Source of the DNA: Verrucomicrobiia bacterium | GTDB taxonomy: Bacteria > Verrucomicrobiota > Verrucomicrobiia > Limisphaerales > JADLHS01 | Length of the DNA stretch: 64,000 nt | Assembly (NCBI GenBank): GCA_026125285.1 | Contig: JAHCLO010000006.1 | Location: forward strand, 62,001-126,000 | Direction: 5' to 3' | In this document: in pieces, positions 1-64,000 of the stretch | Layout: every line of letters begins with the position of its first letter | Position numbering within the stretch: position 1 is the first letter of the stretch | Program-made: the position numbers and the translations under genes | Notes under the pieces: model-generated | What the model was told of the DNA's origin: nothing | Database searches by the model: none | What the model saw: only the letters and a program-made list of their open reading frames with translations

Positions 1-1379
1 CCCATTTTGCGAAGGTGGGCAAACCGCTCCTTCATGCCGCCTTTGACCATATCCTTGAGTTGCACGACACCGAGAACTTCCCGGCCTTCGACCACGACCA
101 GTGGCGTGCCACCGGAGCGCGAGACTTCGTCCACTGTTTTTACGACTGGTTCGGGGAATTGCCCACCCAAGCCGTCCACATAAGTCCGCATCGAATCCAC
201 CGCGCCCTTGCGGATGGAACGGGCGACACCACCATTTGCCGGAAAGTCCACGCCACTCATGCGTGTTTGCGCCGTGAACGGAACGAACTTGGCGTGGGGT
301 TGAGCGACATCGCGTCCTCGCAAGTTGAAATTCTCCTTGGCGAGCACGACGATACTGCGGCCTTCGGGTGTCTCATCTGCGAGTGAGGCAAGTTGCGCCG
401 CGTCACCAAGGCGCTCAGCCTGCACGCCCGGCGCGGGCAGAAATGCCGACGCCATCCGATTGCCAAGGGTGATTGTGCCGGTCTTGTCGAGCAGGAGCAC
501 GTCCACATCACCCGCCGCTTCAACTGCACGACCGCTGGTGGCCATCACATTGCGACGGATCAACCGATCGATGCCGCTGATCCCAATCGCGCTCAAAAGC
601 CCACCAATTGTGGTGGGAATCAAACACACGAGCAGCGCGATGAGCACCGGAAGGGAGAAATCCACGCCGGAGTAAATCCCGAACGGCTTGAGCGTCACGC
701 ACACCAGCAGGAAAATGATGGTCAACGCGGAAAGCAGGATGGTAAGGGCGATTTCGTTCGGCGTCTTTTGGCGCTTCGCTCCCTCGACCATCGAAATCAT
801 GCGGTCCAGAAACCCGTGGCCCTTTTCCATCGTGACGCGAATGACAATGCGATCGCTGATGACGCGTGTGCCACCCGTGACGGCGCTCCGGTCGCCGCCA
901 CTCTCGCGGATGACGGGCGCGGATTCGCCGGTGATGGCGGCTTCATCCACGCTTGCGATGCCTTCGATAACTTCCCCATCGGCAGGAATCACATCCCCAG
1001 CTTCGCACACCACGGTGTCGCCTTTCTGCAATTCGGGAGCAGGGACGCGTTCTTCAGTTCCATTTCGCAACCGGCGGGCCACCGTGTCTTTGCGCGCCTT
1101 GCGCAGACTATCAGCCTGCGCCTTGCCTCTTCCTTCCGCCACGGCTTCAGCGAAATTTGCGAACAAAACAGTGAACCAGAGCCATACAGCGAGTTGAGCG
1201 ATGAAACTGCGGTCGTTCGGAGTGTTGAAGACGGCAAAACTGGTCAGCGTCGCGCCAATCATTGTCACAAACATGACCGGGTTCTTCACCATCAGTCTCG
1301 GGTCGAGCTTCTTGAACGATTCGCCGATGGCCGGGCCGACGATTTTCAAATCAAAGAGTGAGGGCGCTTTCGGTGTCAT
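1..1379 (-). CDS. kdpB: Potassium-transporting P-type ATPase subunit KdpB, 3' end beyond window
   Basis: Catalytic subunit of the Kdp high-affinity K+ uptake complex in the inner membrane; it hydrolyses ATP through a phospho-aspartate. Reading the minus strand from the ATG at 1379 gives a protein starting [10 protein letters not shown], with the P-type actuator motif AITGES and the phosphorylation motif DKTGT near residue 305, which is where E. coli KdpB has Asp307. About 459 residues are inside the window; the nucleotide-binding remainder and C-terminal helices lie beyond position 1. The gene follows kdpA with a 14-base gap, as in kdpFABC operons, and GGGGAAA precedes the start. Identification is secure; whether the operon works is doubtful because kdpA is broken upstream. 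Confidence 0.95.
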
Positions 1380-1393
1380 GGTGATTTCCCCGG

Positions 1394-2869
1394 TTAAAAC
1401 AGTTTCCCCTGCAGCATTTGGAAGTGCTCGACAATTGGACCTAGCGCGAGCGCGGGCAGGAAGTTCAGCGCGCCTACGAGCAGGATTGTGCCGAGCAACA
1501 GAATGACGAATGTGCCACCATGAACTGGGAATGTGCCGACACTGGCCGGCGCAACCTTCTTTTGTGCCAGCGAACCCGCCAGCGCCATGATGGGGATGAT
1601 CATCCAGAACCGCCCGATGAGCATGGCGATGCCGAGGGTGGTGTTATACCAGGGTGTGTTGCCACTGAGTCCGGCAAAGGCACTGCCGTTGTTCCCCGTG
1701 GCCGAGCTGAAGGCGTAAAGCATCTCGCTCAAACCATGCGGACCGGCGTTGTTCAACCCTGCTTTGCCCCACTCGCTCACTGCGGCCCAGGCAGCGAAAC
1801 CAAGAATGGAGAGGCAAAGCACCAGCAGTGAGAGCATCGCCATCTTCACGTCGAACGCGCCGATCTTCTTGCCGAGATACTCCGGAGTGCGTCCGACCAT
1901 CAGCCCGGCGATAAACACTGCAAGGATGACGAACACGAGCATGCCGTAGAGCCCCGCACCAACCCCGCCGAAGATGATTTCACCAAGCTGGATGTTGAAC
2001 AGCGGCACAAACCCGCCAAGCGGCGTGAAAGAGTCGTGCATGGAGTTGACTGCGCCACACGAAGCATCTGTGGTGATCGTGGCGAATAAGGCGGAGTTGA
2101 AGACGCCGAAGCGAACTTCCTTGCCTTCCATGTTGCCATCCGCAGCCGCGACACCGAGTTGATGATGAATGGGATTACCGGCGGATTCGGCCCACCAACA
2201 CGTAAGTACCCCGGCGAGGAACAGAATCATCATCGCGGTCCACACCGACCAGCCGTGCGCCTGATTCTTCGTCATGCGACCCAGCCAATAGGTCAGTCCG
2301 CTCCCGATGCTGAAGATGGAGAGCATCTGGATGAAGTTGGACAGCGGAGTGGGATTCTCGAATGGATGCGCCGCGTTGGCGTTTACATAGCCGCCGCCGT
2401 TCGTGCCGAGCATCTTGATCGCGACTTGAGACGCCATCGGGCCTTGCACGATGGTTTGGGTCGCGCCTTCGACCGTCGTCGCTTGTGTGTAAGGTTTGAA
2501 GTTTTGAATCATCCCCTGAGATACAAGAAACACGGCGAAGACGAGACAGATGGGGAGGAGCAGGTAGTAAGTCACGCGCACCAGGTCCACCCAGAAGTTG
2601 CCAAGCGTTTTGGCGGAATGCCTTGCGATACCCCTAACGAGCGCGGCGGCGAGTCCAATTCCCACGGCGGCGGAAGCGAAGTTGTGCAAGGCAAGGGCTA
2701 CCATCTGGGAGAAATACGACATCGTGGATTCGCCACCATAGTTCTGCCAGTTCGTGTTGGTGGTAAAACTAACGGCCGTGTTGAAGGCGAGGTCCGGCGA
2801 CAGCGGGCCAAGGTGTTGCGGATTGAGCGGGAGGAGGTATTGCAACCGGAGTATCGCGTAGGTGAACAT
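1394..2869 (-). CDS. kdpA: Potassium-transporting ATPase subunit KdpA, 5'-truncated
   Basis: K+-channel-like subunit of KdpFABC. The selectivity-filter segments are present: [44 protein letters not shown] and [12 protein letters not shown]. Family members are usually about 560 to 600 residues; this frame has about 490 and begins at what would be the end of the second membrane helix ([14 protein letters not shown]), so the first 60 or so residues and kdpF are missing. The frame stays open a little further to 2896, but that part reads into the opposite-strand helicase gene and is not KdpA-like. The break coincides with the 5' break of that helicase at about 2865, so this is probably a rearrangement product and a non-functional remnant, unless the join is an assembly error. 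Confidence 0.88.
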
Positions 2870-5069
2870 TGTGACCCACTCCGGTTTCGAGCGCATCCCG
2901 CTGGCGCGCGAGACACAGGAACGATTCTTCGAGGAACAGATTCACGAGCTGGAAATGATCAAGCGGGAGCACGCGGATTCCTCGAATCGTCGGCTGGTAA
3001 AGGAAATTGAGCGGGCGAAGAAGCGACTGGAAGCCAAGCTGCAAGCCCTCGCCGCCGAGCACAAGAAGGACAACACGCTCACGTTCGAGGAACTCGGCGT
3101 GGACCGGTTGTTTGTGGACGAGGCGCACTACTTCAAGAACCTCTTTTATGTCACCAAGATGACCCGCATTGCGGGCTTGCCGCAGACCGCGAGTGAACGC
3201 GCGTTCGACATGTATCTCAAGGTGCGGCACGTTCAGTCGCTCAATGGCGGCGGTGGTGTGGTGTTCGCCACCGGCACGCCCATCGCGAACAGCATGGCGG
3301 AGATGTTCACCATGCAGCGCTATCTCCAGCCTGACGATCTGAAGAAACACAACCTGCATCACTTCGATTCGTGGGCGGCCACGTTCGGCGAACCCGTCAC
3401 AGCAATGGAACTTTCTCCGGACGGGGCGGGCTACCGGCTTAACACACGCTTTGCCCGCTTCATCAACGTGCCGGAGTTGATGCAGATGTTCCGCCAGTCC
3501 GCCGACGTGCAGACCGCCGCGATGTTGAATCTGCCGCGCCCGAAGCTGGACGGCGAGAAGCCCGCCATCCGCAACGCGCCGGCGACCGACGAGTTAAAGG
3601 AGTTTGTCCAATCGCTTGCCGCCCGGGCTGAAAAAGTGAAAGGCGGACGTATTGATCCGAGAGAAGACAACATGCTGAAAATCACGTCCGAAGGGCGGAA
3701 GGCAGCATTGGATCTCCGGCTCATCACGCCCACCGCGCCCGACGAGCCACAGGGGAAGGTCAATCTAGCCGTCGAGAACATTCACCGCATCTGGCAGGCG
3801 ACCGCTGTAGAGCGGTCAGCACAGCTTGTCTTTTGTGACCTCTCGACCCCGAAGGACAAGGGTTTCTCAGTCTATCGCGACATGGGGGAAAAATTGGAAC
3901 GCCTCGGCGTGCCGACCCGCGAAATTGCTTTCATCCAGGACCACGACTCGGACGCCTCCAAGCTCGCACTGTTCCGCGACGTGCGTGCAGGCAAGGTTCG
4001 CGTTCTGTTCGGCAGCACGCAGAAGATGGGTTCAGGGACGAACGTGCAGGAACGGTTGATTGCCTTGCACCATCTCGATGCCCCCTGGCGACCAGCGGAC
4101 GTGGAACAACGCGAAGGGCGCATCCTCCGCCAGGGAAACAAGAACGCAGTCGTCTCGGTTTTTCGTTACGTCACTGAAGGTTCGTTTGACGCCTACATGT
4201 GGCAGACGTTGGAGACGAAGGCCAAGTTCATCGCTCAGGTCATGAGCGGCGACATGACCATTCGCCGTCTTGAAGACCTCGATTCGGCGGCGTTGACCTA
4301 TGCTGAGGTGAAGGCCATCGCGTCCGGCAACCCGCTGGTGATCGAGAAAGCCCAGGTGGACGCCGAGTTGATGCGGCTCACGCGATTGCGCTCCGCCCAC
4401 GCCGAGGAGCAATACCGCATCCGGTCGAATCTACGGCGCGCTCACGAGGACGCCGAAATGTTCGCCTCCCGCCTGACAAATCTCCGCCAGGACCTCACCC
4501 TTCGACAGGACACCTCTGGTGACAGGTTCAGCATCGAACTGGATGGTCAGGAAACCAACAACCGTGGCATTGCTGGTGAGTTGATCTTGCGTCGAGCTGA
4601 AAAACTCAAGAACCGCTTCGGCGACGACGTGCGAATAGGACGCTTTGCCGGTTTCGACCTTTTCCTGCGTCCGAGTTTCAACAACACCGTTGAAGTTGTT
4701 GTGCGCGGCAAGAACAGCTACGCCGCCAGAGTCACGGATACGGCTTTGGGCACGATCCGATCGCTGGAAGCGACGGTCCAAGGACTTGAGGAACGCGTCA
4801 CCAAATTGGAGTCCGACATCGCGGACGCCCACAAGCGTACCAAGGAACTCGGAACAAAAGTCGGCGCGCCATTCGAGAAAGAGGAGCACTACCAGCGCCT
4901 TTGCCGCCGCCAGAGCGAAATCGAGGAGCAGCTCGACCTGACCAAGAACCAAGCGCCCAGCCAGGTTGAAGCCGAATCCACGGAAACAGTGGAGCAAAAG
5001 ACCTCCGAACGCCGCTCACACAAGAATCATCACGCACGCTCCAGTCACCGCGCCGCCGTCCACGTATGA
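2862..5069 (+). CDS. DarB-like helicase/methylase family protein, 5'-truncated (C-terminal helicase half)
   Basis: The 735-residue frame starts at a GTG and opens directly with [12 protein letters not shown], an internal motif of very large (often 1500 residues or more) plasmid and phage helicase-methylase proteins of the P1 DarB type. Visible are Walker B DEAH (about residue 85), motif [12 protein letters not shown] (about 133), motif [17 protein letters not shown] (about 383) and motif [13 protein letters not shown] (about 415), then a coiled coil from about 610 to 715. Walker A and any methylase domain are absent, so it should have no ATPase activity. Its stop overlaps the next gene (ATGA), so the two were an operon. 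The family in known elements acts in anti-restriction or DNA transfer; here it is most likely a pseudogene left at a deletion junction. Confidence 0.8.
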
Positions 5070-5353
5070 ACACGACCGATCAACAGAACGAGTTTCGCAG
5101 TTGGAAGATCCTGCCCGCACGCCTCGACTCTACCCAGACCGCGTGGTATCTCGGCTTCGAGCCGCACGAAATCCCGATGCTCATTGCCGCGAACCTGCTG
5201 AAACCCCTTGGGAAGCCCGCACGCAATTGCACCAAGTATTTCGCCACCGAAGCGCTGGAGCAACTGCGCCGCGACGAGAAATGGCTCGCCCGTGCCAGCG
5301 ACGCCATCGCCGCGTATTGGCGGCAGAGAAACGCCCGCAAGCGAAAGTCGTAG
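5066..5353 (+). CDS. Small HTH-like DNA-binding protein, paralogue of the one at 61042
   Basis: A 95-residue protein that overlaps the helicase stop by four bases. It shares the pattern LPARL...AW-LGF...IP-L...LLK-LG-P...KYFAT...WLA-ASDA...W with the 108-residue protein at 61042-61368; I estimate roughly half of the aligned residues are identical. The layout of short helices ending in a basic tail resembles MerR/excisionase-type winged helices (a 'choose the target' HTH), but I cannot name the family. Each copy sits just before an integrase or its cargo, on the opposite strand, which suggests an excisionase or directionality role. In this copy the Wadjet operon separates it from int1. Confidence 0.6.
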   Translation: MNTTDQQNEFRSWKILPARLDSTQTAWYLGFEPHEIPMLIAANLLKPLGKPARNCTKYFATEALEQLRRDEKWLARASDAIAAYWRQRNARKRKS

Positions 5354-5377
5354 ATTAGGTTTTTCTCTCCCACACCT

Positions 5378-6511
5378 TCAGTCATAGAATGGCCAGTGTG
5401 CGCATTTGGGGCGTCCTAGTGATTCCTGCTCAAAAGGAATTCGACCGTGCTGCATGTGCAATGGCTGGAAATCACGGCCGGACTTCTCGCGAAGAACTCG
5501 GAGAATATCAAAGCCGGCCTCATCGCTGTCACCGAAATGCCAGAATTCCAGTTCAGTTGGTAATCGTTGCAACAGTTTCAACGTGCCAGAACCCGGATAG
5601 CTGGTCTGGATAAGCAATGTTCCCGATTTTAGTTTGGCGAGTTCGTGAAACGATGTTTCGTTTTCAACCGTGAGGCAACGCCGGGCGTTAGTGACCACGC
5701 TGTCGGCCCGCGCGATGTCCGCTTCGGCCAACCGGAACGCGCCCTGCAAGCGCCCCAAATCCAGCCATTCGCCATCGAGTCGAATCTTCATCGGACCGTG
5801 GACCAAGGCAAAACGTGGGTTTGGCAGAATCCCCAAATCGTCCAAGGCACGGATTTGACCGTTCGTTATCTCTCCCAGAAGACGCCCCAGCTTGCCGCGC
5901 AGCTTGTCGCGAAATTCACCGTCTCGATCCTGCACAGCAAGGGATTCCAGCGTTTTGGAATCACCACAAAGCACACAACTCACAAACCGCACCAACGATT
6001 CGCCGTCCCAAGCAAGCAAACGAGGGATGAGCGCCAGTATCTTCTCGTTTGCCTCACTTGGGTGGCGGTCGAAAGGCTCGACCGATTTCCCAGTAAGCGC
6101 CGCTACCCGCTTGCGCTCGCACCAAGTCATCCATCCCTCGCGCCAGCGTGGGAGTAAGTCCAGCGCGGACGCAGCAGCGAACTGTTTCGCCAACGATTCT
6201 CGAACTGACTTGGGAGAACTTTGGCCAAGAAGATCAAACAAACTCGTCTCGTTGGCCGGGGAGAATCGAACCTGGTGGAGCGAAGCGCGATCCCGCTTGT
6301 GGAGTGGTTCAAGTTTGAGGATTCCCGCCTGCTCGGCTTCCCGAAGTTGTTGCTCCGCCACGGCCCGCAAGTCACCTTCGGAAGCATCGGCATCCCTCAA
6401 CAAGTCCTCTACCTCCACCAGCACATCCCGGCTGGCCGCGCCGGTTCGGCCCGCCAACCTGCGTTCATAGCGGCGCGCGAGGGCTTCAAGCACGGGTGCG
6501 GGATGTTTCAT
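5378..6511 (-). CDS. jetD: Wadjet subunit JetD (DUF2220/Toprim-like nuclease)
   Basis: JetD is the DNA-cleaving subunit of Wadjet, the SMC-type complex that recognises small circular DNA by loop extrusion and cuts it. The 377-residue protein has an N-terminal helical/winged region (DUF3322-like) and a C-terminal Toprim-like fold related to topoisomerase VI A: the acidic motifs ENETSF (about residue 295) and FGDSDEAGFDIL (about 335) carry the expected metal-binding Glu and Asp residues. It is the last gene of jetABCD, two bases after the jetC stop. Length and gene position match intact systems. The convergent gene at 5066-5353 ends 24 bases away. Confidence 0.88.
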   Translation of the reverse strand: MKHPAPVLEALARRYERRLAGRTGAASRDVLVEVEDLLRDADASEGDLRAVAEQQLREAEQAGILKLEPLHKRDRASLHQVRFSPANETSLFDLLGQSSPKSVRESLAKQFAAASALDLLPRWREGWMTWCERKRVAALTGKSVEPFDRHPSEANEKILALIPRLLAWDGESLVRFVSCVLCGDSKTLESLAVQDRDGEFRDKLRGKLGRLLGEITNGQIRALDDLGILPNPRFALVHGPMKIRLDGEWLDLGRLQGAFRLAEADIARADSVVTNARRCLTVENETSFHELAKLKSGTLLIQTSYPGSGTLKLLQRLPTELEFWHFGDSDEAGFDILRVLREKSGRDFQPLHMQHGRIPFEQESLGRPKCAHWPFYD

Positions 6512-6513
6512 GG

Positions 6514-9500
6514 CTACCTTGCCATCAACCGGCGTGCGTCATCGGAGTTGCGCGCGAGGCTGACGGGAATGTTCCTTATCTCGGTTCGGTTGCCGAGGCG
6601 GCGTTCCTCTTTCGACACCACCACCAGCCAGTCGCAATGCTCAAAGGCGTAGGGAATGTTTCCCGTGCTCATGGAAAAGACGCCTTGGAGGTCGAAGGCT
6701 TTGAGCGCAGTAATGCAGTCCTTGATCCGTTCGCCGCTCAGTTTCGAGAATGCCTCGTCAATCGGAACGAGCCCCAGCGACGGCTCGGGCTTGCGCGAAC
6801 TGTAACGCCGGTAGGCACGCAGGTAACTGGCGAGAATGGCGATGAAGAAGGGCGACTGGTTTTCGCCACCGCTGAACTTGCCCGAGTGCCGGTCCACGCT
6901 CGTTTTGCGGCCGTCGGCTTCCACGACTTCCATGTCGTATTCGTAGTAATGCCGATAATCGAGCAACCGAGCGGCCTCTGCGCCATCAGGAGCTTCGGTG
7001 AGAGTTTTGAGGAAATGATTGATCGCGTCTCGAAAACGCTGGTCAGCGGAAGCGAAGAACAAGTCATCCTCGCGGGCGATGGCGCTGGCTTCCAATAGTT
7101 CGTGGTATAGCAGGTAGTCTGGATTGCGTCGGTAACGCAGTTCGTAGGTGTTCGTGCCAATGGGACGTTTCTTGAGGGCGGTATTCAGCAAGGCAACGAG
7201 GTTGACCACCTCTTGCAGGGCGCTGTGAAGCTTCTCAAGAACTTGGGTGCGGAAGAGCTTCTCCCAGTTCTTGCGTTCTCGTTCAGCTTTGGCTCGGTAA
7301 TCGGGAATGTCGCTTTCCTCCAACTTGGCCAGTTGCTTGGCGTGCGCGTCGTTGGTGTCTGCCTCAATCGGAAGGTCGTCGAATTTGGAATGGGCGATGG
7401 CCAGTTCTCGTCGCTTGGCTTTCAAATCCTCCCACGCTGCCGCAGCATCGCGGTCGCAGGTGTGAAACTGTTCATTGAAGCGATTCGCCGCAGTGTCTTT
7501 GACAGGATAGCGCGCGAGCATGTCTGAACGCATTTCTTCCAGACGCTTCAGCGATGGAGATACGTCAACTTCATTGCGAATCTGATCAAATTTCTCTGCC
7601 AGTTTGCCGACTTCACCCCGCGCGGTTGCAACATGAGTTTCAAGCCGCCGCACCTCCCCGCGTTTCTCACTGCGGTTGAGGGCGTCACGTTCATTCTCCA
7701 TCGCCTTCAGGTTTGCTTCCAACTTCGTCTGTTCGTTCGCCAGTTCATCAAACTTCGAGCGATCAAGTCGGTTGAGCTTGGCAATGTTTTCCTTCAACTC
7801 ATCTTGAAGCTTTGGCAACTCCTGGGCACGCGCCAAATCCTGGTAGAGGCTTGGTGCAATTTCAAAATGCTCGCGCCAGCCTTCATTAAGCGACTTCAAA
7901 GCGCGTTCGACCGGAGACAACTTGCGCTCCTCGTTGGCCAAATCCTCGGCCTGCTTTTCCTTCCACAGGCGCTGCTGTTCCAGACCCTTCTGGCCGACAA
8001 ATGGGTTGCCGTCGTAGAAACGTGGACGCTCAACGAACGCGCCCCGCAACATGAAACCATCCGGCAGGATGGCGAAGTCATGGTCTCGCAAGTCCTCGCG
8101 CCGTTCGACGCACATCAAGCTTCCGAATGCTTCACTGATAACCGCCTCCGCGACGGGATGGCTGGGCTTCAATTTCTCGGCCAGAGAGCCAGGCCGAACT
8201 GGTTTCCGGCGCTGCAACGCTTTCGCCGGATTCACCAGCGATTCGCGGCCAGCGTCGCCAGCAAGTTCTGCCGGCTTGAGCGCATGATAAATCTTCTCTG
8301 CTTGATCGTAATGCTCCGTCGCCACGACGACACCAAACTTCCGGGCGAAAGCAACTTCGATGGCGGGTCTCCAGCGTTCGTCCGTCACCTCGCACAACTC
8401 ACGGAGGTGTCGCGCCGGCAAATCTGCGCCGGGCGCGAGCAGACGATTATTGAGAGCGTCCAACAAGCGCGTTGGGAAAGGCAGCTTGCCGATTTTGAGG
8501 GCCGCAAGTTCGTCGCGAAGCTGGCCCAAGTCCTGGCGAATGTCACCAAGTCGTTTGATGGTCTGCCCGGCGGCACGGCTGGCGGCAGCCGCCGCATTCT
8601 GCGTGGCGGTGTTCAAAGCGGGAAGGGTTTCGCCAGCCTTGCCAACACCTCCATCCGTCACGGCCTGAATGGCTCGCTCGACGGAGTTAACCGATGCAGC
8701 ATCCAACTCAAGAGGCAGGGCGCGAAACTCCTTCTGCCACGACCGAGCATTGCGGATGCGGTTGGCAAGCGCGTCATCCAGCGATTTGCCAATACCACTG
8801 AGGCCGCTGATTTGGTGAGTGAGTTCGGAATTGCGACCTTTGATGAATTTGTAGAGCTGCCCTTCTGGTGTTTCGCCAATGAGCGCATCTATCTTCTTCG
8901 ATTCGGCGCGTCCCCGCTCGATCAATTCAATCAGTTCCACCAGCCGCTTTTCCTCGTCCGCATTCTCCGCTTTGAGTTTCGCGAGTCGTGATTCCTCGGC
9001 TTGAAGTTGTTCGGCGGCGTGCTCATGTCTGAGTTGCCCTTCGAGGTAGCGGGCGAGAGCACGGTCACGGCGAAGTTCCGTCAGGCGCGCAAAGGTATCG
9101 CGAATGGTTTTCAGCTTCTCGAACTGATCGTTCAGATCGTTCAAGTCGCGTTCGTAGCCAAGAAATGTGCGATAGCTCGCGGTTACGTCGCTCACGTCCA
9201 GCTTGTCGGCAGGCAGAATGAAGTTGCGCGCGAAATCATTGAAGCTCTTCAGGAAAGTGAACGACATCGCTGTCGGCAGCAGGGCGCGGAGCACGGCACG
9301 ATCGAAGTTCAAGTGGGTTGGTTGGGCCATATCGCGCAGGTAAGCGTCCAATCCTTCGGTATACAGCCGACCCTCACGCGCCTCGACAAACGCCTTGAAT
9401 ACCGGGTAATCAAGCGGGCGTTTGTCAGGATGGAGAAAATCGCTTCGTGTCAGGGCGGCGGGAATGAAGAACGGCGTCACCTTGCCATGCGCTTCGGCCG

Positions 9501-9864
9501 CGCTGGCGAATTCGATTCTCAGTCCCCAGGTTTCAGCCCGCTTGCCATTTGGCCAGGTGAATCCTAGCGCCACATACGTGATGGCACTCTGCCGCATGTA
9601 TTTGTCCACGCCACCTTCATCGTCCTTGAGGTCGCCCAAGCTATAGCCTTTGAGCGAACGGTCCGAGCGGTCACCCGTGGCGGATTGGTTAAAGCGAACG
9701 AGACGTTGGTCGCCGACGAGAACCAGCTGCACCAAATCCATCAGGATGGATTTGCCCGAGCCGGTGACGCCGGCCAGCAACAGGTTTCCCTCCACCGGTA
9801 TGCTGTCCTTGTAGCCATACCAGTTCAGCGCGTGTATGTGGGTTAAGCGGATCGTGCGGCTCAT
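6514..9864 (-). CDS. jetC: Wadjet subunit JetC (SMC/SbcC-like ATPase)
   Basis: SMC-like motor of Wadjet; the 1116 residues match an intact subunit. Walker A GVTGSGKS lies at residues 32-39 and is followed by the ILMDLVQLVLVGDQR segment. A long central region is rich in heptads (about 250-480 and 680-930), as expected for a coiled-coil arm with a hinge. Near the C-terminus are the ABC signature FSGGENQ and the Walker B/D-loop PIDEAFSKLSGERI. The start overlaps the jetB stop by four bases (ATGA), so translation is coupled. All ATPase motifs look intact. Confidence 0.92.
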   Translation of the reverse strand: MSRTIRLTHIHALNWYGYKDSIPVEGNLLLAGVTGSGKSILMDLVQLVLVGDQRLVRFNQSATGDRSDRSLKGYSLGDLKDDEGGVDKYMRQSAITYVALGFTWPNGKRAETWGLRIEFASAAEAHGKVTPFFIPAALTRSDFLHPDKRPLDYPVFKAFVEAREGRLYTEGLDAYLRDMAQPTHLNFDRAVLRALLPTAMSFTFLKSFNDFARNFILPADKLDVSDVTASYRTFLGYERDLNDLNDQFEKLKTIRDTFARLTELRRDRALARYLEGQLRHEHAAEQLQAEESRLAKLKAENADEEKRLVELIELIERGRAESKKIDALIGETPEGQLYKFIKGRNSELTHQISGLSGIGKSLDDALANRIRNARSWQKEFRALPLELDAASVNSVERAIQAVTDGGVGKAGETLPALNTATQNAAAAASRAAGQTIKRLGDIRQDLGQLRDELAALKIGKLPFPTRLLDALNNRLLAPGADLPARHLRELCEVTDERWRPAIEVAFARKFGVVVATEHYDQAEKIYHALKPAELAGDAGRESLVNPAKALQRRKPVRPGSLAEKLKPSHPVAEAVISEAFGSLMCVERREDLRDHDFAILPDGFMLRGAFVERPRFYDGNPFVGQKGLEQQRLWKEKQAEDLANEERKLSPVERALKSLNEGWREHFEIAPSLYQDLARAQELPKLQDELKENIAKLNRLDRSKFDELANEQTKLEANLKAMENERDALNRSEKRGEVRRLETHVATARGEVGKLAEKFDQIRNEVDVSPSLKRLEEMRSDMLARYPVKDTAANRFNEQFHTCDRDAAAAWEDLKAKRRELAIAHSKFDDLPIEADTNDAHAKQLAKLEESDIPDYRAKAERERKNWEKLFRTQVLEKLHSALQEVVNLVALLNTALKKRPIGTNTYELRYRRNPDYLLYHELLEASAIAREDDLFFASADQRFRDAINHFLKTLTEAPDGAEAARLLDYRHYYEYDMEVVEADGRKTSVDRHSGKFSGGENQSPFFIAILASYLRAYRRYSSRKPEPSLGLVPIDEAFSKLSGERIKDCITALKAFDLQGVFSMSTGNIPYAFEHCDWLVVVSKEERRLGNRTEIRNIPVSLARNSDDARRLMAR

Positions 9865-10532
9865 TCGTCTTTGTCCCCTTCGTCGTCATCGGCGACAGGA
9901 ACGGCACTCTCGGCAGCTTCCTTGGCCGCCACCAGATACCGCTCGGCGTTCTTATTCCATTCCTCAATGCTCTGGAATGGAATGACCCGCTTGAGAGTCG
10001 GGAAAATCTCGATGATTGAGCGCTCCAACGCGTTGTCCGTCGAAAAGCGCAGCAGGTTCTTACGCTGGGCCAATGAGAGGATTTCGCGCAGTCGCGTGGG
10101 ACTGGGCTGAAACTTCCTCAACGGCTCGAATTTGGCAGCGAGTGAGTCGTTCAGTTGTTGCGCGGTCAGTCGCACCGGCGGCGTTTCACCCCGATCGCGA
10201 ACGGCCGTGTCGAATTCATACCACAACGTGAGCAGCACGAGAGTGGCATCGAGTTTGAGCCGGAGTAAAAAAGCAGCACTCTGCGGCACGGCTTGCACCG
10301 TGCGATCCTGATGTTCCCAATGCAGTCTGAGATCAAGAAGTCCGGCCAATTCATCCACCCAGGGGCGATTTTGGTAACACCAGTGGTAAAGGTCGGTCTG
10401 GGCGGGTTCAAGCCCGAGGATCGAGCCGTGGGCCATCAACCGGCGCAGCGCTTCACCCAACCGTTCGCGGTCGTGCAGTTGCAGCCGCGAGAGGAGGCCG
10501 CTGGCGCTGTCTGACGTTTCGTGGTCGCTCAT
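9861..10532 (-). CDS. jetB: Wadjet subunit JetB (DUF4194, kite/MukE-like)
   Basis: A 223-residue winged-helix accessory protein of the DUF4194 type, which in Wadjet bridges the kleisin JetA and the SMC heads of JetC, as MukE does in MukBEF. The sequence is helical, with the recognisable core QTDLYHWCYQNRPWVDELAG near residue 45 and an acidic tail (VADDDEGDKDE). It overlaps both neighbours by four bases (10529-10532 and 9861-9864). Assignment rests on gene order and size more than on a sharp motif. Confidence 0.85.
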   Translation of the reverse strand: MSDHETSDSASGLLSRLQLHDRERLGEALRRLMAHGSILGLEPAQTDLYHWCYQNRPWVDELAGLLDLRLHWEHQDRTVQAVPQSAAFLLRLKLDATLVLLTLWYEFDTAVRDRGETPPVRLTAQQLNDSLAAKFEPLRKFQPSPTRLREILSLAQRKNLLRFSTDNALERSIIEIFPTLKRVIPFQSIEEWNKNAERYLVAAKEAAESAVPVADDDEGDKDE

Positions 10533-11983
10533 TTCTTCACCAAAGTGAACCGCTCGATGCGGTATTGAAGTTTGGGATCAAAGTCGCCCGTGTCAGCCTC
10601 CGCTTCCCGGCGCGGCACTTGCACCTCAAATCGTGCGTCTGCGGAATGTGCGTGTAACAGACAAGCGATGAGGTCAGCAATATCTTCATCATTGTGGACG
10701 TGTTGTCGGAGCAATTCCTCCGAACTCCAGGTCGCCCCACTCTCGCCGGGCAGCGTGGTAATGAAGTGATTCGCACGACTGACGGTAAGCGAGTCGCGAA
10801 GGTTGCTTTCCAGTTGCGCCAATGCGCGGTCGGCATGGCGCGGATCTTCATCCTCTAACGGTTCGATTTCTCCTGCCGCCCGTCGCAGGCGCGGCGTGTT
10901 GAGCGATTCCAACCCGCCGAGAATCCGGACGTCATGCAGAGCCAGTGTGGGCAGTTCAAGGGCCAACGCGTTCATATCTCTCACACGCCAGCCGGAGAAA
11001 TGTTGGTTCAACGTCTCAAAGAAGGTCTGCACTCGGGCGCGGTTCTCACTGGCGGTTTCCTGTAAATACCGGAAACGCGCCTGGGAGCGCCTGGCAAACT
11101 CGGCCGTCCGGCGGTCAATGGTATCCGCCAACGGCTCAATCTGCTGGAGCATCTCCTCCAGTTCATTGATTCGCAGCCGCACCCGTGACATTGCCGCATC
11201 TGGTGAGAGGGCCGGTTCACGCCGCATGACTTCCGACTGCATTTTGGTCAAAAGGTCGGCATGGCTGGAGAGGCTCTCAAGCGCACGATGCGTTTCCGAC
11301 AGTTTGCTCGGCAATCGAGAATGGACGAGTTGCGCGTAACAAGTGCGGCCAATCCGCTCGGCGAATTGATCGTAAAGCAGGGCAAGATTTTCCTTGAGAG
11401 AAGTTGCCGCGAGTTGCTGTTTCGTGTGGCGCTCGATGGACTTTTGCATGCCGCGCAATTCAGCGAGACCTGCCTGGAGGTTGGCTACGCAGGTTTCAAC
11501 CTGCGCCCACGGGTTTTCGTGCAACGCATCGAGATTAACTTCGCCGCCGCGTGAAATCGTGGCACAGACATTGACCAGCTTGTCGGAGAAGACCGCTGCT
11601 TCAGGAAAGGCAATGCGCCGCAGCGCGTGAAGCAGAACTGTCCCGTTTGGATCGAAGAATACCAGCCGCTGCCAGTCTGAACGCTCTTCTTCCTGTAACC
11701 ATCCGGCAGTGCGCAAGGTGTCGAGCACTGCTCGCGCCCGCTCCCGATTGGACGTAGCCGCTGCGATGACTTCATCATCTGTCCCCACCAAATCACCGTG
11801 CTGCTCGACCACTTGTTCCACCAAGGCCAGAGCTTCCGCACGGTCGAGGCCCTGATTTCGCAGGCTCGCCTCACGCTCCAGCGAATCCAGTGCGTCCACA
11901 TAAAGTCGCGCCAATGGCCCAGCGAGCACCCGGAAAAAGTCCGGGCGCACTTCCCGAAAGAGTTGAGCAGCCAACACCGACAT
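10529..11983 (-). CDS. jetA: Wadjet subunit JetA (kleisin-like)
   Basis: First gene of the Wadjet operon; JetA is the kleisin that closes the JetC ring. The 484-residue product opens with SVLAAQLFREVRPDFFRVL, resembling the DUF5716-type JetA of Wadjet types II/III more than the DUF3375 JetA of type I. It has an N-terminal winged-helix region, an HTH-like segment around residue 75 (RARAVLDTLRTAGWLQEE), a helical middle, and a C-terminal acidic/hydrophobic segment. The following 227 bases up to int1 hold the likely promoter, but I could not pick a convincing -35/-10 pair. Confidence 0.85.
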   Translation of the reverse strand: MSVLAAQLFREVRPDFFRVLAGPLARLYVDALDSLEREASLRNQGLDRAEALALVEQVVEQHGDLVGTDDEVIAAATSNRERARAVLDTLRTAGWLQEEERSDWQRLVFFDPNGTVLLHALRRIAFPEAAVFSDKLVNVCATISRGGEVNLDALHENPWAQVETCVANLQAGLAELRGMQKSIERHTKQQLAATSLKENLALLYDQFAERIGRTCYAQLVHSRLPSKLSETHRALESLSSHADLLTKMQSEVMRREPALSPDAAMSRVRLRINELEEMLQQIEPLADTIDRRTAEFARRSQARFRYLQETASENRARVQTFFETLNQHFSGWRVRDMNALALELPTLALHDVRILGGLESLNTPRLRRAAGEIEPLEDEDPRHADRALAQLESNLRDSLTVSRANHFITTLPGESGATWSSEELLRQHVHNDEDIADLIACLLHAHSADARFEVQVPRREAEADTGDFDPKLQYRIERFTLVKK

Positions 11984-12210
11984 AACCTTTAGCGTATCAG
12001 AGCCAGGTGGACAAAAACGGTCCTACCCTCAAATGGCATCAAGCCTGACCGATGCCCGAAGTATGATGCTTGTTTTGCACCTTAACGACAATCTTGTGAT
12101 TTAAGGCGAGCCACCACAGTGTCCGAGCGGAAATCCTGCATTGTCATTAAGACGAAAGATAACGCCCGCAAGCGATCAGCCAGCGGGCGTAACTGAAACT
12201 GTGCAGCATT
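11984..12210. other. Intergenic region upstream of jetA, downstream of int1
   Basis: This holds no convincing gene. It should contain the Wadjet promoter on the minus strand. A short AT-richer stretch (12050-12110) is the best candidate for it. The int1 stop lies at its right end, so int1 transcription may read into jetABCD. Confidence 0.4.
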
Positions 12211-13287
12211 TCATCCGACACTCTGACCGAGCTTTGCGGCCCGGTCGCGCTCGGCGGTGAGGGGCGGAAGCTGGATGATTTGCCCCTCCGCCGCCTGTTT
12301 CTCGTAGCTTTCCAGTGAGGGCAGCTTTACTTGCGCTTTGCGGGCGTAGGCTCGATGCACCGCTTTGCTGTTGTGGCCCAAAGCCTCTTGGGCGAACCGC
12401 TCGGGATACCCGCATTGCTTGGCACGTTCAGCCCACGCGTAGCGGTAGGAGTGCAACGACACTCCCTTGATTCCGAGCCCCTCGCAGCGTTGCTTGAATT
12501 CTGTCGCGCGGTCGCCACAACGGACGGATTGCAGGTAGGGGAACAGCGGTCCAAAAGCAGGCAGCCGGCGCAGCACGGCCTCGATCTCGTCGCCGAAGTG
12601 AATCATCGCCAGGCTGCCGGTCTTCTGGCGCTGATAGGCAATGGTGCGATTTCGCCAGTCAATGTCCTCGGCCTTGAGGTTGGCAATGTCCGTCTGCGAC
12701 CCGCCAAGATGCCAGCAAAGTTCGTAGAAGTTCCGTCGTTCGGGATTCTTCTCCCGCTCAATGATGCGCTGATGTTCCGCGAGGGTGATGGCGCGTTTGG
12801 GCCGAAACTTGACCTCTGGCCAGAGCCGTTTGGGGATGATCGGCCATGGCAGCCAGTTCATCGCCAGACAGAAGTTGTGCAGCTTGCGCAGATGGACGTT
12901 CGTGCTGACCGTGCCAGCCTTGAGGCAGGCGAGCAGTTGTTCAGCCTGGGTTTCCAAAATGACCTTGCCGCGAATCAGGTCGAGTGCGGATTCCTTCGCC
13001 GCCCGCACCCAGCGATCCTTGGTTGAGCCGTCCTTGGTCTCAACGATGGCGTTCAAGGCGTCCTGCCAGGTTCGCGTTGAAACGGCGGAGTCTGTGCCAG
13101 CCAAGTATGCCTTGGCGATGTGGAGATTAAGTTGGGGAGCACGGAAGGATTCGTTGCGGGCGTTGAGCAGGGTGGTGGCTTCGGCGCGGTCCTTGGTGCC
13201 GAGGCTTTCCTGTTTCCCGGTTTCAGAATCGTGGGCGTAGAACATGCCGCCCTTCTTGCGGCGGTAGAGGCGGAATCGGTTTTTCAT
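12211..13287 (-). CDS. Tyrosine recombinase/integrase int1
   Basis: Site-specific recombinase of about 358 residues from the ATG at 13287 (MKNRFRLYRRKK), chosen because the paralogue int2 starts at the same place; a start at 13317 adds ten residues and would include a perfect inverted repeat. The C-terminal catalytic domain shows the beta-strand Lys (YQRQKTG), HSYR (the HxxR box), LGHNSKAVHRAY with the second His and the nucleophilic Tyr. The first catalytic Arg region reads HLGGSQTDIANL, so Gln occupies the usual Arg position; int2 has the same change. About 60 percent of residues appear shared with int2 over the catalytic half. It lies next to a tRNA-3'-like att candidate at 13501. Confidence 0.9.
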   Translation of the reverse strand: MKNRFRLYRRKKGGMFYAHDSETGKQESLGTKDRAEATTLLNARNESFRAPQLNLHIAKAYLAGTDSAVSTRTWQDALNAIVETKDGSTKDRWVRAAKESALDLIRGKVILETQAEQLLACLKAGTVSTNVHLRKLHNFCLAMNWLPWPIIPKRLWPEVKFRPKRAITLAEHQRIIEREKNPERRNFYELCWHLGGSQTDIANLKAEDIDWRNRTIAYQRQKTGSLAMIHFGDEIEAVLRRLPAFGPLFPYLQSVRCGDRATEFKQRCEGLGIKGVSLHSYRYAWAERAKQCGYPERFAQEALGHNSKAVHRAYARKAQVKLPSLESYEKQAAEGQIIQLPPLTAERDRAAKLGQSVG

Positions 13288-13311
13288 GGCTCGAATTTTT
13301 TTGTTCGAGCC
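13288..13311. repeat. Perfect 8-bp inverted repeat immediately upstream of int1 start
   Basis: GGCTCGAA at 13288-13295 and TTCGAGCC at 13304-13311 are exact reverse complements around an eight-base loop of T's and one G. On the minus strand it sits directly before the int1 ATG and could sequester the translation start, bind a regulator, or act as a recombinase arm site. int2 has an analogous repeat at its start. Confidence 0.6.
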
Positions 13312-13431
13312 TGTCATCCGAGGACGAAGGGCAGGTGTCTCAATGACACCAAACGCACAGCCAATTGCGTTTCAGCAAGTCGTGCCTGAGTGATTGCGGA
13401 GTTGTTATTGAGTTATTCCGAGTCACAAATC

Positions 13432-13453
13432 TGCTGGCACTCCTGCTGGCACT
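13432..13453. repeat. TGCTGGCACT doublet, 12-bp period (left copy)
   Basis: TGCTGGCACT occurs at 13432-13441 and again at 13444-13453. The same doublet with the same 12-bp period is found at 62797-62818 upstream of int2. Two helically in-phase copies suggest integrase arm-type or excisionase/regulator binding sites. Confidence 0.55.
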
Positions 13454-13500
13454 TGAGGGCTGTGAGATTTGCAACTCATTCTCCAAGTGAAGCTTGGAGA

Positions 13501-13521
13501 TGGAGGCGGAGGTCGGAATCG
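13501..13521 (-). other. Putative att site: 21-bp tRNA 3'-end-like sequence (left)
   Basis: On the minus strand this reads CGATTCCGACCTCCGCCTCCA: part of a T-loop (CGATT), T-stem half CCGAC, a 7-base acceptor half, discriminator T and CCA, as in a tRNA with U73 (tRNA-Cys or Gly). Homology to a tRNA stops inside the T-loop, the usual crossover region for tRNA-targeting integrases. A sequence matching at 19 of 21 positions lies in the same orientation at 62592-62612. There is no full tRNA here. Confidence 0.5.
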
Positions 13522-13677
13522 CCCAGCGAGGGGAGCTGTTCCGAAACCCGCCTAAACCATTCAGCAGCGGTTACTTCTCTAAATGCTGCACTGGTAAGGA
13601 GATTATCACTTTCCAGTGATTGAATCAAGCGAACAAAGCGTGATGGACACCAACAATTTTCAACAAGAGCGAACACC

Positions 13678-13702
13678 TTTAGTGCCCGTTTTGATGCCCG
13701 TT
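13678..13702. repeat. 25-bp repeat shared by both integrase upstream regions (left copy)
   Basis: The 25 bases from 13678 to 13702, containing AGTGCCCGTTTTGATGCCCG, are identical to 62521-62545. Three (A/G)TGCCCG units follow one another here up to 13712. The int1 start is about 390 bases away; at int2 the distance is about 95. Confidence 0.7.
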
Positions 13703-13847
13703 TTAGTGCCCGCTATAGACTTGAAAAACTGATGTGCAAGTTGGCCGCGCGTGGCACTCGTCACGACAAAACCAGCGGCGGTTCAAGCAGCGTAGAGATG
13801 CGTCAGTGACTTGCCCAGGGGGTTATCTTTTCAGGCCATGACGCTCT

Positions 13848-14120
13848 ATGAAAATAGAGCGTCGGAAGAAATGTCCCGGCTGCCAGAAATGGTTCACGCC
13901 GGATCCACGAACACAGGACCGGCAACGGTTCTGCTCCAAAGCCGCCTGCAAGAAAGCCAGCAAAGCCTGGCGACAATCCCGATGGCTGGCAAAACCAGAG
14001 AACCGAGGCTATTGGGGCAGCGCGGAGAGGAAGCAAAAAGTGAAGTTCTGGCGCGAAGAAAATCCCGGTTACTGGCGCAACCACAAACGCAAAGGCCGGG
14101 TGCGCTACAAGACGACATAG
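13848..14120 (+). CDS. Small basic Zn-finger-like protein
   Basis: A 90-residue protein beginning MKIERRKKCPGCQKWF with CPGC and, about 20 residues later, CSKAAC, a likely four-cysteine zinc site, followed by a strongly basic, Trp-rich region (WRQSRWLAKPENRGYW, WREENPGYW). That suggests nucleic-acid binding. It precedes the serine recombinase and may be its accessory factor. Family not recognised. Confidence 0.7.
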   Translation: MKIERRKKCPGCQKWFTPDPRTQDRQRFCSKAACKKASKAWRQSRWLAKPENRGYWGSAERKQKVKFWREENPGYWRNHKRKGRVRYKTT

Positions 14121-14268
14121 CTCCACCGCCGCCCGTTTGATATTCGTGGAGGAGCGCTTTCCTGCCCGCCAGAGGGAAGCGTTGTTCAACCATGAATCGC
14201 AATCGCGCAATGGCAATGGCAGCCGTGTCGGAACTCACCGCCGCGAGGGTGGCGTTTTTCCCCACTGC

Positions 14269-15816
14269 ATGAGCCGCGCCGACACAACACGCTGGCAGAA
14301 CCGCGCTGCGGCCTATGTGCGGATGTCCACTGAGCATCAGCAATACTCCACGAGCAATCAGATGGACGTGATCCGCGAGCACGCGAAGCGGCGCGGGCTG
14401 GAAATCGTGAAGGAGTATTCCGACGAGGGCAAAAGCGGCCTGAACATCCAGGGCCGCGATTCGCTCGCGCAAATGATCAGCGATGTGCATGAGGGCCGGG
14501 CGGAGTTCGCCGTCATCCTCGTGTATGACATCAGCCGGTGGGGACGTTTCCAAGATGCGGACGAAAGCGCGTATTACGAATACGTGTGCCGCCGGGCCGG
14601 CGTGTCGGTGCATTACTGCGCGGAGCAATTCGAGAACGACGGCAGCCCGGTGTCCACCATCGTCAAGGGCGTGAAGCGGGCGATGGCCGGCGAATACAGC
14701 CGCGAACTGTCCGCGAAGGTTTTTCAGGGCGCGTGCAACCTGGTGCAACGAGGCTTCCGTCAGGGCGGGACGGCCGGGTTTGGTCTTCGTCGGGTGTTGC
14801 TCGACCAGAGCGGCGCGAAAAAGGGCGTGCTCAAGATGGGCGAGCAGAAGAGCATCCAAACCGACCGCGTGGTGCTCGTGCCTGGCCCAGAGGAAGAAGT
14901 CGCCACCGTGCGGTGGATTTACCAGGCGTTCGTGAACGAGGGCAAATTGGAATCCGAGATCGCGGCGGCGCTCAATGCCAAAGGCATCAAGACGGACTTC
15001 GACCGCGAATGGAATCGGGCGACAGTGCATCAAGTCCTGACGAACGAGAAATACATCGGCAACAACGTCTATCACCGGACGTCGTTCAAATTGAAGCGCA
15101 AGCATGTGGTGAATCCCCCGGAACGGTGGATTCGGGCCGACGGGGTATTTGAGGGGGTCGTTGAGTCGGAAATCTATTTGCGAGCGCGGGAGATCATTTT
15201 GGCGCGCAGCCAAAGACTCAGCGATGAAGAGATGCTGGAAAAACTGCGCGCCCTGCTAAAGCAACACGGACGCATCTCGGGCATCCTGATTGACGAAGCG
15301 GAAGGCCTGCCATCGAGCACGGCGTTTGGTCATCGCTTCGGCACGCTCCTGAACGCCTACCGGCTGATTGGCTACGATCCGGGGATTGATTACACCTTCA
15401 TCGAGGAAAACCGCCGGTTGCGGAAGCGGCATCCCGAAATAGTCGCCTCGGTGGTGCAACAAATCACCGCGCTGGGCGGCACGGCGGAATGGGACAAGCC
15501 GACGGATTTGTTGCATGTGAATCGCGAGCTGCGGGTTTCCATCGTGCTGTGCCGGCACACGACGACGCAGGCCGGGGCATCCCGCTGGCTGATCCGGCTG
15601 GATGCCGGACTCAAGCCGGACATCACGATTGCGGTGCGCATGGACGCCACCAATGAAGGCATCCGCGATTACTACCTGCTGCCCGGCATGGACATGACGT
15701 GGGAGCATCTGCGCGTCGCCGAAGCCAATGGCGTGTATCTCGACACCTACCGCTGCGACACGCTCGACTATTTTTTCACGCTGACTGAACGCATCAACCT
15801 GGAGGACGCCGCATGA
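14269..15816 (+). CDS. Large serine recombinase (resolvase/invertase family)
   Basis: Product of 515 residues from the ATG at 14269 (MSRADTTRWQNRAAAYVRMS); the frame is open from 14137 but the extra 44 residues do not look like the family. The N-terminal resolvase domain has the catalytic Ser in YVRMSTEHQ, the QxxxxI/DEGKSG segment and the helix DISRWGRFQDADE. A recombinase domain follows (TAGFGLRR, ... VLTNEKYIGNNVYHR), then a C-terminal extension of about 170 residues, without the usual Cys zinc ribbon. The stop overlaps the ATG of the first ParB-like gene, so recombinase and ParB proteins are made together. It could be the transposase of a separate unit inside element 2. Confidence 0.9.
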   Translation: MSRADTTRWQNRAAAYVRMSTEHQQYSTSNQMDVIREHAKRRGLEIVKEYSDEGKSGLNIQGRDSLAQMISDVHEGRAEFAVILVYDISRWGRFQDADESAYYEYVCRRAGVSVHYCAEQFENDGSPVSTIVKGVKRAMAGEYSRELSAKVFQGACNLVQRGFRQGGTAGFGLRRVLLDQSGAKKGVLKMGEQKSIQTDRVVLVPGPEEEVATVRWIYQAFVNEGKLESEIAAALNAKGIKTDFDREWNRATVHQVLTNEKYIGNNVYHRTSFKLKRKHVVNPPERWIRADGVFEGVVESEIYLRAREIILARSQRLSDEEMLEKLRALLKQHGRISGILIDEAEGLPSSTAFGHRFGTLLNAYRLIGYDPGIDYTFIEENRRLRKRHPEIVASVVQQITALGGTAEWDKPTDLLHVNRELRVSIVLCRHTTTQAGASRWLIRLDAGLKPDITIAVRMDATNEGIRDYYLLPGMDMTWEHLRVAEANGVYLDTYRCDTLDYFFTLTERINLEDAA

Positions 15817-16703
15817 ATGATGAAGTGCAATTGATTCCCATAGACCGGATACGGATTTTGAATCCGCGCCACCGCGACCAGAGCAAATTCGCGCAGATCG
15901 TGCAAAGCATCAAGAACCTGGGCTTGAAGAAGCCGATTCAGGTCAGCCTGCGCGCCGCAGACGAGGACGAAGGACCGGGCTATGACCTCGTGTGCGGGCA
16001 AGGCCGCATCGAAGCGTTCCGGGCGTTGGGCTACACGGAGATTCCCGCCGTGGTGGTGGAAATCAGCAAGGAGGATCGGCTGCTGCGAAGTCTGGCGGAG
16101 AACATGGCGCGGCGGAATCCCGCGCCGGGCGAAATCCTGACGGAAGTGGAGCGGTTGAAAAAGGAAGGACTGACGCTGCACGAAATCAGCGCGCGAATTG
16201 ACGTGGACACGACGACCATCAACGGATTGCTCGCGTTGAAGCGCTCCGGCGAACAGCGTTTGCTGGACGCGGCATTGAGCGGGCGCATTCCCGTCAGCGT
16301 GGCCGTGGAAATCGCGCGCTCGGAAGGCATCGAAATGCAGCGGGAACTGTTGAGGGCGTGCGAAAGCCGGCAACTGACCAAAGCGGCGCTGCGGATGATC
16401 CGGCGCGTGATGGATCGGCGGCGGCTGATCGGCAAACAGCGAGGCAACGGCCCGCGCAATCCGAAGCCGACGCGAACCAGCGCGGAAAGTCTGGTGAATG
16501 TGTTTCGGCGGGAGAGCCAGAAGCAACGCCTGATGGTGAAGAAGGCGCGGGTTTGCGATGCGAAGCTGCTCTTCATTCTCACCGCGCTGCGACGACTGAT
16601 GGATGACGAACATTTCATCACCCTGCTGCGAGCGGAAGAACTGGCGACGATGCCGAAGGACATTTGGGTGCGAATCACAGAACAACGAAAGGAGGCGGCA
16701 TGA
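15813..16703 (+). CDS. ParB/RepB-like partition protein 1
   Basis: A 296-residue protein with an N-terminal ParB/Sulfiredoxin-fold domain: IPIDRIRILNPRHRDQ, then VCGQGRIEAFRALGYTEIPAVVV, and the ENMARRNP motif that corresponds to the CTP-binding ERRRA-type region. The middle segment contains an HTH (LTLHEISARIDVDTTTINGLLAL), as in ParB-KorB proteins, and the C-terminal third is basic. No ParA is nearby. It overlaps the recombinase by four bases and the next ParB-like gene by four. Confidence 0.82.
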   Translation: MNDEVQLIPIDRIRILNPRHRDQSKFAQIVQSIKNLGLKKPIQVSLRAADEDEGPGYDLVCGQGRIEAFRALGYTEIPAVVVEISKEDRLLRSLAENMARRNPAPGEILTEVERLKKEGLTLHEISARIDVDTTTINGLLALKRSGEQRLLDAALSGRIPVSVAVEIARSEGIEMQRELLRACESRQLTKAALRMIRRVMDRRRLIGKQRGNGPRNPKPTRTSAESLVNVFRRESQKQRLMVKKARVCDAKLLFILTALRRLMDDEHFITLLRAEELATMPKDIWVRITEQRKEAA

Positions 16704-17578
16704 GCGAGAAGAAAGGCAAGGTGGCGTTTGAAATGCGGAAGCGCGAAGTGGAACTGGCGCGACTGCTGCCAACGAAGCTGGTCAAGAATCCGGACAATTT
16801 GAAAAGATACACAGCAATCGTGGATTCCATTCCCGAAATCGGGCTGATTGAGCCATTGATGGTTTATCCGCAAGCCGGCGGCAGCGGCAATTTCCTGGTG
16901 CTGGACGGGCATCTGCGGCTGCTTGCCGTGAAGCAACTCGGCTGGAAGACGGTGGCCGTGATCGTCGCCAGTGAAGACGAGCGATACACCTACAATGCGC
17001 GCGTGAACCGGCTGCCGCCGATTCAGGCGCACAAGATGATCGTCAAGGCGGTGCGGAACGGAGTGAAGCCGGAGCGCATTGCCAAGGCGTTGTCCATGCC
17101 AATGAGTGTGGTGTCGGGCCTGCTCAACCTGCTGGATGGCATCAATCCCGAAGCGGCGGAATTGTTGAAGGATCGGCAAATGACGGCGGAAGCCATCCGG
17201 CTGCTGCGCAAGGTGACGGGGTTGCGCCAAATCGAGATCGCGGAAGTGCTGTTGTCCGCGCACAACTTCACGAAGTCGTATGTCGAAGCACTGGTGCTGG
17301 CGACGCCGCGCGACCAGATGGTTGCGCCGCACGAGGAAAAGAAAAAGGCCGGCATGACAGCGGAAGAATTGGCGCGAATGGAACGCGAGATGGAAGCGCT
17401 GGAACACGACTTCAAAGCCATCGAAGCGACCTACACGGAGAACATGATGAGCCTGACGCTGGCGAAGGGCTACATCAAGCGGCTGCTGGAGAACAACCGA
17501 GTGCTGCGGTATCTGCGCGAACACCACGGCGATTTGCTGACCGAACTGGAGGCGACGGCGGCAGCGGAGGCGGTGTAG
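16700..17578 (+). CDS. ParB/RepB-like partition protein 2
   Basis: 292 residues from the ATG at 16700, which overlaps the previous stop and is preceded by AAAGGAGG; an upstream in-frame GTG-type start at 16664 is less likely. ParB-like N-terminus (VELARLLPTKLVKNP ... VLDGHLRLLAVKQLGWKTV), central HTH (RIAKALSMPMSVVSGLLNLLDG), and a RepB C-terminal-type region with a coiled coil (AEELARMEREMEALEHDFKAIE). It differs enough from its neighbour to suggest an old duplication and perhaps a heterodimer. Role with the recombinase is unknown; site recognition or synapsis control is my inference. Confidence 0.82.
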   Translation: MSEKKGKVAFEMRKREVELARLLPTKLVKNPDNLKRYTAIVDSIPEIGLIEPLMVYPQAGGSGNFLVLDGHLRLLAVKQLGWKTVAVIVASEDERYTYNARVNRLPPIQAHKMIVKAVRNGVKPERIAKALSMPMSVVSGLLNLLDGINPEAAELLKDRQMTAEAIRLLRKVTGLRQIEIAEVLLSAHNFTKSYVEALVLATPRDQMVAPHEEKKKAGMTAEELARMEREMEALEHDFKAIEATYTENMMSLTLAKGYIKRLLENNRVLRYLREHHGDLLTELEATAAAEAV

Positions 17579-17590
17579 GGGTGTGACTGG

Positions 17591-18043
17591 CTATTTTGCG
17601 GTATAGCGGTCAAAAACGAGGCGCTGGACATACTGCTCAGCGTTCTTATCCACCTTAGCCATGATTCCCAAGAAGGCTTCTTGCTCCTTTTCCGTCAATC
17701 CCTCCAGAAGATAGCCAAATCTCACCGCGCTCACTTCCTTAATCTGTTCAAGACGCTGTTTGCCATGCTTTGTCAATTCCAACGGCTGCCCACGCCCCCG
17801 GTCAGCCTCAACCAGGTTGGCTTGTGTCAACTTCTTGACGATGTCTCCCACGGAGCTGAATGAAATGCCAAAAATCTTGCAAAGTCCCTTTTCGGTAATC
17901 GGACCGAAGTCGCTGATTAACTCTAGGGTCAGCAGTTCACGTTCGGAGAATTCCTGATCCTGCGCACGATTGGCCTTTTGCCATTCGCGGAGAATGCGAG
18001 TTTTGAGCGAGATCGAGAACAGGGTCATCATCAAGGTTTTCAT
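17591..18043 (-). CDS. MarR-family transcriptional regulator
   Basis: 150 residues with a winged HTH: LLTLELISDFGPITEKGLCKIF, recognition helix SFSSVGDIVKKLTQANLVEA, and the wing DRGRGQPLELTKHG. Flanking helices would form the dimer interface. It is divergent from the giant secreted protein, and the 117-base intergenic region has duplicated ACTACGAA-TTA boxes that overlap its own leader, so it probably represses itself and perhaps the neighbour. Confidence 0.85.
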   Translation of the reverse strand: MKTLMMTLFSISLKTRILREWQKANRAQDQEFSERELLTLELISDFGPITEKGLCKIFGISFSSVGDIVKKLTQANLVEADRGRGQPLELTKHGKQRLEQIKEVSAVRFGYLLEGLTEKEQEAFLGIMAKVDKNAEQYVQRLVFDRYTAK

Positions 18044-18057
18044 GGGAATTTTGTTTT

Positions 18058-18080
18058 ACTACGAATTAACTACGAAATTA
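18058..18080. promoter_or_regulatory. Candidate MarR operator: tandem ACTACGAA(A)TTA
   Basis: ACTACGAATTA at 18058-18068 is followed at once by ACTACGAAATTA at 18069-18080. The boxes lie in the leader of the MarR gene and about 13 bases upstream of the -35 box that drives the opposite gene. Confidence 0.45.
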
Positions 18081-18092
18081 CTTTTATTTTGG

Positions 18093-18120
18093 TTGACTGC
18101 CAATTCACGTTTGGTATAGT
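18093..18120 (+). promoter_or_regulatory. Sigma70-like promoter for the secreted protein gene
   Basis: TTGACT at 18093-18098, a 16-base spacer and TATAGT at 18115-18120 form a near-consensus promoter. The start codon at 18161 would follow a leader of about 34 bases. Confidence 0.6.
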
Positions 18121-18160
18121 ATCACTGTTGTTCCAGAACACAAACCCAAATCTGAACACC

Positions 18161-21100
18161 ATGAAAACCTGCCAAGTTCCCCTGAAATGCAGTTCTAGCT
18201 TAGCCGTTGTTGTGCTTGCCATCCTGTTAACCGCCGCCGTAAATCTGTCCGCGCAAGATGTTCCGGCCACCAGCGCGGCGGACGCGCTGGACAACCTCAA
18301 GACGGCAACCCTAAACAAGATGGACTGGGAAGTTGAAAATACCGCTCGGGCATTTGCGGATGCGCAGAACATTCATAATTCGCTCGTGTGGAGCGATTGG
18401 GCGCGGCCCTTTCTGGACATTGCATTGGCTGTGTATAGCGGGTTGACAGCCATTCCGAATCTGGAGACCGGCGGTGCCAGACAATATTTGCACACCGCCA
18501 TTGGTGCAGCTGATTCTGGAAAATCCTACTACTCAATCTACACGAGTCTGGATCGTTTTCGGCAGGACGGCGTCAACCTTGCCCTAGCGATTGATGGCCC
18601 TAGTTACAATGGCATCGTTTCCGCAATGTTGGATCGGGCGGACGCATCGAGTTTCTTCTTCAATTACACTCTGTTCATGAATTCCATTCAAAGCGATCTC
18701 AATGGAGCCATTCCCGCAAATTGTCCGATCCGTATCTCACACAAATCGACCGAATATGATCGCACTGGTGGGAGCATTTTTACCGGCAAGCTGCAAGCGA
18801 GGAACTATGTGGAGAGCCAGTTTAATGCGCTGAGCACCTTGTTGCGGCAGACCCAGCTACCACAGCAGCGAGTCAATGAACTGGTGGCGTTTATCCAGGC
18901 CAGACGTCAGGAAATTCTTCAGTCAGGCTCTGCGCCAGGAATGGGAGTGAGCCATGTAACCTATGATGCCTATTTGACGAAAAGCGGGGTCGTGACCAAG
19001 CGCAAGGTCAGCTACAACCTGGGGACAATAAGCCAATTGGAACAATGGCGTTTGAAGGTTCTCGACCTGTTCATTCAGACCACCGGGTCGGACATGATTG
19101 GCCTGACTGGAAGGTTAGTTGAGAAGGCGGGGGATTTCGTGATTAAGGACGCGCTGACTGATCTCACCGAATCGGTAAACCTAAACCTAAATGTGGAGGC
19201 CGTCATTTCCGGGCAAGCCGGCGCAAACATCGTCCTCAAGGACGCAACCTCATTGGGAATATCTATCGCGACACCGGACATTGGCGTGCTCGCTGATCAG
19301 GCCCAAGCCTACGTCTCGAATTCGCGGGAACAAATAAACATGATTCCGCAGCAGATGATGGACGGCTTGCCGGGCGAAATTTCCAAAGTCCTGCTGCTGA
19401 CGGATGACACAGTAAAATACGCGCAACTTACCATTGCCGCACCGGTGGTTGCCCAAGTCACGCCAGGGACATTGCCAACCAGCGCCTCTGCGCAACACAT
19501 CGTCGTGACGGGCCAGAATTTCAAACCTTCCAGCGATCCGAACGCATCCAAGTTTATTTTTACCGACCCGGCCAACAACACATATATCCGCACACCAACT
19601 TTCGCTAGTGCAACTGAAATGAGCTACGACATCACGGTTCTGTCCGCCGTCGGCACATGGACGGTTAGGGTGGCGAACGGGGCAGTTGAATCGCTCCCCA
19701 CGAGTTTCACCGTGGCACCGGCGGCGGCACAGCTCACCGGTTTGTCGGTCTCTGCGCCGGCTTCAATGGCAGAGAACAGCAGTGTGCAGTTGACAGCCAC
19801 GGCGACAATTGGAGGGGTTCAGCAGACCGTTACGCCGGTCTGGCATGAGAACTCAACGGCAACTGATATTTCAGCGGCGGGGGTTTTGACCGCGAGTGAA
19901 GTAGCGGGAGACACCAGCGTTGATATTTCCTGCGACTATACCTTCAACGGGGTCACGAAAAGCGCTAGTGCGTCGGTAACCGTGCTCAACTCATCATCTG
20001 GCGGCGGCGGCACGGTGAACCAAGAGCTGGTGACCAACGGCGGAGCCGAAAGCGGCAACACCTCCGGCTGGCAGATGTCCGGCCCAATCGTAGGCGTCAA
20101 TCCTACGTTTCCATACGCAGGATATTATTATTACGTTTTGGGTGAGTTGAATTCAGTCACGGATACCATGTGGCAAAGCATCACAATTCCAGCCAACTCC
20201 TCAACGGTGACTTTCAATGCCCAGCTCTGGGTTTATTCCGAAGACACCAGCAGCACGGCGGTGGACACTTTTACTGCGACGGTGCGCGACGCCAATAACA
20301 ACGTTCTGGCAATCCTTGGCCAGCGATCCAATTTGGACAAAGTCTCAGGCACCGGGCAGCCGGCATATCGCAATATCACCTACGATTTATCTTCGCTTCG
20401 GGGGCAGACCGTAAAATTATATTTCACGGCCCAATTGAACAGCAGCGGTTTTACCAGCTTCAAGCTGGATAATATCAGCGTGATGGCGGCGGTCACCCAA
20501 TCCAGTTGCACATTTTCCTTATCGTTGCCGGGGGATATTTGGGCGGCGGCTGGCGGCAGTGATGCTTTTAATGTCATCGCTGCCAGCGGATGTTCCTGGA
20601 GCACATCTGTGAATGTGAACTGGGTCCACATCACGTCGGGTTCATCGGGAACAGGCACGCACGGTGTATTTTACACGGTTGACGCCAACCCGACCACAAC
20701 GCCGCGAAGCGGAGTCATCACCGCGGCGGGGCAATTTTTTACCATCAACCAGAACGGGAACCAAAATGCCTGCGTTTTCCGGCTCAGCTCGCCCGGCTAC
20801 GCGTGGCCGGCGGCTGGCGGCAGCGACTCCTTCTCGGTTTTGGCTGATGCGATTTGCTGGTGGGAGGCCAAGGCCAACGCCACCTGGATTACGATTAGCA
20901 CTAACGAAGGAACGGGAACCGCATCAATAAGCTATACCGTCCAGCCGAACACCGCCTCCGGGTCACGCATGGGCACTATTACGGCGGCGGGCCAAGCATT
21001 TACCATCAATCAGGCAGGAACGCCGCCACCACCCGGCAGTCTGGCGTCTGGGCTGTCTTACCCAAGTTCAATTGCAGTCGATGACACCTGGGTTTATTGG

Positions 21101-22684
21101 ACCGAGGCGGGGCGGGGTGTGGTCAAAAAAGTGCTGAAGACCGGTGGCAGTGAGACGACAATCATCTCTACAAATTGGGGCACTTACGGGTCAATCGCAT
21201 TGAGCGACACGGACATATTCCTTTCCAATCTGGGGATAAACATAGTTAAGGTTCCAAAAAATGGAGGTGTCATTACAACGCTTTACTCCACGAATCAGGA
21301 TACCATCGAAGGCATAACGCTGCGCGACGGGCTGGTCTATTGGGCAGGTCATTACCAAGGCATGATTTTCTCAATGCCGATGAACGGAGGCCCAATTGTA
21401 ACGGTTGCAACCGGGCCGGCTTTTGCGACAGGAATACAGGTTACTGACACGGCTGTGTTCTGGTCGTTGTTCAACAACCCGGGGTCAGTTTTCAAGCAGC
21501 CAAAAGGCGGCGGCACGGCGATCACCCTGTCTAGCACTACCCAGGTCAACCCGGGTTTGCTTGTGCAAGGGGGGTGGGTTTACTGGACCGCCGGCCGTAA
21601 CATATATCGTATTCCTGTGGACGGGGGCACGCGCCAAACCTGTGCTTCGAATCTGAGCAGTGCGTGGCGTATGGCGGCCGACGGAACCAACCTTTTCTGG
21701 GTTGAATTCACCAGCCCTGGGGGTTGCGTGAAGCAGATGCCCCTCGATGGCGGCCCGATCATCACGCTCGCAACGAATCTGGTTAATCCTACATGCCTGG
21801 CCGTTGACGAACGGAATGTGTATTGGACTGAAGGAGACAACCGGTCGCCTGGCAGCATCAAGTGGGTCGCCAAGGCAATTATTCAGCCGGATACAATTGC
21901 TCCTCAAGTGTATGTCAGTGCTCCGCTGACTGGAGCGCGCGTGAGTGATCCGGCGTTGCCGGTGTCAGGGACGGCCGTGGATGATGTTGCTGTCTCCGTT
22001 GTGGAGTTTCAAATCAACGGCGGGGTATGGAATACGGCTTCAGGAACCACCAACTGGACCGGAACGGCAACTCTGCAAGTTGGCACGAATGCCGTTTCGG
22101 TCCATGCTCGTGACACCTCGGGAAACACCTCCTCGGTCGCCAGTGTGACCGTGGTTTACTTGCCGCCAGATGTCACGGCTCCGACCTTGACGATTCTGTC
22201 ACCCACGACCAACGCGACCTTCTTTACGAGCGACCCCGCAGTGTCCTTGGGTGGGCAGGCGACTGACAACGTGGGTGTGCAATCTGTGCTGTGGGCAAAC
22301 GAACGCGGCGGCAATGGCGCGGCAGCGCTCGCTGGCAGCACATGGACAAGCGGCCCGGTTGTGCTTCTGGTCGGGCAAAACAATTTGACAGTCACGGCAA
22401 CTGATGCGGCTGGAAATTCCAAGCAGGCGCAAATCATTGTGGACCGATTGTCCGCCGCGCACAACACATTGGGTTTTGTTGGGAGTCTGCAACCAGGGCA
22501 ATTCCAGTTCCGCTTTTATGGACAGCCGCGAGCGGCCTACGAAATCCAAGCCTCAACGAACATGGTTTACTGGTTTTCTGTTGGCACAAACATCGTGCCG
22601 GTGGGTGGATACTTTGACTTCACGCGTGCCGTGCTTGTGAGCGAGCCGAATGCGTTCTTTCGCGTGAAGGTGATTTCGCCATAA
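18161..22684 (+). CDS. Giant secreted multidomain protein with IPT/TIG, Big-like, BACON and Ig-like domains
   Basis: 1507 residues from the ATG at 18161; the frame is open further upstream but only this start gives a signal peptide (MKTCQVPLKC..., hydrophobic VVVLAILLTAAV, cleavage after LSA). Helical N-terminal region to about 410; IPT/TIG-like (about 430-515); Big_2-like (520-610); galactose-binding-like (620-780); two BACON-like repeats (783-955, each with W..I and the ITAAGQ-FTINQ ending); a propeller-like region of short repeats (960-1240, VYWTEG/IYRIPVDGG units); two Ig-like repeats (1245-1430); and the C-terminal EIQASTNMVYW...FFRVKV tail common in Verrucomicrobiota exported proteins. 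Probably a surface or extracellular carbohydrate- or matrix-interacting protein; no catalytic motif seen. Confidence 0.85.
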   Translation: MKTCQVPLKCSSSLAVVVLAILLTAAVNLSAQDVPATSAADALDNLKTATLNKMDWEVENTARAFADAQNIHNSLVWSDWARPFLDIALAVYSGLTAIPNLETGGARQYLHTAIGAADSGKSYYSIYTSLDRFRQDGVNLALAIDGPSYNGIVSAMLDRADASSFFFNYTLFMNSIQSDLNGAIPANCPIRISHKSTEYDRTGGSIFTGKLQARNYVESQFNALSTLLRQTQLPQQRVNELVAFIQARRQEILQSGSAPGMGVSHVTYDAYLTKSGVVTKRKVSYNLGTISQLEQWRLKVLDLFIQTTGSDMIGLTGRLVEKAGDFVIKDALTDLTESVNLNLNVEAVISGQAGANIVLKDATSLGISIATPDIGVLADQAQAYVSNSREQINMIPQQMMDGLPGEISKVLLLTDDTVKYAQLTIAAPVVAQVTPGTLPTSASAQHIVVTGQNFKPSSDPNASKFIFTDPANNTYIRTPTFASATEMSYDITVLSAVGTWTVRVANGAVESLPTSFTVAPAAAQLTGLSVSAPASMAENSSVQLTATATIGGVQQTVTPVWHENSTATDISAAGVLTASEVAGDTSVDISCDYTFNGVTKSASASVTVLNSSSGGGGTVNQELVTNGGAESGNTSGWQMSGPIVGVNPTFPYAGYYYYVLGELNSVTDTMWQSITIPANSSTVTFNAQLWVYSEDTSSTAVDTFTATVRDANNNVLAILGQRSNLDKVSGTGQPAYRNITYDLSSLRGQTVKLYFTAQLNSSGFTSFKLDNISVMAAVTQSSCTFSLSLPGDIWAAAGGSDAFNVIAASGCSWSTSVNVNWVHITSGSSGTGTHGVFYTVDANPTTTPRSGVITAAGQFFTINQNGNQNACVFRLSSPGYAWPAAGGSDSFSVLADAICWWEAKANATWITISTNEGTGTASISYTVQPNTASGSRMGTITAAGQAFTINQAGTPPPPGSLASGLSYPSSIAVDDTWVYWTEAGRGVVKKVLKTGGSETTIISTNWGTYGSIALSDTDIFLSNLGINIVKVPKNGGVITTLYSTNQDTIEGITLRDGLVYWAGHYQGMIFSMPMNGGPIVTVATGPAFATGIQVTDTAVFWSLFNNPGSVFKQPKGGGTAITLSSTTQVNPGLLVQGGWVYWTAGRNIYRIPVDGGTRQTCASNLSSAWRMAADGTNLFWVEFTSPGGCVKQMPLDGGPIITLATNLVNPTCLAVDERNVYWTEGDNRSPGSIKWVAKAIIQPDTIAPQVYVSAPLTGARVSDPALPVSGTAVDDVAVSVVEFQINGGVWNTASGTTNWTGTATLQVGTNAVSVHARDTSGNTSSVASVTVVYLPPDVTAPTLTILSPTTNATFFTSDPAVSLGGQATDNVGVQSVLWANERGGNGAAALAGSTWTSGPVVLLVGQNNLTVTATDAAGNSKQAQIIVDRLSAAHNTLGFVGSLQPGQFQFRFYGQPRAAYEIQASTNMVYWFSVGTNIVPVGGYFDFTRAVLVSEPNAFFRVKVISP

Positions 22685-22858
22685 GCGACGCGTATAGCGT
22701 GGGCAGAATGATGTGAGGCAAGTTGGACTCTTGAACGGCGTTGGAGAGTTCAACGACAGCAGGGCGAACTCGACGCCGAGCCAGTTCTAGTGGGTCAAGC
22801 CGCCGCAATAGAACCGGCCGTAGTTGCCGGCGGCTAAGTGCAAGCGGAAAGGCGACCG

Positions 22859-23866
22859 ATGAACGAACAACAGAAATACTTGTTTGGCGCGGGGGCGATC
22901 CTGCTCGGCGTGGTGTTGGTGTATGCGTGGCGCTTGACTTTCCGTCGCAAGCGGCGCTCCGTTCCGCCTGAAGCCATGCGGATTATCAGAATTGCCACCG
23001 CACTTGGTGCCGCAGCCATCGGAGGCGGGTTGCTTGGTTTCGTGGAAATCAGTGGTCAGATCATGGGGCTGGCCATCAAGGCTGGGGGTGCGTTTGCTTT
23101 GCTCCTCCTAGTTTACTACGTCAATCCACCGTCGTGGGTTGTCTCTGTCGATGACGGCGAGATCGATGTCGGTGGTGATACGCCGGAAGATGATGACCCC
23201 TGGCCGCCAATCGACACGTCCCTTCCGGAGGCAGATGATCCATTCACTGGCTTTCCCAAGGCGATGCTGCACTCCTACCGAAGTGCGGCTTCAAAGATGA
23301 CGACGAACATGGCCATGTTACAGCGGTTGCAGGGGTGCAGGCTTGGATGCACGGTGAGGCGACTTGAACTGGGTGTCGGGAAGACAATAGGCAAACCGAT
23401 GTCCGGTAAACATTTTAAGCATGTATATTACCGACTACAGGGCAACGCACATTTTATCGAGACGACGGCTCGGGAGTCAGGGCGAGGACTTGATGTCCAC
23501 CTGACCAGGCTGGGCCTGAGGGCCGTGATAAATATCCGAGATCGCGAAAATCATCCTCCCGTCAGCATTGCGGAACTACAGGGACTACGGGTCATCCTTG
23601 CTGGGGGCGTATTGATGTTTGAGGTGTTCAAGTTACTGGTCAAAGCGGGAGAGGCCTCGGAGACCCAGATTCACACCCATTGCGAAGCGGAGTATAGCCG
23701 GCGCTTTGATACGCGGCCGCGAGAGGGCGCGTTTAACTGGGCACTGGGTATCATGGCCGGAGAGGGTTGGATCGAAAGCGTCCGTCCGGGCGTTCTGAGG
23801 ATGACCGACGAGGGAAGAGCGGTGTTTGAGGACCTGAAATCAGCCGAGAACGGCAAGTCTGTTTAG
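22859..23866 (+). CDS. Membrane-anchored protein with C-terminal winged-helix-like domain
   Basis: 335 residues from the ATG at 22859 (MNEQQKYLFGAG), preceded by GGAAAGG; an in-frame ATG 21 bases upstream is weaker. Three hydrophobic segments are visible: residues 8-24, 43-62 and 70-88. An acidic linker follows (DDGEIDVGGDTPEDDDPW), then a soluble domain; the last 90 residues (SETQIHTHCEAEYSRR ... GWIESVRPGVLRMTDEGRAVFEDL) resemble a winged-helix domain. Might sense or regulate the convergent defence operon that ends 85 bases downstream. Family unknown. Confidence 0.65.
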   Translation: MNEQQKYLFGAGAILLGVVLVYAWRLTFRRKRRSVPPEAMRIIRIATALGAAAIGGGLLGFVEISGQIMGLAIKAGGAFALLLLVYYVNPPSWVVSVDDGEIDVGGDTPEDDDPWPPIDTSLPEADDPFTGFPKAMLHSYRSAASKMTTNMAMLQRLQGCRLGCTVRRLELGVGKTIGKPMSGKHFKHVYYRLQGNAHFIETTARESGRGLDVHLTRLGLRAVINIRDRENHPPVSIAELQGLRVILAGGVLMFEVFKLLVKAGEASETQIHTHCEAEYSRRFDTRPREGAFNWALGIMAGEGWIESVRPGVLRMTDEGRAVFEDLKSAENGKSV

Positions 23867-23950
23867 AATGTGGTTGCGTTCGCCGGCAAGTTTGCCGACG
23901 GATTTGACAAGCTGTAGGAGGGTAGTGTAAGGCGGACGCGGTGCGCCGGG

Positions 23951-26900
23951 CTATTCGGACTCGAAGCCTTGGGCGGTGAATTTGAGGGTGCGGGCGTTTT
24001 CGGTGACGATGCGGACGATGTTGTCGGGCGCGCCTTCGGGCATTTGGGCGCGGATTTCGAGCGTGACCTCGACCGTTGCGCCGGGCTGAAGGGCCAAGTG
24101 TTGAACGATTTCCTCGGCTATTTTGCCAGCGTCCCGGCCAACCCGCTGGGGATTCAAGGGGACGGCGCCGAAAAAGCGTTTTGGTTTGGCCGGCGCGGGA
24201 GGTTTACCATTTTCAGCTTCGATTTTGGTTACGGTCAAATGGCCAACCAACTCCGCTTTGCCTTCGGCTGATCCGGCAATAGAAACGACCGTGGCTGCCT
24301 GCTCGGCTTGAAATTGCTTCATGGCCGCGTCTGGTTTAACCAACAGGCCGGACAGCTCGTCCATTCCCAGCGGGACTTGTTTGCCGAAGCGCAGGCCACG
24401 ATAGCGTTTGGCCGGTTCATCCAAGCTGTCCGCGTAGGCGAAGGAATCCTGCTGCCAACTTAAAAGAGCAATGCCCTCGTGGATGGCATCCACCAACACC
24501 TGTGCGTTGCGCAAGCGTGGCAAATAAAGGTAGCGCGCGAAATCTTCCGCCAGTTGTTTCACGGAGACGTTATCACCGCGCCAGAGCGGCACGTTATCCA
24601 GTTCCAGGCGCAGCCGGGAAGCGGCCAGCTTGGAAACCAGCATTTCGTCGTTCCTCAATTTACGGCTCGCCCGCGCGGCCAGCGGCTCCTGGCCCTGCAA
24701 CCGGAACGACTGCCACTGCACGGGGTCTTGTGACTTCAATTGCGTCGGCACAAGCAGCCACTGGTAAGTTTCCGGGATGCGGGCGCTGACGGTAGTATTG
24801 GCGTTGTCGCGTTGCGTCTTGGCCTGCCGGCGCTGGTAGGAGTCGAGATTCAAGGGCGGTTCGTCGCCTTCCGATTCCTGCACGATGGAATTCCAAGCCA
24901 GATAATGCCGCACCGCCTCGTCAAGATCGGAAAGGCGGGCGCGGTCAGCGGTTAGAAAAACAAGGGCGTTTCGGTAGAGGCGCGGCGCGTTGCCGCGACT
25001 TTCCAACATGCTTTTGGCCGCAGCCAACGCCGGACTGTCCTGTTCCTTCACATGGGGATATTCCACCCCCAAGATGACGAGCCGCGCATCGGGATCGTCG
25101 GGCACGTCGGCGTTGGTGAGCGGGAAAGAATGGATGCGGCTGAAATCGCCACGCGTTCTGAGGTCCTGGTTGACCCGCGCCTTTACCTCTTCGGCCACGG
25201 CGTCAGGGTCGGACTTAAATTGTTCGGCACGGTCTTCGGCGAGCTTGGTAACGGTGGGCTGGGTGGAATACCAGTAGCGTGCGCCGTCCGCATAAAGGTA
25301 GGTCGCCAGACGGGTCAGGTGGCTGAGAGCATCCGCGAAGATGGCCGGCGACTCACCCGGCTGGACGCAACCGAGTTTGACCCGCCGATCCTCCAAACCC
25401 CGATTGGCTGCTTTGGCCGTCGGCGCAGAGCCAAGGTAAACCGTGCGCGCAACGCGGCGGCACGCAGAATAGCGACCAAGGTTCGGCCTTTCGCCGTCAA
25501 TGCGGAGCGGCAGTGAATTCGGACCGTCCACGTCCTTCTCAATGACCGGAACCCAATTGTCCGGCAAATAGCGGGTGAGTTCAAACTGCACCCGTGGGTC
25601 ATCAATCGGAATGTTCGCCGGCAGAATGAGCGGGTTGCGATCCTGCTTTTCCCAAAGCGAATGAATCACTGCTGCCATGAGCCGCAACACACCGCGCGTT
25701 CGTTGAAACTTCACCAGCGTGGACCAATCGGAGTAAAGCCGGTCGAAGACTTCCGGGTGGATGGGATACGCGGCCTTGAGACGTTTCTCGTATTCGGCCT
25801 CCCGACACTCCGGCGGAAATTCCTGCTGCTGCGAGCGGTAAAGTTCCATGAACGCCTTGGCTGTCGCATCGCGGGCGACGAATAGTTGCGCGTCGGTGAT
25901 GGTTTCAAACAAACGTCGCCGGACAATCTCGAAACCTTCCTCCGCACTGGCGGGCCGCCAAGAGGATTCGACACGACCGATGGCGTTTTTCAACCGCTCC
26001 AAAGCATGGCGTCCACGTTCGCCACCGACTTCCACGTCCTCGACTTCGCTGCCGTGCGGACTGACCACGCCGCTTTCGCTGGCGGGAATACTGACCACCA
26101 GAAAGGTGTTCTTCGCCGCTTTGGCGGCTTCGCTCAAGGTCTGGGCAAACGTGAAATGGGTTTCAAACCGGCCACCGGGCAAATCCGCGGCCTCGTGCAA
26201 CTGGCGCGCGTAGGCAACCCACTCATCAATCAGAATCAGGCACGGCGAGTATTTGTTGAACAAGACGCGCAGCGTATCGCCGGGGCTGGTGGCGCGCTCG
26301 TCATCTTCTTTTACCATCGCATACCCTTCTTTGCCGCCTAGCTGCCACGCGAGTTCGCCCCAAAGCGTGCTGACAACCGTGCCGTCTGGTTTGCGGCTGG
26401 GTGAGCCGGGGGAAATCTTGTTCCCGACGATGACCACGCGTTTCGCCACCGGGATTTTGTTCAAGCCGGTCTTTTCAAACACAGACTCAAGGCCGGGCAA
26501 CTCCGCCCCCTTCATGCCACTGAACATGTGATACAACGCGAGCATCGAGTGGGTCTTGCCGCCGCCGAAATTCGTTTGCAGTTCGATCACCGGATCACCG
26601 CCCTGACCTGACAAACGCATCAAGGCGCTGCACAGGAGATCGCGCAAACCTTGGGTCAGGAATGTGCGCCGGAAAAATTCCACGGGATTGCGATACTCGT
26701 CCGAACCTTCGCCCATGTGGACCTGCCACAAGTCGGCAGCAAATTCCGCCTGCTGGTATTTGCCAGACGCCACGTCCCGGTGCGGCGTGACGACTTCCCG
26801 CCACGGCTTCAAGCCGGGAATGGTTTCGCTTTCCACGGCGGTGCTGGCGGACTTGCGTTTTTCGGTGCGGACTTGCTCGTCGAACCGGACCCGGAGCAAC

Positions 26901-27313
26901 TCCAATTTAATCTTCTCCACCTCGGAAGCTTCCGGGGCCGAAACGGCCGTCAGCAAGCGGGCGCAACTATCCAGGGCGCGGTAGGCGTCATCCGTGCTGA
27001 AGGGGCGTTGGTGCGCCCAGCGATTGCGCACCTCGCGCAATTCGCTGACGAGAGTGCGTTCCGCCTGACCGAGCGTCTTGCGAAAAACCTCGTTCCATTG
27101 ATTCCAGAGCGTCACCAAAAGCGCCTGCGCATCCCACTGCGGATTGTCGGCAGAACCGAGCAGGGACATCTGGCTGCCGGCCATCGTTTTCCGCGTCTCC
27201 TCAAACCAGCCCTGCTGATAAATGCTCTTAAGTTCGCGCTCAACAAACGGTTTGAGGCCGCCGGTCAAAAATTCCAGCGACTTGCCGACTCGTTCGTGAT
27301 TGGTGATGGCCAT
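23951..27313 (-). CDS. DUF499-family P-loop ATPase with N-terminal HEPN-like (Swt1-type) domain
   Basis: Large ATPase of 1120 residues, the last gene of the six-gene operon. Its N-terminus resembles Swt1-type HEPN domains and contains RNRWAH (about residue 95-100), the RxxxxH signature of HEPN ribonucleases. Walker A QTNFGGGKTHS is near 245-255 and Walker B LILIDEWVAYARQL near 355. DUF499 proteins include PglY/BrxC-like ATPases of BREX and of other methylase-linked defence islands. The DUF1156 methylase gene ends 14 bases upstream, a pairing seen in such islands. I infer it is the effector or remodelling ATPase that distinguishes unmodified DNA; the HEPN part suggests RNA cleavage on activation. 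Confidence 0.85.
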   Translation of the reverse strand: MAITNHERVGKSLEFLTGGLKPFVERELKSIYQQGWFEETRKTMAGSQMSLLGSADNPQWDAQALLVTLWNQWNEVFRKTLGQAERTLVSELREVRNRWAHQRPFSTDDAYRALDSCARLLTAVSAPEASEVEKIKLELLRVRFDEQVRTEKRKSASTAVESETIPGLKPWREVVTPHRDVASGKYQQAEFAADLWQVHMGEGSDEYRNPVEFFRRTFLTQGLRDLLCSALMRLSGQGGDPVIELQTNFGGGKTHSMLALYHMFSGMKGAELPGLESVFEKTGLNKIPVAKRVVIVGNKISPGSPSRKPDGTVVSTLWGELAWQLGGKEGYAMVKEDDERATSPGDTLRVLFNKYSPCLILIDEWVAYARQLHEAADLPGGRFETHFTFAQTLSEAAKAAKNTFLVVSIPASESGVVSPHGSEVEDVEVGGERGRHALERLKNAIGRVESSWRPASAEEGFEIVRRRLFETITDAQLFVARDATAKAFMELYRSQQQEFPPECREAEYEKRLKAAYPIHPEVFDRLYSDWSTLVKFQRTRGVLRLMAAVIHSLWEKQDRNPLILPANIPIDDPRVQFELTRYLPDNWVPVIEKDVDGPNSLPLRIDGERPNLGRYSACRRVARTVYLGSAPTAKAANRGLEDRRVKLGCVQPGESPAIFADALSHLTRLATYLYADGARYWYSTQPTVTKLAEDRAEQFKSDPDAVAEEVKARVNQDLRTRGDFSRIHSFPLTNADVPDDPDARLVILGVEYPHVKEQDSPALAAAKSMLESRGNAPRLYRNALVFLTADRARLSDLDEAVRHYLAWNSIVQESEGDEPPLNLDSYQRRQAKTQRDNANTTVSARIPETYQWLLVPTQLKSQDPVQWQSFRLQGQEPLAARASRKLRNDEMLVSKLAASRLRLELDNVPLWRGDNVSVKQLAEDFARYLYLPRLRNAQVLVDAIHEGIALLSWQQDSFAYADSLDEPAKRYRGLRFGKQVPLGMDELSGLLVKPDAAMKQFQAEQAATVVSIAGSAEGKAELVGHLTVTKIEAENGKPPAPAKPKRFFGAVPLNPQRVGRDAGKIAEEIVQHLALQPGATVEVTLEIRAQMPEGAPDNIVRIVTENARTLKFTAQGFESE

Positions 27314-27327
27314 AGCTTAGTTGCGCG

Positions 27328-30153
27328 CTAAATAAATTCAGGTTGTTGCGGTCCTCGGGTCTGAGGCCGTGACTGCGCTAATCTTACCAGATCGGGCCAG
27401 CCGAGGACGAGCGCGTTGTAGCTTTGCGCCTCGATGCTGCGTTTTTGTTTTTCGCAAACCGTGAACAATTTATACGCCAGGTCACGCGCGACATCGGCTT
27501 TGGCGCCGAGCTTGCGCATGAGGACGGCGGTGGCTTCGTCGCCTTTCTTTTCGTGGTAATAAACCCGCAACAGATGGTGAGTCATTTCCCAAACCGTCGG
27601 GCGGTCATCCTGCAACGGATCCCAATCGGCGGGCAATTGTTCTGGCCGCAGCAAGCGCACCTGATTCCCGCGCACTTCCAGAATCCCGGCGGACACGAGG
27701 CCGTTCACGGCGGTCGCCTGCGCGTTGGCGAGCAGGTTTGCCTTGCCCGCTTCGCCCCATTCAAAGCCCTGCTCCTCGAACCACAAAACTGCCCAGCGTG
27801 TATCCTTGTCCAGTTCCTCGACCGACTCGCCGAGCAATTCATCCTTCATGCCGTTGATGAGCGCGAGCACGGTGCGCACACTCATCGGCTGGCCGCTGCT
27901 CTCCAGCACGGCGGCGTAACGGGAAAAGACGGCCATACCGGGACCGATGGCCGCCTGTGCGAAGTCCACCGGGGCGACGTTGCCCTGCTGCAAGTGGCGC
28001 AAGGCCGGCGGCAATTCGCGCTTCAATTCCGCAACCAAAGTATTCCGTCCGACACGCGCCGCGTCCGCCGGGCGAGGGCGGCAGGCGAGCACGATGTAGG
28101 AGGCGAGCGCGTTTGTGCCCATGGAAACCATGCGCCACGTCTGCGATGCGCGCACCGGCCATGTGGCGGTGATGGTGAAACCGCTGGAAATGAGCGCTTC
28201 GAGCAGCGTCTCCCAACCGGTGGTGAGATTCAACGCGCCGACGGCTTCGACATCGTCGCTGGTGGTCTCTTCCTCGTCTTCCTGCTTGAAGGCATAATAG
28301 ACGGTGAGCGGAAAACGCGGGTCGAGAATTTTCAGCAAGCTTGTGAATGCACGACGGAAACCGGACTCAAAGTGTTCTTTTGCTTTTTGCCGGTCGCCAT
28401 CAAATCGTTCCGGCGATGCCGTCAACTCCGGCATTTTGGGCACGAGCACCGTGTCGCAAAGCGGTTTGTGTAAATCGCCAATGGTGCGCCGCAACCAGAC
28501 ATAAAAGAAGTCGCTCAAAGCTGCGTAGCCGATATTGTCGTAATACGGCGGGTCAGTGCTGATAAGGAGTTTTTTTCCGATGTCTTCGCCTGCTGCGGCA
28601 TCATTCTGAATTGCATATCCGACAGTGGCGTTACCCGCACCAAGCACCTCAACGCAGTCAGCAACGTAGTCACTGCAAGTAACCCAAGCACCAACAGAAT
28701 CGCCAACAGTGTTTGCTTCAGCGAAATCCCACATCATTGGGATTGCTTGGCGACCAAACATATTCATCACCTTCTGATTGCTTGAACTCCAACGATTCAG
28801 CGAGTTGTTGAAATCAACAGTGCGATCCAGACTTAAAGCCAAAAAGGTAATAACTGCCGTCGCGTAAGCTTCCGTTTTTTCTTTTGTTAAAGCAGCATTC
28901 TTTGCCGCTTTAACAACCTCGGAACGCAGCTCTTTGATGCTGTCACTCAGAGCAATTATGGTCGTGAGCTGGCGCGGAGTGAAGAGCTGGTCAAATCTTT
29001 CAAGCCCGTAGCTGACACACCAAATATTGCGGGGGTCATCGGCCATTTCTTCATTTGGTGCGTCGTCGGGTGGAGTGACTTGCGCGGCGCGTTCGTGTTC
29101 CGGTGTGACCGGCAAATAAATGCGCCCTCTTTTTCCCTCGGCAACGATGGCAAGGAGGCGGCTTCCAAGACGACCGGCCATTCCTTCGCTCTTAATGTGG
29201 GTGTCTTCGATGGGCTGGCCTGAAAGCAGGCACTTAAATTTTGCGCCACGCCCAAGCTTCGTTCCCGCCTTGATGGATGCCCTATCCACTGGCGTGCCGG
29301 TCTTCACATTGAAATGATACTTGCCCGCCGCCCGATCCACGACGGGTTCAAGCCAGGCAAGCTTGCCCGCAGTAGTCGAAAGCCAATAGCTGCTTATTAA
29401 AGGCACATGTGCGCCGCGTGCTGCCGGATCCTGACTTGCTACTGTGCGTGCCCAAATCCACGCGATGACATTACCTTTACCGCCTCCATTTTCATCAGGC
29501 AGCCGCACTTGCGGATAAAGATGACCAAGCTTTTCCTGCATCCGCTCGCGGATAACACGTCCATAGTAACGCACGTCTGCGGCCAAGCCGTGCGTGCCAG
29601 TCCAGCTTTGCGTGCCACCGATGCGGCGACGGTCTTCTGGATTCACCGGGGGGCAGCCGGACCAACGCGGCGCAATTTCCAAATTGCACTTGTTCAGGAT
29701 GACGGCGACGGGATTGAGATCGGCGGCGTGAGCTTCGCACCCCAGCCGCGCGGCTTCCAACGGGATTGAGCCGCCACCGGCAAACGGATCGAGCACGGGC
29801 GGAAGTTTGCCGCCGCAATGTTTCAACATTTCCGCGTGCGCCTCGGCATATACGCCGGGCTGGTCGTGGAGCTTCTTACCCATGAGCCGGCGGATGATGT
29901 CAAACAACCGCTCGCGTTCCGCATCCTGCGCTGCCTCACTTTTCCCGGCCCAAGCCGGGTCGTCCAATGGATCGGTGACGACGGAAGCGAACAACACCGC
30001 GCGCGCCGAAGGCAACGGCAGCCGCGCCCACCAGTGGTGGATGCCCTTGGGGTGCGGCCCGATGCCCGGCATTTTATCATACGACGAAGCGTCGTTGATT
30101 TCCGGCAACGGCAGTGCGACCTCAATGAGTTTTTTGGGCTGGGCAGAACTCAT
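27328..30153 (-). CDS. DUF1156-family DNA adenine methylase
   Basis: 941-residue DNA methyltransferase. The DUF1156 N-terminus (KKLIEVALPLPEIN ... HPKGIHHWWARLPL) is followed by the SAM-binding motif DPFAGGGSIPLEA near residue 120 and the catalytic motif DPPYYDNIGYAALSDFFYVWLRR near 535, indicating N6-adenine or N4-cytosine methylation, most likely adenine. DUF1156 methylases occur in BREX type III and other anti-phage islands together with DUF499 ATPases. It overlaps the PIN gene by four bases and leads directly into the DUF499 gene, so the three are co-translated. Both motifs look active. Confidence 0.9.
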   Translation of the reverse strand: MSSAQPKKLIEVALPLPEINDASSYDKMPGIGPHPKGIHHWWARLPLPSARAVLFASVVTDPLDDPAWAGKSEAAQDAERERLFDIIRRLMGKKLHDQPGVYAEAHAEMLKHCGGKLPPVLDPFAGGGSIPLEAARLGCEAHAADLNPVAVILNKCNLEIAPRWSGCPPVNPEDRRRIGGTQSWTGTHGLAADVRYYGRVIRERMQEKLGHLYPQVRLPDENGGGKGNVIAWIWARTVASQDPAARGAHVPLISSYWLSTTAGKLAWLEPVVDRAAGKYHFNVKTGTPVDRASIKAGTKLGRGAKFKCLLSGQPIEDTHIKSEGMAGRLGSRLLAIVAEGKRGRIYLPVTPEHERAAQVTPPDDAPNEEMADDPRNIWCVSYGLERFDQLFTPRQLTTIIALSDSIKELRSEVVKAAKNAALTKEKTEAYATAVITFLALSLDRTVDFNNSLNRWSSSNQKVMNMFGRQAIPMMWDFAEANTVGDSVGAWVTCSDYVADCVEVLGAGNATVGYAIQNDAAAGEDIGKKLLISTDPPYYDNIGYAALSDFFYVWLRRTIGDLHKPLCDTVLVPKMPELTASPERFDGDRQKAKEHFESGFRRAFTSLLKILDPRFPLTVYYAFKQEDEEETTSDDVEAVGALNLTTGWETLLEALISSGFTITATWPVRASQTWRMVSMGTNALASYIVLACRPRPADAARVGRNTLVAELKRELPPALRHLQQGNVAPVDFAQAAIGPGMAVFSRYAAVLESSGQPMSVRTVLALINGMKDELLGESVEELDKDTRWAVLWFEEQGFEWGEAGKANLLANAQATAVNGLVSAGILEVRGNQVRLLRPEQLPADWDPLQDDRPTVWEMTHHLLRVYYHEKKGDEATAVLMRKLGAKADVARDLAYKLFTVCEKQKRSIEAQSYNALVLGWPDLVRLAQSRPQTRGPQQPEFI

Positions 30154-30728
30154 GGCGGACAGACGGCGAGCAATTTACCGTTGGCGGTCAGCACTTCGAG
30201 GCCTCCCGTGATATGATCGCCGTCGTCGGTCATCAGTTTCAGATTATGATGAAGACAGTTCTCAGTGATGAGCTGGTCGTTCCAATCGGTGGACCCGGAA
30301 CCAAAATCCGTGAGCATTTTCCCGACATTCCATTTGGAAAATGGATGATCGAGCGCCTGGGCGTCGGCCATGATCTGGGTGGCGATGGATTGAACGGATT
30401 TGGCCGCCGGCGGGTAATCGGCTGATTGGCGAAAATCCTTCCGCTTCGCATACTTCCTACCGTAACCAGGTGGATCAATGAGCTTCCACTCATCGTCGAG
30501 CAAGCGATTGATGACCTCGCCTAGAACGATGGGATCAATGAAAGCCTTGGCTCCGCTCGCATGGAGCTTTCCCCAAGCTGTGGAGTAAAGGGAAACCTTG
30601 GCCTTCAGCCAATGAGGATAAGCGGCAGACGCTGGCGAATACAAAAACAACCAGATGTTGGCATCCGGGAGCACCTTGTCCGCCGGGGTGAAGGCGTGGG
30701 CCGCAACATTAAACGCTTTGTTCTTCAT
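30150..30728 (-). CDS. PIN-domain nuclease (VapC-like)
   Basis: 192 residues. PIN acidic residues can be seen: Asp in LPDANIWLFLYS (about 22), Glu in VLGEVINRLL (about 70), and the pair DWNDQLI (about 148) and LMTDDGDH (about 166). These would bind Mg/Mn for single-stranded RNA cleavage. No VapB-like antitoxin precedes it; the upstream gene encodes a STAS-like protein instead and overlaps its start by 20 bases. Its presence between STAS-like and methylase genes makes it an operon component rather than a stray toxin. Confidence 0.75.
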   Translation of the reverse strand: MKNKAFNVAAHAFTPADKVLPDANIWLFLYSPASAAYPHWLKAKVSLYSTAWGKLHASGAKAFIDPIVLGEVINRLLDDEWKLIDPPGYGRKYAKRKDFRQSADYPPAAKSVQSIATQIMADAQALDHPFSKWNVGKMLTDFGSGSTDWNDQLITENCLHHNLKLMTDDGDHITGGLEVLTANGKLLAVCPP

Positions 30729-31074
30729 TGGGAAAGTCCTCGGAAACAGATTCCTCCATGCGGCTGCGGTTTTGGAAATAGGCCTTCGACCACTGAATGG
30801 ACTTGTCGAGCGCCGGCTGGAACGCGTCGCGGAGATTGGTCACCTCCAACAATTCGGTGATTTTCTCCTCCGAAATGTCGCCGTAAAGCTTGCCGACGGA
30901 CGCATTGAGAAAGGCGGTGATGACCATGGTGATGCCATCGAAGGACAGTTGCACCTTTTGACCGGCCCTGAGCAGGGGGCAAACCTCCTTGAAAACACGT
31001 TCGCCGTCGTCGGCGTCCACCGCGCGCGGGCTGTTCACAAGGTCGGCGACCCGGATTAAAATTTGTTCACTCAT
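30709..31074 (-). CDS. STAS-like DUF4325 protein
   Basis: 121 residues. The core KVQLSFDGITMVITAFLNASVGKLYG resembles the DUF4325 STAS-like fold, including the S/N-containing loop that in SpoIIAA-type anti-sigma antagonists is phosphorylated. The GHKL ATPase gene ends six bases upstream, so the pair mirrors a kinase/anti-anti-sigma switch. Function in this operon is inferred only. Confidence 0.72.
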   Translation of the reverse strand: MSEQILIRVADLVNSPRAVDADDGERVFKEVCPLLRAGQKVQLSFDGITMVITAFLNASVGKLYGDISEEKITELLEVTNLRDAFQPALDKSIQWSKAYFQNRSRMEESVSEDFPNEEQSV

Positions 31075-31080
31075 AAAAAA

Positions 31081-31932
31081 TCAGGTGTTCAGCGTTGGGC
31101 TGTCGGAAAATTGCCAATTGGCGGTATCCACCGCGACTGTGACCACCGTTGCCGGGAGCACATGGTCAAATTCTCTGAATTCTTCCGCTTCTGCATGAAA
31201 TTGCCAGAATGCCTGACCGCTGGCAATCTGGACTTGCCCCCGGTTGGCACAGATGAAGTCACGCAACAACTTGAGACCCACGCCGCCGGGCGTGTCGCGC
31301 TTGGTCGTGTTGCCCTCGACGAGCGCCCAGCGCAACGCGCGAATGGCCGGCCAGTTGATGTTGAAACGCTGATTCACCCGCTCGGGAATGGTCACGCCGG
31401 AATCGGCAATGGAAAGCACGAGGCGTTGCTGGTGGGGATAAAACTGTCCGCAAACGAAAACGCCGAGGCTGGAATCCGCGTGCGTTTCGGCGTTAATAAA
31501 AACTTCACCGAGGATTTGCAGGAACTGCAACGTGAAATCGCTGGTCATTTCCGGAAGCCCTTTGCTGGGCAGATGCAAATCGAGAAAATCGTAAAACAAC
31601 TTGATCTCCTTCGCGCTAAACCGGGTGTAGGGAACGGCAGTGCCGCTCAACGGGGCGGTGTCGGGATACCCGAAGCACCGGAGGAAGCCGTTTTTTTCCA
31701 GCACCGCCAGGGGCAGCGAGGGAACATCCACGATGGAAATCGTATTGGAGCGATCCCGGATGGTGTTGAGCACCGCGCCCAAAGGAGCGGCCATGTTCGG
31801 ATCAACGACCGAAAGCGCCGCCAGACTCACATCGAGCGTTCCGCCCGTGAGTCCGATGGCGGCGTCAGCCAAACTCGACAGGGCATTGAACCCATCGAAG
31901 CTGTTCAACAGATTGGGGAGGGAAATCTTCAT
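31081..31932 (-). CDS. GHKL-type ATPase/kinase, anti-sigma-factor-like
   Basis: 283 residues. The C-terminal half has the Bergerat ATP-binding elements: N-box LGEVFINAETHA (142-152), G1 box IADSGVTI (175-182) and G2 GGVGLKLL (216-223). No phospho-acceptor His domain or membrane segment is present, so it resembles a SpoIIAB/RsbW-like kinase rather than a sensor kinase. The N-terminal 130 residues contain SIVDVPSLPLAVLEKNGF, which is itself STAS-like. It sits between the helicase gene (40-base gap) and DUF4325. Confidence 0.75.
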   Translation of the reverse strand: MKISLPNLLNSFDGFNALSSLADAAIGLTGGTLDVSLAALSVVDPNMAAPLGAVLNTIRDRSNTISIVDVPSLPLAVLEKNGFLRCFGYPDTAPLSGTAVPYTRFSAKEIKLFYDFLDLHLPSKGLPEMTSDFTLQFLQILGEVFINAETHADSSLGVFVCGQFYPHQQRLVLSIADSGVTIPERVNQRFNINWPAIRALRWALVEGNTTKRDTPGGVGLKLLRDFICANRGQVQIASGQAFWQFHAEAEEFREFDHVLPATVVTVAVDTANWQFSDSPTLNT

Positions 31933-31971
31933 GACGATACCGGCGCGCTCATAATTCTGGCTCGGGCGTGA

Positions 31972-34900
31972 CTATTCGGGCGCGGTGGCACGAGCCAACA
32001 GGTCCGGGAGATCGTAATTGACGCTGGTGACGGCGAAGTCGGGTTCGCGCCGGAAGGGCTGGCGCACATAGCGCGGCTCGGCGGTGTCACCATCCACCGT
32101 GACGATGGCGAGGATAAAGTCTTCCGGTTTGTTCATCGCGGTCATGATTTCGTTGCGCGTGATGGTAACAGTATTCGCCCCGACTGCGCGACCCTTGACT
32201 TCAAGGAAACGCAGCTTGCCGGTGTTCGGAATCCGGGACTCGACATCGTAGCCGCGATTTTCCGAGCTGACATCCGCCGGCTCGAACCCCAGCCGCCGCT
32301 CGGCCGCCAGCACCGTCTGCATGGCGAGCAATTCGACCCGCCGCCGGACTTCGGCGTCGTGCGTGTTAGGCGGCGGCGTTTCGGAGAGCCGGGGCGTGAC
32401 GTCGCGCAAGGCGCGGGCGGACACGATGACCGCGCCGCCGAGAACGACAGGCGGCAGCGGGGAAAGCTGGGATTCGAGTTCGAGTTCGCGGAGACGACTT
32501 TGCAAGCGGGCCTGCAAATCGTCGGCACGCTGCTGCGCCTTGCCGGAGTTCAAACGCGCGTTGACCTGGCCGGCCTGTTCTTGAAGGCGGAGTTGCTGGG
32601 CACGGTGATCCCAATAATTGATCTCCTTGGTCAGCCGTTCGCGCACGGCGACGCGGGTGCGTTCAATCAGGTCGGTGCGGTGGTCGCGCACTTCCATGAT
32701 GTGGCGCGGGAGCAATTGGGCGATAGCGTAGGAAGTCGCCTTGGTCTCCAACTCCTGATTGAGCCACGGTTCGAGGAGCAAAGCTTCAAGGGCGGGAAGC
32801 TCTTCCGTTGTGGCGGGCCGGTAATCCAGATAGGGAGCATAGCCCGCCGGGGAGCAGCGGCCCTGGGCATCCACCTCGACGAACTGCATCTGGCGCGAGA
32901 TGACGCGGCGATTGCCGGCGCGATCGGTGCGGGCGTCCTGAATGGCGTGGTCGAGACAGAGCAAGGCGCGCGGGCCGGGGGCGGTGTCGCGATCATCCAC
33001 CAACACCGCGCCGCGCTTGAGTAGATCGCGATGACGTTCCAACAAAACATCTGACACCGACTGCAACAGCGGATGGCCGGGGCTGATGAACTCGGCAACG
33101 GGTTTGCCGGGCACGGCGATAAGATGTTTCTCGAAAGTGACGCGCTCGTAGCGGACGAGGACAGGATCGCCGACGCCGGTCTGGCGGTCACGTTGGCGCA
33201 AGACCGCCGGGACATGGCTGATCTCGAAGCGGCGCGGTTCACGCTCGCGCATCGTGCCGCCCAATTCATTGAAGGCGGCGAGAAAATAGGACTCGATGAA
33301 ATGCGGCTGCAAGCGCCGCGCCTCGATGCGTTCCATGCCCTCGCGGATGCGGCGGACTTTGGAGGCGTCCATGGAGTCGTGCGCCAACGCACGTTCCTCG
33401 ACGAGGTCGCGGAGCTTGTCGTGTTCCATCGCGTCTTCGACGATTTGAAAGAGACGGTCGCGGACGTCCTTGCGGTCACCGTAACGAATGGCCTCCATGA
33501 GCACTTCACGCAAGGGCCGGTTGTCGAAGGTGACCTTGCCGAGCACGTCGAAGACCTGTCCGCCGAGGGCGTCGCGTTCCTCGCTGAGTTTTTCGAGCAA
33601 CCGCAAATAGACCGCGCCCTCGCGCGTCTCGGCGGCGACGAGATTCCACAAATGGCAGACCTCGGTCTGCCCGATACGGTGGATGCGACCGAAGCGCTGT
33701 TCGAGGCGGTTGGGATTCCACGGTAAATCGTAGTTCACCATCAAGTGAGCGCGCTGAAGGTTGATGCCCTCGCCCGCCGCGTCGGTAGCCAACAAAACCT
33801 GGGTGTCTTTGTCCTGGGTAAAAAGTTCCTGCGCCTTGGTGCGCTCCTCGCGGCCCAAGCCGCCGTGAATCAGAACGACAGCCTCGGGTTTGCCGATGAG
33901 CGTGCGGATGTTCGTAGCCAGATAATTTAGTGTGTCACGGTGTTCGGTGAACAAGACGAGTTTGCGCCGATGGCCGTGGGCATCGAACATCTCCTGATTG
34001 TTTTGCAGCAGAGAAGAAAGTTCCTCCCACTTCCGGTCCTTGCCGCTGCGCCGGACTTCGAGAGCGAGGTTTTCCAGCCGGCGGAGGATGCCGATTTCCT
34101 TTTCGAGTTCCGCGATGGTCTGCGCCGCCGTGGCCTGATCAATGATCTGTTCCTCGGTGGCCTCGACTTCCACGTCCGGCGCGTCGTCGAGATCGTCTAT
34201 GTCGTCGCTGGAAAGAGTTGGGCCGACGCTTTCGAGCGGCACAGCCGCGCCACGGCGAAGGAGTTTTTCCTCGCTGAGACGTTTTTCGAGCCGTTCACGA
34301 CGACGACGAAGCGACTGGTAGATGGCTTCCGGGGACGAGGCGAGCCGGCGCTGCAATGAAGTGAGGGCAAAACCGATCGTGCCGCGCCGCCCATCGCTGT
34401 TGAGGCGGTCGGCGAGGTTGAACTGTTCCTGAACGTAATCGGTGACTTCCTTGTAGAGGCGGGCCTCGCCGTCCGAAAGCGTGTAATTCAGCGTATAGGC
34501 GACGCGTTCGGGGAACAGCGGCGTGCCGTCGAATTTGAGCAGGCGCTCCTTGACCATGCGCCGCATCATGTCACTGACGTCGGTCGTGTGAACGCCGTCG
34601 CGGAACTTTCCTTCGAAGCGGTCGCCATCAATCAGCGCCATGAAAAGCTGGAAATCCTCCTCCTTGCCGTTGTGCGGGGTGGCCGTCATCAGAAGGAAAT
34701 GACGGGTGATGCCGGAAAGCAGGCGGCCCAAGTGGTAACGCTTGGTATATTTGGCCTCCCCGCCAAAGAACGTGGCGGACATTTTGTGCGCCTCGTCGCA
34801 GACGATCAGATCCCAATCCGTATCCTTGAGCTTGGCCTGGACCTCCTCGTCCCGACTGAGTTTGTCGAGGCGGGCGATGCAGAGGGAGTTTTCACGAAAC

Positions 34901-35484
34901 CAATTGCCGGTGCGCGCGGCTTCCAGTTTGTCGTTGGTGGCAATGTCGAAAGGGAGATTGAATTTGCGCCAGAGTTCGTCCTGCCACTGCTCGACCAGGT
35001 TGCCGGGACTGACGACAAGGCAACGCTGAAGGTCGCCGCGAATGAGCAATTCCTTGATGAAGAGTCCGGCCATGATCGTCTTGCCCGCGCCCGGGTCGTC
35101 GGCCAGCAGGAAGCGCAACGGCTGACGCGGGAGCATGGACTCATACACGGCGGTAATCTGATGGGGCAACGGTTCAACGAGCGATGAATGAACCGCAACC
35201 AGGGGATCGAACAAATGGGCAAGCCGGATGCGATGCGCCTCGGACACGAGACGGAACACGCGGCCATCGCCATCAAAACTCCACGGGCGGCCGGCCGTCA
35301 GAATCTGCAAAGCGGATTCGCGGTCGCGAAAAAGGATTTCCGTGCCGACGCGGCCAGCGGTGTCCTTGTAAACGACCTCCAGCACGTCCGAGCCGTGCCA
35401 TTTGGAACTGAGCAACTCGGTGAGAGCATCAGGGATGATGCCCTTTACGAGTGTGCCAGTGGTGAGGTCTTCGAGCCGAGCCAT
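31972..35484 (-). CDS. SNF2-family helicase with C-terminal DUF3883
   Basis: 1170 residues, first gene of the operon. Walker A LADDPGAGKT near 130, DEAH box VCDEAHKM near 230, LLMTATPHNG near 260, motif V TDAAGEGINLQ and motif VI RFGRIHRIGQTE near 575-600. A coiled segment follows (rich in Arg/Glu, 640-760), and the last 120 residues contain a DUF3883 nuclease-like fold (ENRGYDVES ... RFLEVKGR) found in restriction proteins. Similar SNF2 helicases (DrmD-like) occur in DISARM and related methylase-based defence. The start at 35484 faces the QatB-like gene across a 354-base intergenic region. Confidence 0.88.
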   Translation of the reverse strand: MARLEDLTTGTLVKGIIPDALTELLSSKWHGSDVLEVVYKDTAGRVGTEILFRDRESALQILTAGRPWSFDGDGRVFRLVSEAHRIRLAHLFDPLVAVHSSLVEPLPHQITAVYESMLPRQPLRFLLADDPGAGKTIMAGLFIKELLIRGDLQRCLVVSPGNLVEQWQDELWRKFNLPFDIATNDKLEAARTGNWFRENSLCIARLDKLSRDEEVQAKLKDTDWDLIVCDEAHKMSATFFGGEAKYTKRYHLGRLLSGITRHFLLMTATPHNGKEEDFQLFMALIDGDRFEGKFRDGVHTTDVSDMMRRMVKERLLKFDGTPLFPERVAYTLNYTLSDGEARLYKEVTDYVQEQFNLADRLNSDGRRGTIGFALTSLQRRLASSPEAIYQSLRRRRERLEKRLSEEKLLRRGAAVPLESVGPTLSSDDIDDLDDAPDVEVEATEEQIIDQATAAQTIAELEKEIGILRRLENLALEVRRSGKDRKWEELSSLLQNNQEMFDAHGHRRKLVLFTEHRDTLNYLATNIRTLIGKPEAVVLIHGGLGREERTKAQELFTQDKDTQVLLATDAAGEGINLQRAHLMVNYDLPWNPNRLEQRFGRIHRIGQTEVCHLWNLVAAETREGAVYLRLLEKLSEERDALGGQVFDVLGKVTFDNRPLREVLMEAIRYGDRKDVRDRLFQIVEDAMEHDKLRDLVEERALAHDSMDASKVRRIREGMERIEARRLQPHFIESYFLAAFNELGGTMREREPRRFEISHVPAVLRQRDRQTGVGDPVLVRYERVTFEKHLIAVPGKPVAEFISPGHPLLQSVSDVLLERHRDLLKRGAVLVDDRDTAPGPRALLCLDHAIQDARTDRAGNRRVISRQMQFVEVDAQGRCSPAGYAPYLDYRPATTEELPALEALLLEPWLNQELETKATSYAIAQLLPRHIMEVRDHRTDLIERTRVAVRERLTKEINYWDHRAQQLRLQEQAGQVNARLNSGKAQQRADDLQARLQSRLRELELESQLSPLPPVVLGGAVIVSARALRDVTPRLSETPPPNTHDAEVRRRVELLAMQTVLAAERRLGFEPADVSSENRGYDVESRIPNTGKLRFLEVKGRAVGANTVTITRNEIMTAMNKPEDFILAIVTVDGDTAEPRYVRQPFRREPDFAVTSVNYDLPDLLARATAPE

Positions 35485-35838
35485 GCTGGGTGGAATTATG
35501 CAGTTACAACAGCGTTAATGACAGTCAAAAACTCTTGGTGCGAGTGGAGGAGTGGAGGATGCGGGATCGGCGCAAAGCAGAGCGAACAAGTTCATGCAGA
35601 CAGTCTGACAGCCGAGGTGAGACAAACACGGTCCAACCCGATTTCCAGAACGGAGCGATTCTTGTAGCCGGGCCGGGATTGTGTTTTGGAGGACATTCTG
35701 GTTACAATTTCCGAAATGCACGCCTCCTTGACGCATCTCAGAGCGCAGTGGCTGCTGGCGCGGGACATGACTGACACCCACGATTCTCCGGGCTTCAGCG
35801 CGCTGGCGAAGGACTGCCATTATCACAACTAGACGACC
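35485..35838. other. Divergent intergenic region between helicase operon and QatB/QatC-like pair
   Basis: 354 bases carry no convincing gene; small frames on both strands lack a credible start. It must hold the promoters of both the six-gene minus-strand operon and the plus-strand pair. TTGACG at 35728-35733 is a possible -35 box for the plus strand, but no good -10 follows at the right distance. Confidence 0.4.
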
Positions 35839-36624
35839 ATGGGCCACACCCGACTAGGAACATTGCCCGCGACGCGAAGCTGGAACGAAGTGGTCGGCTT
35901 GGTGGCGGAGGGGGCGGATGCGGCGCGGGTGGCGGAGGCGACGGCGAACGCCTGGCGGCTGGCGTTCGCGAAGGTGCAAGGGGACATCGGCTTCCGCGAG
36001 GCAATCTGGTGGATGACGCAACTGGGCGTGGCCGCCGCGCAGAAAAATCCGGTGGATCACCTGGCGTCGCTCGGACTGGAGATTGGAAAGAGTGAGTCGG
36101 TGGTCGAGGTCGCGATGGCGCTGGCGAACGCGATGGACGAGCGGATTGACGGCAGCGGGAAACGCTCGGACTTCGGCGAGCTGGCGGAGCGGTCATTGAT
36201 CGCGGTGGTGACGGAAAATTTGCAGGAGCGGATGCCGCCGCTGCTGCCGCCAAACGCCGACGATGTGAGATCGGCGCTGGGAAAACTGGGGAGCGTCAAG
36301 GAGTTCGGGCAGCTTTCGCGCAGTTTCTTCCAAAAGCTCACCAACGAGTGCCTGAATTATTTCCTGTCGAAAACGATGCCGGCCCAAGTGGGAGCGTCGC
36401 GCCGGTTTGCTACCGCCGGGCAACTGGAGGGATTTGAAAAGGCGCTGGCGACGCATTGCTGGGAGGCGTCGGAGATCGTGGAAAAATTCAGCGGCGAATG
36501 GCTGTCGAAGAATCGTTACGAGGGCGGTGGCAACATTGACCGGGAGACGGCGGAGAAATTCGGCTGGTTTTCGCTGCGGAAGATGCAGTTGGAACTGGAG
36601 ACCCGCGCACGGAAACATGGATAA
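35839..36624 (+). CDS. QatB-like partner of the QueC-like protein, N-terminal Met-Gly
   Basis: 261 residues, mainly helical, with no recognised domain. It is followed by the QueC-like gene in an 8-base overlap, so they are translated together. The product starts MGHTRLGTL: after Met removal an N-terminal Gly would be exposed. In QatABCD and type IV CBASS, QueC-like enzymes have been reported to conjugate a deazaguanine-type base to the N-terminal Gly of a partner, so this protein is my candidate substrate, analogous to QatB. Identity to QatB is not shown; it rests on size, position and the Gly. Confidence 0.55.
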   Translation: MGHTRLGTLPATRSWNEVVGLVAEGADAARVAEATANAWRLAFAKVQGDIGFREAIWWMTQLGVAAAQKNPVDHLASLGLEIGKSESVVEVAMALANAMDERIDGSGKRSDFGELAERSLIAVVTENLQERMPPLLPPNADDVRSALGKLGSVKEFGQLSRSFFQKLTNECLNYFLSKTMPAQVGASRRFATAGQLEGFEKALATHCWEASEIVEKFSGEWLSKNRYEGGGNIDRETAEKFGWFSLRKMQLELETRARKHG

Positions 36625-38836
36625 CCTTTGCATCATTCCATGCGGGGGGCAGTCGCCAATCAAAGGCGGACTGGACGGCGCGGTCGTGCTGCCGCTGAAC
36701 CTGTGGACGCCACAGAAGAACCGCCCGGACTACCTGCGGCTGGAACTGGAAGATTTGCACGGTAAGCTATTCAAGCCCGTGCCCAAGCAGTTCGAGGACC
36801 TGCTGGAAATCGCCACTTACGTTTATTGTGCGGACCAAGCAACGTCGCGCGGCGGGCTGGATGTGGACACGTTCGGCGGCCGGTGGCGGCGGCGGTTTCA
36901 ATTCCACATTCCCGTGCGCGAGCCGGATTTGTGGAACTCGGCGGAGATGCAGAAGGCGCTGGCGGACACGCTGGGATTCCTCTCGGACGATGTGTTTGAG
37001 TTCACGTTTACCGCCGCCAAGCACGCGCCGGGAATGCAGCACTACCTGCCGGGACTCAGGGACGATAATTTCCGCGGTGAACCACAGCAGGTGGTGATGT
37101 TCTCCGGCGGGCTAGATTCACTATCGGGCGCGGTGGAAGAGGCGGTGCGGTGCAAGCGCCGCCTGATGCTGGTGAACCATCGTCCGACGGACAAGCTGAA
37201 CAACGTGCATCGCCGACTGGAAGCGCTGCTGGCGGAAAAGGCGGGGAACTTTGCGCCGACCCATCTGCACGTTCACATCAACAAGAACAGCGATCTGAAC
37301 AAGAATTACACGCAGCGGACACGGTCGTTCCTCTACGTCGCCATCGGGGCGACGGTGGCGCAGATGCTCGGGCAGCGGAACGTGCGGTTTTACGAAAACG
37401 GCGTGGTGAGCCTGAACCTCCCGGTGTGCGCCCAAGTGCTGGGGTCGCGCGCGACGCGGACAACGCATCCGCGCGTCTTGCAGGACTACGGGAATGTGCT
37501 GGGGTTGGTGGCCGGCGAGAAATTCACTGTGGAGAACCCATTCATCTGGGAGACGAAGGGCGAAATCGTCGAGCGGATTGTCAAAGCGGATTGCGCGGAA
37601 TTGATCGGCCACTCGGTCAGTTGCGCGCACACCTTCAGTTTCTCGAACGAGCATCCGCACTGTGGCACATGCTCGCAGTGCATTGACCGGCGGTTCGGTG
37701 TCATTGCCGGCGGGGCGGAGGCGTTTGATCCCATCGCAGGGTATGCGACCGATATTTTCACGGGGTCAAGGCCGCAGGAAGAAGATCGCATGATGATGGC
37801 CTTGTATTTGGAGCGCGCGAAGCGCGTGGCCAACATCAAGGCGGCGTCCGACCTCATCACGCTGTTTCCGGAAGTGGTGCGCACGCTCAAATACCTGGGC
37901 GGATCACCGCTGGCAGCGGCAGAACAGGTGGTGGCGCTCCACAAGCGGCACGGCGGCGAGGTCAAGCGGGTGCTGGAGGAGATGTTGAAGCGCTACAGCG
38001 CGAAGATCGTTGACCGGAGCATCCCGAAGGATTGCCTGCTGCGAATCGTTTACGACTCCGGCCCGGCGGCGTCGCGGCCCGAGCCGGCCAAAAAAGTCCA
38101 GAAGGCGCAGGAAACGCCGCTGGCGGAGAAACAGGACGAGCGATGGGAGCGAGAGGAGTTGTCCAAGGACACCTTCCGCCTGGCCTACGGTCACAAGGCG
38201 TGGAGTCTGGTGTTTGCCGGCAAGCGGGATGTGCTAATTGATGAACGGGCGGTGAAGCTGGTCGAGCATCTACTCAAGAGTCCGCCGGACGAGCCGATTC
38301 ACGCGACGGAACTGGAAAAGTGCGTGGACGGGCATCCCGTGCTGGACGGTGTCGGCAGGATTGGGCAGCCAGAAGATTTCGGCCATGTGCCGGTGGCGCT
38401 GGGGTCGGTGGGCGGTGTCATTGAGGAAGCGTCGGGCCGGAAACTGGCGGGGAAAGACACGCTGCCGGCGTTGCGGGCGAAAGTCGCGGAACTGAAGGCG
38501 GCCAGTGAGGACGAGTTGCTGCCCGAAGAAGAGCGCGAGGATGCCCGGCAGGAATTGGCGGGTCTGCTGAAGGCACAGTCGCGGGGCGGGAAATTTGCGG
38601 ACGGCGCGAGCCGATCGGCAGAACGGGTGCGGAAGCAGATCAAGACTTTCATCAAGGAAATGAAGACGGCGAAGGGCAGCCGGGGGCAACCGAACATGGT
38701 TTTGCAGGCATTTGGAAAGCATCTGGAGGATCATTTGTGGATGCCATCGGTCGGAGCAAAGAATCGCATCGGCGCAGCGGGCAAGCCGGGATGTTTCACG
38801 TATGAGCCGCCCAAGGGAGTGCGCTGGCGCGACTAG
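36617..38836 (+). CDS. QatC-like QueC-family (7-cyano-7-deazaguanine synthase-like) protein with long C-terminal extension
   Basis: 739 residues from the ATG at 36617 (MDNLCIIPCGGQ); the frame is open 70 codons further but overlaps the partner gene. The PP-loop motif FSGGLDS is at 162-168 and a QueC-like zinc site (C...HCGTCSQC) at about 334-350. Ordinary QueC is about 230 residues and QatC about 400; here an N-terminal domain of about 150 and a C-terminal extension of about 300 are added. The latter has the pattern W-LVFAG...HLLKSP...HATELEKCVDG (about 530-575), like winged-helix domains of bacterial regulators, followed by a coiled coil. No queD/E/F gene is near, so a protein- or DNA-modifying role is more likely than queuosine synthesis. 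Confidence 0.75.
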   Translation: MDNLCIIPCGGQSPIKGGLDGAVVLPLNLWTPQKNRPDYLRLELEDLHGKLFKPVPKQFEDLLEIATYVYCADQATSRGGLDVDTFGGRWRRRFQFHIPVREPDLWNSAEMQKALADTLGFLSDDVFEFTFTAAKHAPGMQHYLPGLRDDNFRGEPQQVVMFSGGLDSLSGAVEEAVRCKRRLMLVNHRPTDKLNNVHRRLEALLAEKAGNFAPTHLHVHINKNSDLNKNYTQRTRSFLYVAIGATVAQMLGQRNVRFYENGVVSLNLPVCAQVLGSRATRTTHPRVLQDYGNVLGLVAGEKFTVENPFIWETKGEIVERIVKADCAELIGHSVSCAHTFSFSNEHPHCGTCSQCIDRRFGVIAGGAEAFDPIAGYATDIFTGSRPQEEDRMMMALYLERAKRVANIKAASDLITLFPEVVRTLKYLGGSPLAAAEQVVALHKRHGGEVKRVLEEMLKRYSAKIVDRSIPKDCLLRIVYDSGPAASRPEPAKKVQKAQETPLAEKQDERWEREELSKDTFRLAYGHKAWSLVFAGKRDVLIDERAVKLVEHLLKSPPDEPIHATELEKCVDGHPVLDGVGRIGQPEDFGHVPVALGSVGGVIEEASGRKLAGKDTLPALRAKVAELKAASEDELLPEEEREDARQELAGLLKAQSRGGKFADGASRSAERVRKQIKTFIKEMKTAKGSRGQPNMVLQAFGKHLEDHLWMPSVGAKNRIGAAGKPGCFTYEPPKGVRWRD

Positions 38837-38863
38837 ATTTCTTACCTAAACCTCACAAAAGAA

Positions 38864-38892
38864 CGCGAAGGATAAACCCTTCGCGTTTTTTT
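38864..38892 (+). terminator. Rho-independent terminator after the QueC-like gene
   Basis: CGCGAAGG at 38864-38871 pairs with CCTTCGCG at 38878-38885 around a six-base loop, followed by seven T's. It ends the QatB/QatC-like transcript before the phage-like region. Confidence 0.8.
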
Positions 38893-38896
38893 ATGC

Positions 38897-38937
38897 CCGG
38901 AAACGATTTTTCCGCCACCGGAAACGATTTTTCCGCC
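38897..38937. promoter_or_regulatory. Tandem 20-bp operator-like repeats upstream of XRE regulator
   Basis: The 20-base unit CCGGAAACGATTTTTCCGCC occurs at 38897-38916 and, one base later, at 38918-38937 (21-bp period). Each unit is an imperfect palindrome (CGGAAA...TTTCCG). They lie 50-90 bases before the XRE gene start and are good candidates for its operators. Confidence 0.6.
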
Positions 38938-38988
38938 CATGCCTTATGCCGGGGCGAACGGTTCGTCACGGTGAAAACGAAACCGAAC

Positions 38989-39183
38989 ATGGCAGCGAAC
39001 AATCGAATGAAGGCGGCGCGAGTGCTGAAGGGCATCACCCAACTGCAACTCGCGGAACAGGTCGGCACGCGCGAGATCGAAATCTCGCGGATTGAAACCG
39101 GGCGCGTCACGCCCGACGTGGCGATGAAACAACGCATCGCCCTGGTGCTCGGCAAACCCACGTTTGAACTCTTCGACTGCTGA
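38989..39183 (+). CDS. XRE-family HTH regulator (phage-repressor-like)
   Basis: 64 residues from the ATG at 38989 (MAANNRMKAARV). The HTH is clear: KGITQLQLAEQVGTREIEISRIETGR. The frame remains open to 38893, but that part translates the operator repeats (GNDFSA twice), so I prefer the internal start. First gene of the phage-like region and possible master repressor. Confidence 0.75.
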   Translation: MAANNRMKAARVLKGITQLQLAEQVGTREIEISRIETGRVTPDVAMKQRIALVLGKPTFELFDC

Positions 39184-39202
39184 CTCCTTGCGGAGGGCCA
39201 CC

Positions 39203-39493
39203 ATGAAAAAAGGAGCAACAGTTCACCTCACCCCGGCCCTCTCCCCAGCGCGGAGAGGGAGTGAACCGGTCGTGGCGAGCGAAGGCTACCTGGACAAGGT
39301 GGCGGTCGCGAAGCGGCTGGGGGTGAAACCCAAGACGGTCGGCGAGTGGGCCAATCAAGGCAGGCTGCCGGCGTATCGGCTCGGACCTTACCTCCGTTTC
39401 AAGTGGGCGGAAGTGGAAGCGCATCTCGCCGCGACGTGCCGGGTGACAAGTCCATTCGCCGCCATGCCGCGCGGGTTATTGGGGGATTGCTGA
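39203..39493 (+). CDS. Excisionase/MerR-type HTH protein
   Basis: 96 residues from the ATG at 39203, which has CGGAGGG just before it. The helix-turn-helix YLDKVAVAKRLGVKPKTVGEWANQGRLPAYRL is a typical excisionase-family fold. The first 20 residues (VHLTPALSPARRGSEP) are the translation of a widespread palindromic repeat (39221-39266), so the original start may have been a GTG at about 39271, giving a protein of about 74 residues. Confidence 0.75.
   Translation: MKKGATVHLTPALSPARRGSEPVVASEGYLDKVAVAKRLGVKPKTVGEWANQGRLPAYRLGPYLRFKWAEVEAHLAATCRVTSPFAAMPRGLLGDC
39221..39266. repeat. REP-like nested palindrome inside the 5' end of the HTH gene
   Basis: Outer arms GTTCAC (39221-39226) and GTGAAC (39261-39266), inner arms CCCTCTCC (39237-39244) and GGAGAGGG (39252-39259). 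The sequence resembles the 'CACCCCGGCCCTCTCCCC' repetitive elements of many bacterial genomes. It is in frame with the gene. Confidence 0.65.
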
Positions 39494-39502
39494 AAGCTCA
39501 CA

Positions 39503-39515
39503 CGTGAATTTCACG
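39503..39515. promoter_or_regulatory. Palindrome upstream of the phage-like early genes
   Basis: CGTGAA-T-TTCACG is a perfect 6-bp palindrome 34 bases before the exonuclease start. It may be an operator for one of the two preceding HTH proteins. Confidence 0.35.
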
Positions 39516-39548
39516 GATTAACACAAACCAAAAACCACAGGAGAAAAA

Positions 39549-40187
39549 ATGAAGCACATCGTATTCGACATCGAAACCGTTCCGCAGGATGAGGCGAAAC
39601 TGCTCGCGCTCGCCCCGGAATTCACCGCCGCCGCGAACTTGAAAGACCCGGAGAAGATCGCGGCGGCCATCGCCAAGAAGCGCGCCGACTACCTCGCCGA
39701 TGCGGCGCTGAATTGGAAGACCGCTGAGGTCGTGCTGATCGGCGCGGGGGATGAAGCGGGCATCCAGTCGTTCACCGCCGGCACGGAAAAGGAACTCGTC
39801 GGCAACTTTCTCACGCTCCTGGGCGACGCGCTGGCCGATGGCGTGGCCGCTGGCGGGCACAACGTCAAGAGCTTCGACCTGCCGATGCTCATCAACCGCG
39901 CCCGCGTTCACGGGCTGAAAGTGCCCGCGACGGTTCTCGCGTTCTGGAAGGGGCGTCCGCAGTGGGCAGAAAATATCTTCGACACGCTGGAACTTCTGTC
40001 CTTCGGAAAATCGTTCGACGGCAACGGCGTCGAGGACGTAGCACGGGTCTTCGGCCTGCCGCCGAAGCTTGGTCACGGCGGCGATTTCCCGCTGCTGTGG
40101 CGCGCGGACCGCGACGGCGCAATTGCCTACAACCGGCGCGATGTGGAAATCGAAATCGAAATCGCCCGCATCTGCGGAGTGATTTAA
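39549..40187 (+). CDS. PolB-like 3'-5' exonuclease (DnaQ/RNase H fold)
   Basis: 212 residues. Exo I FDIETVPQDE near 6-15, Exo II GHNVKSFDLPML near 104, and Exo III YNRRDVEIE near 197 supply the four acidic residues of DEDDy exonucleases. These predicted PolB-like exonucleases occur in phage recombination cassettes. It is preceded by AGGAGAAAAA and starts the early operon with the ERF annealase. Confidence 0.85.
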   Translation: MKHIVFDIETVPQDEAKLLALAPEFTAAANLKDPEKIAAAIAKKRADYLADAALNWKTAEVVLIGAGDEAGIQSFTAGTEKELVGNFLTLLGDALADGVAAGGHNVKSFDLPMLINRARVHGLKVPATVLAFWKGRPQWAENIFDTLELLSFGKSFDGNGVEDVARVFGLPPKLGHGGDFPLLWRADRDGAIAYNRRDVEIEIEIARICGVI

Positions 40188-40226
40188 GTGCGAGCCGCAC
40201 AGGCCATCTCTCAAGGAGAACCAATT

Positions 40227-40694
40227 ATGACACGCTCTGAAACCATCACGCATCTGGCGACGGCGCTCGCCAAGGCACAGGCGGAAATGCCGGTCGCGGT
40301 GTTCGACGCAACGAATCCGTTTCTGAAATCGAAATACGCATCGCTCGGCGCGGTGATTCAAGCCAGCCGCCCGATTCTGGCGAAGCACAAGTTGAGTCTC
40401 GTGCAGTTCCCGATCTCGGACGCGAACGGCATCGGCGTGGAATCCATTCTCGCGCATGAGTCGGGCGAGTTCGTCGCGGAGCGCATCGTCATTCCGCTCA
40501 CCGAGGAAAAAGGGAAATCCAAGGTGCAATCCGCCGGCAGCACGCTGACGTATCTGCGCCGTTACTCGTGGGCTTCGATCCTCGGAATGTATTCGGATGA
40601 AGATTCGGACGGCAGTTCGCCGGTCCAGGCATTCACTCCCAAACCGGCAACGGCACTTCCGCCGCCTCCGATTCACAAACACAGCAACAACTAA
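40227..40694 (+). CDS. ERF-family single-strand annealing protein
   Basis: 155 residues from the ATG at 40227, with AAGGAGAA seven bases upstream. The ERF core is visible: NPFLKSKYASLGAVIQASRP and STLTYLRRYSWASILGM, followed by a Pro-rich tail. Works with the neighbouring exonuclease in annealing-type recombination, for genome circularisation or replication. Confidence 0.88.
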   Translation: MTRSETITHLATALAKAQAEMPVAVFDATNPFLKSKYASLGAVIQASRPILAKHKLSLVQFPISDANGIGVESILAHESGEFVAERIVIPLTEEKGKSKVQSAGSTLTYLRRYSWASILGMYSDEDSDGSSPVQAFTPKPATALPPPPIHKHSNN

Positions 40695-40708
40695 ACGAAA
40701 GGACTGAT

Positions 40709-41419
40709 ATGGAAATCCCTCAAGAGGGCAAATACGTCTGCAAGCTGAATGGCCAACTGGTCATTTACGAAGCATCCACCGGCTCACTCTGCGGCGCAGT
40801 GCCGTGCGTGATGGTGGAAACCGGGTTCACCTTCAAGCACACGCTCGTGCTCGTGAAGGCGGACGGAACAATCCAAACCAAAACCACGGACACGCTGAAA
40901 GCGGTGTTTGGTTGGGACGGCGCTGATCCGTTCTGGCTCATGGACAACTCGCTCGACGGTGGCGCGATGCGCGACGTGGAGTTCGAGATCGTTGGCGGGC
41001 CGGAGACGGGCGACAAGGGCGGGCAATACTTCAAGAGTCAGTGGCTCAATCCGCTGGGCGGCGGCATGAAGACGCCCGCGGCGGCAGACCGTCGCTCGGT
41101 GCTGGCGAAGTATGGCAGCAAGTTCCAGGCGTTGGCCGGTGTCGCAGCGAAAGCCGCACCCGCCGCGCCGAAAATCCCGACCGTTCCGAAAGCTGCGCCC
41201 GTTGCGCCGCCGCCAAGTGGCCCACCGCAAGGTGCGGCGACGATGGAGGAGGCGTGGGCAGCGCTGAACGAAGCGCAATCTGGCAAGGCCGCTGATGTCA
41301 TCGAGAAAGTCTGGTTCGACACCATTGCCCGGCTGTTCCCGAACAAATCCAACACGGACCTCAAGCCGCATGAGTGGGGCAAACTCAAGGCGGAGTTCAC
41401 CGACGACATCCCCATGTGA
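40709..41419 (+). CDS. Phage early protein, possibly ssDNA-binding
   Basis: 236 residues. The N-terminal 140 residues are beta-rich (KYVCKLNGQLVIYEAS ... FKHTLVLVKADGTIQTKTT) and could be an OB-like fold; the central AAPAAPKIPTVPKAAPVAPPPSGPP is a flexible linker; a C-terminal helical part ends acidic (KAEFTDDIPM), which is the type of tail seen in SSB proteins. Position after ERF supports an SSB-like role, but the family is not recognised. Confidence 0.55.
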   Translation: MEIPQEGKYVCKLNGQLVIYEASTGSLCGAVPCVMVETGFTFKHTLVLVKADGTIQTKTTDTLKAVFGWDGADPFWLMDNSLDGGAMRDVEFEIVGGPETGDKGGQYFKSQWLNPLGGGMKTPAAADRRSVLAKYGSKFQALAGVAAKAAPAAPKIPTVPKAAPVAPPPSGPPQGAATMEEAWAALNEAQSGKAADVIEKVWFDTIARLFPNKSNTDLKPHEWGKLKAEFTDDIPM

Positions 41420-41458
41420 GTGCAATCGCGCGGAAGTGACTAACGCGCTCCTTTCACC

Positions 41459-42406
41459 ATGACCAAGAAAATCAAACTTTCAGAGATCGTGACGGACGCC
41501 GGGACGCAAGTCCGGGCGGGCCTGAACGAAGCGACGGTGGCGGATTACGCCGAGGCCCTGGCCGACGGGGCGAAGTTTCCGCCGGTCATCGTGTTTCACG
41601 ATGGCAGCCGTCATATCGCCGCCGATGGCTTTCATCGCATCCATGCGGCGGTCAGGAACGGCGCGACGCAGATTGAATGTGACGTCCGCAAGGGCGGAAA
41701 ATCCGATGCGCTCAAGTTCGCGCTCGGGTGCAACGCGCATCACGGCCTGCGCCGAACCAACGCCGACAAGCGGCACGCGGTCGGGATGGCGCTCAAAGAA
41801 TTTCCGAAACTGTCGGACCGTGCCTTGGCGGAAATGTGCCTGGTAGGGCATCCGTTGGTCGCGGAGGTTCGGGCATCAACTGGAATTTCTTCCAGTTGTC
41901 CGCCGCCACCAACCCGAGTCGGTTTGGATGGCCGCGAGCGGAAATTGCCGCCGCCGCCGATGCAGCGACGGGCGTCAACGGACGCCAACGGCAGCGGGGA
42001 CAAGACTGCGGTGAAACCGCAGTTGCCGCCTCCGCCGTCGCAAGTGCTGGACGGCACGGGCTGGCCGATTCCCACACAACTTATTCCGCTCTGGCAGCGA
42101 ACGGATGAAGTCCAGGAAATGCTGACGGCTCTGAGTCGCGTCAAAGGCGCGCTGCGCGCCGCCCAGGAGAACAAGGACAAGTTGTTTGCCGAGGTGAACT
42201 TCTCGTCAGCGCTGTCGCAACTGGATCAGGCGTGGACGGACATCAAGACGGCGAAGCCGTTCGCCGTGTGCCCGACCTGTCAGGGCCAGCTTCCCGATAA
42301 ATGCACGCTCTGCAAGGGGCGCGGGCTGATTTCCGAACATCGCTGGAACACCTGCGTCACCCGCGAGGACAAGGAATTCCGCGCACGGGCGAAAGGGAGG
42401 AACTAA
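41459..42406 (+). CDS. ParB/Srx-fold protein with zinc-finger tail
   Basis: 315 residues. N-terminal ParB-like domain (KLSEIVTDAGTQVRAGLN, then DGFHRIHAAVRNGA) and a GCNAHHGLRRT segment typical of phage ParB-like proteins; a long low-complexity Pro-rich linker (about 145-205) and a DnaJ-like Cys cluster CPTCQGQ...CTLCKGRG near 278. Unrelated in detail to the two ParB-like proteins at 15.8-17.6 kb. Perhaps a regulator or replication factor. Confidence 0.7.
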   Translation: MTKKIKLSEIVTDAGTQVRAGLNEATVADYAEALADGAKFPPVIVFHDGSRHIAADGFHRIHAAVRNGATQIECDVRKGGKSDALKFALGCNAHHGLRRTNADKRHAVGMALKEFPKLSDRALAEMCLVGHPLVAEVRASTGISSSCPPPPTRVGLDGRERKLPPPPMQRRASTDANGSGDKTAVKPQLPPPPSQVLDGTGWPIPTQLIPLWQRTDEVQEMLTALSRVKGALRAAQENKDKLFAEVNFSSALSQLDQAWTDIKTAKPFAVCPTCQGQLPDKCTLCKGRGLISEHRWNTCVTREDKEFRARAKGRN

Positions 42407-42408
42407 CC

Positions 42409-42555
42409 ATGATCCGCAAACTCGACAAGCTCTGGTTTCGGCTGCTCGGCGTGGTGCATCGCTGGACGTTGCGGCGCGGGCAGGCGCATTGCCGCCGCGA
42501 AAAGCTGCGCCGCTTCCGGCGGCATCTGGCGTGGCAGAAAGCTCACCTCAATTGA
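42409..42555 (+). CDS. Small basic protein
   Basis: 48 residues, more than one third Arg/Lys (LRRGQAHCRREKLRRFRRHL), with AAAGGGAGG eight bases before the ATG. The stop lies one base before the helicase ATG, so translation is coupled. No family recognised. Confidence 0.6.
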   Translation: MIRKLDKLWFRLLGVVHRWTLRRGQAHCRREKLRRFRRHLAWQKAHLN

Positions 42556-42556
42556 T

Positions 42557-44218
42557 ATGAACCTGCGTCCTTATCAACTCGCCGCCTCTGACGCCATTTT
42601 CAAGGAATGGCAGGACAACGATTCCACGCTGGTCGTGATGCCAACGGGCGGCGGCAAGACCGTGCTGTTCGCCGATGTCATCCGGCGGGTGTTTCCTCGC
42701 CGGGCACTGGTCATCGCGCATCGCGAGGAATTGATTTTCCAGGCGCGCGACAAAATCCAGCGGGTCACCGGCCTCGCCGCCGACGTGGAGATGGGCGAAT
42801 ACCGGGCCGACGGCGGGCTGTTCGGTGCGTCGCGCGTGGTCGTCTCGACCATTCAAACGCAGTGCTCCGGCGGCGATGGCGGCGGGCGCATGTCCAAGTT
42901 CGATCCGCAACGCTTCGGCGTGCTCATCATTGACGAGGCGCACCATGCGACCTCGCCGACGTATCGGCGCGTGATTGATTACTACCGCACGAATCCGGCG
43001 TTGAAAGTCCTGGGCGTCACCGCCACGCCGGACCGCGCCGATGAGGAGGCGCTGGGGCAAGTATTTCAATCGGTCGCGTTCGACTACGAAGTGCTGGACG
43101 CGATCCACGACGGCTGGCTCGTGCCAATCGAGCAACAGATGGTGCATGTCGAGGGGCTGGACTATTCCAGCATCCGCACGACGGCGGGCGACTTGAACGG
43201 CGGCGACCTGGCCGCGGTGATGGAGGCCGAAAAGAATCTGCAACAGATGGCGTCGGCGTCGCTGACGATCATCGGTCAACGCCGCGCGCTGATGTTCACG
43301 GCGAGCGTGAAAGCAGCCGAGATGACGGCGGAAATCTTTAACCGGCATCGCGCGGAAATGGCGGCGTGGGTGTGCGGCAAGACGGACCGGGACGAGCGCC
43401 GGAAAGTGCTGGCAGATTTTGCCGCAGGCAAAATCCAGGTGGTGTGCAACTGCGGCGTGCTGACGGAAGGCTTCGATGATCCTGGCGTCGAGGTTGTCAT
43501 CATGGGTCGCCCGACGAAAAGCCGGTCGCTGTATTCGCAGATGGTCGGGCGCTCCACGCGACCGCTGCCCGGCGTGGTGGATGGGCCGGAGACGGCTGAC
43601 GAACGGCGCGCGGCGATTGCCGCGAGCGCGAAGCCGTCGTGCCTCGTCGTGGATTTCGTCGGCAACGCCGGGAAGCACAAGCTCGTCACGAGCGCGGACA
43701 TTCTCGGTGGCAAGGTCAGCGAGGAAGCCGTCGAGCTGGCCATGACGCGGGCGCTCAAGGCCGGCGGGCCGGTGAAGATGGCCGAAGCGTTGGACGAAGC
43801 GGAAGCGGAGTTGCACGAGCAAAAGCGATTGGCGGAGGCCGCGCGTCGGGCGCGGCTGGTGGCGACGGCGCGGTTCACGACGCAGTCGGTTGATCCGTTT
43901 GACGTGCTGCACCTCGACCCCGTGAAGCCGCGCGGCTGGGACAACGTGAAGCAACTCACGGAAAAGCAACGCTCGTTGCTCGCCAAGCAGGGCATCAATC
44001 CTGACAACCTTTCGTTCAGCCAAGGCAAACAACTGATCTCGGAAATCTTCCGGCGGTGGGATGGCAAGCTGTGTTCGTTCAAGCAGGCCAAGGTGCTGCG
44101 GAAATACGGCTACGGCACGGAGGTCAGCTTCGCGGAAGCGTCGGCGACGATTGATGCGCTCGCCAAGAATGGCTGGCGCAAGCCACTCGTGCCGCAAGGA
44201 GATCCATCATGGAACTGA
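42557..44218 (+). CDS. DEAD/DEAH-box helicase (phage replication type)
   Basis: 553 residues. Walker A MPTGGGKTVLF near 32, DEAH IIDEAHHATS near 121, motif III VTATPDRAD near 150, motif V NCGVLTEGFDDP near 300, motif VI SQMVGRSTRPL near 327. The C-terminus (SFKQAKVLRKYGYGTEVSFAEA) is a helical domain often found in phage SSL2-like helicases. Likely replication or recombination helicase of the element. Confidence 0.9.
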   Translation: MNLRPYQLAASDAIFKEWQDNDSTLVVMPTGGGKTVLFADVIRRVFPRRALVIAHREELIFQARDKIQRVTGLAADVEMGEYRADGGLFGASRVVVSTIQTQCSGGDGGGRMSKFDPQRFGVLIIDEAHHATSPTYRRVIDYYRTNPALKVLGVTATPDRADEEALGQVFQSVAFDYEVLDAIHDGWLVPIEQQMVHVEGLDYSSIRTTAGDLNGGDLAAVMEAEKNLQQMASASLTIIGQRRALMFTASVKAAEMTAEIFNRHRAEMAAWVCGKTDRDERRKVLADFAAGKIQVVCNCGVLTEGFDDPGVEVVIMGRPTKSRSLYSQMVGRSTRPLPGVVDGPETADERRAAIAASAKPSCLVVDFVGNAGKHKLVTSADILGGKVSEEAVELAMTRALKAGGPVKMAEALDEAEAELHEQKRLAEAARRARLVATARFTTQSVDPFDVLHLDPVKPRGWDNVKQLTEKQRSLLAKQGINPDNLSFSQGKQLISEIFRRWDGKLCSFKQAKVLRKYGYGTEVSFAEASATIDALAKNGWRKPLVPQGDPSWN

Positions 44219-44583
44219 GTCGCATCATCCCAAACGACACGTTGCGCCGGCTGAATCCGCACCTTTTTGGAACGCGGAGTCCGCAGCGCGGAGCGCGGAA
44301 TGGAGTGGTGCGGGAGGCGAGCCTCCACGAGGAGATTTTCGACGAGTGCCGGCGGCGCGGCTGGATCGCGTTGCACGGCAGCATGGCCGAACGGACATGC
44401 CGCACGCTGGGCGAGCCGGACTTTGTGATTCTGGCGGACGGTGGCCGCGTGCTGTTCGTGGAGTGCAAGTCGCGAAGCGGCAAACTCTCTCCCGCGCAAG
44501 CCGCGCTGAAACATCACGCCGCAAAACTCGGGCACACGGTGCATGTGCTGCGCTCAATGGAGGATTTTCTGAAACTGCTATGA
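44209..44583 (+). CDS. VRR-NUC domain nuclease
   Basis: 124 residues, overlapping the helicase by ten bases. The VRR-NUC (PD-DExK) pattern is clear: Glu in LHEEIFDECRRRGW, GEPDFVILADGG, FVECKSRSGKLSPAQ. Such proteins in phages resolve branched DNA or trim ends. The segment FGTRSPQRGARNGVV near residue 20 looks like an inserted repeat translation. Confidence 0.85.
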   Translation: MELSRIIPNDTLRRLNPHLFGTRSPQRGARNGVVREASLHEEIFDECRRRGWIALHGSMAERTCRTLGEPDFVILADGGRVLFVECKSRSGKLSPAQAALKHHAAKLGHTVHVLRSMEDFLKLL

Positions 44584-44912
44584 AACAAACAATCGAACCA
44601 ACAACGCCAACATCGGTCATGGAGAATGAACGCGGGCAATGGCTGGCGGCCATGCGCCGGGCCAGAACTGAACTGGGCATGACCCAAATGCAATTTGCCG
44701 CCGCCATCGGCATGTCGAAGGACGCCGTGGCTTCCTGGGAGTGTGGTCGCAACCGAATTTGCCGCACCAGCGCGTTGCGCATGAGCGTCCGGCTGCAATG
44801 CAACATCATCGCCGGGAACACCGACCCGGTCGGCGCTGAGGAACTGATTCAGGCGCGGGTCAGGGAATACGAACACAATCTGCGCCGCCGAATGGGGGTG
44901 CTCGCACCATGA
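44580..44912 (+). CDS. XRE-family HTH protein
   Basis: 110 residues from the ATG at 44580, which overlaps the previous stop. HTH: LGMTQMQFAAAIGMSKDAVASWECGRNRI. The C-terminal part is basic. A second regulator within the early operon, possibly controlling the early-to-late switch. It overlaps the primase gene by four bases. Confidence 0.75.
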   Translation: MKQTIEPTTPTSVMENERGQWLAAMRRARTELGMTQMQFAAAIGMSKDAVASWECGRNRICRTSALRMSVRLQCNIIAGNTDPVGAEELIQARVREYEHNLRRRMGVLAP

Positions 44913-45820
44913 GCTTCACGCGCGTTTCCAAATCGCACCCGTGCCCGGTTTGCAAGAAACCGGATTGGTGTCGCGTATTCGGCGACGGTTGGGTGGAGTG
45001 TATGCGGGTGCAATCCGATAGGCCGGCGAAGTCCGGCGGCTGGATGCACTCGCAACGCGAGTTGTCACCGGGGCGGCTGACGCCGCGAGCGCCGCGATCT
45101 GCACCGCCGCCGACGATCAACGCGACGAAACTGATGCGCGACTGGCTCGCCGCGACTACGCTGACCGCGCTGGCGGAGTTCGCCGCGTCGCTCGGCGTTT
45201 CAACGCCGTCATTGGTTGCCGTCGGCGCGGCTTGGGCTGCGCCACATTCGGCCTGGGCGTTCCCGATGTGCGATGGCTACGGCAACGTGGTCGGCATCCG
45301 GCTGCGCAACGAACGCGGCAAGTTCGCCGTGCGTGGCAGTCGGCAGGGCATTTTTCTCTGCACGTGCGAACGGATCGCACCTGCTGGAATCCAGCAGGTT
45401 GAGCACGCGCAATCCGTTGCAAATCAGGCAAACCAAAGTCTTCAACCCACCGATTCCGGTGGGTTGAGCGTGGCCGTGAGTGCGATCGGTTCGCAGTCTC
45501 GAACCCTGTTCGTCTGCGAAGGGCCGACTGACACGGCGGCGGCCATCGAGCTGGGCCTGTTCGCCGTCGGTCGCCCGAACTGCTGTTGCGGCGGCGCGGA
45601 GATCAAGGTTTTCGCCCGGCGTCACGATTGCCGTCGCGTCGTCATCATTTCCGACAACGACAAACCCGGGCTCGACGGGGCGCGCAAGGTCGGCGGCGAA
45701 CTCAAACTGCCGTTCGCCGTGTATGTGCCGCCCGCCAAGGACGTGCGCGAGTTCGTCCGGCTCGGCGGCACGCGCGCGATGATCGAGAGCACCCTCAACA
45801 ACACGATCTGGAACACATGA
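44909..45820 (+). CDS. Toprim primase-like protein with N-terminal zinc site
   Basis: 303 residues. Cys cluster CPVCKKPDWC...WVEC (12-31) like a CHC2 zinc ribbon; C-terminal Toprim domain with VCEGPTDTAAAIELG (about 201) and IISDNDKPGLDGA (about 246). Between them, residues about 157-195 (APAGIQQVEHAQ...TDSGGLSVA) come from DNA with two perfect hairpins (45379-45399 and 45443-45466), so they are probably an in-frame palindromic insertion. The helicase half of a primase-helicase is absent; the helicase at 42557 may supply it. Confidence 0.82.
   Translation: MSFTRVSKSHPCPVCKKPDWCRVFGDGWVECMRVQSDRPAKSGGWMHSQRELSPGRLTPRAPRSAPPPTINATKLMRDWLAATTLTALAEFAASLGVSTPSLVAVGAAWAAPHSAWAFPMCDGYGNVVGIRLRNERGKFAVRGSRQGIFLCTCERIAPAGIQQVEHAQSVANQANQSLQPTDSGGLSVAVSAIGSQSRTLFVCEGPTDTAAAIELGLFAVGRPNCCCGGAEIKVFARRHDCRRVVIISDNDKPGLDGARKVGGELKLPFAVYVPPAKDVREFVRLGGTRAMIESTLNNTIWNT
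45379..45399. repeat. Perfect 9-bp hairpin inside primase gene
   Basis: ACCTGCTGG (45379-45387) and CCAGCAGGT (45391-45399) with a 3-base loop, followed by TGAGC, the same context that follows the hairpin at 45443. Confidence 0.65.
45443..45466. repeat. Perfect 10-bp hairpin inside primase gene
   Basis: CAACCCACCG (45443-45452) and CGGTGGGTTG (45457-45466) with the loop ATTC. Same layout as 45379-45399, 64 bases away. Confidence 0.65.
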
Positions 45821-46179
45821 AAAAACCCTCCGCTTACCTGCCGCTCTACGGCAACGACTTTTTCGAGGCCATCGCCGGTTATCCCGATGCCGTCGGCATG
45901 GGATACCTGCGCGCGCTCTGGCACTACTGGAATCACACCGGCTGCGACGGCCTGCCCGACGATGACGAATATCTGCGCCGCGTCTGTTGCTGCGATGCTT
46001 CGGCATGGGTGCGCACCAAAGGAATCATTTTCGACAACCGTTACCACTTCCGGCTGGAGGACGGCGTCTGGCATCAACCGCGCTGCCGGGAGGAGTGGCG
46101 GAAGTCCCAGGAAATTTTCGCGCAACGCTCGAAGGTCGGCAGCGCGGCGGCAAAGAAGCGGTGGGAAGGCCATGCCTGA
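45817..46179 (+). CDS. DUF1376 (YdaU-like) replication protein, probable frameshift near the 3' end
   Basis: 120 residues; the N-terminal DUF1376 pattern is clear (YLPLYGNDFFEAIAGYPDA, YLRALWHYW, GLPDDDEYLRRVC). Family members usually continue after KKRWEG with a tail rich in Ala/Met/Asp and Ser-Glu repeats. Here the frame stops after KKRWEGHA, but the +1 frame from 46172 reads PDAMPAAMPDALRH...SESESESKKS to 46261, exactly that kind of tail. So one base has probably been gained or lost near 46168-46172, or the frame is changed by recoding. The start overlaps the primase stop by four bases. Confidence 0.75.
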   Translation: MKKPSAYLPLYGNDFFEAIAGYPDAVGMGYLRALWHYWNHTGCDGLPDDDEYLRRVCCCDASAWVRTKGIIFDNRYHFRLEDGVWHQPRCREEWRKSQEIFAQRSKVGSAAAKKRWEGHA

Positions 46180-46261
46180 CGCAATGCCTGCGGCAATGCC
46201 GGACGCATTGCGTCACGGATGCCATTCAGAATCAGAATCAGAATCAAAGAAGTCTCCATAG
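46172..46261 (+). CDS. Out-of-frame C-terminal tail of the DUF1376 protein
   Basis: 29 codons in the +1 frame relative to the gene upstream: MPDAMPAAMPDALRHG followed by SESESESKKSP and a stop. It could also be expressed from its own ATG, but I take it as the displaced tail of 45817-46179. Confidence 0.45.
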   Translation: MPDAMPAAMPDALRHGCHSESESESKKSP

Positions 46262-46280
46262 GTAAGAAAGGTATTAAGAT

Positions 46281-46598
46281 ATGAGTAATGAAGTTGAGAA
46301 GGTAGTAACTCAGAATAGCAGTAAAGGGCGGCTGCTCCGGTTCTTGTTCAAGCCGCCGCGTCTCGGGCCAGTGCCGCCGACTTGGGTGGCAACCGATCTA
46401 GCAGGCGTGGCGATCTTCAATCGGTTTGCCGCGAGGCTGGCGAAGTCGCCGCCTGATCTGGTCACGCATCTGGGCATGGTGCGGTCGAACGCCTACTACG
46501 CCGCCGGGTGTCCGCTCGAACTGTGCGACCATGCGGCGGCGCGGGATGTGTGGAGGGTCATTTACCAAGAATCTATCGAGGAGGGTCTATGCCGCTAA
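46281..46598 (+). CDS. Hypothetical phage protein
   Basis: 105 residues, no recognised domain. Moderately basic, with RLLRFLFKPPRLGPVPPTWV near the start and a helical C-terminus. It overlaps the small terminase start by ten bases. AAGAAAGG lies 14 bases before the ATG. Confidence 0.55.
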   Translation: MSNEVEKVVTQNSSKGRLLRFLFKPPRLGPVPPTWVATDLAGVAIFNRFAARLAKSPPDLVTHLGMVRSNAYYAAGCPLELCDHAAARDVWRVIYQESIEEGLCR

Positions 46599-47245
46599 TG
46601 TTTGAACAGCAACCCCGCGAATCGAATAAGGCGTTTGCCGCATTCAGCTTGTATTTGAGCCTCGGGCCGGAGCGGTCGCTCGCGACGGTTGCACAGAAGT
46701 TGAACAAGAGTGTGACGATTCTCGGGCGGTGGTCGTCGAAGTTCGACTGGCCGGCGCGGGTGGCCGCGCACGGGGCGCACTTGGCCGTGGTCGAACGCGA
46801 AGCGGTGGAGGCGGTCGCGCGGAGCAAGGCGGCGGAATGGGAAAGCCGCGAACAGGCGTTGAGGGAAACGGAATGGCAGATGCACGAGCGGGCCATCGCG
46901 GCTGCCAAGCGCGGACTCGACGCCTACATGGAACGCGAGAAGGTCTATGCCAACCTCGCCGACATCGCGCGGATGCTGGAAATCGCCAGCAAGCTGGGCC
47001 GGCTGGCGACGGGCCTCGGCACGGACGGCGAGCGGCGCAAAGGCGACGATCTGCCGACTGTGCGCGTCGAAGTCACGGTCGCGCTCGAAAAAATCTACGG
47101 CGAGCCGTTGCCGGGCGAAGTGGTGGACGTGGAGGTCGTCGGAGGCCCGTCGCGGACGCAAAACAGGGTTTTGGCGTCGCAAACAGGGAGTCCGGGATCG
47201 CAAACAGGGGAATTGCCGGCGCAAACAGGGGAGATCAAGCCATGA
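46589..47245 (+). CDS. Small terminase subunit-like protein
   Basis: 218 residues from the ATG at 46589 with GAGGAGGG before it. N-terminal HTH (SLATVAQKLNKSVTILGRWSS), a central helical/coiled segment (VVEREAVEAVARSKAAEWESREQA) for oligomerisation, and a C-terminal QTG repeat tail. It lies just before the large terminase gene with a 4-base overlap. The repeat-coding DNA (47161-47230) may be the packaging site. Confidence 0.75.
   Translation: MPLMFEQQPRESNKAFAAFSLYLSLGPERSLATVAQKLNKSVTILGRWSSKFDWPARVAAHGAHLAVVEREAVEAVARSKAAEWESREQALRETEWQMHERAIAAAKRGLDAYMEREKVYANLADIARMLEIASKLGRLATGLGTDGERRKGDDLPTVRVEVTVALEKIYGEPLPGEVVDVEVVGGPSRTQNRVLASQTGSPGSQTGELPAQTGEIKP
47161..47230. repeat. Four AAACAGGG iterons, about 21-bp period, at the small/large terminase junction
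   Basis: AAACAGGG occurs at 47161, 47181, 47202 and 47223 (periods 20, 21, 21), that is two helical turns apart. Three copies are extended to CGCAAACAGGG. pac sites often lie within the small terminase gene, so this is a candidate packaging initiation site. Confidence 0.5.
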
Positions 47246-48639
47246 CACCTTGGGAACGCTATTTCCTGATTGGCCGGCGTGCAGGCTGTCCGAAGGACCA
47301 GATGCAGCGGTTTGAGCGGGCCGACGTGATTCTGCAGGAGCGGCAACTCGTCGCCAGCGCCGCCGCGCGACTGTGCGACCGCGCCGATGGGCCGACGGCC
47401 ATCGGCTACGGCGGCGCGCGTGGCGGCGGCAAGTCGCATTGGTTGCTCGCGCAGATGGGTGTGGACGATTGCCAGCGCGTGCCGGGGTTGAAATGCCTGC
47501 TGCTACGCAAGGTGGGCAAGGCGAACCTGGAGCACTTTGAGGATCTGCGCCGGAAGTTGTTCACGAATCTCGGTCACGAGTTCTCGGCGTTCCGCGGCAT
47601 CCTGACTTTCAACAACGGCTCGCGCATCATCGCCGGGCATTTCCAGAACGAGAAGGACATTGATGCGTATCTTGGTTTGGAATACGACGTGATTGGGATC
47701 GAGGAGGCGACCACGCTCACCACACGCAAATACCAGGACATCACGACGTGCTGCCGCACGAGCAAATCGAATTGGCGTCCGCGAATTTATTCCACAACAA
47801 ATCCGGGGGGTGTCGGTCACGCGTGGTATCGGACGCGGTTCGTCGCGCCGATGCTCGAACGTCGCGAGACTGAAACGAGATTCGTGTCGGCCCGCGTGAC
47901 CGACAATCGGTGGAACAACCCGGAATACATCCGGGTGTTGCAGGGTTTGAGCGGGTGGCAGCGCCGCGCGTGGCTGGACGGCGACTGGGACATTGCCGCC
48001 GGCCAGTTCTTCACGACGGTGCGGCGGGAAGTGCATGTCGTCAAAAACTTCGATGACACGCGGGCGCGGGAATGGTTTTGCGCGATGGACTACGGCTTCG
48101 CGCACTACACCGTGGTGCTGCTCGGTTGCACCGACGGTGACGGGAATCTGTTCGTGGTGGACGAACACGCGGAGCGGCTGTGGCTACCGCAGCGTCACGC
48201 GCCCGCGATCAAGGGGATGCTGGCACGGCACAAGATCGGCGACCGGAAGCTGGAGCTCGGCGATTTGAAACGGTTCGTAGCCGGCGCGGACGTGTTCTCG
48301 CGGCAGAGCGACGGGACGACGGTGGCGGCGCAGTATGCGCGGCAAGGCATCACGTTGCGCCCGGCGAACACGGATCGGCTCAACGGCTGGGCGGAAATTA
48401 TGACGCGCTTCGGCGACATCGAGGCGAACATCCGGCCGAGTCTGTTCATTGACCAGCGATGCGGGCGGCTGATTGAAACGCTGCCGACGCTGCAACACGA
48501 TCCAAACCGGCCCGAGGACGTGCTCAAGATTGACGCGGACGACGATGGCGTTGGTGGCGATGATTGCGCCGACTGCCTGCGTTACCTGGTGGCGACGAAA
48601 ACCCGGACGGTCACGCAGCGGAAATTGCGGGGGTTGTAA
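47242..48639 (+). CDS. terL: Phage terminase large subunit
   Basis: 465 residues from the ATG at 47242. ATPase: Walker A GGARGGGKSHW (about 57-67), Walker B DVIGIEEATTL (about 149), coupling motif YSTTNPGG (about 180). Nuclease: AMDYGFAHYTVVLL (about 281) gives the first Asp, and DDGVGGDDCADCLRY near the end gives the last. Length is typical and all motifs seem intact. DNA packaging motor that docks on the portal encoded at 54066. Confidence 0.93.
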   Translation: MTPWERYFLIGRRAGCPKDQMQRFERADVILQERQLVASAAARLCDRADGPTAIGYGGARGGGKSHWLLAQMGVDDCQRVPGLKCLLLRKVGKANLEHFEDLRRKLFTNLGHEFSAFRGILTFNNGSRIIAGHFQNEKDIDAYLGLEYDVIGIEEATTLTTRKYQDITTCCRTSKSNWRPRIYSTTNPGGVGHAWYRTRFVAPMLERRETETRFVSARVTDNRWNNPEYIRVLQGLSGWQRRAWLDGDWDIAAGQFFTTVRREVHVVKNFDDTRAREWFCAMDYGFAHYTVVLLGCTDGDGNLFVVDEHAERLWLPQRHAPAIKGMLARHKIGDRKLELGDLKRFVAGADVFSRQSDGTTVAAQYARQGITLRPANTDRLNGWAEIMTRFGDIEANIRPSLFIDQRCGRLIETLPTLQHDPNRPEDVLKIDADDDGVGGDDCADCLRYLVATKTRTVTQRKLRGL

Positions 48640-48740
48640 GAAATGGAGTCGAGAGGTCCACGACCTTTCGCGCGGTCTGGTGCGCGTAGCACCAGCGCCG
48701 GGGTTTGGGGACGACGCGAGTTCCCAACAGCGATGGCTGC

Positions 48741-48767
48741 GCGGCTGAACCCTCAAGGTTCAGCCGC
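48741..48767. repeat. Perfect 11-bp palindrome after terL
   Basis: GCGGCTGAACC (48741-48751) and GGTTCAGCCGC (48757-48767) with a 5-base loop. It lies between convergent genes and resembles the hairpins inside the primase gene; it has no T run for a standard terminator. Confidence 0.6.
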
Positions 48768-48815
48768 GAAAATTTATGGGGGGGCGCACGGTGGCGAGCC
48801 GTGCGCCTGTGATGG

Positions 48816-49277
48816 TCAATCCTCGTCCGGCATCATCACCGTGATGGCAGGCGCGGGGTCGTCCATGTCCTGCGGGCCGCACTGCGCGATGAGTTTCACG
48901 AGTTTGGCGCGGCGGTTGTCGTTGCGCACGTAGAGCGCAACCGGGATGCGGTCAACACCGGGGCGAGCACGGAGGATTCCGAATCTCGTCATCCACACGA
49001 CATCCCAGAGTCTCCCGGCTTCGTCTTGCGCGGTCACGTCGGGCGGCACGGCGACGTAGGCATCCCAAACGGCGCGAGTCAGGAACATGGGATATTTGAT
49101 TCCGGCTTCCTGCGCGGTTTTGGTCACGTCCACCTGCACGCCGTCGGCGACGGCTTGCGCTCGGGTGTAACTGTAAACCACCGGGCCAAAGGCGGTGATG
49201 CCGTCGGCGATCTGCTGCGGCTCGCCGAAAACGGCGGCGAGTGCTTCCTCTGGATTTATGTTCTGGTCTTGGTTCAT
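48816..49277 (-). CDS. DUF6573-like protein
   Basis: 153 residues from the ATG at 49277 with AAAGGAA upstream. The sequence (GITAFGPVVYSYTRAQAVADGV, MFLTRAVWDAYV, GRLWDVVWM) resembles the small DUF6573 proteins found on plasmids and phages, of unknown function. It is convergent with terL and starts the antisense accessory block. Confidence 0.65.
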   Translation of the reverse strand: MNQDQNINPEEALAAVFGEPQQIADGITAFGPVVYSYTRAQAVADGVQVDVTKTAQEAGIKYPMFLTRAVWDAYVAVPPDVTAQDEAGRLWDVVWMTRFGILRARPGVDRIPVALYVRNDNRRAKLVKLIAQCGPQDMDDPAPAITVMMPDED

Positions 49278-49290
49278 GGTGTGATTCCTT

Positions 49291-49539
49291 TCAAGCGGGC
49301 GTTGCCTCGTGGATGAGGTCGAGGCGTTTGCTGCTGGCCAAGTGGCGGGCGACATCTTCCGCAATCTCGAAACTGCGGAAGTGTTGCAAGTGGCTGACCG
49401 GCTCGGCTTCGTCGTCGCCGATATAAACCACCCAAACGGGGATTTCCTCGCCTTCATGGTCACGGTCGGATTGCGGGCCGTCGAAATACACGGCGCGATA
49501 AAGTCCGGTGTTGGTAAAGTCTGCGGTTGCGATGCACAT
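49291..49539 (-). CDS. Hypothetical small protein
   Basis: 82 residues, acidic, no recognised family. IPVWVVYIGDDEAEPVSHL is the most ordered segment. Only 13 bases separate it from the DUF6573-like gene, so they are probably co-transcribed. Confidence 0.5.
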   Translation of the reverse strand: MCIATADFTNTGLYRAVYFDGPQSDRDHEGEEIPVWVVYIGDDEAEPVSHLQHFRSFEIAEDVARHLASSKRLDLIHEATPA

Positions 49540-49544
49540 AAATT

Positions 49545-49760
49545 TCAGCGGTTAAGGATTGGAATTTCGGAGTTTGGGCTGATGCGCTCCAGCTTGGGGC
49601 GCGGTTGAATCGTCACCGGCTTGCCAAAGCGCGGCGTGATGGTGCGCGGCTTCTGAATCACCGCGACAAGGGCGGCGGATTCGCTCACGCGAATCACGCG
49701 GCACGGCTGGCCGGCATACTCGACAACGTCACCGGCTCGGAGTGTGTAAGAGTTGGTCAT
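49545..49760 (-). CDS. Hypothetical small beta-rich protein
   Basis: 71 residues from the internal ATG at 49760. The N-terminus (LRAGDVVEYAGQPCRVIRV) looks like a small SH3/KOW-type barrel. An upstream start at 49811 would overlap the next gene. Six bases from the gene downstream. Confidence 0.5.
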   Translation of the reverse strand: MTNSYTLRAGDVVEYAGQPCRVIRVSESAALVAVIQKPRTITPRFGKPVTIQPRPKLERISPNSEIPILNR

Positions 49761-49807
49761 AATCTTGGTGAAGTGATGGGGCGCACTGTCACTGCGCCCC
49801 GGTTGAA

Positions 49808-50266
49808 TCACGCGGCGACGGCTTCCGGGGTCTGCGCCTTCGTGCTGCGGCGGATGCTCGCCGGGCGATAGCTGGAATACTTCTCGTGCGGGTCGTTGTT
49901 ACTGCTCAAGCGGAACAGTCCGCACGGGTGCTGCCATGCCTGACGCTCACGATTCCAATGGAAGCCAAGCTGGGCCAACTGCTGCCGAATCTCGGCGGCG
50001 GGCTGCTCCTTGAACGTCACCCAAACCCATTTGCCTACCACCTCGGCGGTGCGGTAAACGTCGGGCAACGTGGTCAACAAAAGGTTCAACACCTTCGGTG
50101 TCGGCAACGTGCGGTTCGCCTTCCGTGCTTCCGAATCAATCGGCAAGCGATTGTCTTTGCGCTCCGGCTGCGGTGCGCTCTGCGCTTCGGTGCTTGTGTT
50201 AGTCTGCTCGATATTGCGGATCTGCTCCCGAGCCCCTGAGTTATTTTTTTGTGATGTAGTTTTCAT
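49808..50266 (-). CDS. Hypothetical accessory protein with WVWVTF...LGFHW motif
   Basis: 152 residues from the ATG at 50266, with an in-frame ATG also at 50290. Disordered, Gln/Asn-rich N-terminus, then a compact domain KWVWVTFKEQP ... LGFHWNRERQAWQHPCG, which resembles the small 'trimmed by Trp' domains of plasmid and phage accessory proteins. Function unknown. It is the first gene of the small-protein operon. Confidence 0.55.
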   Translation of the reverse strand: MKTTSQKNNSGAREQIRNIEQTNTSTEAQSAPQPERKDNRLPIDSEARKANRTLPTPKVLNLLLTTLPDVYRTAEVVGKWVWVTFKEQPAAEIRQQLAQLGFHWNRERQAWQHPCGLFRLSSNNDPHEKYSSYRPASIRRSTKAQTPEAVAA

Positions 50267-50290
50267 GGTCTTTTTTTTTCTGCTCTGCAT

Positions 50291-52050
50291 TGCGTCTTCT
50301 GTCCGTCGCCCTTCATGAAAAAGCGGAAGCCCCAGCCCTCCCCCGTGGAAGTGGTCTTCAGAAGGTCGCCGCGAGGGGCGGGCTGGTCTTGGGCTGACGC
50401 CATGAGGGCGATGGAGAGAAACGCAGAAGCAGAAAAAGCCGGACCTGAAAACGAAGCTGCCGACACAAAAAAACTTCGTTTCCCCACATTCGAGCGAAGC
50501 GAGCCAACTATCTCCCAGCGCAGACTCCTTGGGGATGGAAGGGGTCTAGCATTGGGGTTGGGCGGGGGTGCGAGCCGCACCGGCGAGCATTGGGGCAAGC
50601 AGACCCGGCTGTTCCTTTCAAGGCGAGTGGTTGAGTTGGCGCGACAGATGCCTGCGAACTGGCGCGGTGATTGCCACGCGACGAGGGCAGTCGCGTGCCG
50701 CCGGGGGACGGCGGGAAGCAATCAGCGTGACAGTGAAGCAGCGGTGCGTCACACAACGCCATATTGTGCGACCCTTTATTCCAGCGCTGAAGCGGCTCAC
50801 GAGTGAGGAGTGTCGGTGCGATCAGGAATAAAGGTGTGAAGCGACGCAGGAGCGGAACGAACGCACAATATGTGTTGTGTGTAGCACCGGGGAGCAAGGC
50901 GAGGCCACAGGCGCGCAGGAACGAGCACCGTAAGCCTCGCCGGTCTGTTGTGCCAACCAGCCGCGAGCCGATGCCTTTGGCCGGGTCTGCTGGACTCGCT
51001 CCCCGGCGCAGTCGCGATAGCGCAAGCCAACGAATCTGAGTCTTCGACGGCAGAGCGGAGGGCGAGGGCTGCGACGCGATGGGTGCATGGGCGCGATCGG
51101 CAGCACCGCCCGCAGCCTGACGGCGAAGTCTCAGACCAACTTGGTTTTGTCAGTGAGGTCGGCGTGTTTTGCGACGCAGGAGCAAACGCGCCGTGCTCAC
51201 GGTTAATGGTGATGTCCTCGGCGATAGGCGAAGCCTCGCGCCGTATTGCTGGTGTCCAGGCCGGACGAAGTCTCGCGGCCATATTGGCAGGCGTGCCTGC
51301 ACCCACCGGGCCGATATGCGGAGCATCGCGGCGTTTGGCGTCTTGCGTTTTTGGGCGCACCGCTGTCCGTGCCGGTCTCGGCAGTTTGCGGCCGTCGGAA
51401 TGAGCGAGAGCATCCAGCGAAGTCGGCGAAGCTGAGTGCGGCAGCGAATGGAGCGGGCGGAAAGCTGCCGAGTCCGGCCAGCGGTGCGGGCGGAACAGTG
51501 CGGAAGCGGTGAGCTTGTAATCTGGGCGAACCGCGTCACTTGGCGCGAGCCGAAGCCGATGGGCGACCAGGGGCGCGTCAGCGCCAGGCTCGGCTCGCGC
51601 AAGTGTCCGCTCTGTGACGCCGCGCTGCTGCCGTTGTTGAATCGAGGCGCGAAGCGACGAGTCGTCCAAAATATTTCCGCGATAGCGGCCATCTTTTCCT
51701 TGATGCCTGACCCGCGCGCGCCAGACCGTTCGAGCAACCAGCAACGGTGGATTGGAACAGAGGCGTTCGAGCGTGGTGAGACGTCCAACGCGCGCGCGGG
51801 TAGTGAGAGGGCCGCCGAGAGTGACGTTCGTAAACCCGAGATGGCGGCCCGGCCCAGCGCCGTTAGGCGCTAGGGCGAACGTCAGGCATCGCGCGCGCGG
51901 CGGTGATGAACGTAAATGGAAACCGTGAATCTCGTTGCGCGCCTCGTGGTGGTTGAGCACGCGAATGGAGTGCAGCGCGAACTAATTTCACTCCGAGCGA
52001 AGCGAGCCAACTTTGTCTTTCGAGGGCGAACGAATTACAAGGCGCGTTCA
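50291..52050. other. 1.7-kb GC-rich region with no convincing protein gene; possible structured RNA or decayed DNA
   Basis: Open frames here (for example 50315-50806 plus, 50797-51960 minus) translate into Arg/Pro/Ala/Ser-rich low-quality sequence and overlap heavily on both strands. The DNA has many GC-rich hairpins (for example AGCGCC-GTT-AGGCGCT around 51862-51876) and short repeats: CGAGCGAAGCGAGCCAACT at about 50493 and again at about 51993, GCGACGCAGGAGC at about 50838 and 51172. The first repeat brackets most of the region. It may encode a large non-coding RNA like those of other phages (GOLLD, ROOL) or be degraded sequence. No similarity to known classes can be shown by eye. Confidence 0.4.
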
Positions 52051-52095
52051 AATTGTCAGCGACTCACGACTTCACCTGGCTGCGTGTGAATCGAA

Positions 52096-52758
52096 TCACT
52101 GAGCGGGAGCAAACGCGCGTTGGTGCAAATTTGCAAGAGAGTTGCCGAGTGAAGCACGAAAGACTTTATTCACCGGTTCAATTTCGGAAAGTCCAGCCCA
52201 CGCCTTTGGAACGACATACATGTTGCGCGGGGACATGAGATCGAGGAAATGCGTCTGAAGATTCCGAATGGGATACTCGTGAAGTTCACCGCGAAGCTTC
52301 ATTCCGACTGGCACGATGTGGCCAACCTTCCAATTTCGTTTGTTGGGGTTATCTCCCAACTTATCGAGGTTGCAAAAATATCTGGTCTTGGACTTGTTGG
52401 CAGCCTTGATAGCCATTGCAAAGGGAATCGAATCTGACAGCAAAGCCTGCCGGACTTGTTTAAGGCTCGGCGTTTCACCACGCTCGGCAAGTGTAATTGC
52501 CCACTGTGCTGGCGAATTATCGGACGGGATGAGCACCCGGTTGGTATGGTGTATTACTTCGCTTCCAGGAGCACCCTTTGATGATCGCACAATGAGGGGC
52601 ATCGAGGTATCTCTGACCCAAGCAACGAGAAGTTCATCCCACGCGAGCAAAACATCTTCGGCAATCGTCGGTCTATGTGGCGAATTGTGCCAAAGCGTTG
52701 CGACAAGATTTAAGGCTTGAAGGAGTTCCGGTTCAAAAGATTGGGGACACACTTTCAT
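52096..52758 (-). CDS. Hypothetical protein with HNH-like segment, partner of HEPN protein
   Basis: 220 residues from the ATG at 52758 (a TTG at 52767 is also possible). The C-terminal part has KVGHIVPVGMKLRGELHEYPIRNLQTHFLDLMSPRNMYVVP, with His, Asn and the MSPRNM context suggesting an HNH-type fold, although the full set of catalytic residues is not evident. It follows the HEPN gene by 32 bases on the same strand, so the two are probably an operon. Confidence 0.55.
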   Translation of the reverse strand: MKVCPQSFEPELLQALNLVATLWHNSPHRPTIAEDVLLAWDELLVAWVRDTSMPLIVRSSKGAPGSEVIHHTNRVLIPSDNSPAQWAITLAERGETPSLKQVRQALLSDSIPFAMAIKAANKSKTRYFCNLDKLGDNPNKRNWKVGHIVPVGMKLRGELHEYPIRNLQTHFLDLMSPRNMYVVPKAWAGLSEIEPVNKVFRASLGNSLANLHQRAFAPAQ

Positions 52759-52790
52759 GCCGGTCAATTCAGGAAATCAGTAGTAAGGGA

Positions 52791-53351
52791 TCAAATTTGT
52801 TTCAAGGCGAGATCCGTCGCCTCAACCAGAAATTTGAGAAGCGCGATGCCTTTTTCCAATTCGTCACGTTTCACAATGTGGCCGTTGACCGTAGTAAGTG
52901 CTGAGGCTGGCGATCGGTGGGCAGCATCGCCGCGTTTGGATACCAGGGTGTCCAGGTATTTTCTGGTAGTGGGAACGCCAAGGCCGGACCACGCCCAAGT
53001 CTTGGTGACATCAATGCTCAGGTAATCCAGAAACAGCTTCTGGGTCTTCGCGGAGTTGGGATTGTGCAACCGCGCAATATCCTCGCGGAACTTGGACTCC
53101 ACAAAATGAGCGAGCGGACTGCCGGCAATCTGCTGGAGACGTGGTTGGAGCGCCTCGGACAAACGGTCCTCAATGTAAGTTTCCCAAGCGGTCAGAGCCA
53201 GGATAAGGCCGGCACGTTTGAACACCTCGGTTTGCGGTGGCGGCGGCTTGCTGTTGAGTTTGTCGAATTGGTCGAGGAGAATTTCGGCGTCCTTGATTGC
53301 AGCTTGGAAAACCTTGGCGGCCTGGGATGTGGGAGGCGTCGAATTTGGCAT
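52791..53351 (-). CDS. HEPN-domain protein (RiboL-PSP-HEPN type)
   Basis: 186 residues. The helical core LILALTAWETYIEDRLSEAL and the motif KRGDAAHRS match HEPN families; RGDAAH is the R-x4-H ribonuclease signature. The product should be a small metal-independent RNase or RNA-binding protein, typical of toxin and abortive-infection systems. With the gene at 52096 it may form a toxin-antitoxin or defence pair carried by the phage-like element, antisense to the head genes. Confidence 0.7.
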   Translation of the reverse strand: MPNSTPPTSQAAKVFQAAIKDAEILLDQFDKLNSKPPPPQTEVFKRAGLILALTAWETYIEDRLSEALQPRLQQIAGSPLAHFVESKFREDIARLHNPNSAKTQKLFLDYLSIDVTKTWAWSGLGVPTTRKYLDTLVSKRGDAAHRSPASALTTVNGHIVKRDELEKGIALLKFLVEATDLALKQI

Positions 53352-54065
53352 GGCGATATTGTTTAGCGGCAGTGATTGGAAGTCGAGCGTTCGCAGCGGT
53401 TGCGCCGTCAGGCGCGGTGAGCCGCGAAGCGGCTCAGACTGGCCGCTCGCGACGGCGCGATGGGCGCACCCAGCCGGTGACTACGAGCCACCGCCAGACG
53501 AACGGCTGCCACCACGGCAACTGCGGCCGGAACTGCGGAAGCCGACCGCACGCGACCCAGCACTGCACCGGGAAAGTGACGCGCTGGAAGTAGAGTGCCG
53601 CAACCGCGCACTGCCAGCGCTGCCAGTGGATGCGAACGTAACGTAGTAGCTCTCTATGTGGTGTGTGTGTCATCACCATTGCGCAGCACGGGCCGCGCTG
53701 CGCGATAGCGCATTCAATTCCTCCGGCGACGCAGCTGCCGTGACAGCCTGTGTTGCGCCTGCGGCAGGCTGGCGCGGCAGATGCATTCGCCGTCCATCTA
53801 CGCGGCCTGTGCGGAGCTGACACACACACCACATAGAGAGCTACGGAGTGGAGACACGGACGACAACGCCTGCGAATTGCGATACCACGAATTGCAGCAC
53901 GCCGGATTGCAAGTTATCGCACGCGCCAGTTGAAAACCGTCAAGCGAAAATGTGACGGACGCCGACGGATGCAGACGGAAGTTGAGGGTCAACGAGCGGA
54001 CGCGAGCGGTCGTGTGTTTGGTGACGTGAAATCGGAGTGAAAAAAACGCGTGCTACGGTGCGCGC
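53352..54065. other. Intergenic, strongly palindromic region before portal gene
   Basis: 714 bases contain no convincing gene. They have several hairpins (CCGCGAAGCGG near 53420) and the 27-bp inverted repeat listed separately. The promoter of the late genes should lie at its right end; GAAATCGGAGTGAAAAAAA precedes the portal start. Confidence 0.5.
53646..53844. repeat. 27-bp perfect inverted repeat enclosing a 145-bp hairpin-rich loop
   Basis: 53646-53672 (begins GTAGCTCTCTATGTGGTG) and 53818-53844 (ends CACATAGAGAGCTAC) are exact reverse complements. The inner sequence has further stems: GCGCAGC/GCTGCGC at about 53681-53699, and CTGCCG/CGGCAG with GCCTG/CAGGC at about 53731-53780. No target-site duplication is visible. 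Possibilities are a structured RNA, a MITE-like element, or a replication or packaging signal. Confidence 0.75.
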
Positions 54066-55538
54066 GTGCCGACGGATTCCACACATCCTGATTACGATGC
54101 GAGCGCCGCTGCGTGGTTGAGCGCGCGTGATGTCTTTGCCGGCGAAGCGGCGGTGAAAGCCGCCGGTGAACGGTATCTCCCGAAGTTGGATTCCCAAACG
54201 TCCGAAGAATACAACGCCTACCGCGCACGCGCTTCCTTCTTCAACGCCACCGCACGCACCGCCGATGGTTTCGTTGGCCTGATCTTCCGTCGCGAGCCGA
54301 CGTTCAAACTCCCGGAAATTTCTGCAGGTGTTGGTCGTGCCTTGGCGGCGTTCGTGGATGACGCCGACATGCTGGGCACGTCGTTGTCGTCCTACGCGAA
54401 AAACGTCGTGACCGAAGTTGTCACCGTGGGTCGCGCCGGGTCGTTGGTGGATTGGGAAGACCAGGTTGAACAACGTGCGTATGCCGTCCTCTACACCGCT
54501 GAACAAATCCTGAACTGGCACACGGAACGTGTGAACGGTCGGAATGTTCTGACCCTCGTTGTGCTGCGTGAGGTCAGCAAGAAACCCGTGGCTGGTGAAG
54601 ATGAATTTGAAGCCGACGAGATCGAACAGCTTCGTGTGTTGCGACTCGTTCCGGGTGGAAATGCCGGGTGGTCGTATCAAGTCGAAATCTGGCAGCAAGG
54701 CAGCAAGAAATCCAAGCGTGGAAAAACCGAGTGGACGAAAGTGGAAACAAGGATCCCGCTCCGTCTCGGCAAACCACTGCCGCTGATTCCGTTCGTGTTC
54801 CACGGTCCACGCCATTCGCTGCCGGTCGTGGACAAGTTGCCGCTGGCGGACATCATCGCGGTCAATCTCGATCACTACCGCCTCAACGCGGATTACAAGC
54901 ATGGGATGCACTTCACCGCACTGCCGACGGCGTGGGTCAGTGGCTTCGACAAGTCGTCCTCGCTGCGGATTGGATCAAGCAGCGCATGGGTCGCGGAAAC
55001 TCCGGGTGCAACTGCGGGCTTCCTCGAATTCACCGGGCAGGGTCTGACGACGTTTGAGCGCGCGATGGATCGTGACGAGCGGCTGATGGCCGTCCTCGGC
55101 ACGCGGATGTTGGAAGCGCAGAAGCGCGTCGGTGAATCCGCTGATGCGATCGAACTTCGCCAGAGTGGTGAAAATTCCGTGCTGTCCGCTGTGAGTCTGA
55201 GCGTGAGTGATTCACTCACGCATGTTCTCCGCTGGGTCTATTGGTGGAACTCCACCGAAGAAACACCGGAGGCCGTCGGTGAAGATCGCGTGCTCGTAAC
55301 GGTGAACAGCGACTTCAGCACGAAGGGCATGGCGAGTGATGAAATCACCGCGGTCGTGGCCGCGTGGCAGGCTGGTGCAATCAGTCGCGACACGATGTTT
55401 GAGTTATTCCGTAAAGGTGAAGTGCTGCCGAACGGTCGCACGAATGAGGAGGAAAAACGGCTGGTCACAAGTGCGCCGCCTCCGGTCTCTGGAACTCCCG
55501 TCGGTGAACCCAACAAACAAACAGGAGTGGTGCAATGA
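54066..55538 (+). CDS. Phage portal protein (DUF4055-like)
   Basis: 490 residues from a GTG start at 54066; no upstream ATG fits. The portal pattern is seen in AYRARASFFNATARTADGFVGLIFRREP, GRAGSLVDWE, LPLADIIAVNLDHYRLNADYKHG, and a long helix DERLMAVLGTRMLEAQKRVGESADAIELR. DUF4055 proteins are portals in siphovirus- and podovirus-like phages. It forms the dodecameric DNA gate of the capsid and starts the head operon, four bases overlapping the next gene. Confidence 0.8.
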   Translation: MPTDSTHPDYDASAAAWLSARDVFAGEAAVKAAGERYLPKLDSQTSEEYNAYRARASFFNATARTADGFVGLIFRREPTFKLPEISAGVGRALAAFVDDADMLGTSLSSYAKNVVTEVVTVGRAGSLVDWEDQVEQRAYAVLYTAEQILNWHTERVNGRNVLTLVVLREVSKKPVAGEDEFEADEIEQLRVLRLVPGGNAGWSYQVEIWQQGSKKSKRGKTEWTKVETRIPLRLGKPLPLIPFVFHGPRHSLPVVDKLPLADIIAVNLDHYRLNADYKHGMHFTALPTAWVSGFDKSSSLRIGSSSAWVAETPGATAGFLEFTGQGLTTFERAMDRDERLMAVLGTRMLEAQKRVGESADAIELRQSGENSVLSAVSLSVSDSLTHVLRWVYWWNSTEETPEAVGEDRVLVTVNSDFSTKGMASDEITAVVAAWQAGAISRDTMFELFRKGEVLPNGRTNEEEKRLVTSAPPPVSGTPVGEPNKQTGVVQ

Positions 55539-56113
55539 AAGTTTCGAGTCTCTGGAGAACGCTGACGCGTGAGCAACGCCGGGCGTGGAACGCCTGGGCG
55601 AAGAACAACAAGGTACTGCTCGACGATGGCAGCCGTCGCCGTGTGAGTGGTCGCAAAGCGATGACGATGGTGGTTCGCAACCGCACGATTGCAGGCGAAG
55701 CGGCAAATCCATCGGTCGTGCCCGCAGTGGTGGCGTGGTTGGATGGCGCGCTGGATTTGAGCGATGCCGGCCCGTTCACCGAGAACGCCGGGTTCATCGG
55801 TTTTCGCGCGCAGCAAAACCTTGCCGCCGGAACGAAGTGGTTCGTATGGGCCACGCCGCCCGTGGGCGGGGATGTAGTGAATCCGCGCCCGATGCTGCGG
55901 TTTGTCACGTGCCTCGCGCTTGGGGCAATCGCGTTTGAAGACCTTGTGTATTTGAACGCGCCATACCTGGCGGTGAATGGCTCGTGGGATGGGCCGCTCA
56001 CGGAAGGTGAATGGCCGACGCCGACGTTCGTTTGGTTTCGCGTGCATCAATACGCGAACGGGCAGTTGAGTCCCGGCGTCACGTTGAGCGGGCAGATCGC
56101 AATCGAACTGTGA
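55535..56113 (+). CDS. Hypothetical phage head-region protein
   Basis: 192 residues, starting within the portal stop. The N-terminal LTREQRRAWNAWAKNNKVLLDDGSRR is a helical motif seen in small Mu-like or portal-adjacent proteins; the C-terminal half is beta-rich and ends SPGVTLSGQIAIEL. Function unknown, perhaps head decoration or minor capsid. Confidence 0.6.
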   Translation: MKVSSLWRTLTREQRRAWNAWAKNNKVLLDDGSRRRVSGRKAMTMVVRNRTIAGEAANPSVVPAVVAWLDGALDLSDAGPFTENAGFIGFRAQQNLAAGTKWFVWATPPVGGDVVNPRPMLRFVTCLALGAIAFEDLVYLNAPYLAVNGSWDGPLTEGEWPTPTFVWFRVHQYANGQLSPGVTLSGQIAIEL

Positions 56114-56155
56114 GGTGCGAGCCGCACTGGCAATTAAAACGAGAAAGGAAACACG

Positions 56156-56932
56156 ATGGCACTGAAATACAAATTGAAGTCGCGGGAGGAAATCCCCGCT
56201 GAACACGCGAGCCTTTATGTCGAGCGCGATGGTGCGTTCTACGCGGACATCGAGGGTGTAACCGACAAGACCAAGGCGGATGAGATGCGTAACCACAACA
56301 TCGAGTTGCGGAAACAAATCGAGGAACGCGATGCCCGCTTTGATGGGATTGACCCCGATGAGTTTCGCCGCCTCGTCGAGGAGAAACGCAAACTCGAATT
56401 GCAGGCGCAAGGCCACAAGCCCGAGGAAATCGAGAAGATCGTCGTGGACCGCGTGAAGGGATTGAAGGCCGATTGGGACAAGCAACTCGCGACCGTCACC
56501 ACCGAGCGTGACTCGCTCAACACGCGACTCACCGCGATTCAAATTGACCAGGGCGTCATCACCGCCGCGACCAAGCGCGGTCTGCGCCCGACGGCAATTC
56601 CTGACATCACCGCCCGGGCACGCACGGTGTTCAAGCTGGTGAATGGTGCGCCGCGCGCCTTTGAGGCCGATGGCCAGACGGTGCGTTATGGCAAGGACGG
56701 CGTGACGCCGATGACACTGGAGGAGTGGGTGGACGCACAGACGTCCGACGCTCCGCATCTTTTCGAATCCAACGCTGGTGGCGGGGCTGCCGGCAATCCT
56801 GCCGGGGGTGGGACGGGTTCAAACCGGTCCGTGAAGAATCCGTTCCGCAAGGAAAGTTGGAATCTCACGGAGCAAATGAAACTGCAGAAAACTGACCCGC
56901 AACTCGCCGCGCGCCTCAAGGCCGCAGCCTGA
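56156..56932 (+). CDS. Capsid scaffolding-like protein
   Basis: 258 residues. The long charged coiled coil (DEMRNHNIELRKQIEERDAR ... VDRVKGLKADWDKQLATV) from about 40 to 125 and a Gly-rich linker (GGGAAGNPAGGGTGS), followed by a short C-terminal helix, match phage scaffold proteins of the GP20-like type. It lies directly before the major capsid gene. AGAAAGG precedes the ATG. Confidence 0.75.
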   Translation: MALKYKLKSREEIPAEHASLYVERDGAFYADIEGVTDKTKADEMRNHNIELRKQIEERDARFDGIDPDEFRRLVEEKRKLELQAQGHKPEEIEKIVVDRVKGLKADWDKQLATVTTERDSLNTRLTAIQIDQGVITAATKRGLRPTAIPDITARARTVFKLVNGAPRAFEADGQTVRYGKDGVTPMTLEEWVDAQTSDAPHLFESNAGGGAAGNPAGGGTGSNRSVKNPFRKESWNLTEQMKLQKTDPQLAARLKAAA

Positions 56933-56958
56933 GCGGGTAAAACAGAAAGGTTTGAGTT

Positions 56959-57969
56959 ATGGCTAAGACAGCGTTGGCGGACATCATCATCCCCACGGAG
57001 TTTGAGAAGTATGCGATTGAGCGGACGGCACAGCTTTCCGCCTTCGTGCAAAGCGGCATCATCGAGCACGCGCCTGAGTTCGATGACCTGGCAAGTGGTG
57101 GCGGGCGGGAAGTGAAAATGCCGTTCTGGAAAGACCTGACGGCCGCACGCCAAATCCTGAGCGACAGCGCGCCGCTCGTGGTCAACAAGATCACCAGCGA
57201 TCAGGACATCGCGCGCATTCACAACGATGCGCAGGCGTGGAGCGCGAACCATCTGGCAAAGGTGGTTTCGGGCGACGATCCCATGCAGGCGATTGTTGAC
57301 CTGGTGGGTGACTACTGGGCGCGCATGGACCAGACGTTGGTCATCTCGGCGCTGAAAGGCATCTTCGCGTCGGCGACGATGGCGGGCAACAAGCTGGGCA
57401 TCGCGGCGGAAGCCACCGGCGGGGTGTCGGCGACGACGCAGTTGAACGGCGCAACCTTCGTGGATGCGACCGTGAAGCTGGGTGATCGCGGCGACCGTTT
57501 GACGGCCATCGCGCTGCACAGTGCGACGGAGGCGGCACTGCGGAAGCTTGATCTGATTGACTTCATCCCTGACAGCGAGGGCAAGGCGCAGATCAAAACC
57601 TTCCAGGGCCGCCGCGTCATCGTGGACGACACGATGCCGGTGCGCGCGGGCACGACCAGTGGCTTGGTTTACACCAGCTACCTGTTTGGTCCGGGTGCGT
57701 TCGCCAAAGGTGGTGCGCCGCTGGACTCGACGCCGCTGCAAGGTGGCATCGGGACTGAGGGTGTGGAAATCGCACGGCAAGCGTTGGACAGCGACACCAT
57801 GCTGATCAACCGCCGTCGTTACATCCTGCATCCTCGCGGGGTGAAGTTCACTTCGGCGGCGGTCGTGGGTGACAGCCCGACGAACGCGGAGCTGGAGAAT
57901 GGCGCGAACTGGTCGCGGGTGTTTGAGAACAAGAACGTCCGCATCGTGGCGATTGACCACAACAATTGA
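56959..57969 (+). CDS. Major capsid protein (HK97 fold, likely)
   Basis: 336 residues. Features: IIPTEFEKYAIERTAQLSAF, EVKMPFWKDLT, GDYWARMDQTLVISALKG, TAIALHSATEAALRKL, FQGRRVIVDDTMPVRAG and a C-terminal LHPRGVKF. This arrangement resembles phage major capsid (coat) proteins that use the HK97 fold with an E-loop. No protease gene or delta domain was seen. AGAAAGG precedes the ATG. Confidence 0.85.
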   Translation: MAKTALADIIIPTEFEKYAIERTAQLSAFVQSGIIEHAPEFDDLASGGGREVKMPFWKDLTAARQILSDSAPLVVNKITSDQDIARIHNDAQAWSANHLAKVVSGDDPMQAIVDLVGDYWARMDQTLVISALKGIFASATMAGNKLGIAAEATGGVSATTQLNGATFVDATVKLGDRGDRLTAIALHSATEAALRKLDLIDFIPDSEGKAQIKTFQGRRVIVDDTMPVRAGTTSGLVYTSYLFGPGAFAKGGAPLDSTPLQGGIGTEGVEIARQALDSDTMLINRRRYILHPRGVKFTSAAVVGDSPTNAELENGANWSRVFENKNVRIVAIDHNN

Positions 57970-57992
57970 GTCATGGCGCGGAGCGTGGCGTG

Positions 57993-58244
57993 ATGCTGCG
58001 CTCCGCGCTCTTTGAATCCATGAACCGCTTCTTCGCCATCTATCACGGCCTGACACCGTCCGCGCCCTGGGGCGTGGCGGTGGAGCGTGAGTGTGGTTCG
58101 CCGAAGGTGGAGTTGCTGATGCTCTGCCGCACGGAGAAGGAAGCGGCGCAATTTGCGACTCTGACGAGCCTCGGGCATGGATTGAAAACGTATCGCGACG
58201 AGAAGATCGCCGCGAGTGAGGCCCGAACCGCAGGAGCAAAGTGA
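57993..58244 (+). CDS. Small hypothetical protein after the capsid gene
   Basis: 83 residues from the ATG at 57993, with GGAG nine bases upstream; a TTG at 57966 would give 92 and an ATG at 58020 74. FFAIYHGLTPSAPWGVAVE and a helical tail. Unknown function. It overlaps the next small gene by one base. Confidence 0.55.
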   Translation: MLRSALFESMNRFFAIYHGLTPSAPWGVAVERECGSPKVELLMLCRTEKEAAQFATLTSLGHGLKTYRDEKIAASEARTAGAK

Positions 58245-58420
58245 TGACGAATCTTTATCCCATCATCCGGCGCAAGCGTCGCCCACTCATCGTGGCCGAG
58301 TCCGTGCCGGACGGGCCACCGTCGGCGGTGAAGGCCGACGCGACCAAGGCCGTTGAACCCGTCGTGACTGACAAACCGCAAGCGAGCGATGACAAAAGCA
58401 CTTCTGAACTGGACGCGTAA
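58244..58420 (+). CDS. Small Lys/Arg and Asp-rich phage protein
   Basis: 58 residues, MTNLYPIIRRKRRPLIVAESV followed by an Ala/Asp/Lys-rich tail, too short to name. The start codon overlaps the previous stop and the end runs 32 bases into the next gene. Confidence 0.5.
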   Translation: MTNLYPIIRRKRRPLIVAESVPDGPPSAVKADATKAVEPVVTDKPQASDDKSTSELDA

Positions 58421-59036
58421 AGGCTGGCTGGCCGCGTGGTTGCAAGATCGTCGCCGGGCACGGCAGCACAAGCTGCTGCCAGCGCCGGTGCTCGTCCCGC
58501 TGTATCCCAGCCTGCTCGTGTGGGAATGGAATCTCGCGAATCCCTATAAGTGGAATGTGTGGCTGACGCTCGATGGCGGCGCGACCTACTTCATGCCCGA
58601 GGATTATTGGGCTTACGGTGCGGCCCGACAATTTGCGCCCGACGGCGGCAGCCAACTGCATTTCATCGTTGGCGTGGATGCCAGCGGCAAGGAGATCACG
58701 CACCGCAGCAATGCCGTGCGACCTGATGACGCCATCGCACCGCCGGAAATCAACGGTGGCACTTACGAATGGGAGTCCACCGAGGCGGGGTGGTGGGACG
58801 TTTACATTGATTGGCTGTTCAATCACGCCGGCCATCCGGTCGCGCAGATGGAAGTGTGGTTGAGCCTCAACAACGGCCCGTTCGTCCTGCACGCCACCGT
58901 GTCGAGCGGCAATCCTGGCTACTACTACCCGCAGGCGGCAAACAATGAGACGACGTTCGATTTCAAGGTGCGTTATCGCAACGGCGCGACGGTCGGGCCG
59001 TTCTCGAATGTGTATCGCATCGACATCCAAGTTTGA
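58389..59036 (+). CDS. Beta-rich head/decoration-like protein
   Basis: 215 residues. A hydrophobic and basic N-terminus (LLNWTRKGWLAAWLQDRRRARQ) is followed by a fibronectin-type-III-like domain (VWEWNLANPYKWNVWLTLDGG) and a second beta domain (MEVWLSLNNGPFVLHATV). Possibly a capsid decoration protein. It starts within the preceding small gene. Confidence 0.55.
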   Translation: MTKALLNWTRKGWLAAWLQDRRRARQHKLLPAPVLVPLYPSLLVWEWNLANPYKWNVWLTLDGGATYFMPEDYWAYGAARQFAPDGGSQLHFIVGVDASGKEITHRSNAVRPDDAIAPPEINGGTYEWESTEAGWWDVYIDWLFNHAGHPVAQMEVWLSLNNGPFVLHATVSSGNPGYYYPQAANNETTFDFKVRYRNGATVGPFSNVYRIDIQV

Positions 59037-59039
59037 TTT

Positions 59040-59570
59040 ATGGCGCTGACACTCATCAAAGAAGACGGCACAGGCCGGAGCGACGCGAACGCTTACGCGA
59101 ACGCGGCGGATGGCGACGCCTACCACGACGGGCATTTGTATGCGACCGCGTGGACTGGCGCGACTGCCGCCAAGAAGGATGCCGCGCTGGTGATGGCCAC
59201 GCGCCTGATTGATGCGCAATTCCAGTTCGACGGCGCGAAGCTGAAGGAGACGCAAGCCCTGCAATGGCCGCGCGAAGGTTGCCACGATCCTGATGCCGAT
59301 GGCTGGGGCGGCGGCACGGTCGCCAGCAACGTCGTGCCCAAGCCGGTGATTGAAGCAACGTGCGAGATGGCGCGTGAACTTCTGATTGCCGATCGCACTG
59401 CCGCGCCTGCGGGCGAGGGTTTGAAATACCAGAACGTCGGCACGACGCAGACCGGTTACGACAAGAGCGACACGCGTCCGGTCATTTCCCGCGTCGCCCA
59501 AGGGATGCTTTCCAAGTTTGGCACGCTGCTGAATCGCAAGGGCGGCGTGGTGCGGCTCGTCCGGTCGTGA
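59040..59570 (+). CDS. Head-completion protein, DnaT-like
   Basis: 176 residues. The pattern SDANAYANAADGDAYHDGH ... AALVMATRLIDAQFQFDG ... ALQWPREG resembles the 'putative DnaT-like' phage proteins that in other phages follow the major capsid gene and act as head-tail adaptors. This is the last recognisable head gene, and no tail gene follows. Confidence 0.7.
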   Translation: MALTLIKEDGTGRSDANAYANAADGDAYHDGHLYATAWTGATAAKKDAALVMATRLIDAQFQFDGAKLKETQALQWPREGCHDPDADGWGGGTVASNVVPKPVIEATCEMARELLIADRTAAPAGEGLKYQNVGTTQTGYDKSDTRPVISRVAQGMLSKFGTLLNRKGGVVRLVRS

Positions 59571-59580
59571 ACGCAACGCG

Positions 59581-60051
59581 ATGAAACCATTGCTGACAAT
59601 TTTGATTCTGGCTTGGACCGCGTTGGTTCACGCGCAACATGTCACGCTCGCGTGGGACGCGTCGCCGTCGCCGGAGGTCACGAACTATCGGATTTATTTT
59701 GGCACGAACTCGCGCAGCTATTCGTTTGTGACGAACGCGGGCTTGGCGCTGACGCAGGCGGTCGTGTTGCCGCACACCGGGCGGTGGTTTTTTGCGGCCA
59801 CGGCGATGGACGCGAATGGCCTTGAGTCCGCCTTCAGCAACGAAGTTCAGTGGGAAGCGAAGCCCGCGCCGCCGGTGGTGCGAGGCGAAACGTGGGTGCG
59901 GCTGACGCCGGTGATCGAGCGGAGCACGAACCTCGTGACTTGGCGGAGCGTCGAGGGTGAAGTGACGTGGATAGCGGCAACCAACCCGATGGAGTTTTTT
60001 GCGACGCGACGATTGCTGATCGAACGGGTGCAACGAGTGAATCAACCATGA
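59581..60051 (+). CDS. Secreted Fn3-like protein
   Basis: 156 residues with a signal peptide (MKPLLTILILAWTALVHAQ, cleavage after HAQ). A fibronectin type III fold follows (HVTLAWDASPSPEVTNYRIYFG ... GRWFFAATAMDANGLESAFSNEV). Exported host-like proteins of this type are common in Verrucomicrobiota. In place of a tail or lysis gene, it may be a conversion factor or envelope protein. Confidence 0.65.
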   Translation: MKPLLTILILAWTALVHAQHVTLAWDASPSPEVTNYRIYFGTNSRSYSFVTNAGLALTQAVVLPHTGRWFFAATAMDANGLESAFSNEVQWEAKPAPPVVRGETWVRLTPVIERSTNLVTWRSVEGEVTWIAATNPMEFFATRRLLIERVQRVNQP

Positions 60052-60368
60052 CGAACATGACTCCGAACGAATTTCTCAAAGCGGTGGATCACGCCGCCAG
60101 CATGAATGACCGCTGGTTGTTCCTGGCGGCGTTCTGCCTACTGCTGCTCGGCGGCGGCATTGTGATTTATTGGCTGGTGCGCCAACTGCAAGTTGTCCTC
60201 GCCGATCACAAGGAGTTGCGCGAGTCGCATCACGCGGCGCTGGCGCAAATCATCGAGAGGCAAAGTGAAACCTCACTGAAGCTGGCCGTCTGCATTGATC
60301 ACAACACCGCCGCGCTGAACGAGTGCGCTTTCGAGCTGCGGCGATTCCAAGAAAGGAAGGAAGTATGA
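60048..60368 (+). CDS. Single-pass membrane protein
   Basis: 106 residues from the ATG at 60048, overlapping the previous stop. One membrane helix (FLAAFCLLLLGGGIVIYWLV, about 26-45) and a long C-terminal helix likely to form a coiled coil (VLADHKELRESHHAALAQII). A holin- or spanin-like role is possible, but neither family can be confirmed. Confidence 0.6.
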   Translation: MTNMTPNEFLKAVDHAASMNDRWLFLAAFCLLLLGGGIVIYWLVRQLQVVLADHKELRESHHAALAQIIERQSETSLKLAVCIDHNTAALNECAFELRRFQERKEV

Positions 60369-61045
60369 AGCGACTGAATTTCACCCTGATTGATTTTGCC
60401 GTGATGGCGTCCGTCGGATTGCTGTGCGGCTGTGCCGGCACTGCGCCGCTCAAGGGCGGCAAGGCCACGACGCTGAGTAAACCTACTCAAGGCATTGAGC
60501 AAACCGTCGTCCAGAGCGACAACCCGGCGGCCGTGTCGCGGCAGGATCAAGAGACAGTGCGCACGCGGAGCTACACTGTGCCGACGGGTTCGCGCCTGGA
60601 ATCCGGCACATCGAATGCCGCGGCTGTGGTCGTGAGTGCGCCGATGCCCGTTGTCGAGCGCGAGGAGACACGGGCCAAGACGGAGTTGGGTGCGGCGCAG
60701 AAAGATACCGCGCGCGAACTCGGCGCGAAACTCGCCAGCCTGAAAGGCATCGTGTGGGTCGGTGTCGCCATGTTCGTGTTTGGCCTGGCATCCATCTTTT
60801 ATCCGCCGCTCAAGCTACTGATTGGCAGCGTGACGACCAGCGCGGCGATTGCCGTCGGCGGTCTGGCGCTGATGATTCTTCCGACTTTGGTGGTGGGGAA
60901 CGAACTGCTCATCCTGAGCGGCGTCGGCGTGGCGGTGGGCGGCTGGTTTCTCGCTCACCGTCACGGTCGCCTGCAAGGATTCGTGGACGCCAACAAGGAC
61001 GGCGTGGATGACCGTCTGCAGAATCAGACGAAAGGAGATTTATGA
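60365..61045 (+). CDS. Lipoprotein-like membrane protein with C-terminal Ca-type motif
   Basis: 226 residues from the ATG at 60365 preceded by GAAAGGAAGGA. N-terminal lipobox MASVGLLCGCAG suggests a lipid-anchored Cys near 22-24. Two hydrophobic segments lie at about 135-158 and 165-200. The C-terminus DANKDGVDD matches the DxNxDGxxD calcium motif. It overlaps both neighbours by four bases. Function unknown; an envelope component of the late operon. Confidence 0.6.
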   Translation: MKRLNFTLIDFAVMASVGLLCGCAGTAPLKGGKATTLSKPTQGIEQTVVQSDNPAAVSRQDQETVRTRSYTVPTGSRLESGTSNAAAVVVSAPMPVVEREETRAKTELGAAQKDTARELGAKLASLKGIVWVGVAMFVFGLASIFYPPLKLLIGSVTTSAAIAVGGLALMILPTLVVGNELLILSGVGVAVGGWFLAHRHGRLQGFVDANKDGVDDRLQNQTKGDL

Positions 61046-61368
61046 ATCAGGAAAAGAAGGACCTTCTCTCCCTCAGAAATTTACCCGCCCGGCTGGGCAT
61101 CGGCGAAGCTGCCTGGTTGCTGGGCTTCGGGGAGAATGACATTCCCGTTTTGATGTCGGCGGGTTTGCTCAAGGCGCTGGGCCGGCCCACGACTACCGGC
61201 TCGAAATACTTTGCCACCGTGGATTTGCAGAACTTCGGGAAAGATCCCCGATGGCTGGCCAAAGCCTCCGACGCGGTGGTGAATCATTGGCGGGCCAAGA
61301 ATGCCAGCCGGCGTTCGCCAGCGAAGCGGATGTCGAATCCACTGCTCACCGGCGCGGGATTGAACTGA
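61042..61368 (+). CDS. Small HTH-like DNA-binding protein, paralogue of the one at 5066
   Basis: 108 residues with the same pattern as 5066-5353 (LPARL, AW-LGF, IP-L, LLK-LG-P, KYFAT, WLAKASDA). It is the last plus-strand gene and converges with int2, 30 bases away, an arrangement that suits an excisionase. AAAGGAG precedes the ATG. Confidence 0.65.
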   Translation: MNQEKKDLLSLRNLPARLGIGEAAWLLGFGENDIPVLMSAGLLKALGRPTTTGSKYFATVDLQNFGKDPRWLAKASDAVVNHWRAKNASRRSPAKRMSNPLLTGAGLN

Positions 61369-61398
61369 AGCAATCCCGCACCGGCGCGGCCACTTGGA

Positions 61399-62424
61399 TT
61401 ATGCTGGCGTAGTTACACTTTCAGCCGCCTTCTGTTCGTATTCCTCCAACGAGGGCAACTTCATCAGGGCGCGTTTCGCGTAGGCGCGATGCACGGCTTT
61501 GCTGTTATGGCCCAGAGCCTCCTGGGCGAAGCGCTCGGGATAGCCGACGATCTTCGCGCGCTCGGCCCACGAATACCGATAGCTGTGGAGCGTCACGCCC
61601 TTAATGCCAAGTTGCCCGCACCGCTGTTTGAACTCGGTGGCGCGGTCGCCCGCGCGCACGCTGGACAGGTAAGGAAACAACGGACCTTCGGCGGGCAGGT
61701 CTTTGAGCAGGTTCAAGGTTTCCATGCCCAGATGGACGATCACCGGCACGCGGGTTTTCTTGCGCGTGTAGCTGATGGTGTTGTTCGTCCAGTCCACGTC
61801 CTCGCCTTTCAAGTTCGCGATGTCACCCTGGCTGCCGCCCAACTGCCAGCAAAGCTGGTAAAACACTTTACGCTCCGGGTTGACCTCGGCAGCGATGATG
61901 CGCTGGTGTTCTTCGTGGGTGATGGCGCGCTTCTCCTTGTAGTGAACTGCCGGCCACTGGCGCTTGGGTACCAGCGGCCACGGCAACCAATTCATGTCGA
62001 CGCAGAAGTTGTGCAGGCGACGCAAATAGACGTTGGTGGAAACCGTCCCGGCCTGCATGGCGCGCAGCAACGCCTCACCCTTGGTCTCGATGATGACCAG
62101 CGGCAGCAGCGGCATGAGTGCGGCATCCTTGACGACGCGCTCCCAGCGTTCCTTGTTCGCGCCGAGTTTGGTGTTAGTGAGTGATTCGATGGCGTGTTGC
62201 CAGGTGCGCGTCGTGACGCCGTTGTCGGTGCCGGCGAGATAGGCTTTGGCAATTTGCAGATTGAGCGCGGGCTGACGGAGCGCCTGATTCTTGGCGAGGA
62301 CGATCTGCTCGGCGGCGTCGCGGTCCTTGGTTTTGAGACTCCATCGCTTGCCAGTTTCTGAATCAACGCAGTAGAACTGCCGGCCGCGTTCGCCGCGGTG
62401 GATCAAACGGAAACGAGTTTTCAT
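61399..62424 (-). CDS. Tyrosine recombinase/integrase int2
   Basis: About 341 residues from the ATG at 62424 (MKTRFRLIHRGE); another ATG two codons upstream (62430) is equally usable. The frame is open to 62655 but that would read through the shared repeats and the att candidate, and int1 has no such extension. Catalytic residues: Lys in SYTRKKTR, HSYR, LGHNSKAVHRAY with nucleophilic Tyr; the Arg I box reads QLGGSQGDIANL, with Gln instead of Arg, as in int1. Close paralogue of int1 over its whole length. Confidence 0.9.
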   Translation of the reverse strand: MKTRFRLIHRGERGRQFYCVDSETGKRWSLKTKDRDAAEQIVLAKNQALRQPALNLQIAKAYLAGTDNGVTTRTWQHAIESLTNTKLGANKERWERVVKDAALMPLLPLVIIETKGEALLRAMQAGTVSTNVYLRRLHNFCVDMNWLPWPLVPKRQWPAVHYKEKRAITHEEHQRIIAAEVNPERKVFYQLCWQLGGSQGDIANLKGEDVDWTNNTISYTRKKTRVPVIVHLGMETLNLLKDLPAEGPLFPYLSSVRAGDRATEFKQRCGQLGIKGVTLHSYRYSWAERAKIVGYPERFAQEALGHNSKAVHRAYAKRALMKLPSLEEYEQKAAESVTTPA

Positions 62425-62445
62425 AAGCATGGCGTGCAGCTTATG
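62422..62445. repeat. 7-bp inverted repeat across the int2 start
   Basis: CATAAGC (62422-62428) and GCTTATG (62439-62445) are exact reverse complements around ten bases. Both int2 start codons lie in or next to it. Analogous to 13288-13311 at int1. Confidence 0.5.
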
Positions 62446-62510
62446 AGAGAAGCGAACCGTGTCGTTACGGTGTAACCGGCGCGCTGGCGACTGTTCGCCC
62501 TTGTTCGCGC

Positions 62511-62545
62511 CGGGCACTAATTTAGTGCCCGTTTTGATGCCCGTT
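62511..62545. repeat. 10-bp palindrome overlapping 25-bp repeat shared with int1 region (right copy)
   Basis: 62521-62545 is identical to 13678-13702. Here it overlaps a perfect palindrome CGGGCACTAA-T-TTAGTGCCCG at 62511-62531. A likely binding site for a regulator or recombinase of this element family. Confidence 0.7.
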
Positions 62546-62591
62546 GCGGGTCTCTGCCGATGGAAAACCTTGACGCAGAAGCGTTTCGATT

Positions 62592-62612
62592 TGGAGGCGA
62601 GGGTCGGAATCG
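62592..62612 (-). other. Putative att site: 21-bp tRNA 3'-end-like sequence (right)
   Basis: On the minus strand this reads CGATTCCGACCCTCGCCTCCA, the 3' end of a tRNA with U73 and CCA. It matches 13501-13521 at 19 of 21 bases, in the same orientation, 49.1 kb away. tRNA similarity ends in the T-loop. Together the two would bound element 2. Confidence 0.5.
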
Positions 62613-63105
62613 GACAGGAATTGGGGCTTTCAGTCCCAACACACCGTCCAATCACAACTCCCGCAATCTCAGGCCCATCGCCTGACAGGCAGCGAAATCG
62701 CCTGTAAAATGGCCCTTTCCTGAGCGTTTCGTCAAGTCGCTGATTACTCTGCCATTACTCACCAATTAGGAGGGAACAACCCGTTCAGTGAGGCGTTGCT
62801 GGCACTTTTGCTGGCACTAAAACACTCCGAAACCACGTGAAATCAGGGCAAGCCTGCAAGATGCGTCCGCAACCTCGCAACATTGCCTCAGTGATGGTCA
62901 GAGTGTCAGATTCGTCGAAGAGGATGCAGCGCATGCTTGGCATCCGCCGATGAGGTAATCCGTCGTGTTCATCCCGCCCGTGCCCGCGCCTCTGGTTGCT
63001 CCGCGCAACCTCGCGCCAGCGGTCGAAACATCTTTTCGCCCGCTGTCACTCCGTTGCTGATGCTCCGCCGCCCGGCGGCATGGGCACAGACGGGTGCGTT
63101 TCGCC
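62613..63105. other. Region between int2 att candidate and radC without a gene
   Basis: About 490 bases hold only the repeat listed separately; the short frames present look spurious. It probably is the boundary between element 2 and the next mobile unit. Confidence 0.4.
62797..62818. repeat. TGCTGGCACT doublet, 12-bp period (right copy)
   Basis: TGCTGGCACT at 62797-62806 and 62809-62818, the same spacing as at 13432-13453. Here it is further from the integrase than the 25-bp repeat; at int1 the order is reversed. Confidence 0.55.
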
Positions 63106-63155
63106 AGGAGCGGGGCTGCTCTCTCGGGGCAGGTGAAGAGAGCAGTCCCGCTCCT
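63106..63155 (+). promoter_or_regulatory. 19-bp stem hairpin in the radC leader
   Basis: 63106-63124 (AGGAGCGGGGCTGCTCTCT) pairs with 63137-63155 over 19 positions with a single G-T pair, around a 12-base loop. It ends 19 bases before the radC start and has no T run, so it is more likely a leader structure or protein-binding site than a terminator. Confidence 0.6.
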
Positions 63156-63174
63156 TCAGAACGAAACGCAAAAC

Positions 63175-63717
63175 ATGAACACAACGGAAAACCTCATCCC
63201 CACCGGAAGCCCCGCCATCGCTCCGCAACCTGAGAACAACATCGTCAAGCCCATCAAATTCCCGGCTCAACCGCAGGAATGGAAAATCGTTTCACTGCGG
63301 GAATGTCCCACGCCCGATACTATGCAACAGTGCGAAACACCGGATCAGGCAGCCGCCTATTGGAAAGCGCACATCGCGACCCATCCTTACTTCAATTCTG
63401 AATGTGAATGTCTGGTGGTTTTCATCCTCAACACCCGCCGACGCATCAAAGGGCATTACCTGGTGTCCATTGGGACGATGGATACCATTCTCTGTCATCC
63501 AAGGGAGGTATTCCGTTTAGCCATCATGGCGAGCGCTGCCGCCATCATCATCGCTCACAATCATCCTAGCGGCGAGCCGACGCCATCCGAGGCCGACATC
63601 AAGATCACCCGTGACCTCATCCGAGCAGGGCAACTTCTCAAGATCGAAGTTCTCGACCACATCGTCGTTGGAAATCCCAACCACGCCAGTCTTCGAAGTC
63701 TTGGCTATTTTTTCTAG
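63175..63717 (+). CDS. radC: RadC-family JAB-domain protein
   Basis: 180 residues from the ATG at 63175. The metal-binding JAB/MPN motif HNHPSGEPTPSEAD lies near residue 125, in the order HxHx7SxxD, preceded by FILNTRRRIKGHYLVS. It lacks the UPF0758 N-terminal HhH region of chromosomal RadC, as in mobile-element versions. Function is unclear, probably a DNA-linked peptidase-like or nuclease-like role in element maintenance. Confidence 0.88.
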   Translation: MNTTENLIPTGSPAIAPQPENNIVKPIKFPAQPQEWKIVSLRECPTPDTMQQCETPDQAAAYWKAHIATHPYFNSECECLVVFILNTRRRIKGHYLVSIGTMDTILCHPREVFRLAIMASAAAIIIAHNHPSGEPTPSEADIKITRDLIRAGQLLKIEVLDHIVVGNPNHASLRSLGYFF

Positions 63718-63724
63718 CTCCGGG

Positions 63725-63799
63725 TAATGCCGAGCGCATGGGGTGATTTTTCAAAACACTGAAGGATCACCCCTTTTCTGTTTCCTCGACTCGGCATTA
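63725..63799 (+). terminator. Terminator after radC nested in a second inverted repeat
   Basis: GGGGTGAT (63740-63747) pairs with ATCACCCC (63766-63773), followed by TTTTCTGTTT: a Rho-independent terminator. Outside it, TAATGCCGAG (63725-63734) and CTCGGCATTA (63790-63799) form a perfect 10-bp outer repeat, so the whole could fold as a two-stage stem. Confidence 0.65.
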
Positions 63800-63849
63800 T
63801 CAGGACGCCATTCCTCGTGGTTCAAACCACAACCGAAAGGAATGCCTCT

Positions 63850-64000
63850 ATGATTAAGCCGTTTCGTCTCCGTCCCCAAGATCTGCATCCACTGGAAGCA
63901 GGCCCACTTGCGCCGCATCTCGCCAGTTTCGCCGCGTTGTTGGCGCAACAGCGTTACTGCCGTGTGACCGGCTGGAATAAACTCCGGCTGGTCGCTGCTC
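63850..64000 (+). CDS. Tyrosine recombinase, N-terminal core-binding part, runs off the window
   Basis: 50 codons from the ATG at 63850, with GAAAGGA ten bases upstream. The sequence GPLAPHLASFAALLAQQRYC followed by RVTGWNKLRLV matches the SAM-like core-binding domain of XerC/D-like or transposon recombinases (TnpA-type), not int1/int2. With radC it suggests a third mobile unit. Confidence 0.7.
   Translation, partial: MIKPFRLRPQDLHPLEAGPLAPHLASFAALLAQQRYCRVTGWNKLRLVAA

What the first reader, a model, noticed from the sequence alone, without database searches (positions are those of the whole stretch)
35839..38836. Two-gene QueC-like modification pair with an exposed N-terminal glycine partner
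The PP-loop (SGGLDS) and QueC zinc cluster occur in a 739-residue protein translated in an 8-base overlap with a 261-residue protein starting Met-Gly. QueC-like proteins in QatABCD and type IV CBASS are reported to attach a deazaguanine-type base to the N-terminal Gly of a partner. Here the QatA ATPase and QatD nuclease are absent and the QueC-like enzyme carries a 300-residue extension with a winged-helix-like segment. This could be a minimal or new variant in which a neighbouring operon provides the effectors.
Basis: partly seen in the sequence, partly recalled or inferred. Interest (0 to 1): 0.8.

Follow-up and report, generated by a model that had tools for sequence, protein, structure and literature searches.

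The report
Prophage QatBC pair with swappable tail
A two-gene cassette, carried mostly by bacterial viruses that live in their host's chromosome, encodes a QueC-type enzyme and a partner with a perfectly conserved exposed glycine; it is a large, so far unnamed branch of the QatB-QatC antiviral pair that has lost QatA and QatD and gained a swappable DNA-binding or DNA-cutting tail, so it can be used to ask what this enzyme-partner chemistry is for.

Summary
35839-36624 encodes a 261-aa protein (B) starting Met-Gly-His. It overlaps by 8 bases a 739-aa QatC relative (C, 36617-38836). QatA and QatD are absent. The pair is not a local oddity: 84 loci carry it, mostly proviral contigs. B precedes C wherever the DNA reaches, and Gly2 is invariant (78/78 readable N-termini, 44 non-redundant). 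C keeps the QatC-specific active site (SGGLDS, TRTTHP loop, zinc cysteines), and its model matches solved QatC. The C proteins form one well-supported clade apart from qatABCD QatC and score below NCBI's QatC cut-off. Beyond the QatC-like part, each C carries a C-terminal domain that differs between subgroups: OmpR-type winged helices, a DpnII/MboI-type nuclease with intact PD...ExK, or the longer window type (winged-helix-like in the model only). The usual place is between a phage integrase and the early replication genes; in 14 of 93 loci restriction-type defence genes lie nearby. Best reading: a prophage-carried, two-gene QatBC-type defence in which C modifies B's N-terminal glycine and the fused tail supplies DNA targeting or cutting.

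The parts
35839..36624 (+). B: 261-aa all-alpha partner with a short disordered N-terminal tail, MGHTRLGTLPATRSW; QatB-like substrate candidate
35839..35883 (+). Gly2-tail of B (residues 1-15): MGH, L9-P10, W15; Gly2 invariant, His3, L9 and W15 at least 90% conserved
36617..36624 (+). 8-base overlap of B and C reading frames (translational coupling); overlaps of 4-17 bases in most relatives
36617..38836 (+). C: 739-aa QatC-type enzyme with an extra C-terminal domain
37103..37120 (+). SGGLDS pyrophosphate (PP-loop) motif of C, residues 163-168
37415..37468 (+). QatC-specific loop N267-H284 with TRTTHP (equivalent to QatC T278/T280, which replace the Tyr/Asp of QueC and Cap9)
37622..37681 (+). 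zinc-type cysteine cluster C336-x12-CGTCSQC (336, 349, 352, 355), followed by DRR
38144..38833 (+). extra C-terminal domain of C (residues about 510-739); predicted three-strand sheet, helices, inserted helical hairpin, last strand; winged-helix-like, inferred
38862..38887 (.). stem-loop with T-run between the pair and the phage regulator (11 pairs); scored on the - strand, but a T-run also follows it on the + strand
38938..62424 (.). prophage genes next to the pair: Cro/CI-like regulator 38938-39183+, exonuclease 39549-40187+, Erf 40188-40694+, helicase 42557-44218+, primase 44909-45820+, terminase 46729-48639+, portal 54066-55538+, integrase 61399-62424-
   Evidence: integrase start by alignment
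23951..35484 (-). divergent Hma-type (DUF499/DUF1156/SNF2) defence operon: DUF499 protein 23951-27313 (HmaC by resemblance to L082), HmaB 27328-30153, PIN-like, STAS-like and ATPase genes, HmaA 31972-35484
13678..13702 (.). left copy of a 25-nt exact repeat (only two copies in the genome), possible attachment site
62521..62545 (.). right copy of the 25-nt repeat, just upstream of the integrase

Best explanation
The pair is a two-gene, mostly prophage-carried anti-phage module of the QatBC type. Shown here: C is a QatC relative with an intact QatC-type active site, always encoded directly after a Met-Gly-starting all-alpha partner, with a domain added at its C terminus that differs between subgroups. 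Inferred: methionine removal exposes Gly2 of B; B's short tail enters C's active site; C uses ATP to join a small carboxylate (a deazaguanine-type base, or a different one given the Thr residues) to that glycine; the BC complex is thereby armed or made to respond to infection; the fused C-terminal domain then acts on DNA, by binding it where it is a winged helix and by cutting it where it is a DpnII/MboI-type nuclease. The lysogen, and the prophage in it, are protected against other phages.
For: QatC kinship by profile, sequence and fold: PADLOC 48/48 members, best 2e-62; PDB QatC 1e-28 singly and 1.4e-55 as a profile; model matches QatC 9y01_B with E 2e-19 and TM 0.74 over its length. QatC-specific TRTTHP loop, PP-loop and zinc site conserved. 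Gly2 invariant. B resembles QatB by profile: score 44.7 against at most 18.7 for 40 shuffles and under 19 for 14 of 15 unrelated families. The Gly-Pro-Trp tail layout parallels QatB, where G2 and the Pro16/Trp18 stretch are needed for defence, and QatBC alone protects against lambda (PMC13279940). Nuclease tail with PD...E(S/T)K in L020, L137 and L138. Defence neighbours in 14 of 93 loci: Hma in the window and 5 bases before B in L082, type I restriction genes around the pair in L137, HsdR and a CD-NTase before it in L135.
Against: No phage assay exists for this clade. Foldseek did not place B's model near QatB, so B = QatB rests on a weak profile match and the tail. Most loci have only phage genes nearby, and the pair holds a fixed place beside early phage genes, which would also suit a phage regulatory role. 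The window's own tail has no profile match to a known winged helix. What QatC joins to QatB has not been reconstituted even for the studied systems (PMC13279940).
Confidence: 0.62

Rival explanations
1. The pair is a lysogeny or early-gene control module of temperate phages. C modifies B, and the winged-helix tail binds phage operators, so the pair works as a switch or immunity regulator rather than as a defence against other phages.
For: Fixed position between integrase and early replication genes in most proviral contigs; winged-helix tails of the OmpR type in two subgroups.
Against: Kinship to QatBC, a proven defence pair (PMC13279940); nuclease tail in three loci; presence inside a restriction operon (L137) or beside HsdR (L135); a separate Cro/CI-like regulator gene is already present beside the pair in the window.
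Confidence: 0.2
2. Accessory part of the adjacent Hma-type system: BC modifies or licenses a component of the neighbouring methylase-helicase system, which is the effector.
For: Hma lies next to the pair in the window and directly before it in L082.
Against: Hma is absent from most loci; other neighbours are PLD/Snf2 with type IIG, PglX-like, type I restriction, or none. In the window Hma is divergent from the pair. QatBC needs no partner operon against lambda (PMC13279940).
Confidence: 0.06
3. C is a housekeeping QueC (preQ0 synthase) or other small-molecule enzyme and B is unrelated.
For: Pfam QueC match just over cut-off, 28.8 against 22 bits; no other QueC-family protein in this 95%-complete genome, while a QueD-type protein is present and QueE is only a weak match.
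Against: The QueC model TIGR00364 is far below cut-off, 18.7 against 150.3; Thr residues replace the Tyr/Asp that read the base; strict pairing with B; no queDEF beside it; canonical QatC does not complement queC loss (PMC13329287).
Confidence: 0.02
4. Phage counter-defence: BC acts on host defence or on incoming DNA to protect the phage itself during infection.
For: Position beside early genes and same direction in many contigs.
Against: Found in host restriction operons and on a Leptospira plasmid; its known relatives are defences.
Confidence: 0.1

Closest known systems
QatB-QatC of qatABCD (PMC13279940; PDB 9y01, 9zee, 9vlk)
   Same: Gene order B-C with adjoining or overlapping frames; QatC N-terminal extension plus QueC core; SGGxDS, TRTTHP loop, zinc cysteines; all-alpha partner with Met-Gly tail followed by Pro and Trp.
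   Different: No QatA or QatD; B begins MGH with a tail of about 12 residues instead of MGTS with typically 30-90; Cys9-Gly motif at C's N terminus; extra, swappable C-terminal domain; separate clade; NCBIfam QatC score 188-224 against a cut-off of 280.
Type IV CBASS Cap9 with its CD-NTase
   Same: QueC-family enzyme paired with a Met-Gly protein (model match to Cap9, E 5.7e-4).
   Different: C has Thr instead of the Tyr/Asp base-reading residues, QatC extensions, and a non-CD-NTase partner.
Queuosine QueC
   Same: PP-loop and zinc site, fold of the core.
   Different: Far below the QueC equivalog cut-off, no queDEF neighbours, 739 instead of about 220 aa.
Prophage- and operon-embedded restriction/defence cargo (Hma, PLD-Snf2, type I and IIG restriction)
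   Same: Occupies the same places in 14 of 93 loci.
   Different: No sequence relation to B or C, apart from a nuclease tail of restriction type in three C proteins.

Membership tests
QatBC (qatABCD core) | C matches QatC models | tested here: met
   PADLOC QatC 48/48; window 1.1e-50
QatBC (qatABCD core) | C passes the NCBIfam QatC equivalog cut-off (280 bits) | tested here: not met
   198 bits for C; 188-224 for relatives; 328-547 for two canonical QatC
QatBC (qatABCD core) | QatC fold with N-terminal extension, QueC core and C-terminal helices | tested here: met
   Foldseek 9y01_B, E 2.1e-19, TM 0.74 on QatC length
QatBC (qatABCD core) | SGGxDS, Thr pair T278/T280 in the QatC loop, zinc cysteines | tested here: met
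   T282 invariant; T280 is Thr in 76 and Ser in 7 of 83; PP-loop 82/83, zinc motif 83/83
QatBC (qatABCD core) | Partner with Met-Gly N-terminus | tested here: met
   Gly2 78/78 readable, 44/44 non-redundant, 8/8 host copies
QatBC (qatABCD core) | MGTS motif of QatB | tested here: not met
   MGH in 77 of 78, MGN once; canonical QatB MGTS in 9 of 9
QatBC (qatABCD core) | Partner homologous to QatB | tested here: inconclusive
   hhalign 44.7 (probability 80%) over 87 columns against controls mostly under 19; no Foldseek match
qatABCD system | QatA ATPase and QatD TatD nuclease in the operon | tested here: not met
   none in 84 loci; found beside canonical QatC in 9 loci
QatBC (qatABCD core) | Protects against phage; needs G2 and the QatC active site | not testable with these tools
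   needs plaque assays
Type IV CBASS Cap9 | Tyr/Asp base-reading residues and CD-NTase partner | tested here: not met
   TRTTHP instead; B is all-alpha with no CD-NTase match
Queuosine QueC | TIGR00364 above cut-off and queDEF neighbours | tested here: not met
   18.7 against 150.3 bits; neighbours are phage and defence genes

The most novel reading that the evidence does not exclude
The fused tail is the part of QatBC immunity that has been missing from the picture: in this clade, N-terminal conjugation on B gates a DNA-binding or DNA-cutting domain built into the QatC enzyme itself, so QatBC is a modular 'modify, then act on DNA' device whose output domain is swapped between winged helices and a restriction nuclease, and temperate phages are its main carriers.
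Probability: 0.3. Interest if true: 0.82.

Novelty: new variant of a known kind. Interest (0 to 1): 0.62.

Why it matters
QatBC is known to be enough for defence against some phages, but what its modification does and what stops the phage are open questions (PMC13279940). A large natural clade that dispenses with QatA and QatD and attaches a domain of recognisable type to QatC, including a nuclease with its catalytic motif, gives direct candidates for the output step. It also suggests that this protein-conjugation chemistry is spread by temperate phages under labels that automatic annotation misses ('hypothetical protein'), so the reach of QueC-type defence is probably underestimated.

Tried and rejected
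Queuosine QueC: rejected. Type IV CBASS: rejected. Effectors from a neighbouring operon: rejected as a general rule because neighbours vary. B by fold search in PDB and BFVD: nothing, so QatB kinship was tested by profile comparison with shuffled and unrelated controls instead (one unrelated family reached 32.6, so it is not beyond doubt). PDB profile search with B alone: only chance matches. Window-type tail against solved structures: no convincing match, and no profile relation to the OmpR-type tails, so its winged-helix nature is left as inference. A second class-level genome search returned nearly the same sample. A Listeria phage record with a QatC match has an MGTN partner, QatC and a third gene next to a 553-aa gene, and was set aside.

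Full report
Observation. The two frames are as described: 35839-36624 (+) gives 261 aa starting MGHTRLGTLPATRSW and 36617-38836 (+) gives 739 aa, overlapping by 8 bases. C contains SGGLDS (163-168) and the cysteines C336, C349, C352, C355. It matches PADLOC QatC (1.1e-50), NCBIfam QatC (198 bits, cut-off 280) and solved QatC (9vlk, 1e-28). B matches nothing in Pfam, NCBIfam, PADLOC or the PDB. The C gene is the only QueC-family protein found in this genome.

A family, not a single case. A profile of seven relatives found 154 relatives in the viral contig collection, of which the best 80 were kept as 79 distinct loci. With the window, L002, L020, L026 and L027 this gives 84 loci with C. B is found directly before C in 81; the other three contigs begin inside C. 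The frames overlap by 4-17 bases in most. No relative of QatA or QatD was found in any of the 84, although the same kind of query finds both beside canonical QatC in nine loci. In a class-wide sample, 11 of 384 genomes carried B. In all 78 B proteins with a readable N-terminus residue 2 is Gly; residue 3 is His in 77 and Asn in one, once two automatically chosen starts (L089, L108) are read at the MGH (or VGH) just inside them. The eight further host copies also start MGH. In the 44 non-redundant B proteins (<85% identical) G2 is one of four invariant columns.

C is a QatC. In 48 non-redundant C proteins (24-48% identical to the window's) the PP-loop, R234/R236, E260-N-G, N267, R281-T-T-H-P285, T313, the zinc cysteines and Y376 are invariant. 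Two threonines replace the Tyr/Asp that read the base in QueC and Cap9 (PMC13279940); both are kept (T282 invariant; T280 Thr in 76, Ser in 7 of 83). The AlphaFold2 model (mean pLDDT 83) matches QatC 9y01_B with E 2e-19 and TM 0.74 over QatC's length, ahead of QueC and Cap9. In a maximum-likelihood tree the 49 C proteins fall on one side of one branch (support 100/98) with nine qatABCD QatC proteins on the other. They score 188-224 bits with the NCBI QatC model, while two canonical ones score 328 and 547, which would explain labels such as 'hypothetical protein' on the Leptospira plasmid.

B is probably a distant QatB. Profile comparison with nine QatB proteins gives score 44.7, probability 80%, over 87 collinear columns; 40 column-shuffled controls reach at most 18.7, and 14 of 15 unrelated phage families stay under 19, one reaching 32.6. 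The B model is all helical with a low-confidence tail at 7-12, but Foldseek found no QatB. The tail keeps L9-P10 and W15; in QatB, G2 and the stretch holding Pro16 and Trp18 are needed for defence (PMC13279940). Homology is therefore likely, not proven.

The extra domain. After the QatC-like part each C has a tail whose type differs between subgroups: 32 of 52 non-redundant C proteins have the long window type, 8 and 5 form two OmpR-like groups (Pfam Trans_reg_C above cut-off in L114; 5 of 48 members at E<0.01; '...GYRLNP' ending), and a few are single types. L020 (Leptospira plasmid), L137 and L138 instead end in a DpnII/MboI-type nuclease domain (38.3, 28.3 and 37.9 bits, cut-off 27) with the motif PD...E(S/T)K in each. 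The window type also occurs as the end of three proteins without QueC (L037-L039), so it is a mobile domain; its winged-helix nature rests on predicted secondary structure only, since profile tests were negative.

Where it lives. In the window the pair is followed by a stem-loop with T-run and then prophage genes: Cro/CI-like regulator, exonuclease, Erf, helicase, primase, terminase, portal and integrase. A 25-nt exact repeat at 13678 and 62521 occurs nowhere else in the genome assembly and may mark an integrated element of 48.8 kb, although both copies lie upstream of related integrases (64% identical), so an integrase-linked site is also possible. Elsewhere the usual order is serine recombinase and DUF2924, then B-C, then sigma-like, exonuclease, AAA_24, DUF669, RusA, helicase and primase genes. 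In 14 of 93 loci, Hma, restriction or PLD/Snf2 genes lie within about 9 kb: Hma here and, 5 bases before B, in L082; PLD-Snf2 helicase with type IIG genes in L002 and L099; PglX-like in L071. In L137 the pair stands between HsdM, methylase and TdeIII genes and HsdR, and in L135 after HsdR and a DncV-like nucleotidyltransferase.

Mechanism. Established for relatives: QatB and QatC alone protect E. coli against lambda, and QatB Gly2 plus the QatC active site are needed (PMC13279940); Cap9 joins carboxy-deazaguanine to an N-terminal Gly (cited there). Inferred here: C conjugates a small carboxylate to B's Gly2, and the tail acts on DNA. The host has a QueD-type protein and a weak QueE match, so the deazaguanine precursor may be available, but the Thr pair leaves the substrate open. 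The nuclease tail and the restriction-operon settings favour defence; the fixed place beside early phage genes keeps a regulatory role possible.

Known versus new. The core, and probably the chemistry, are those of QatBC. New are the clade, its loss of QatA/QatD, the MGH tail, and the swappable C-terminal domain. No paper found in the library describes such a variant. I rate it a new variant of a known kind.

Noticed in passing
5378-11983: Four minus-strand genes that look like a Wadjet (Jet) type anti-plasmid operon, including a 1116-aa SMC-like protein; judged by eye only.
   Followed up: no
30150-31932: Three extra genes inside the Hma-type operon: PIN-like, STAS-like (DUF4325) and a HATPase/STAS protein, which look like a regulatory or toxin insert.
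   Followed up: partly
12211-13317 and 61399-62424: Two tyrosine recombinases 64% identical, each with one copy of the same 25-nt repeat upstream; possibly two elements using one attachment site.
   Followed up: partly
38897-38937: Perfect 20-nt tandem repeat CCGGAAACGATTTTTCCGCC (two copies) just before the phage regulator; possible operator.
   Followed up: no
L033:7559-9405: Another QatC with an MGTS partner of only 187 aa and no QatA or QatD, in a different operon (membrane protein, type IIG-like gene): a possible second independent reduction.
   Followed up: partly
L029:6234-8344: QatC-like protein and 216-aa neighbour beside HTH and PIN-like genes, branching nearest the new clade.
   Followed up: partly
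L137:5094-13897: Pair embedded between HsdM, methylase, TdeIII nuclease and HsdR genes; its C carries a DpnII/MboI nuclease tail.
   Followed up: yes
L138:6379-8243: C gene split by a frameshift in this genome, so decaying or an assembly error.
   Followed up: no
L037:7816-9186, L038:7208-8548, L039:7313-8734: Three proteins without QueC that end in the same domain as the window's C: a mobile domain with no Pfam match.
   Followed up: partly
G000 genome: No canonical QueC found in the 95%-complete host assembly although QueD (PF01242) is present and a weak QueE match exists.
   Followed up: partly
C residues 8-11 (window 36638-36649): A Cys9-Gly motif ('ILCGG/N') near C's N terminus, Cys9 invariant in 47 members, not seen in the canonical QatC starts inspected.
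   Followed up: no
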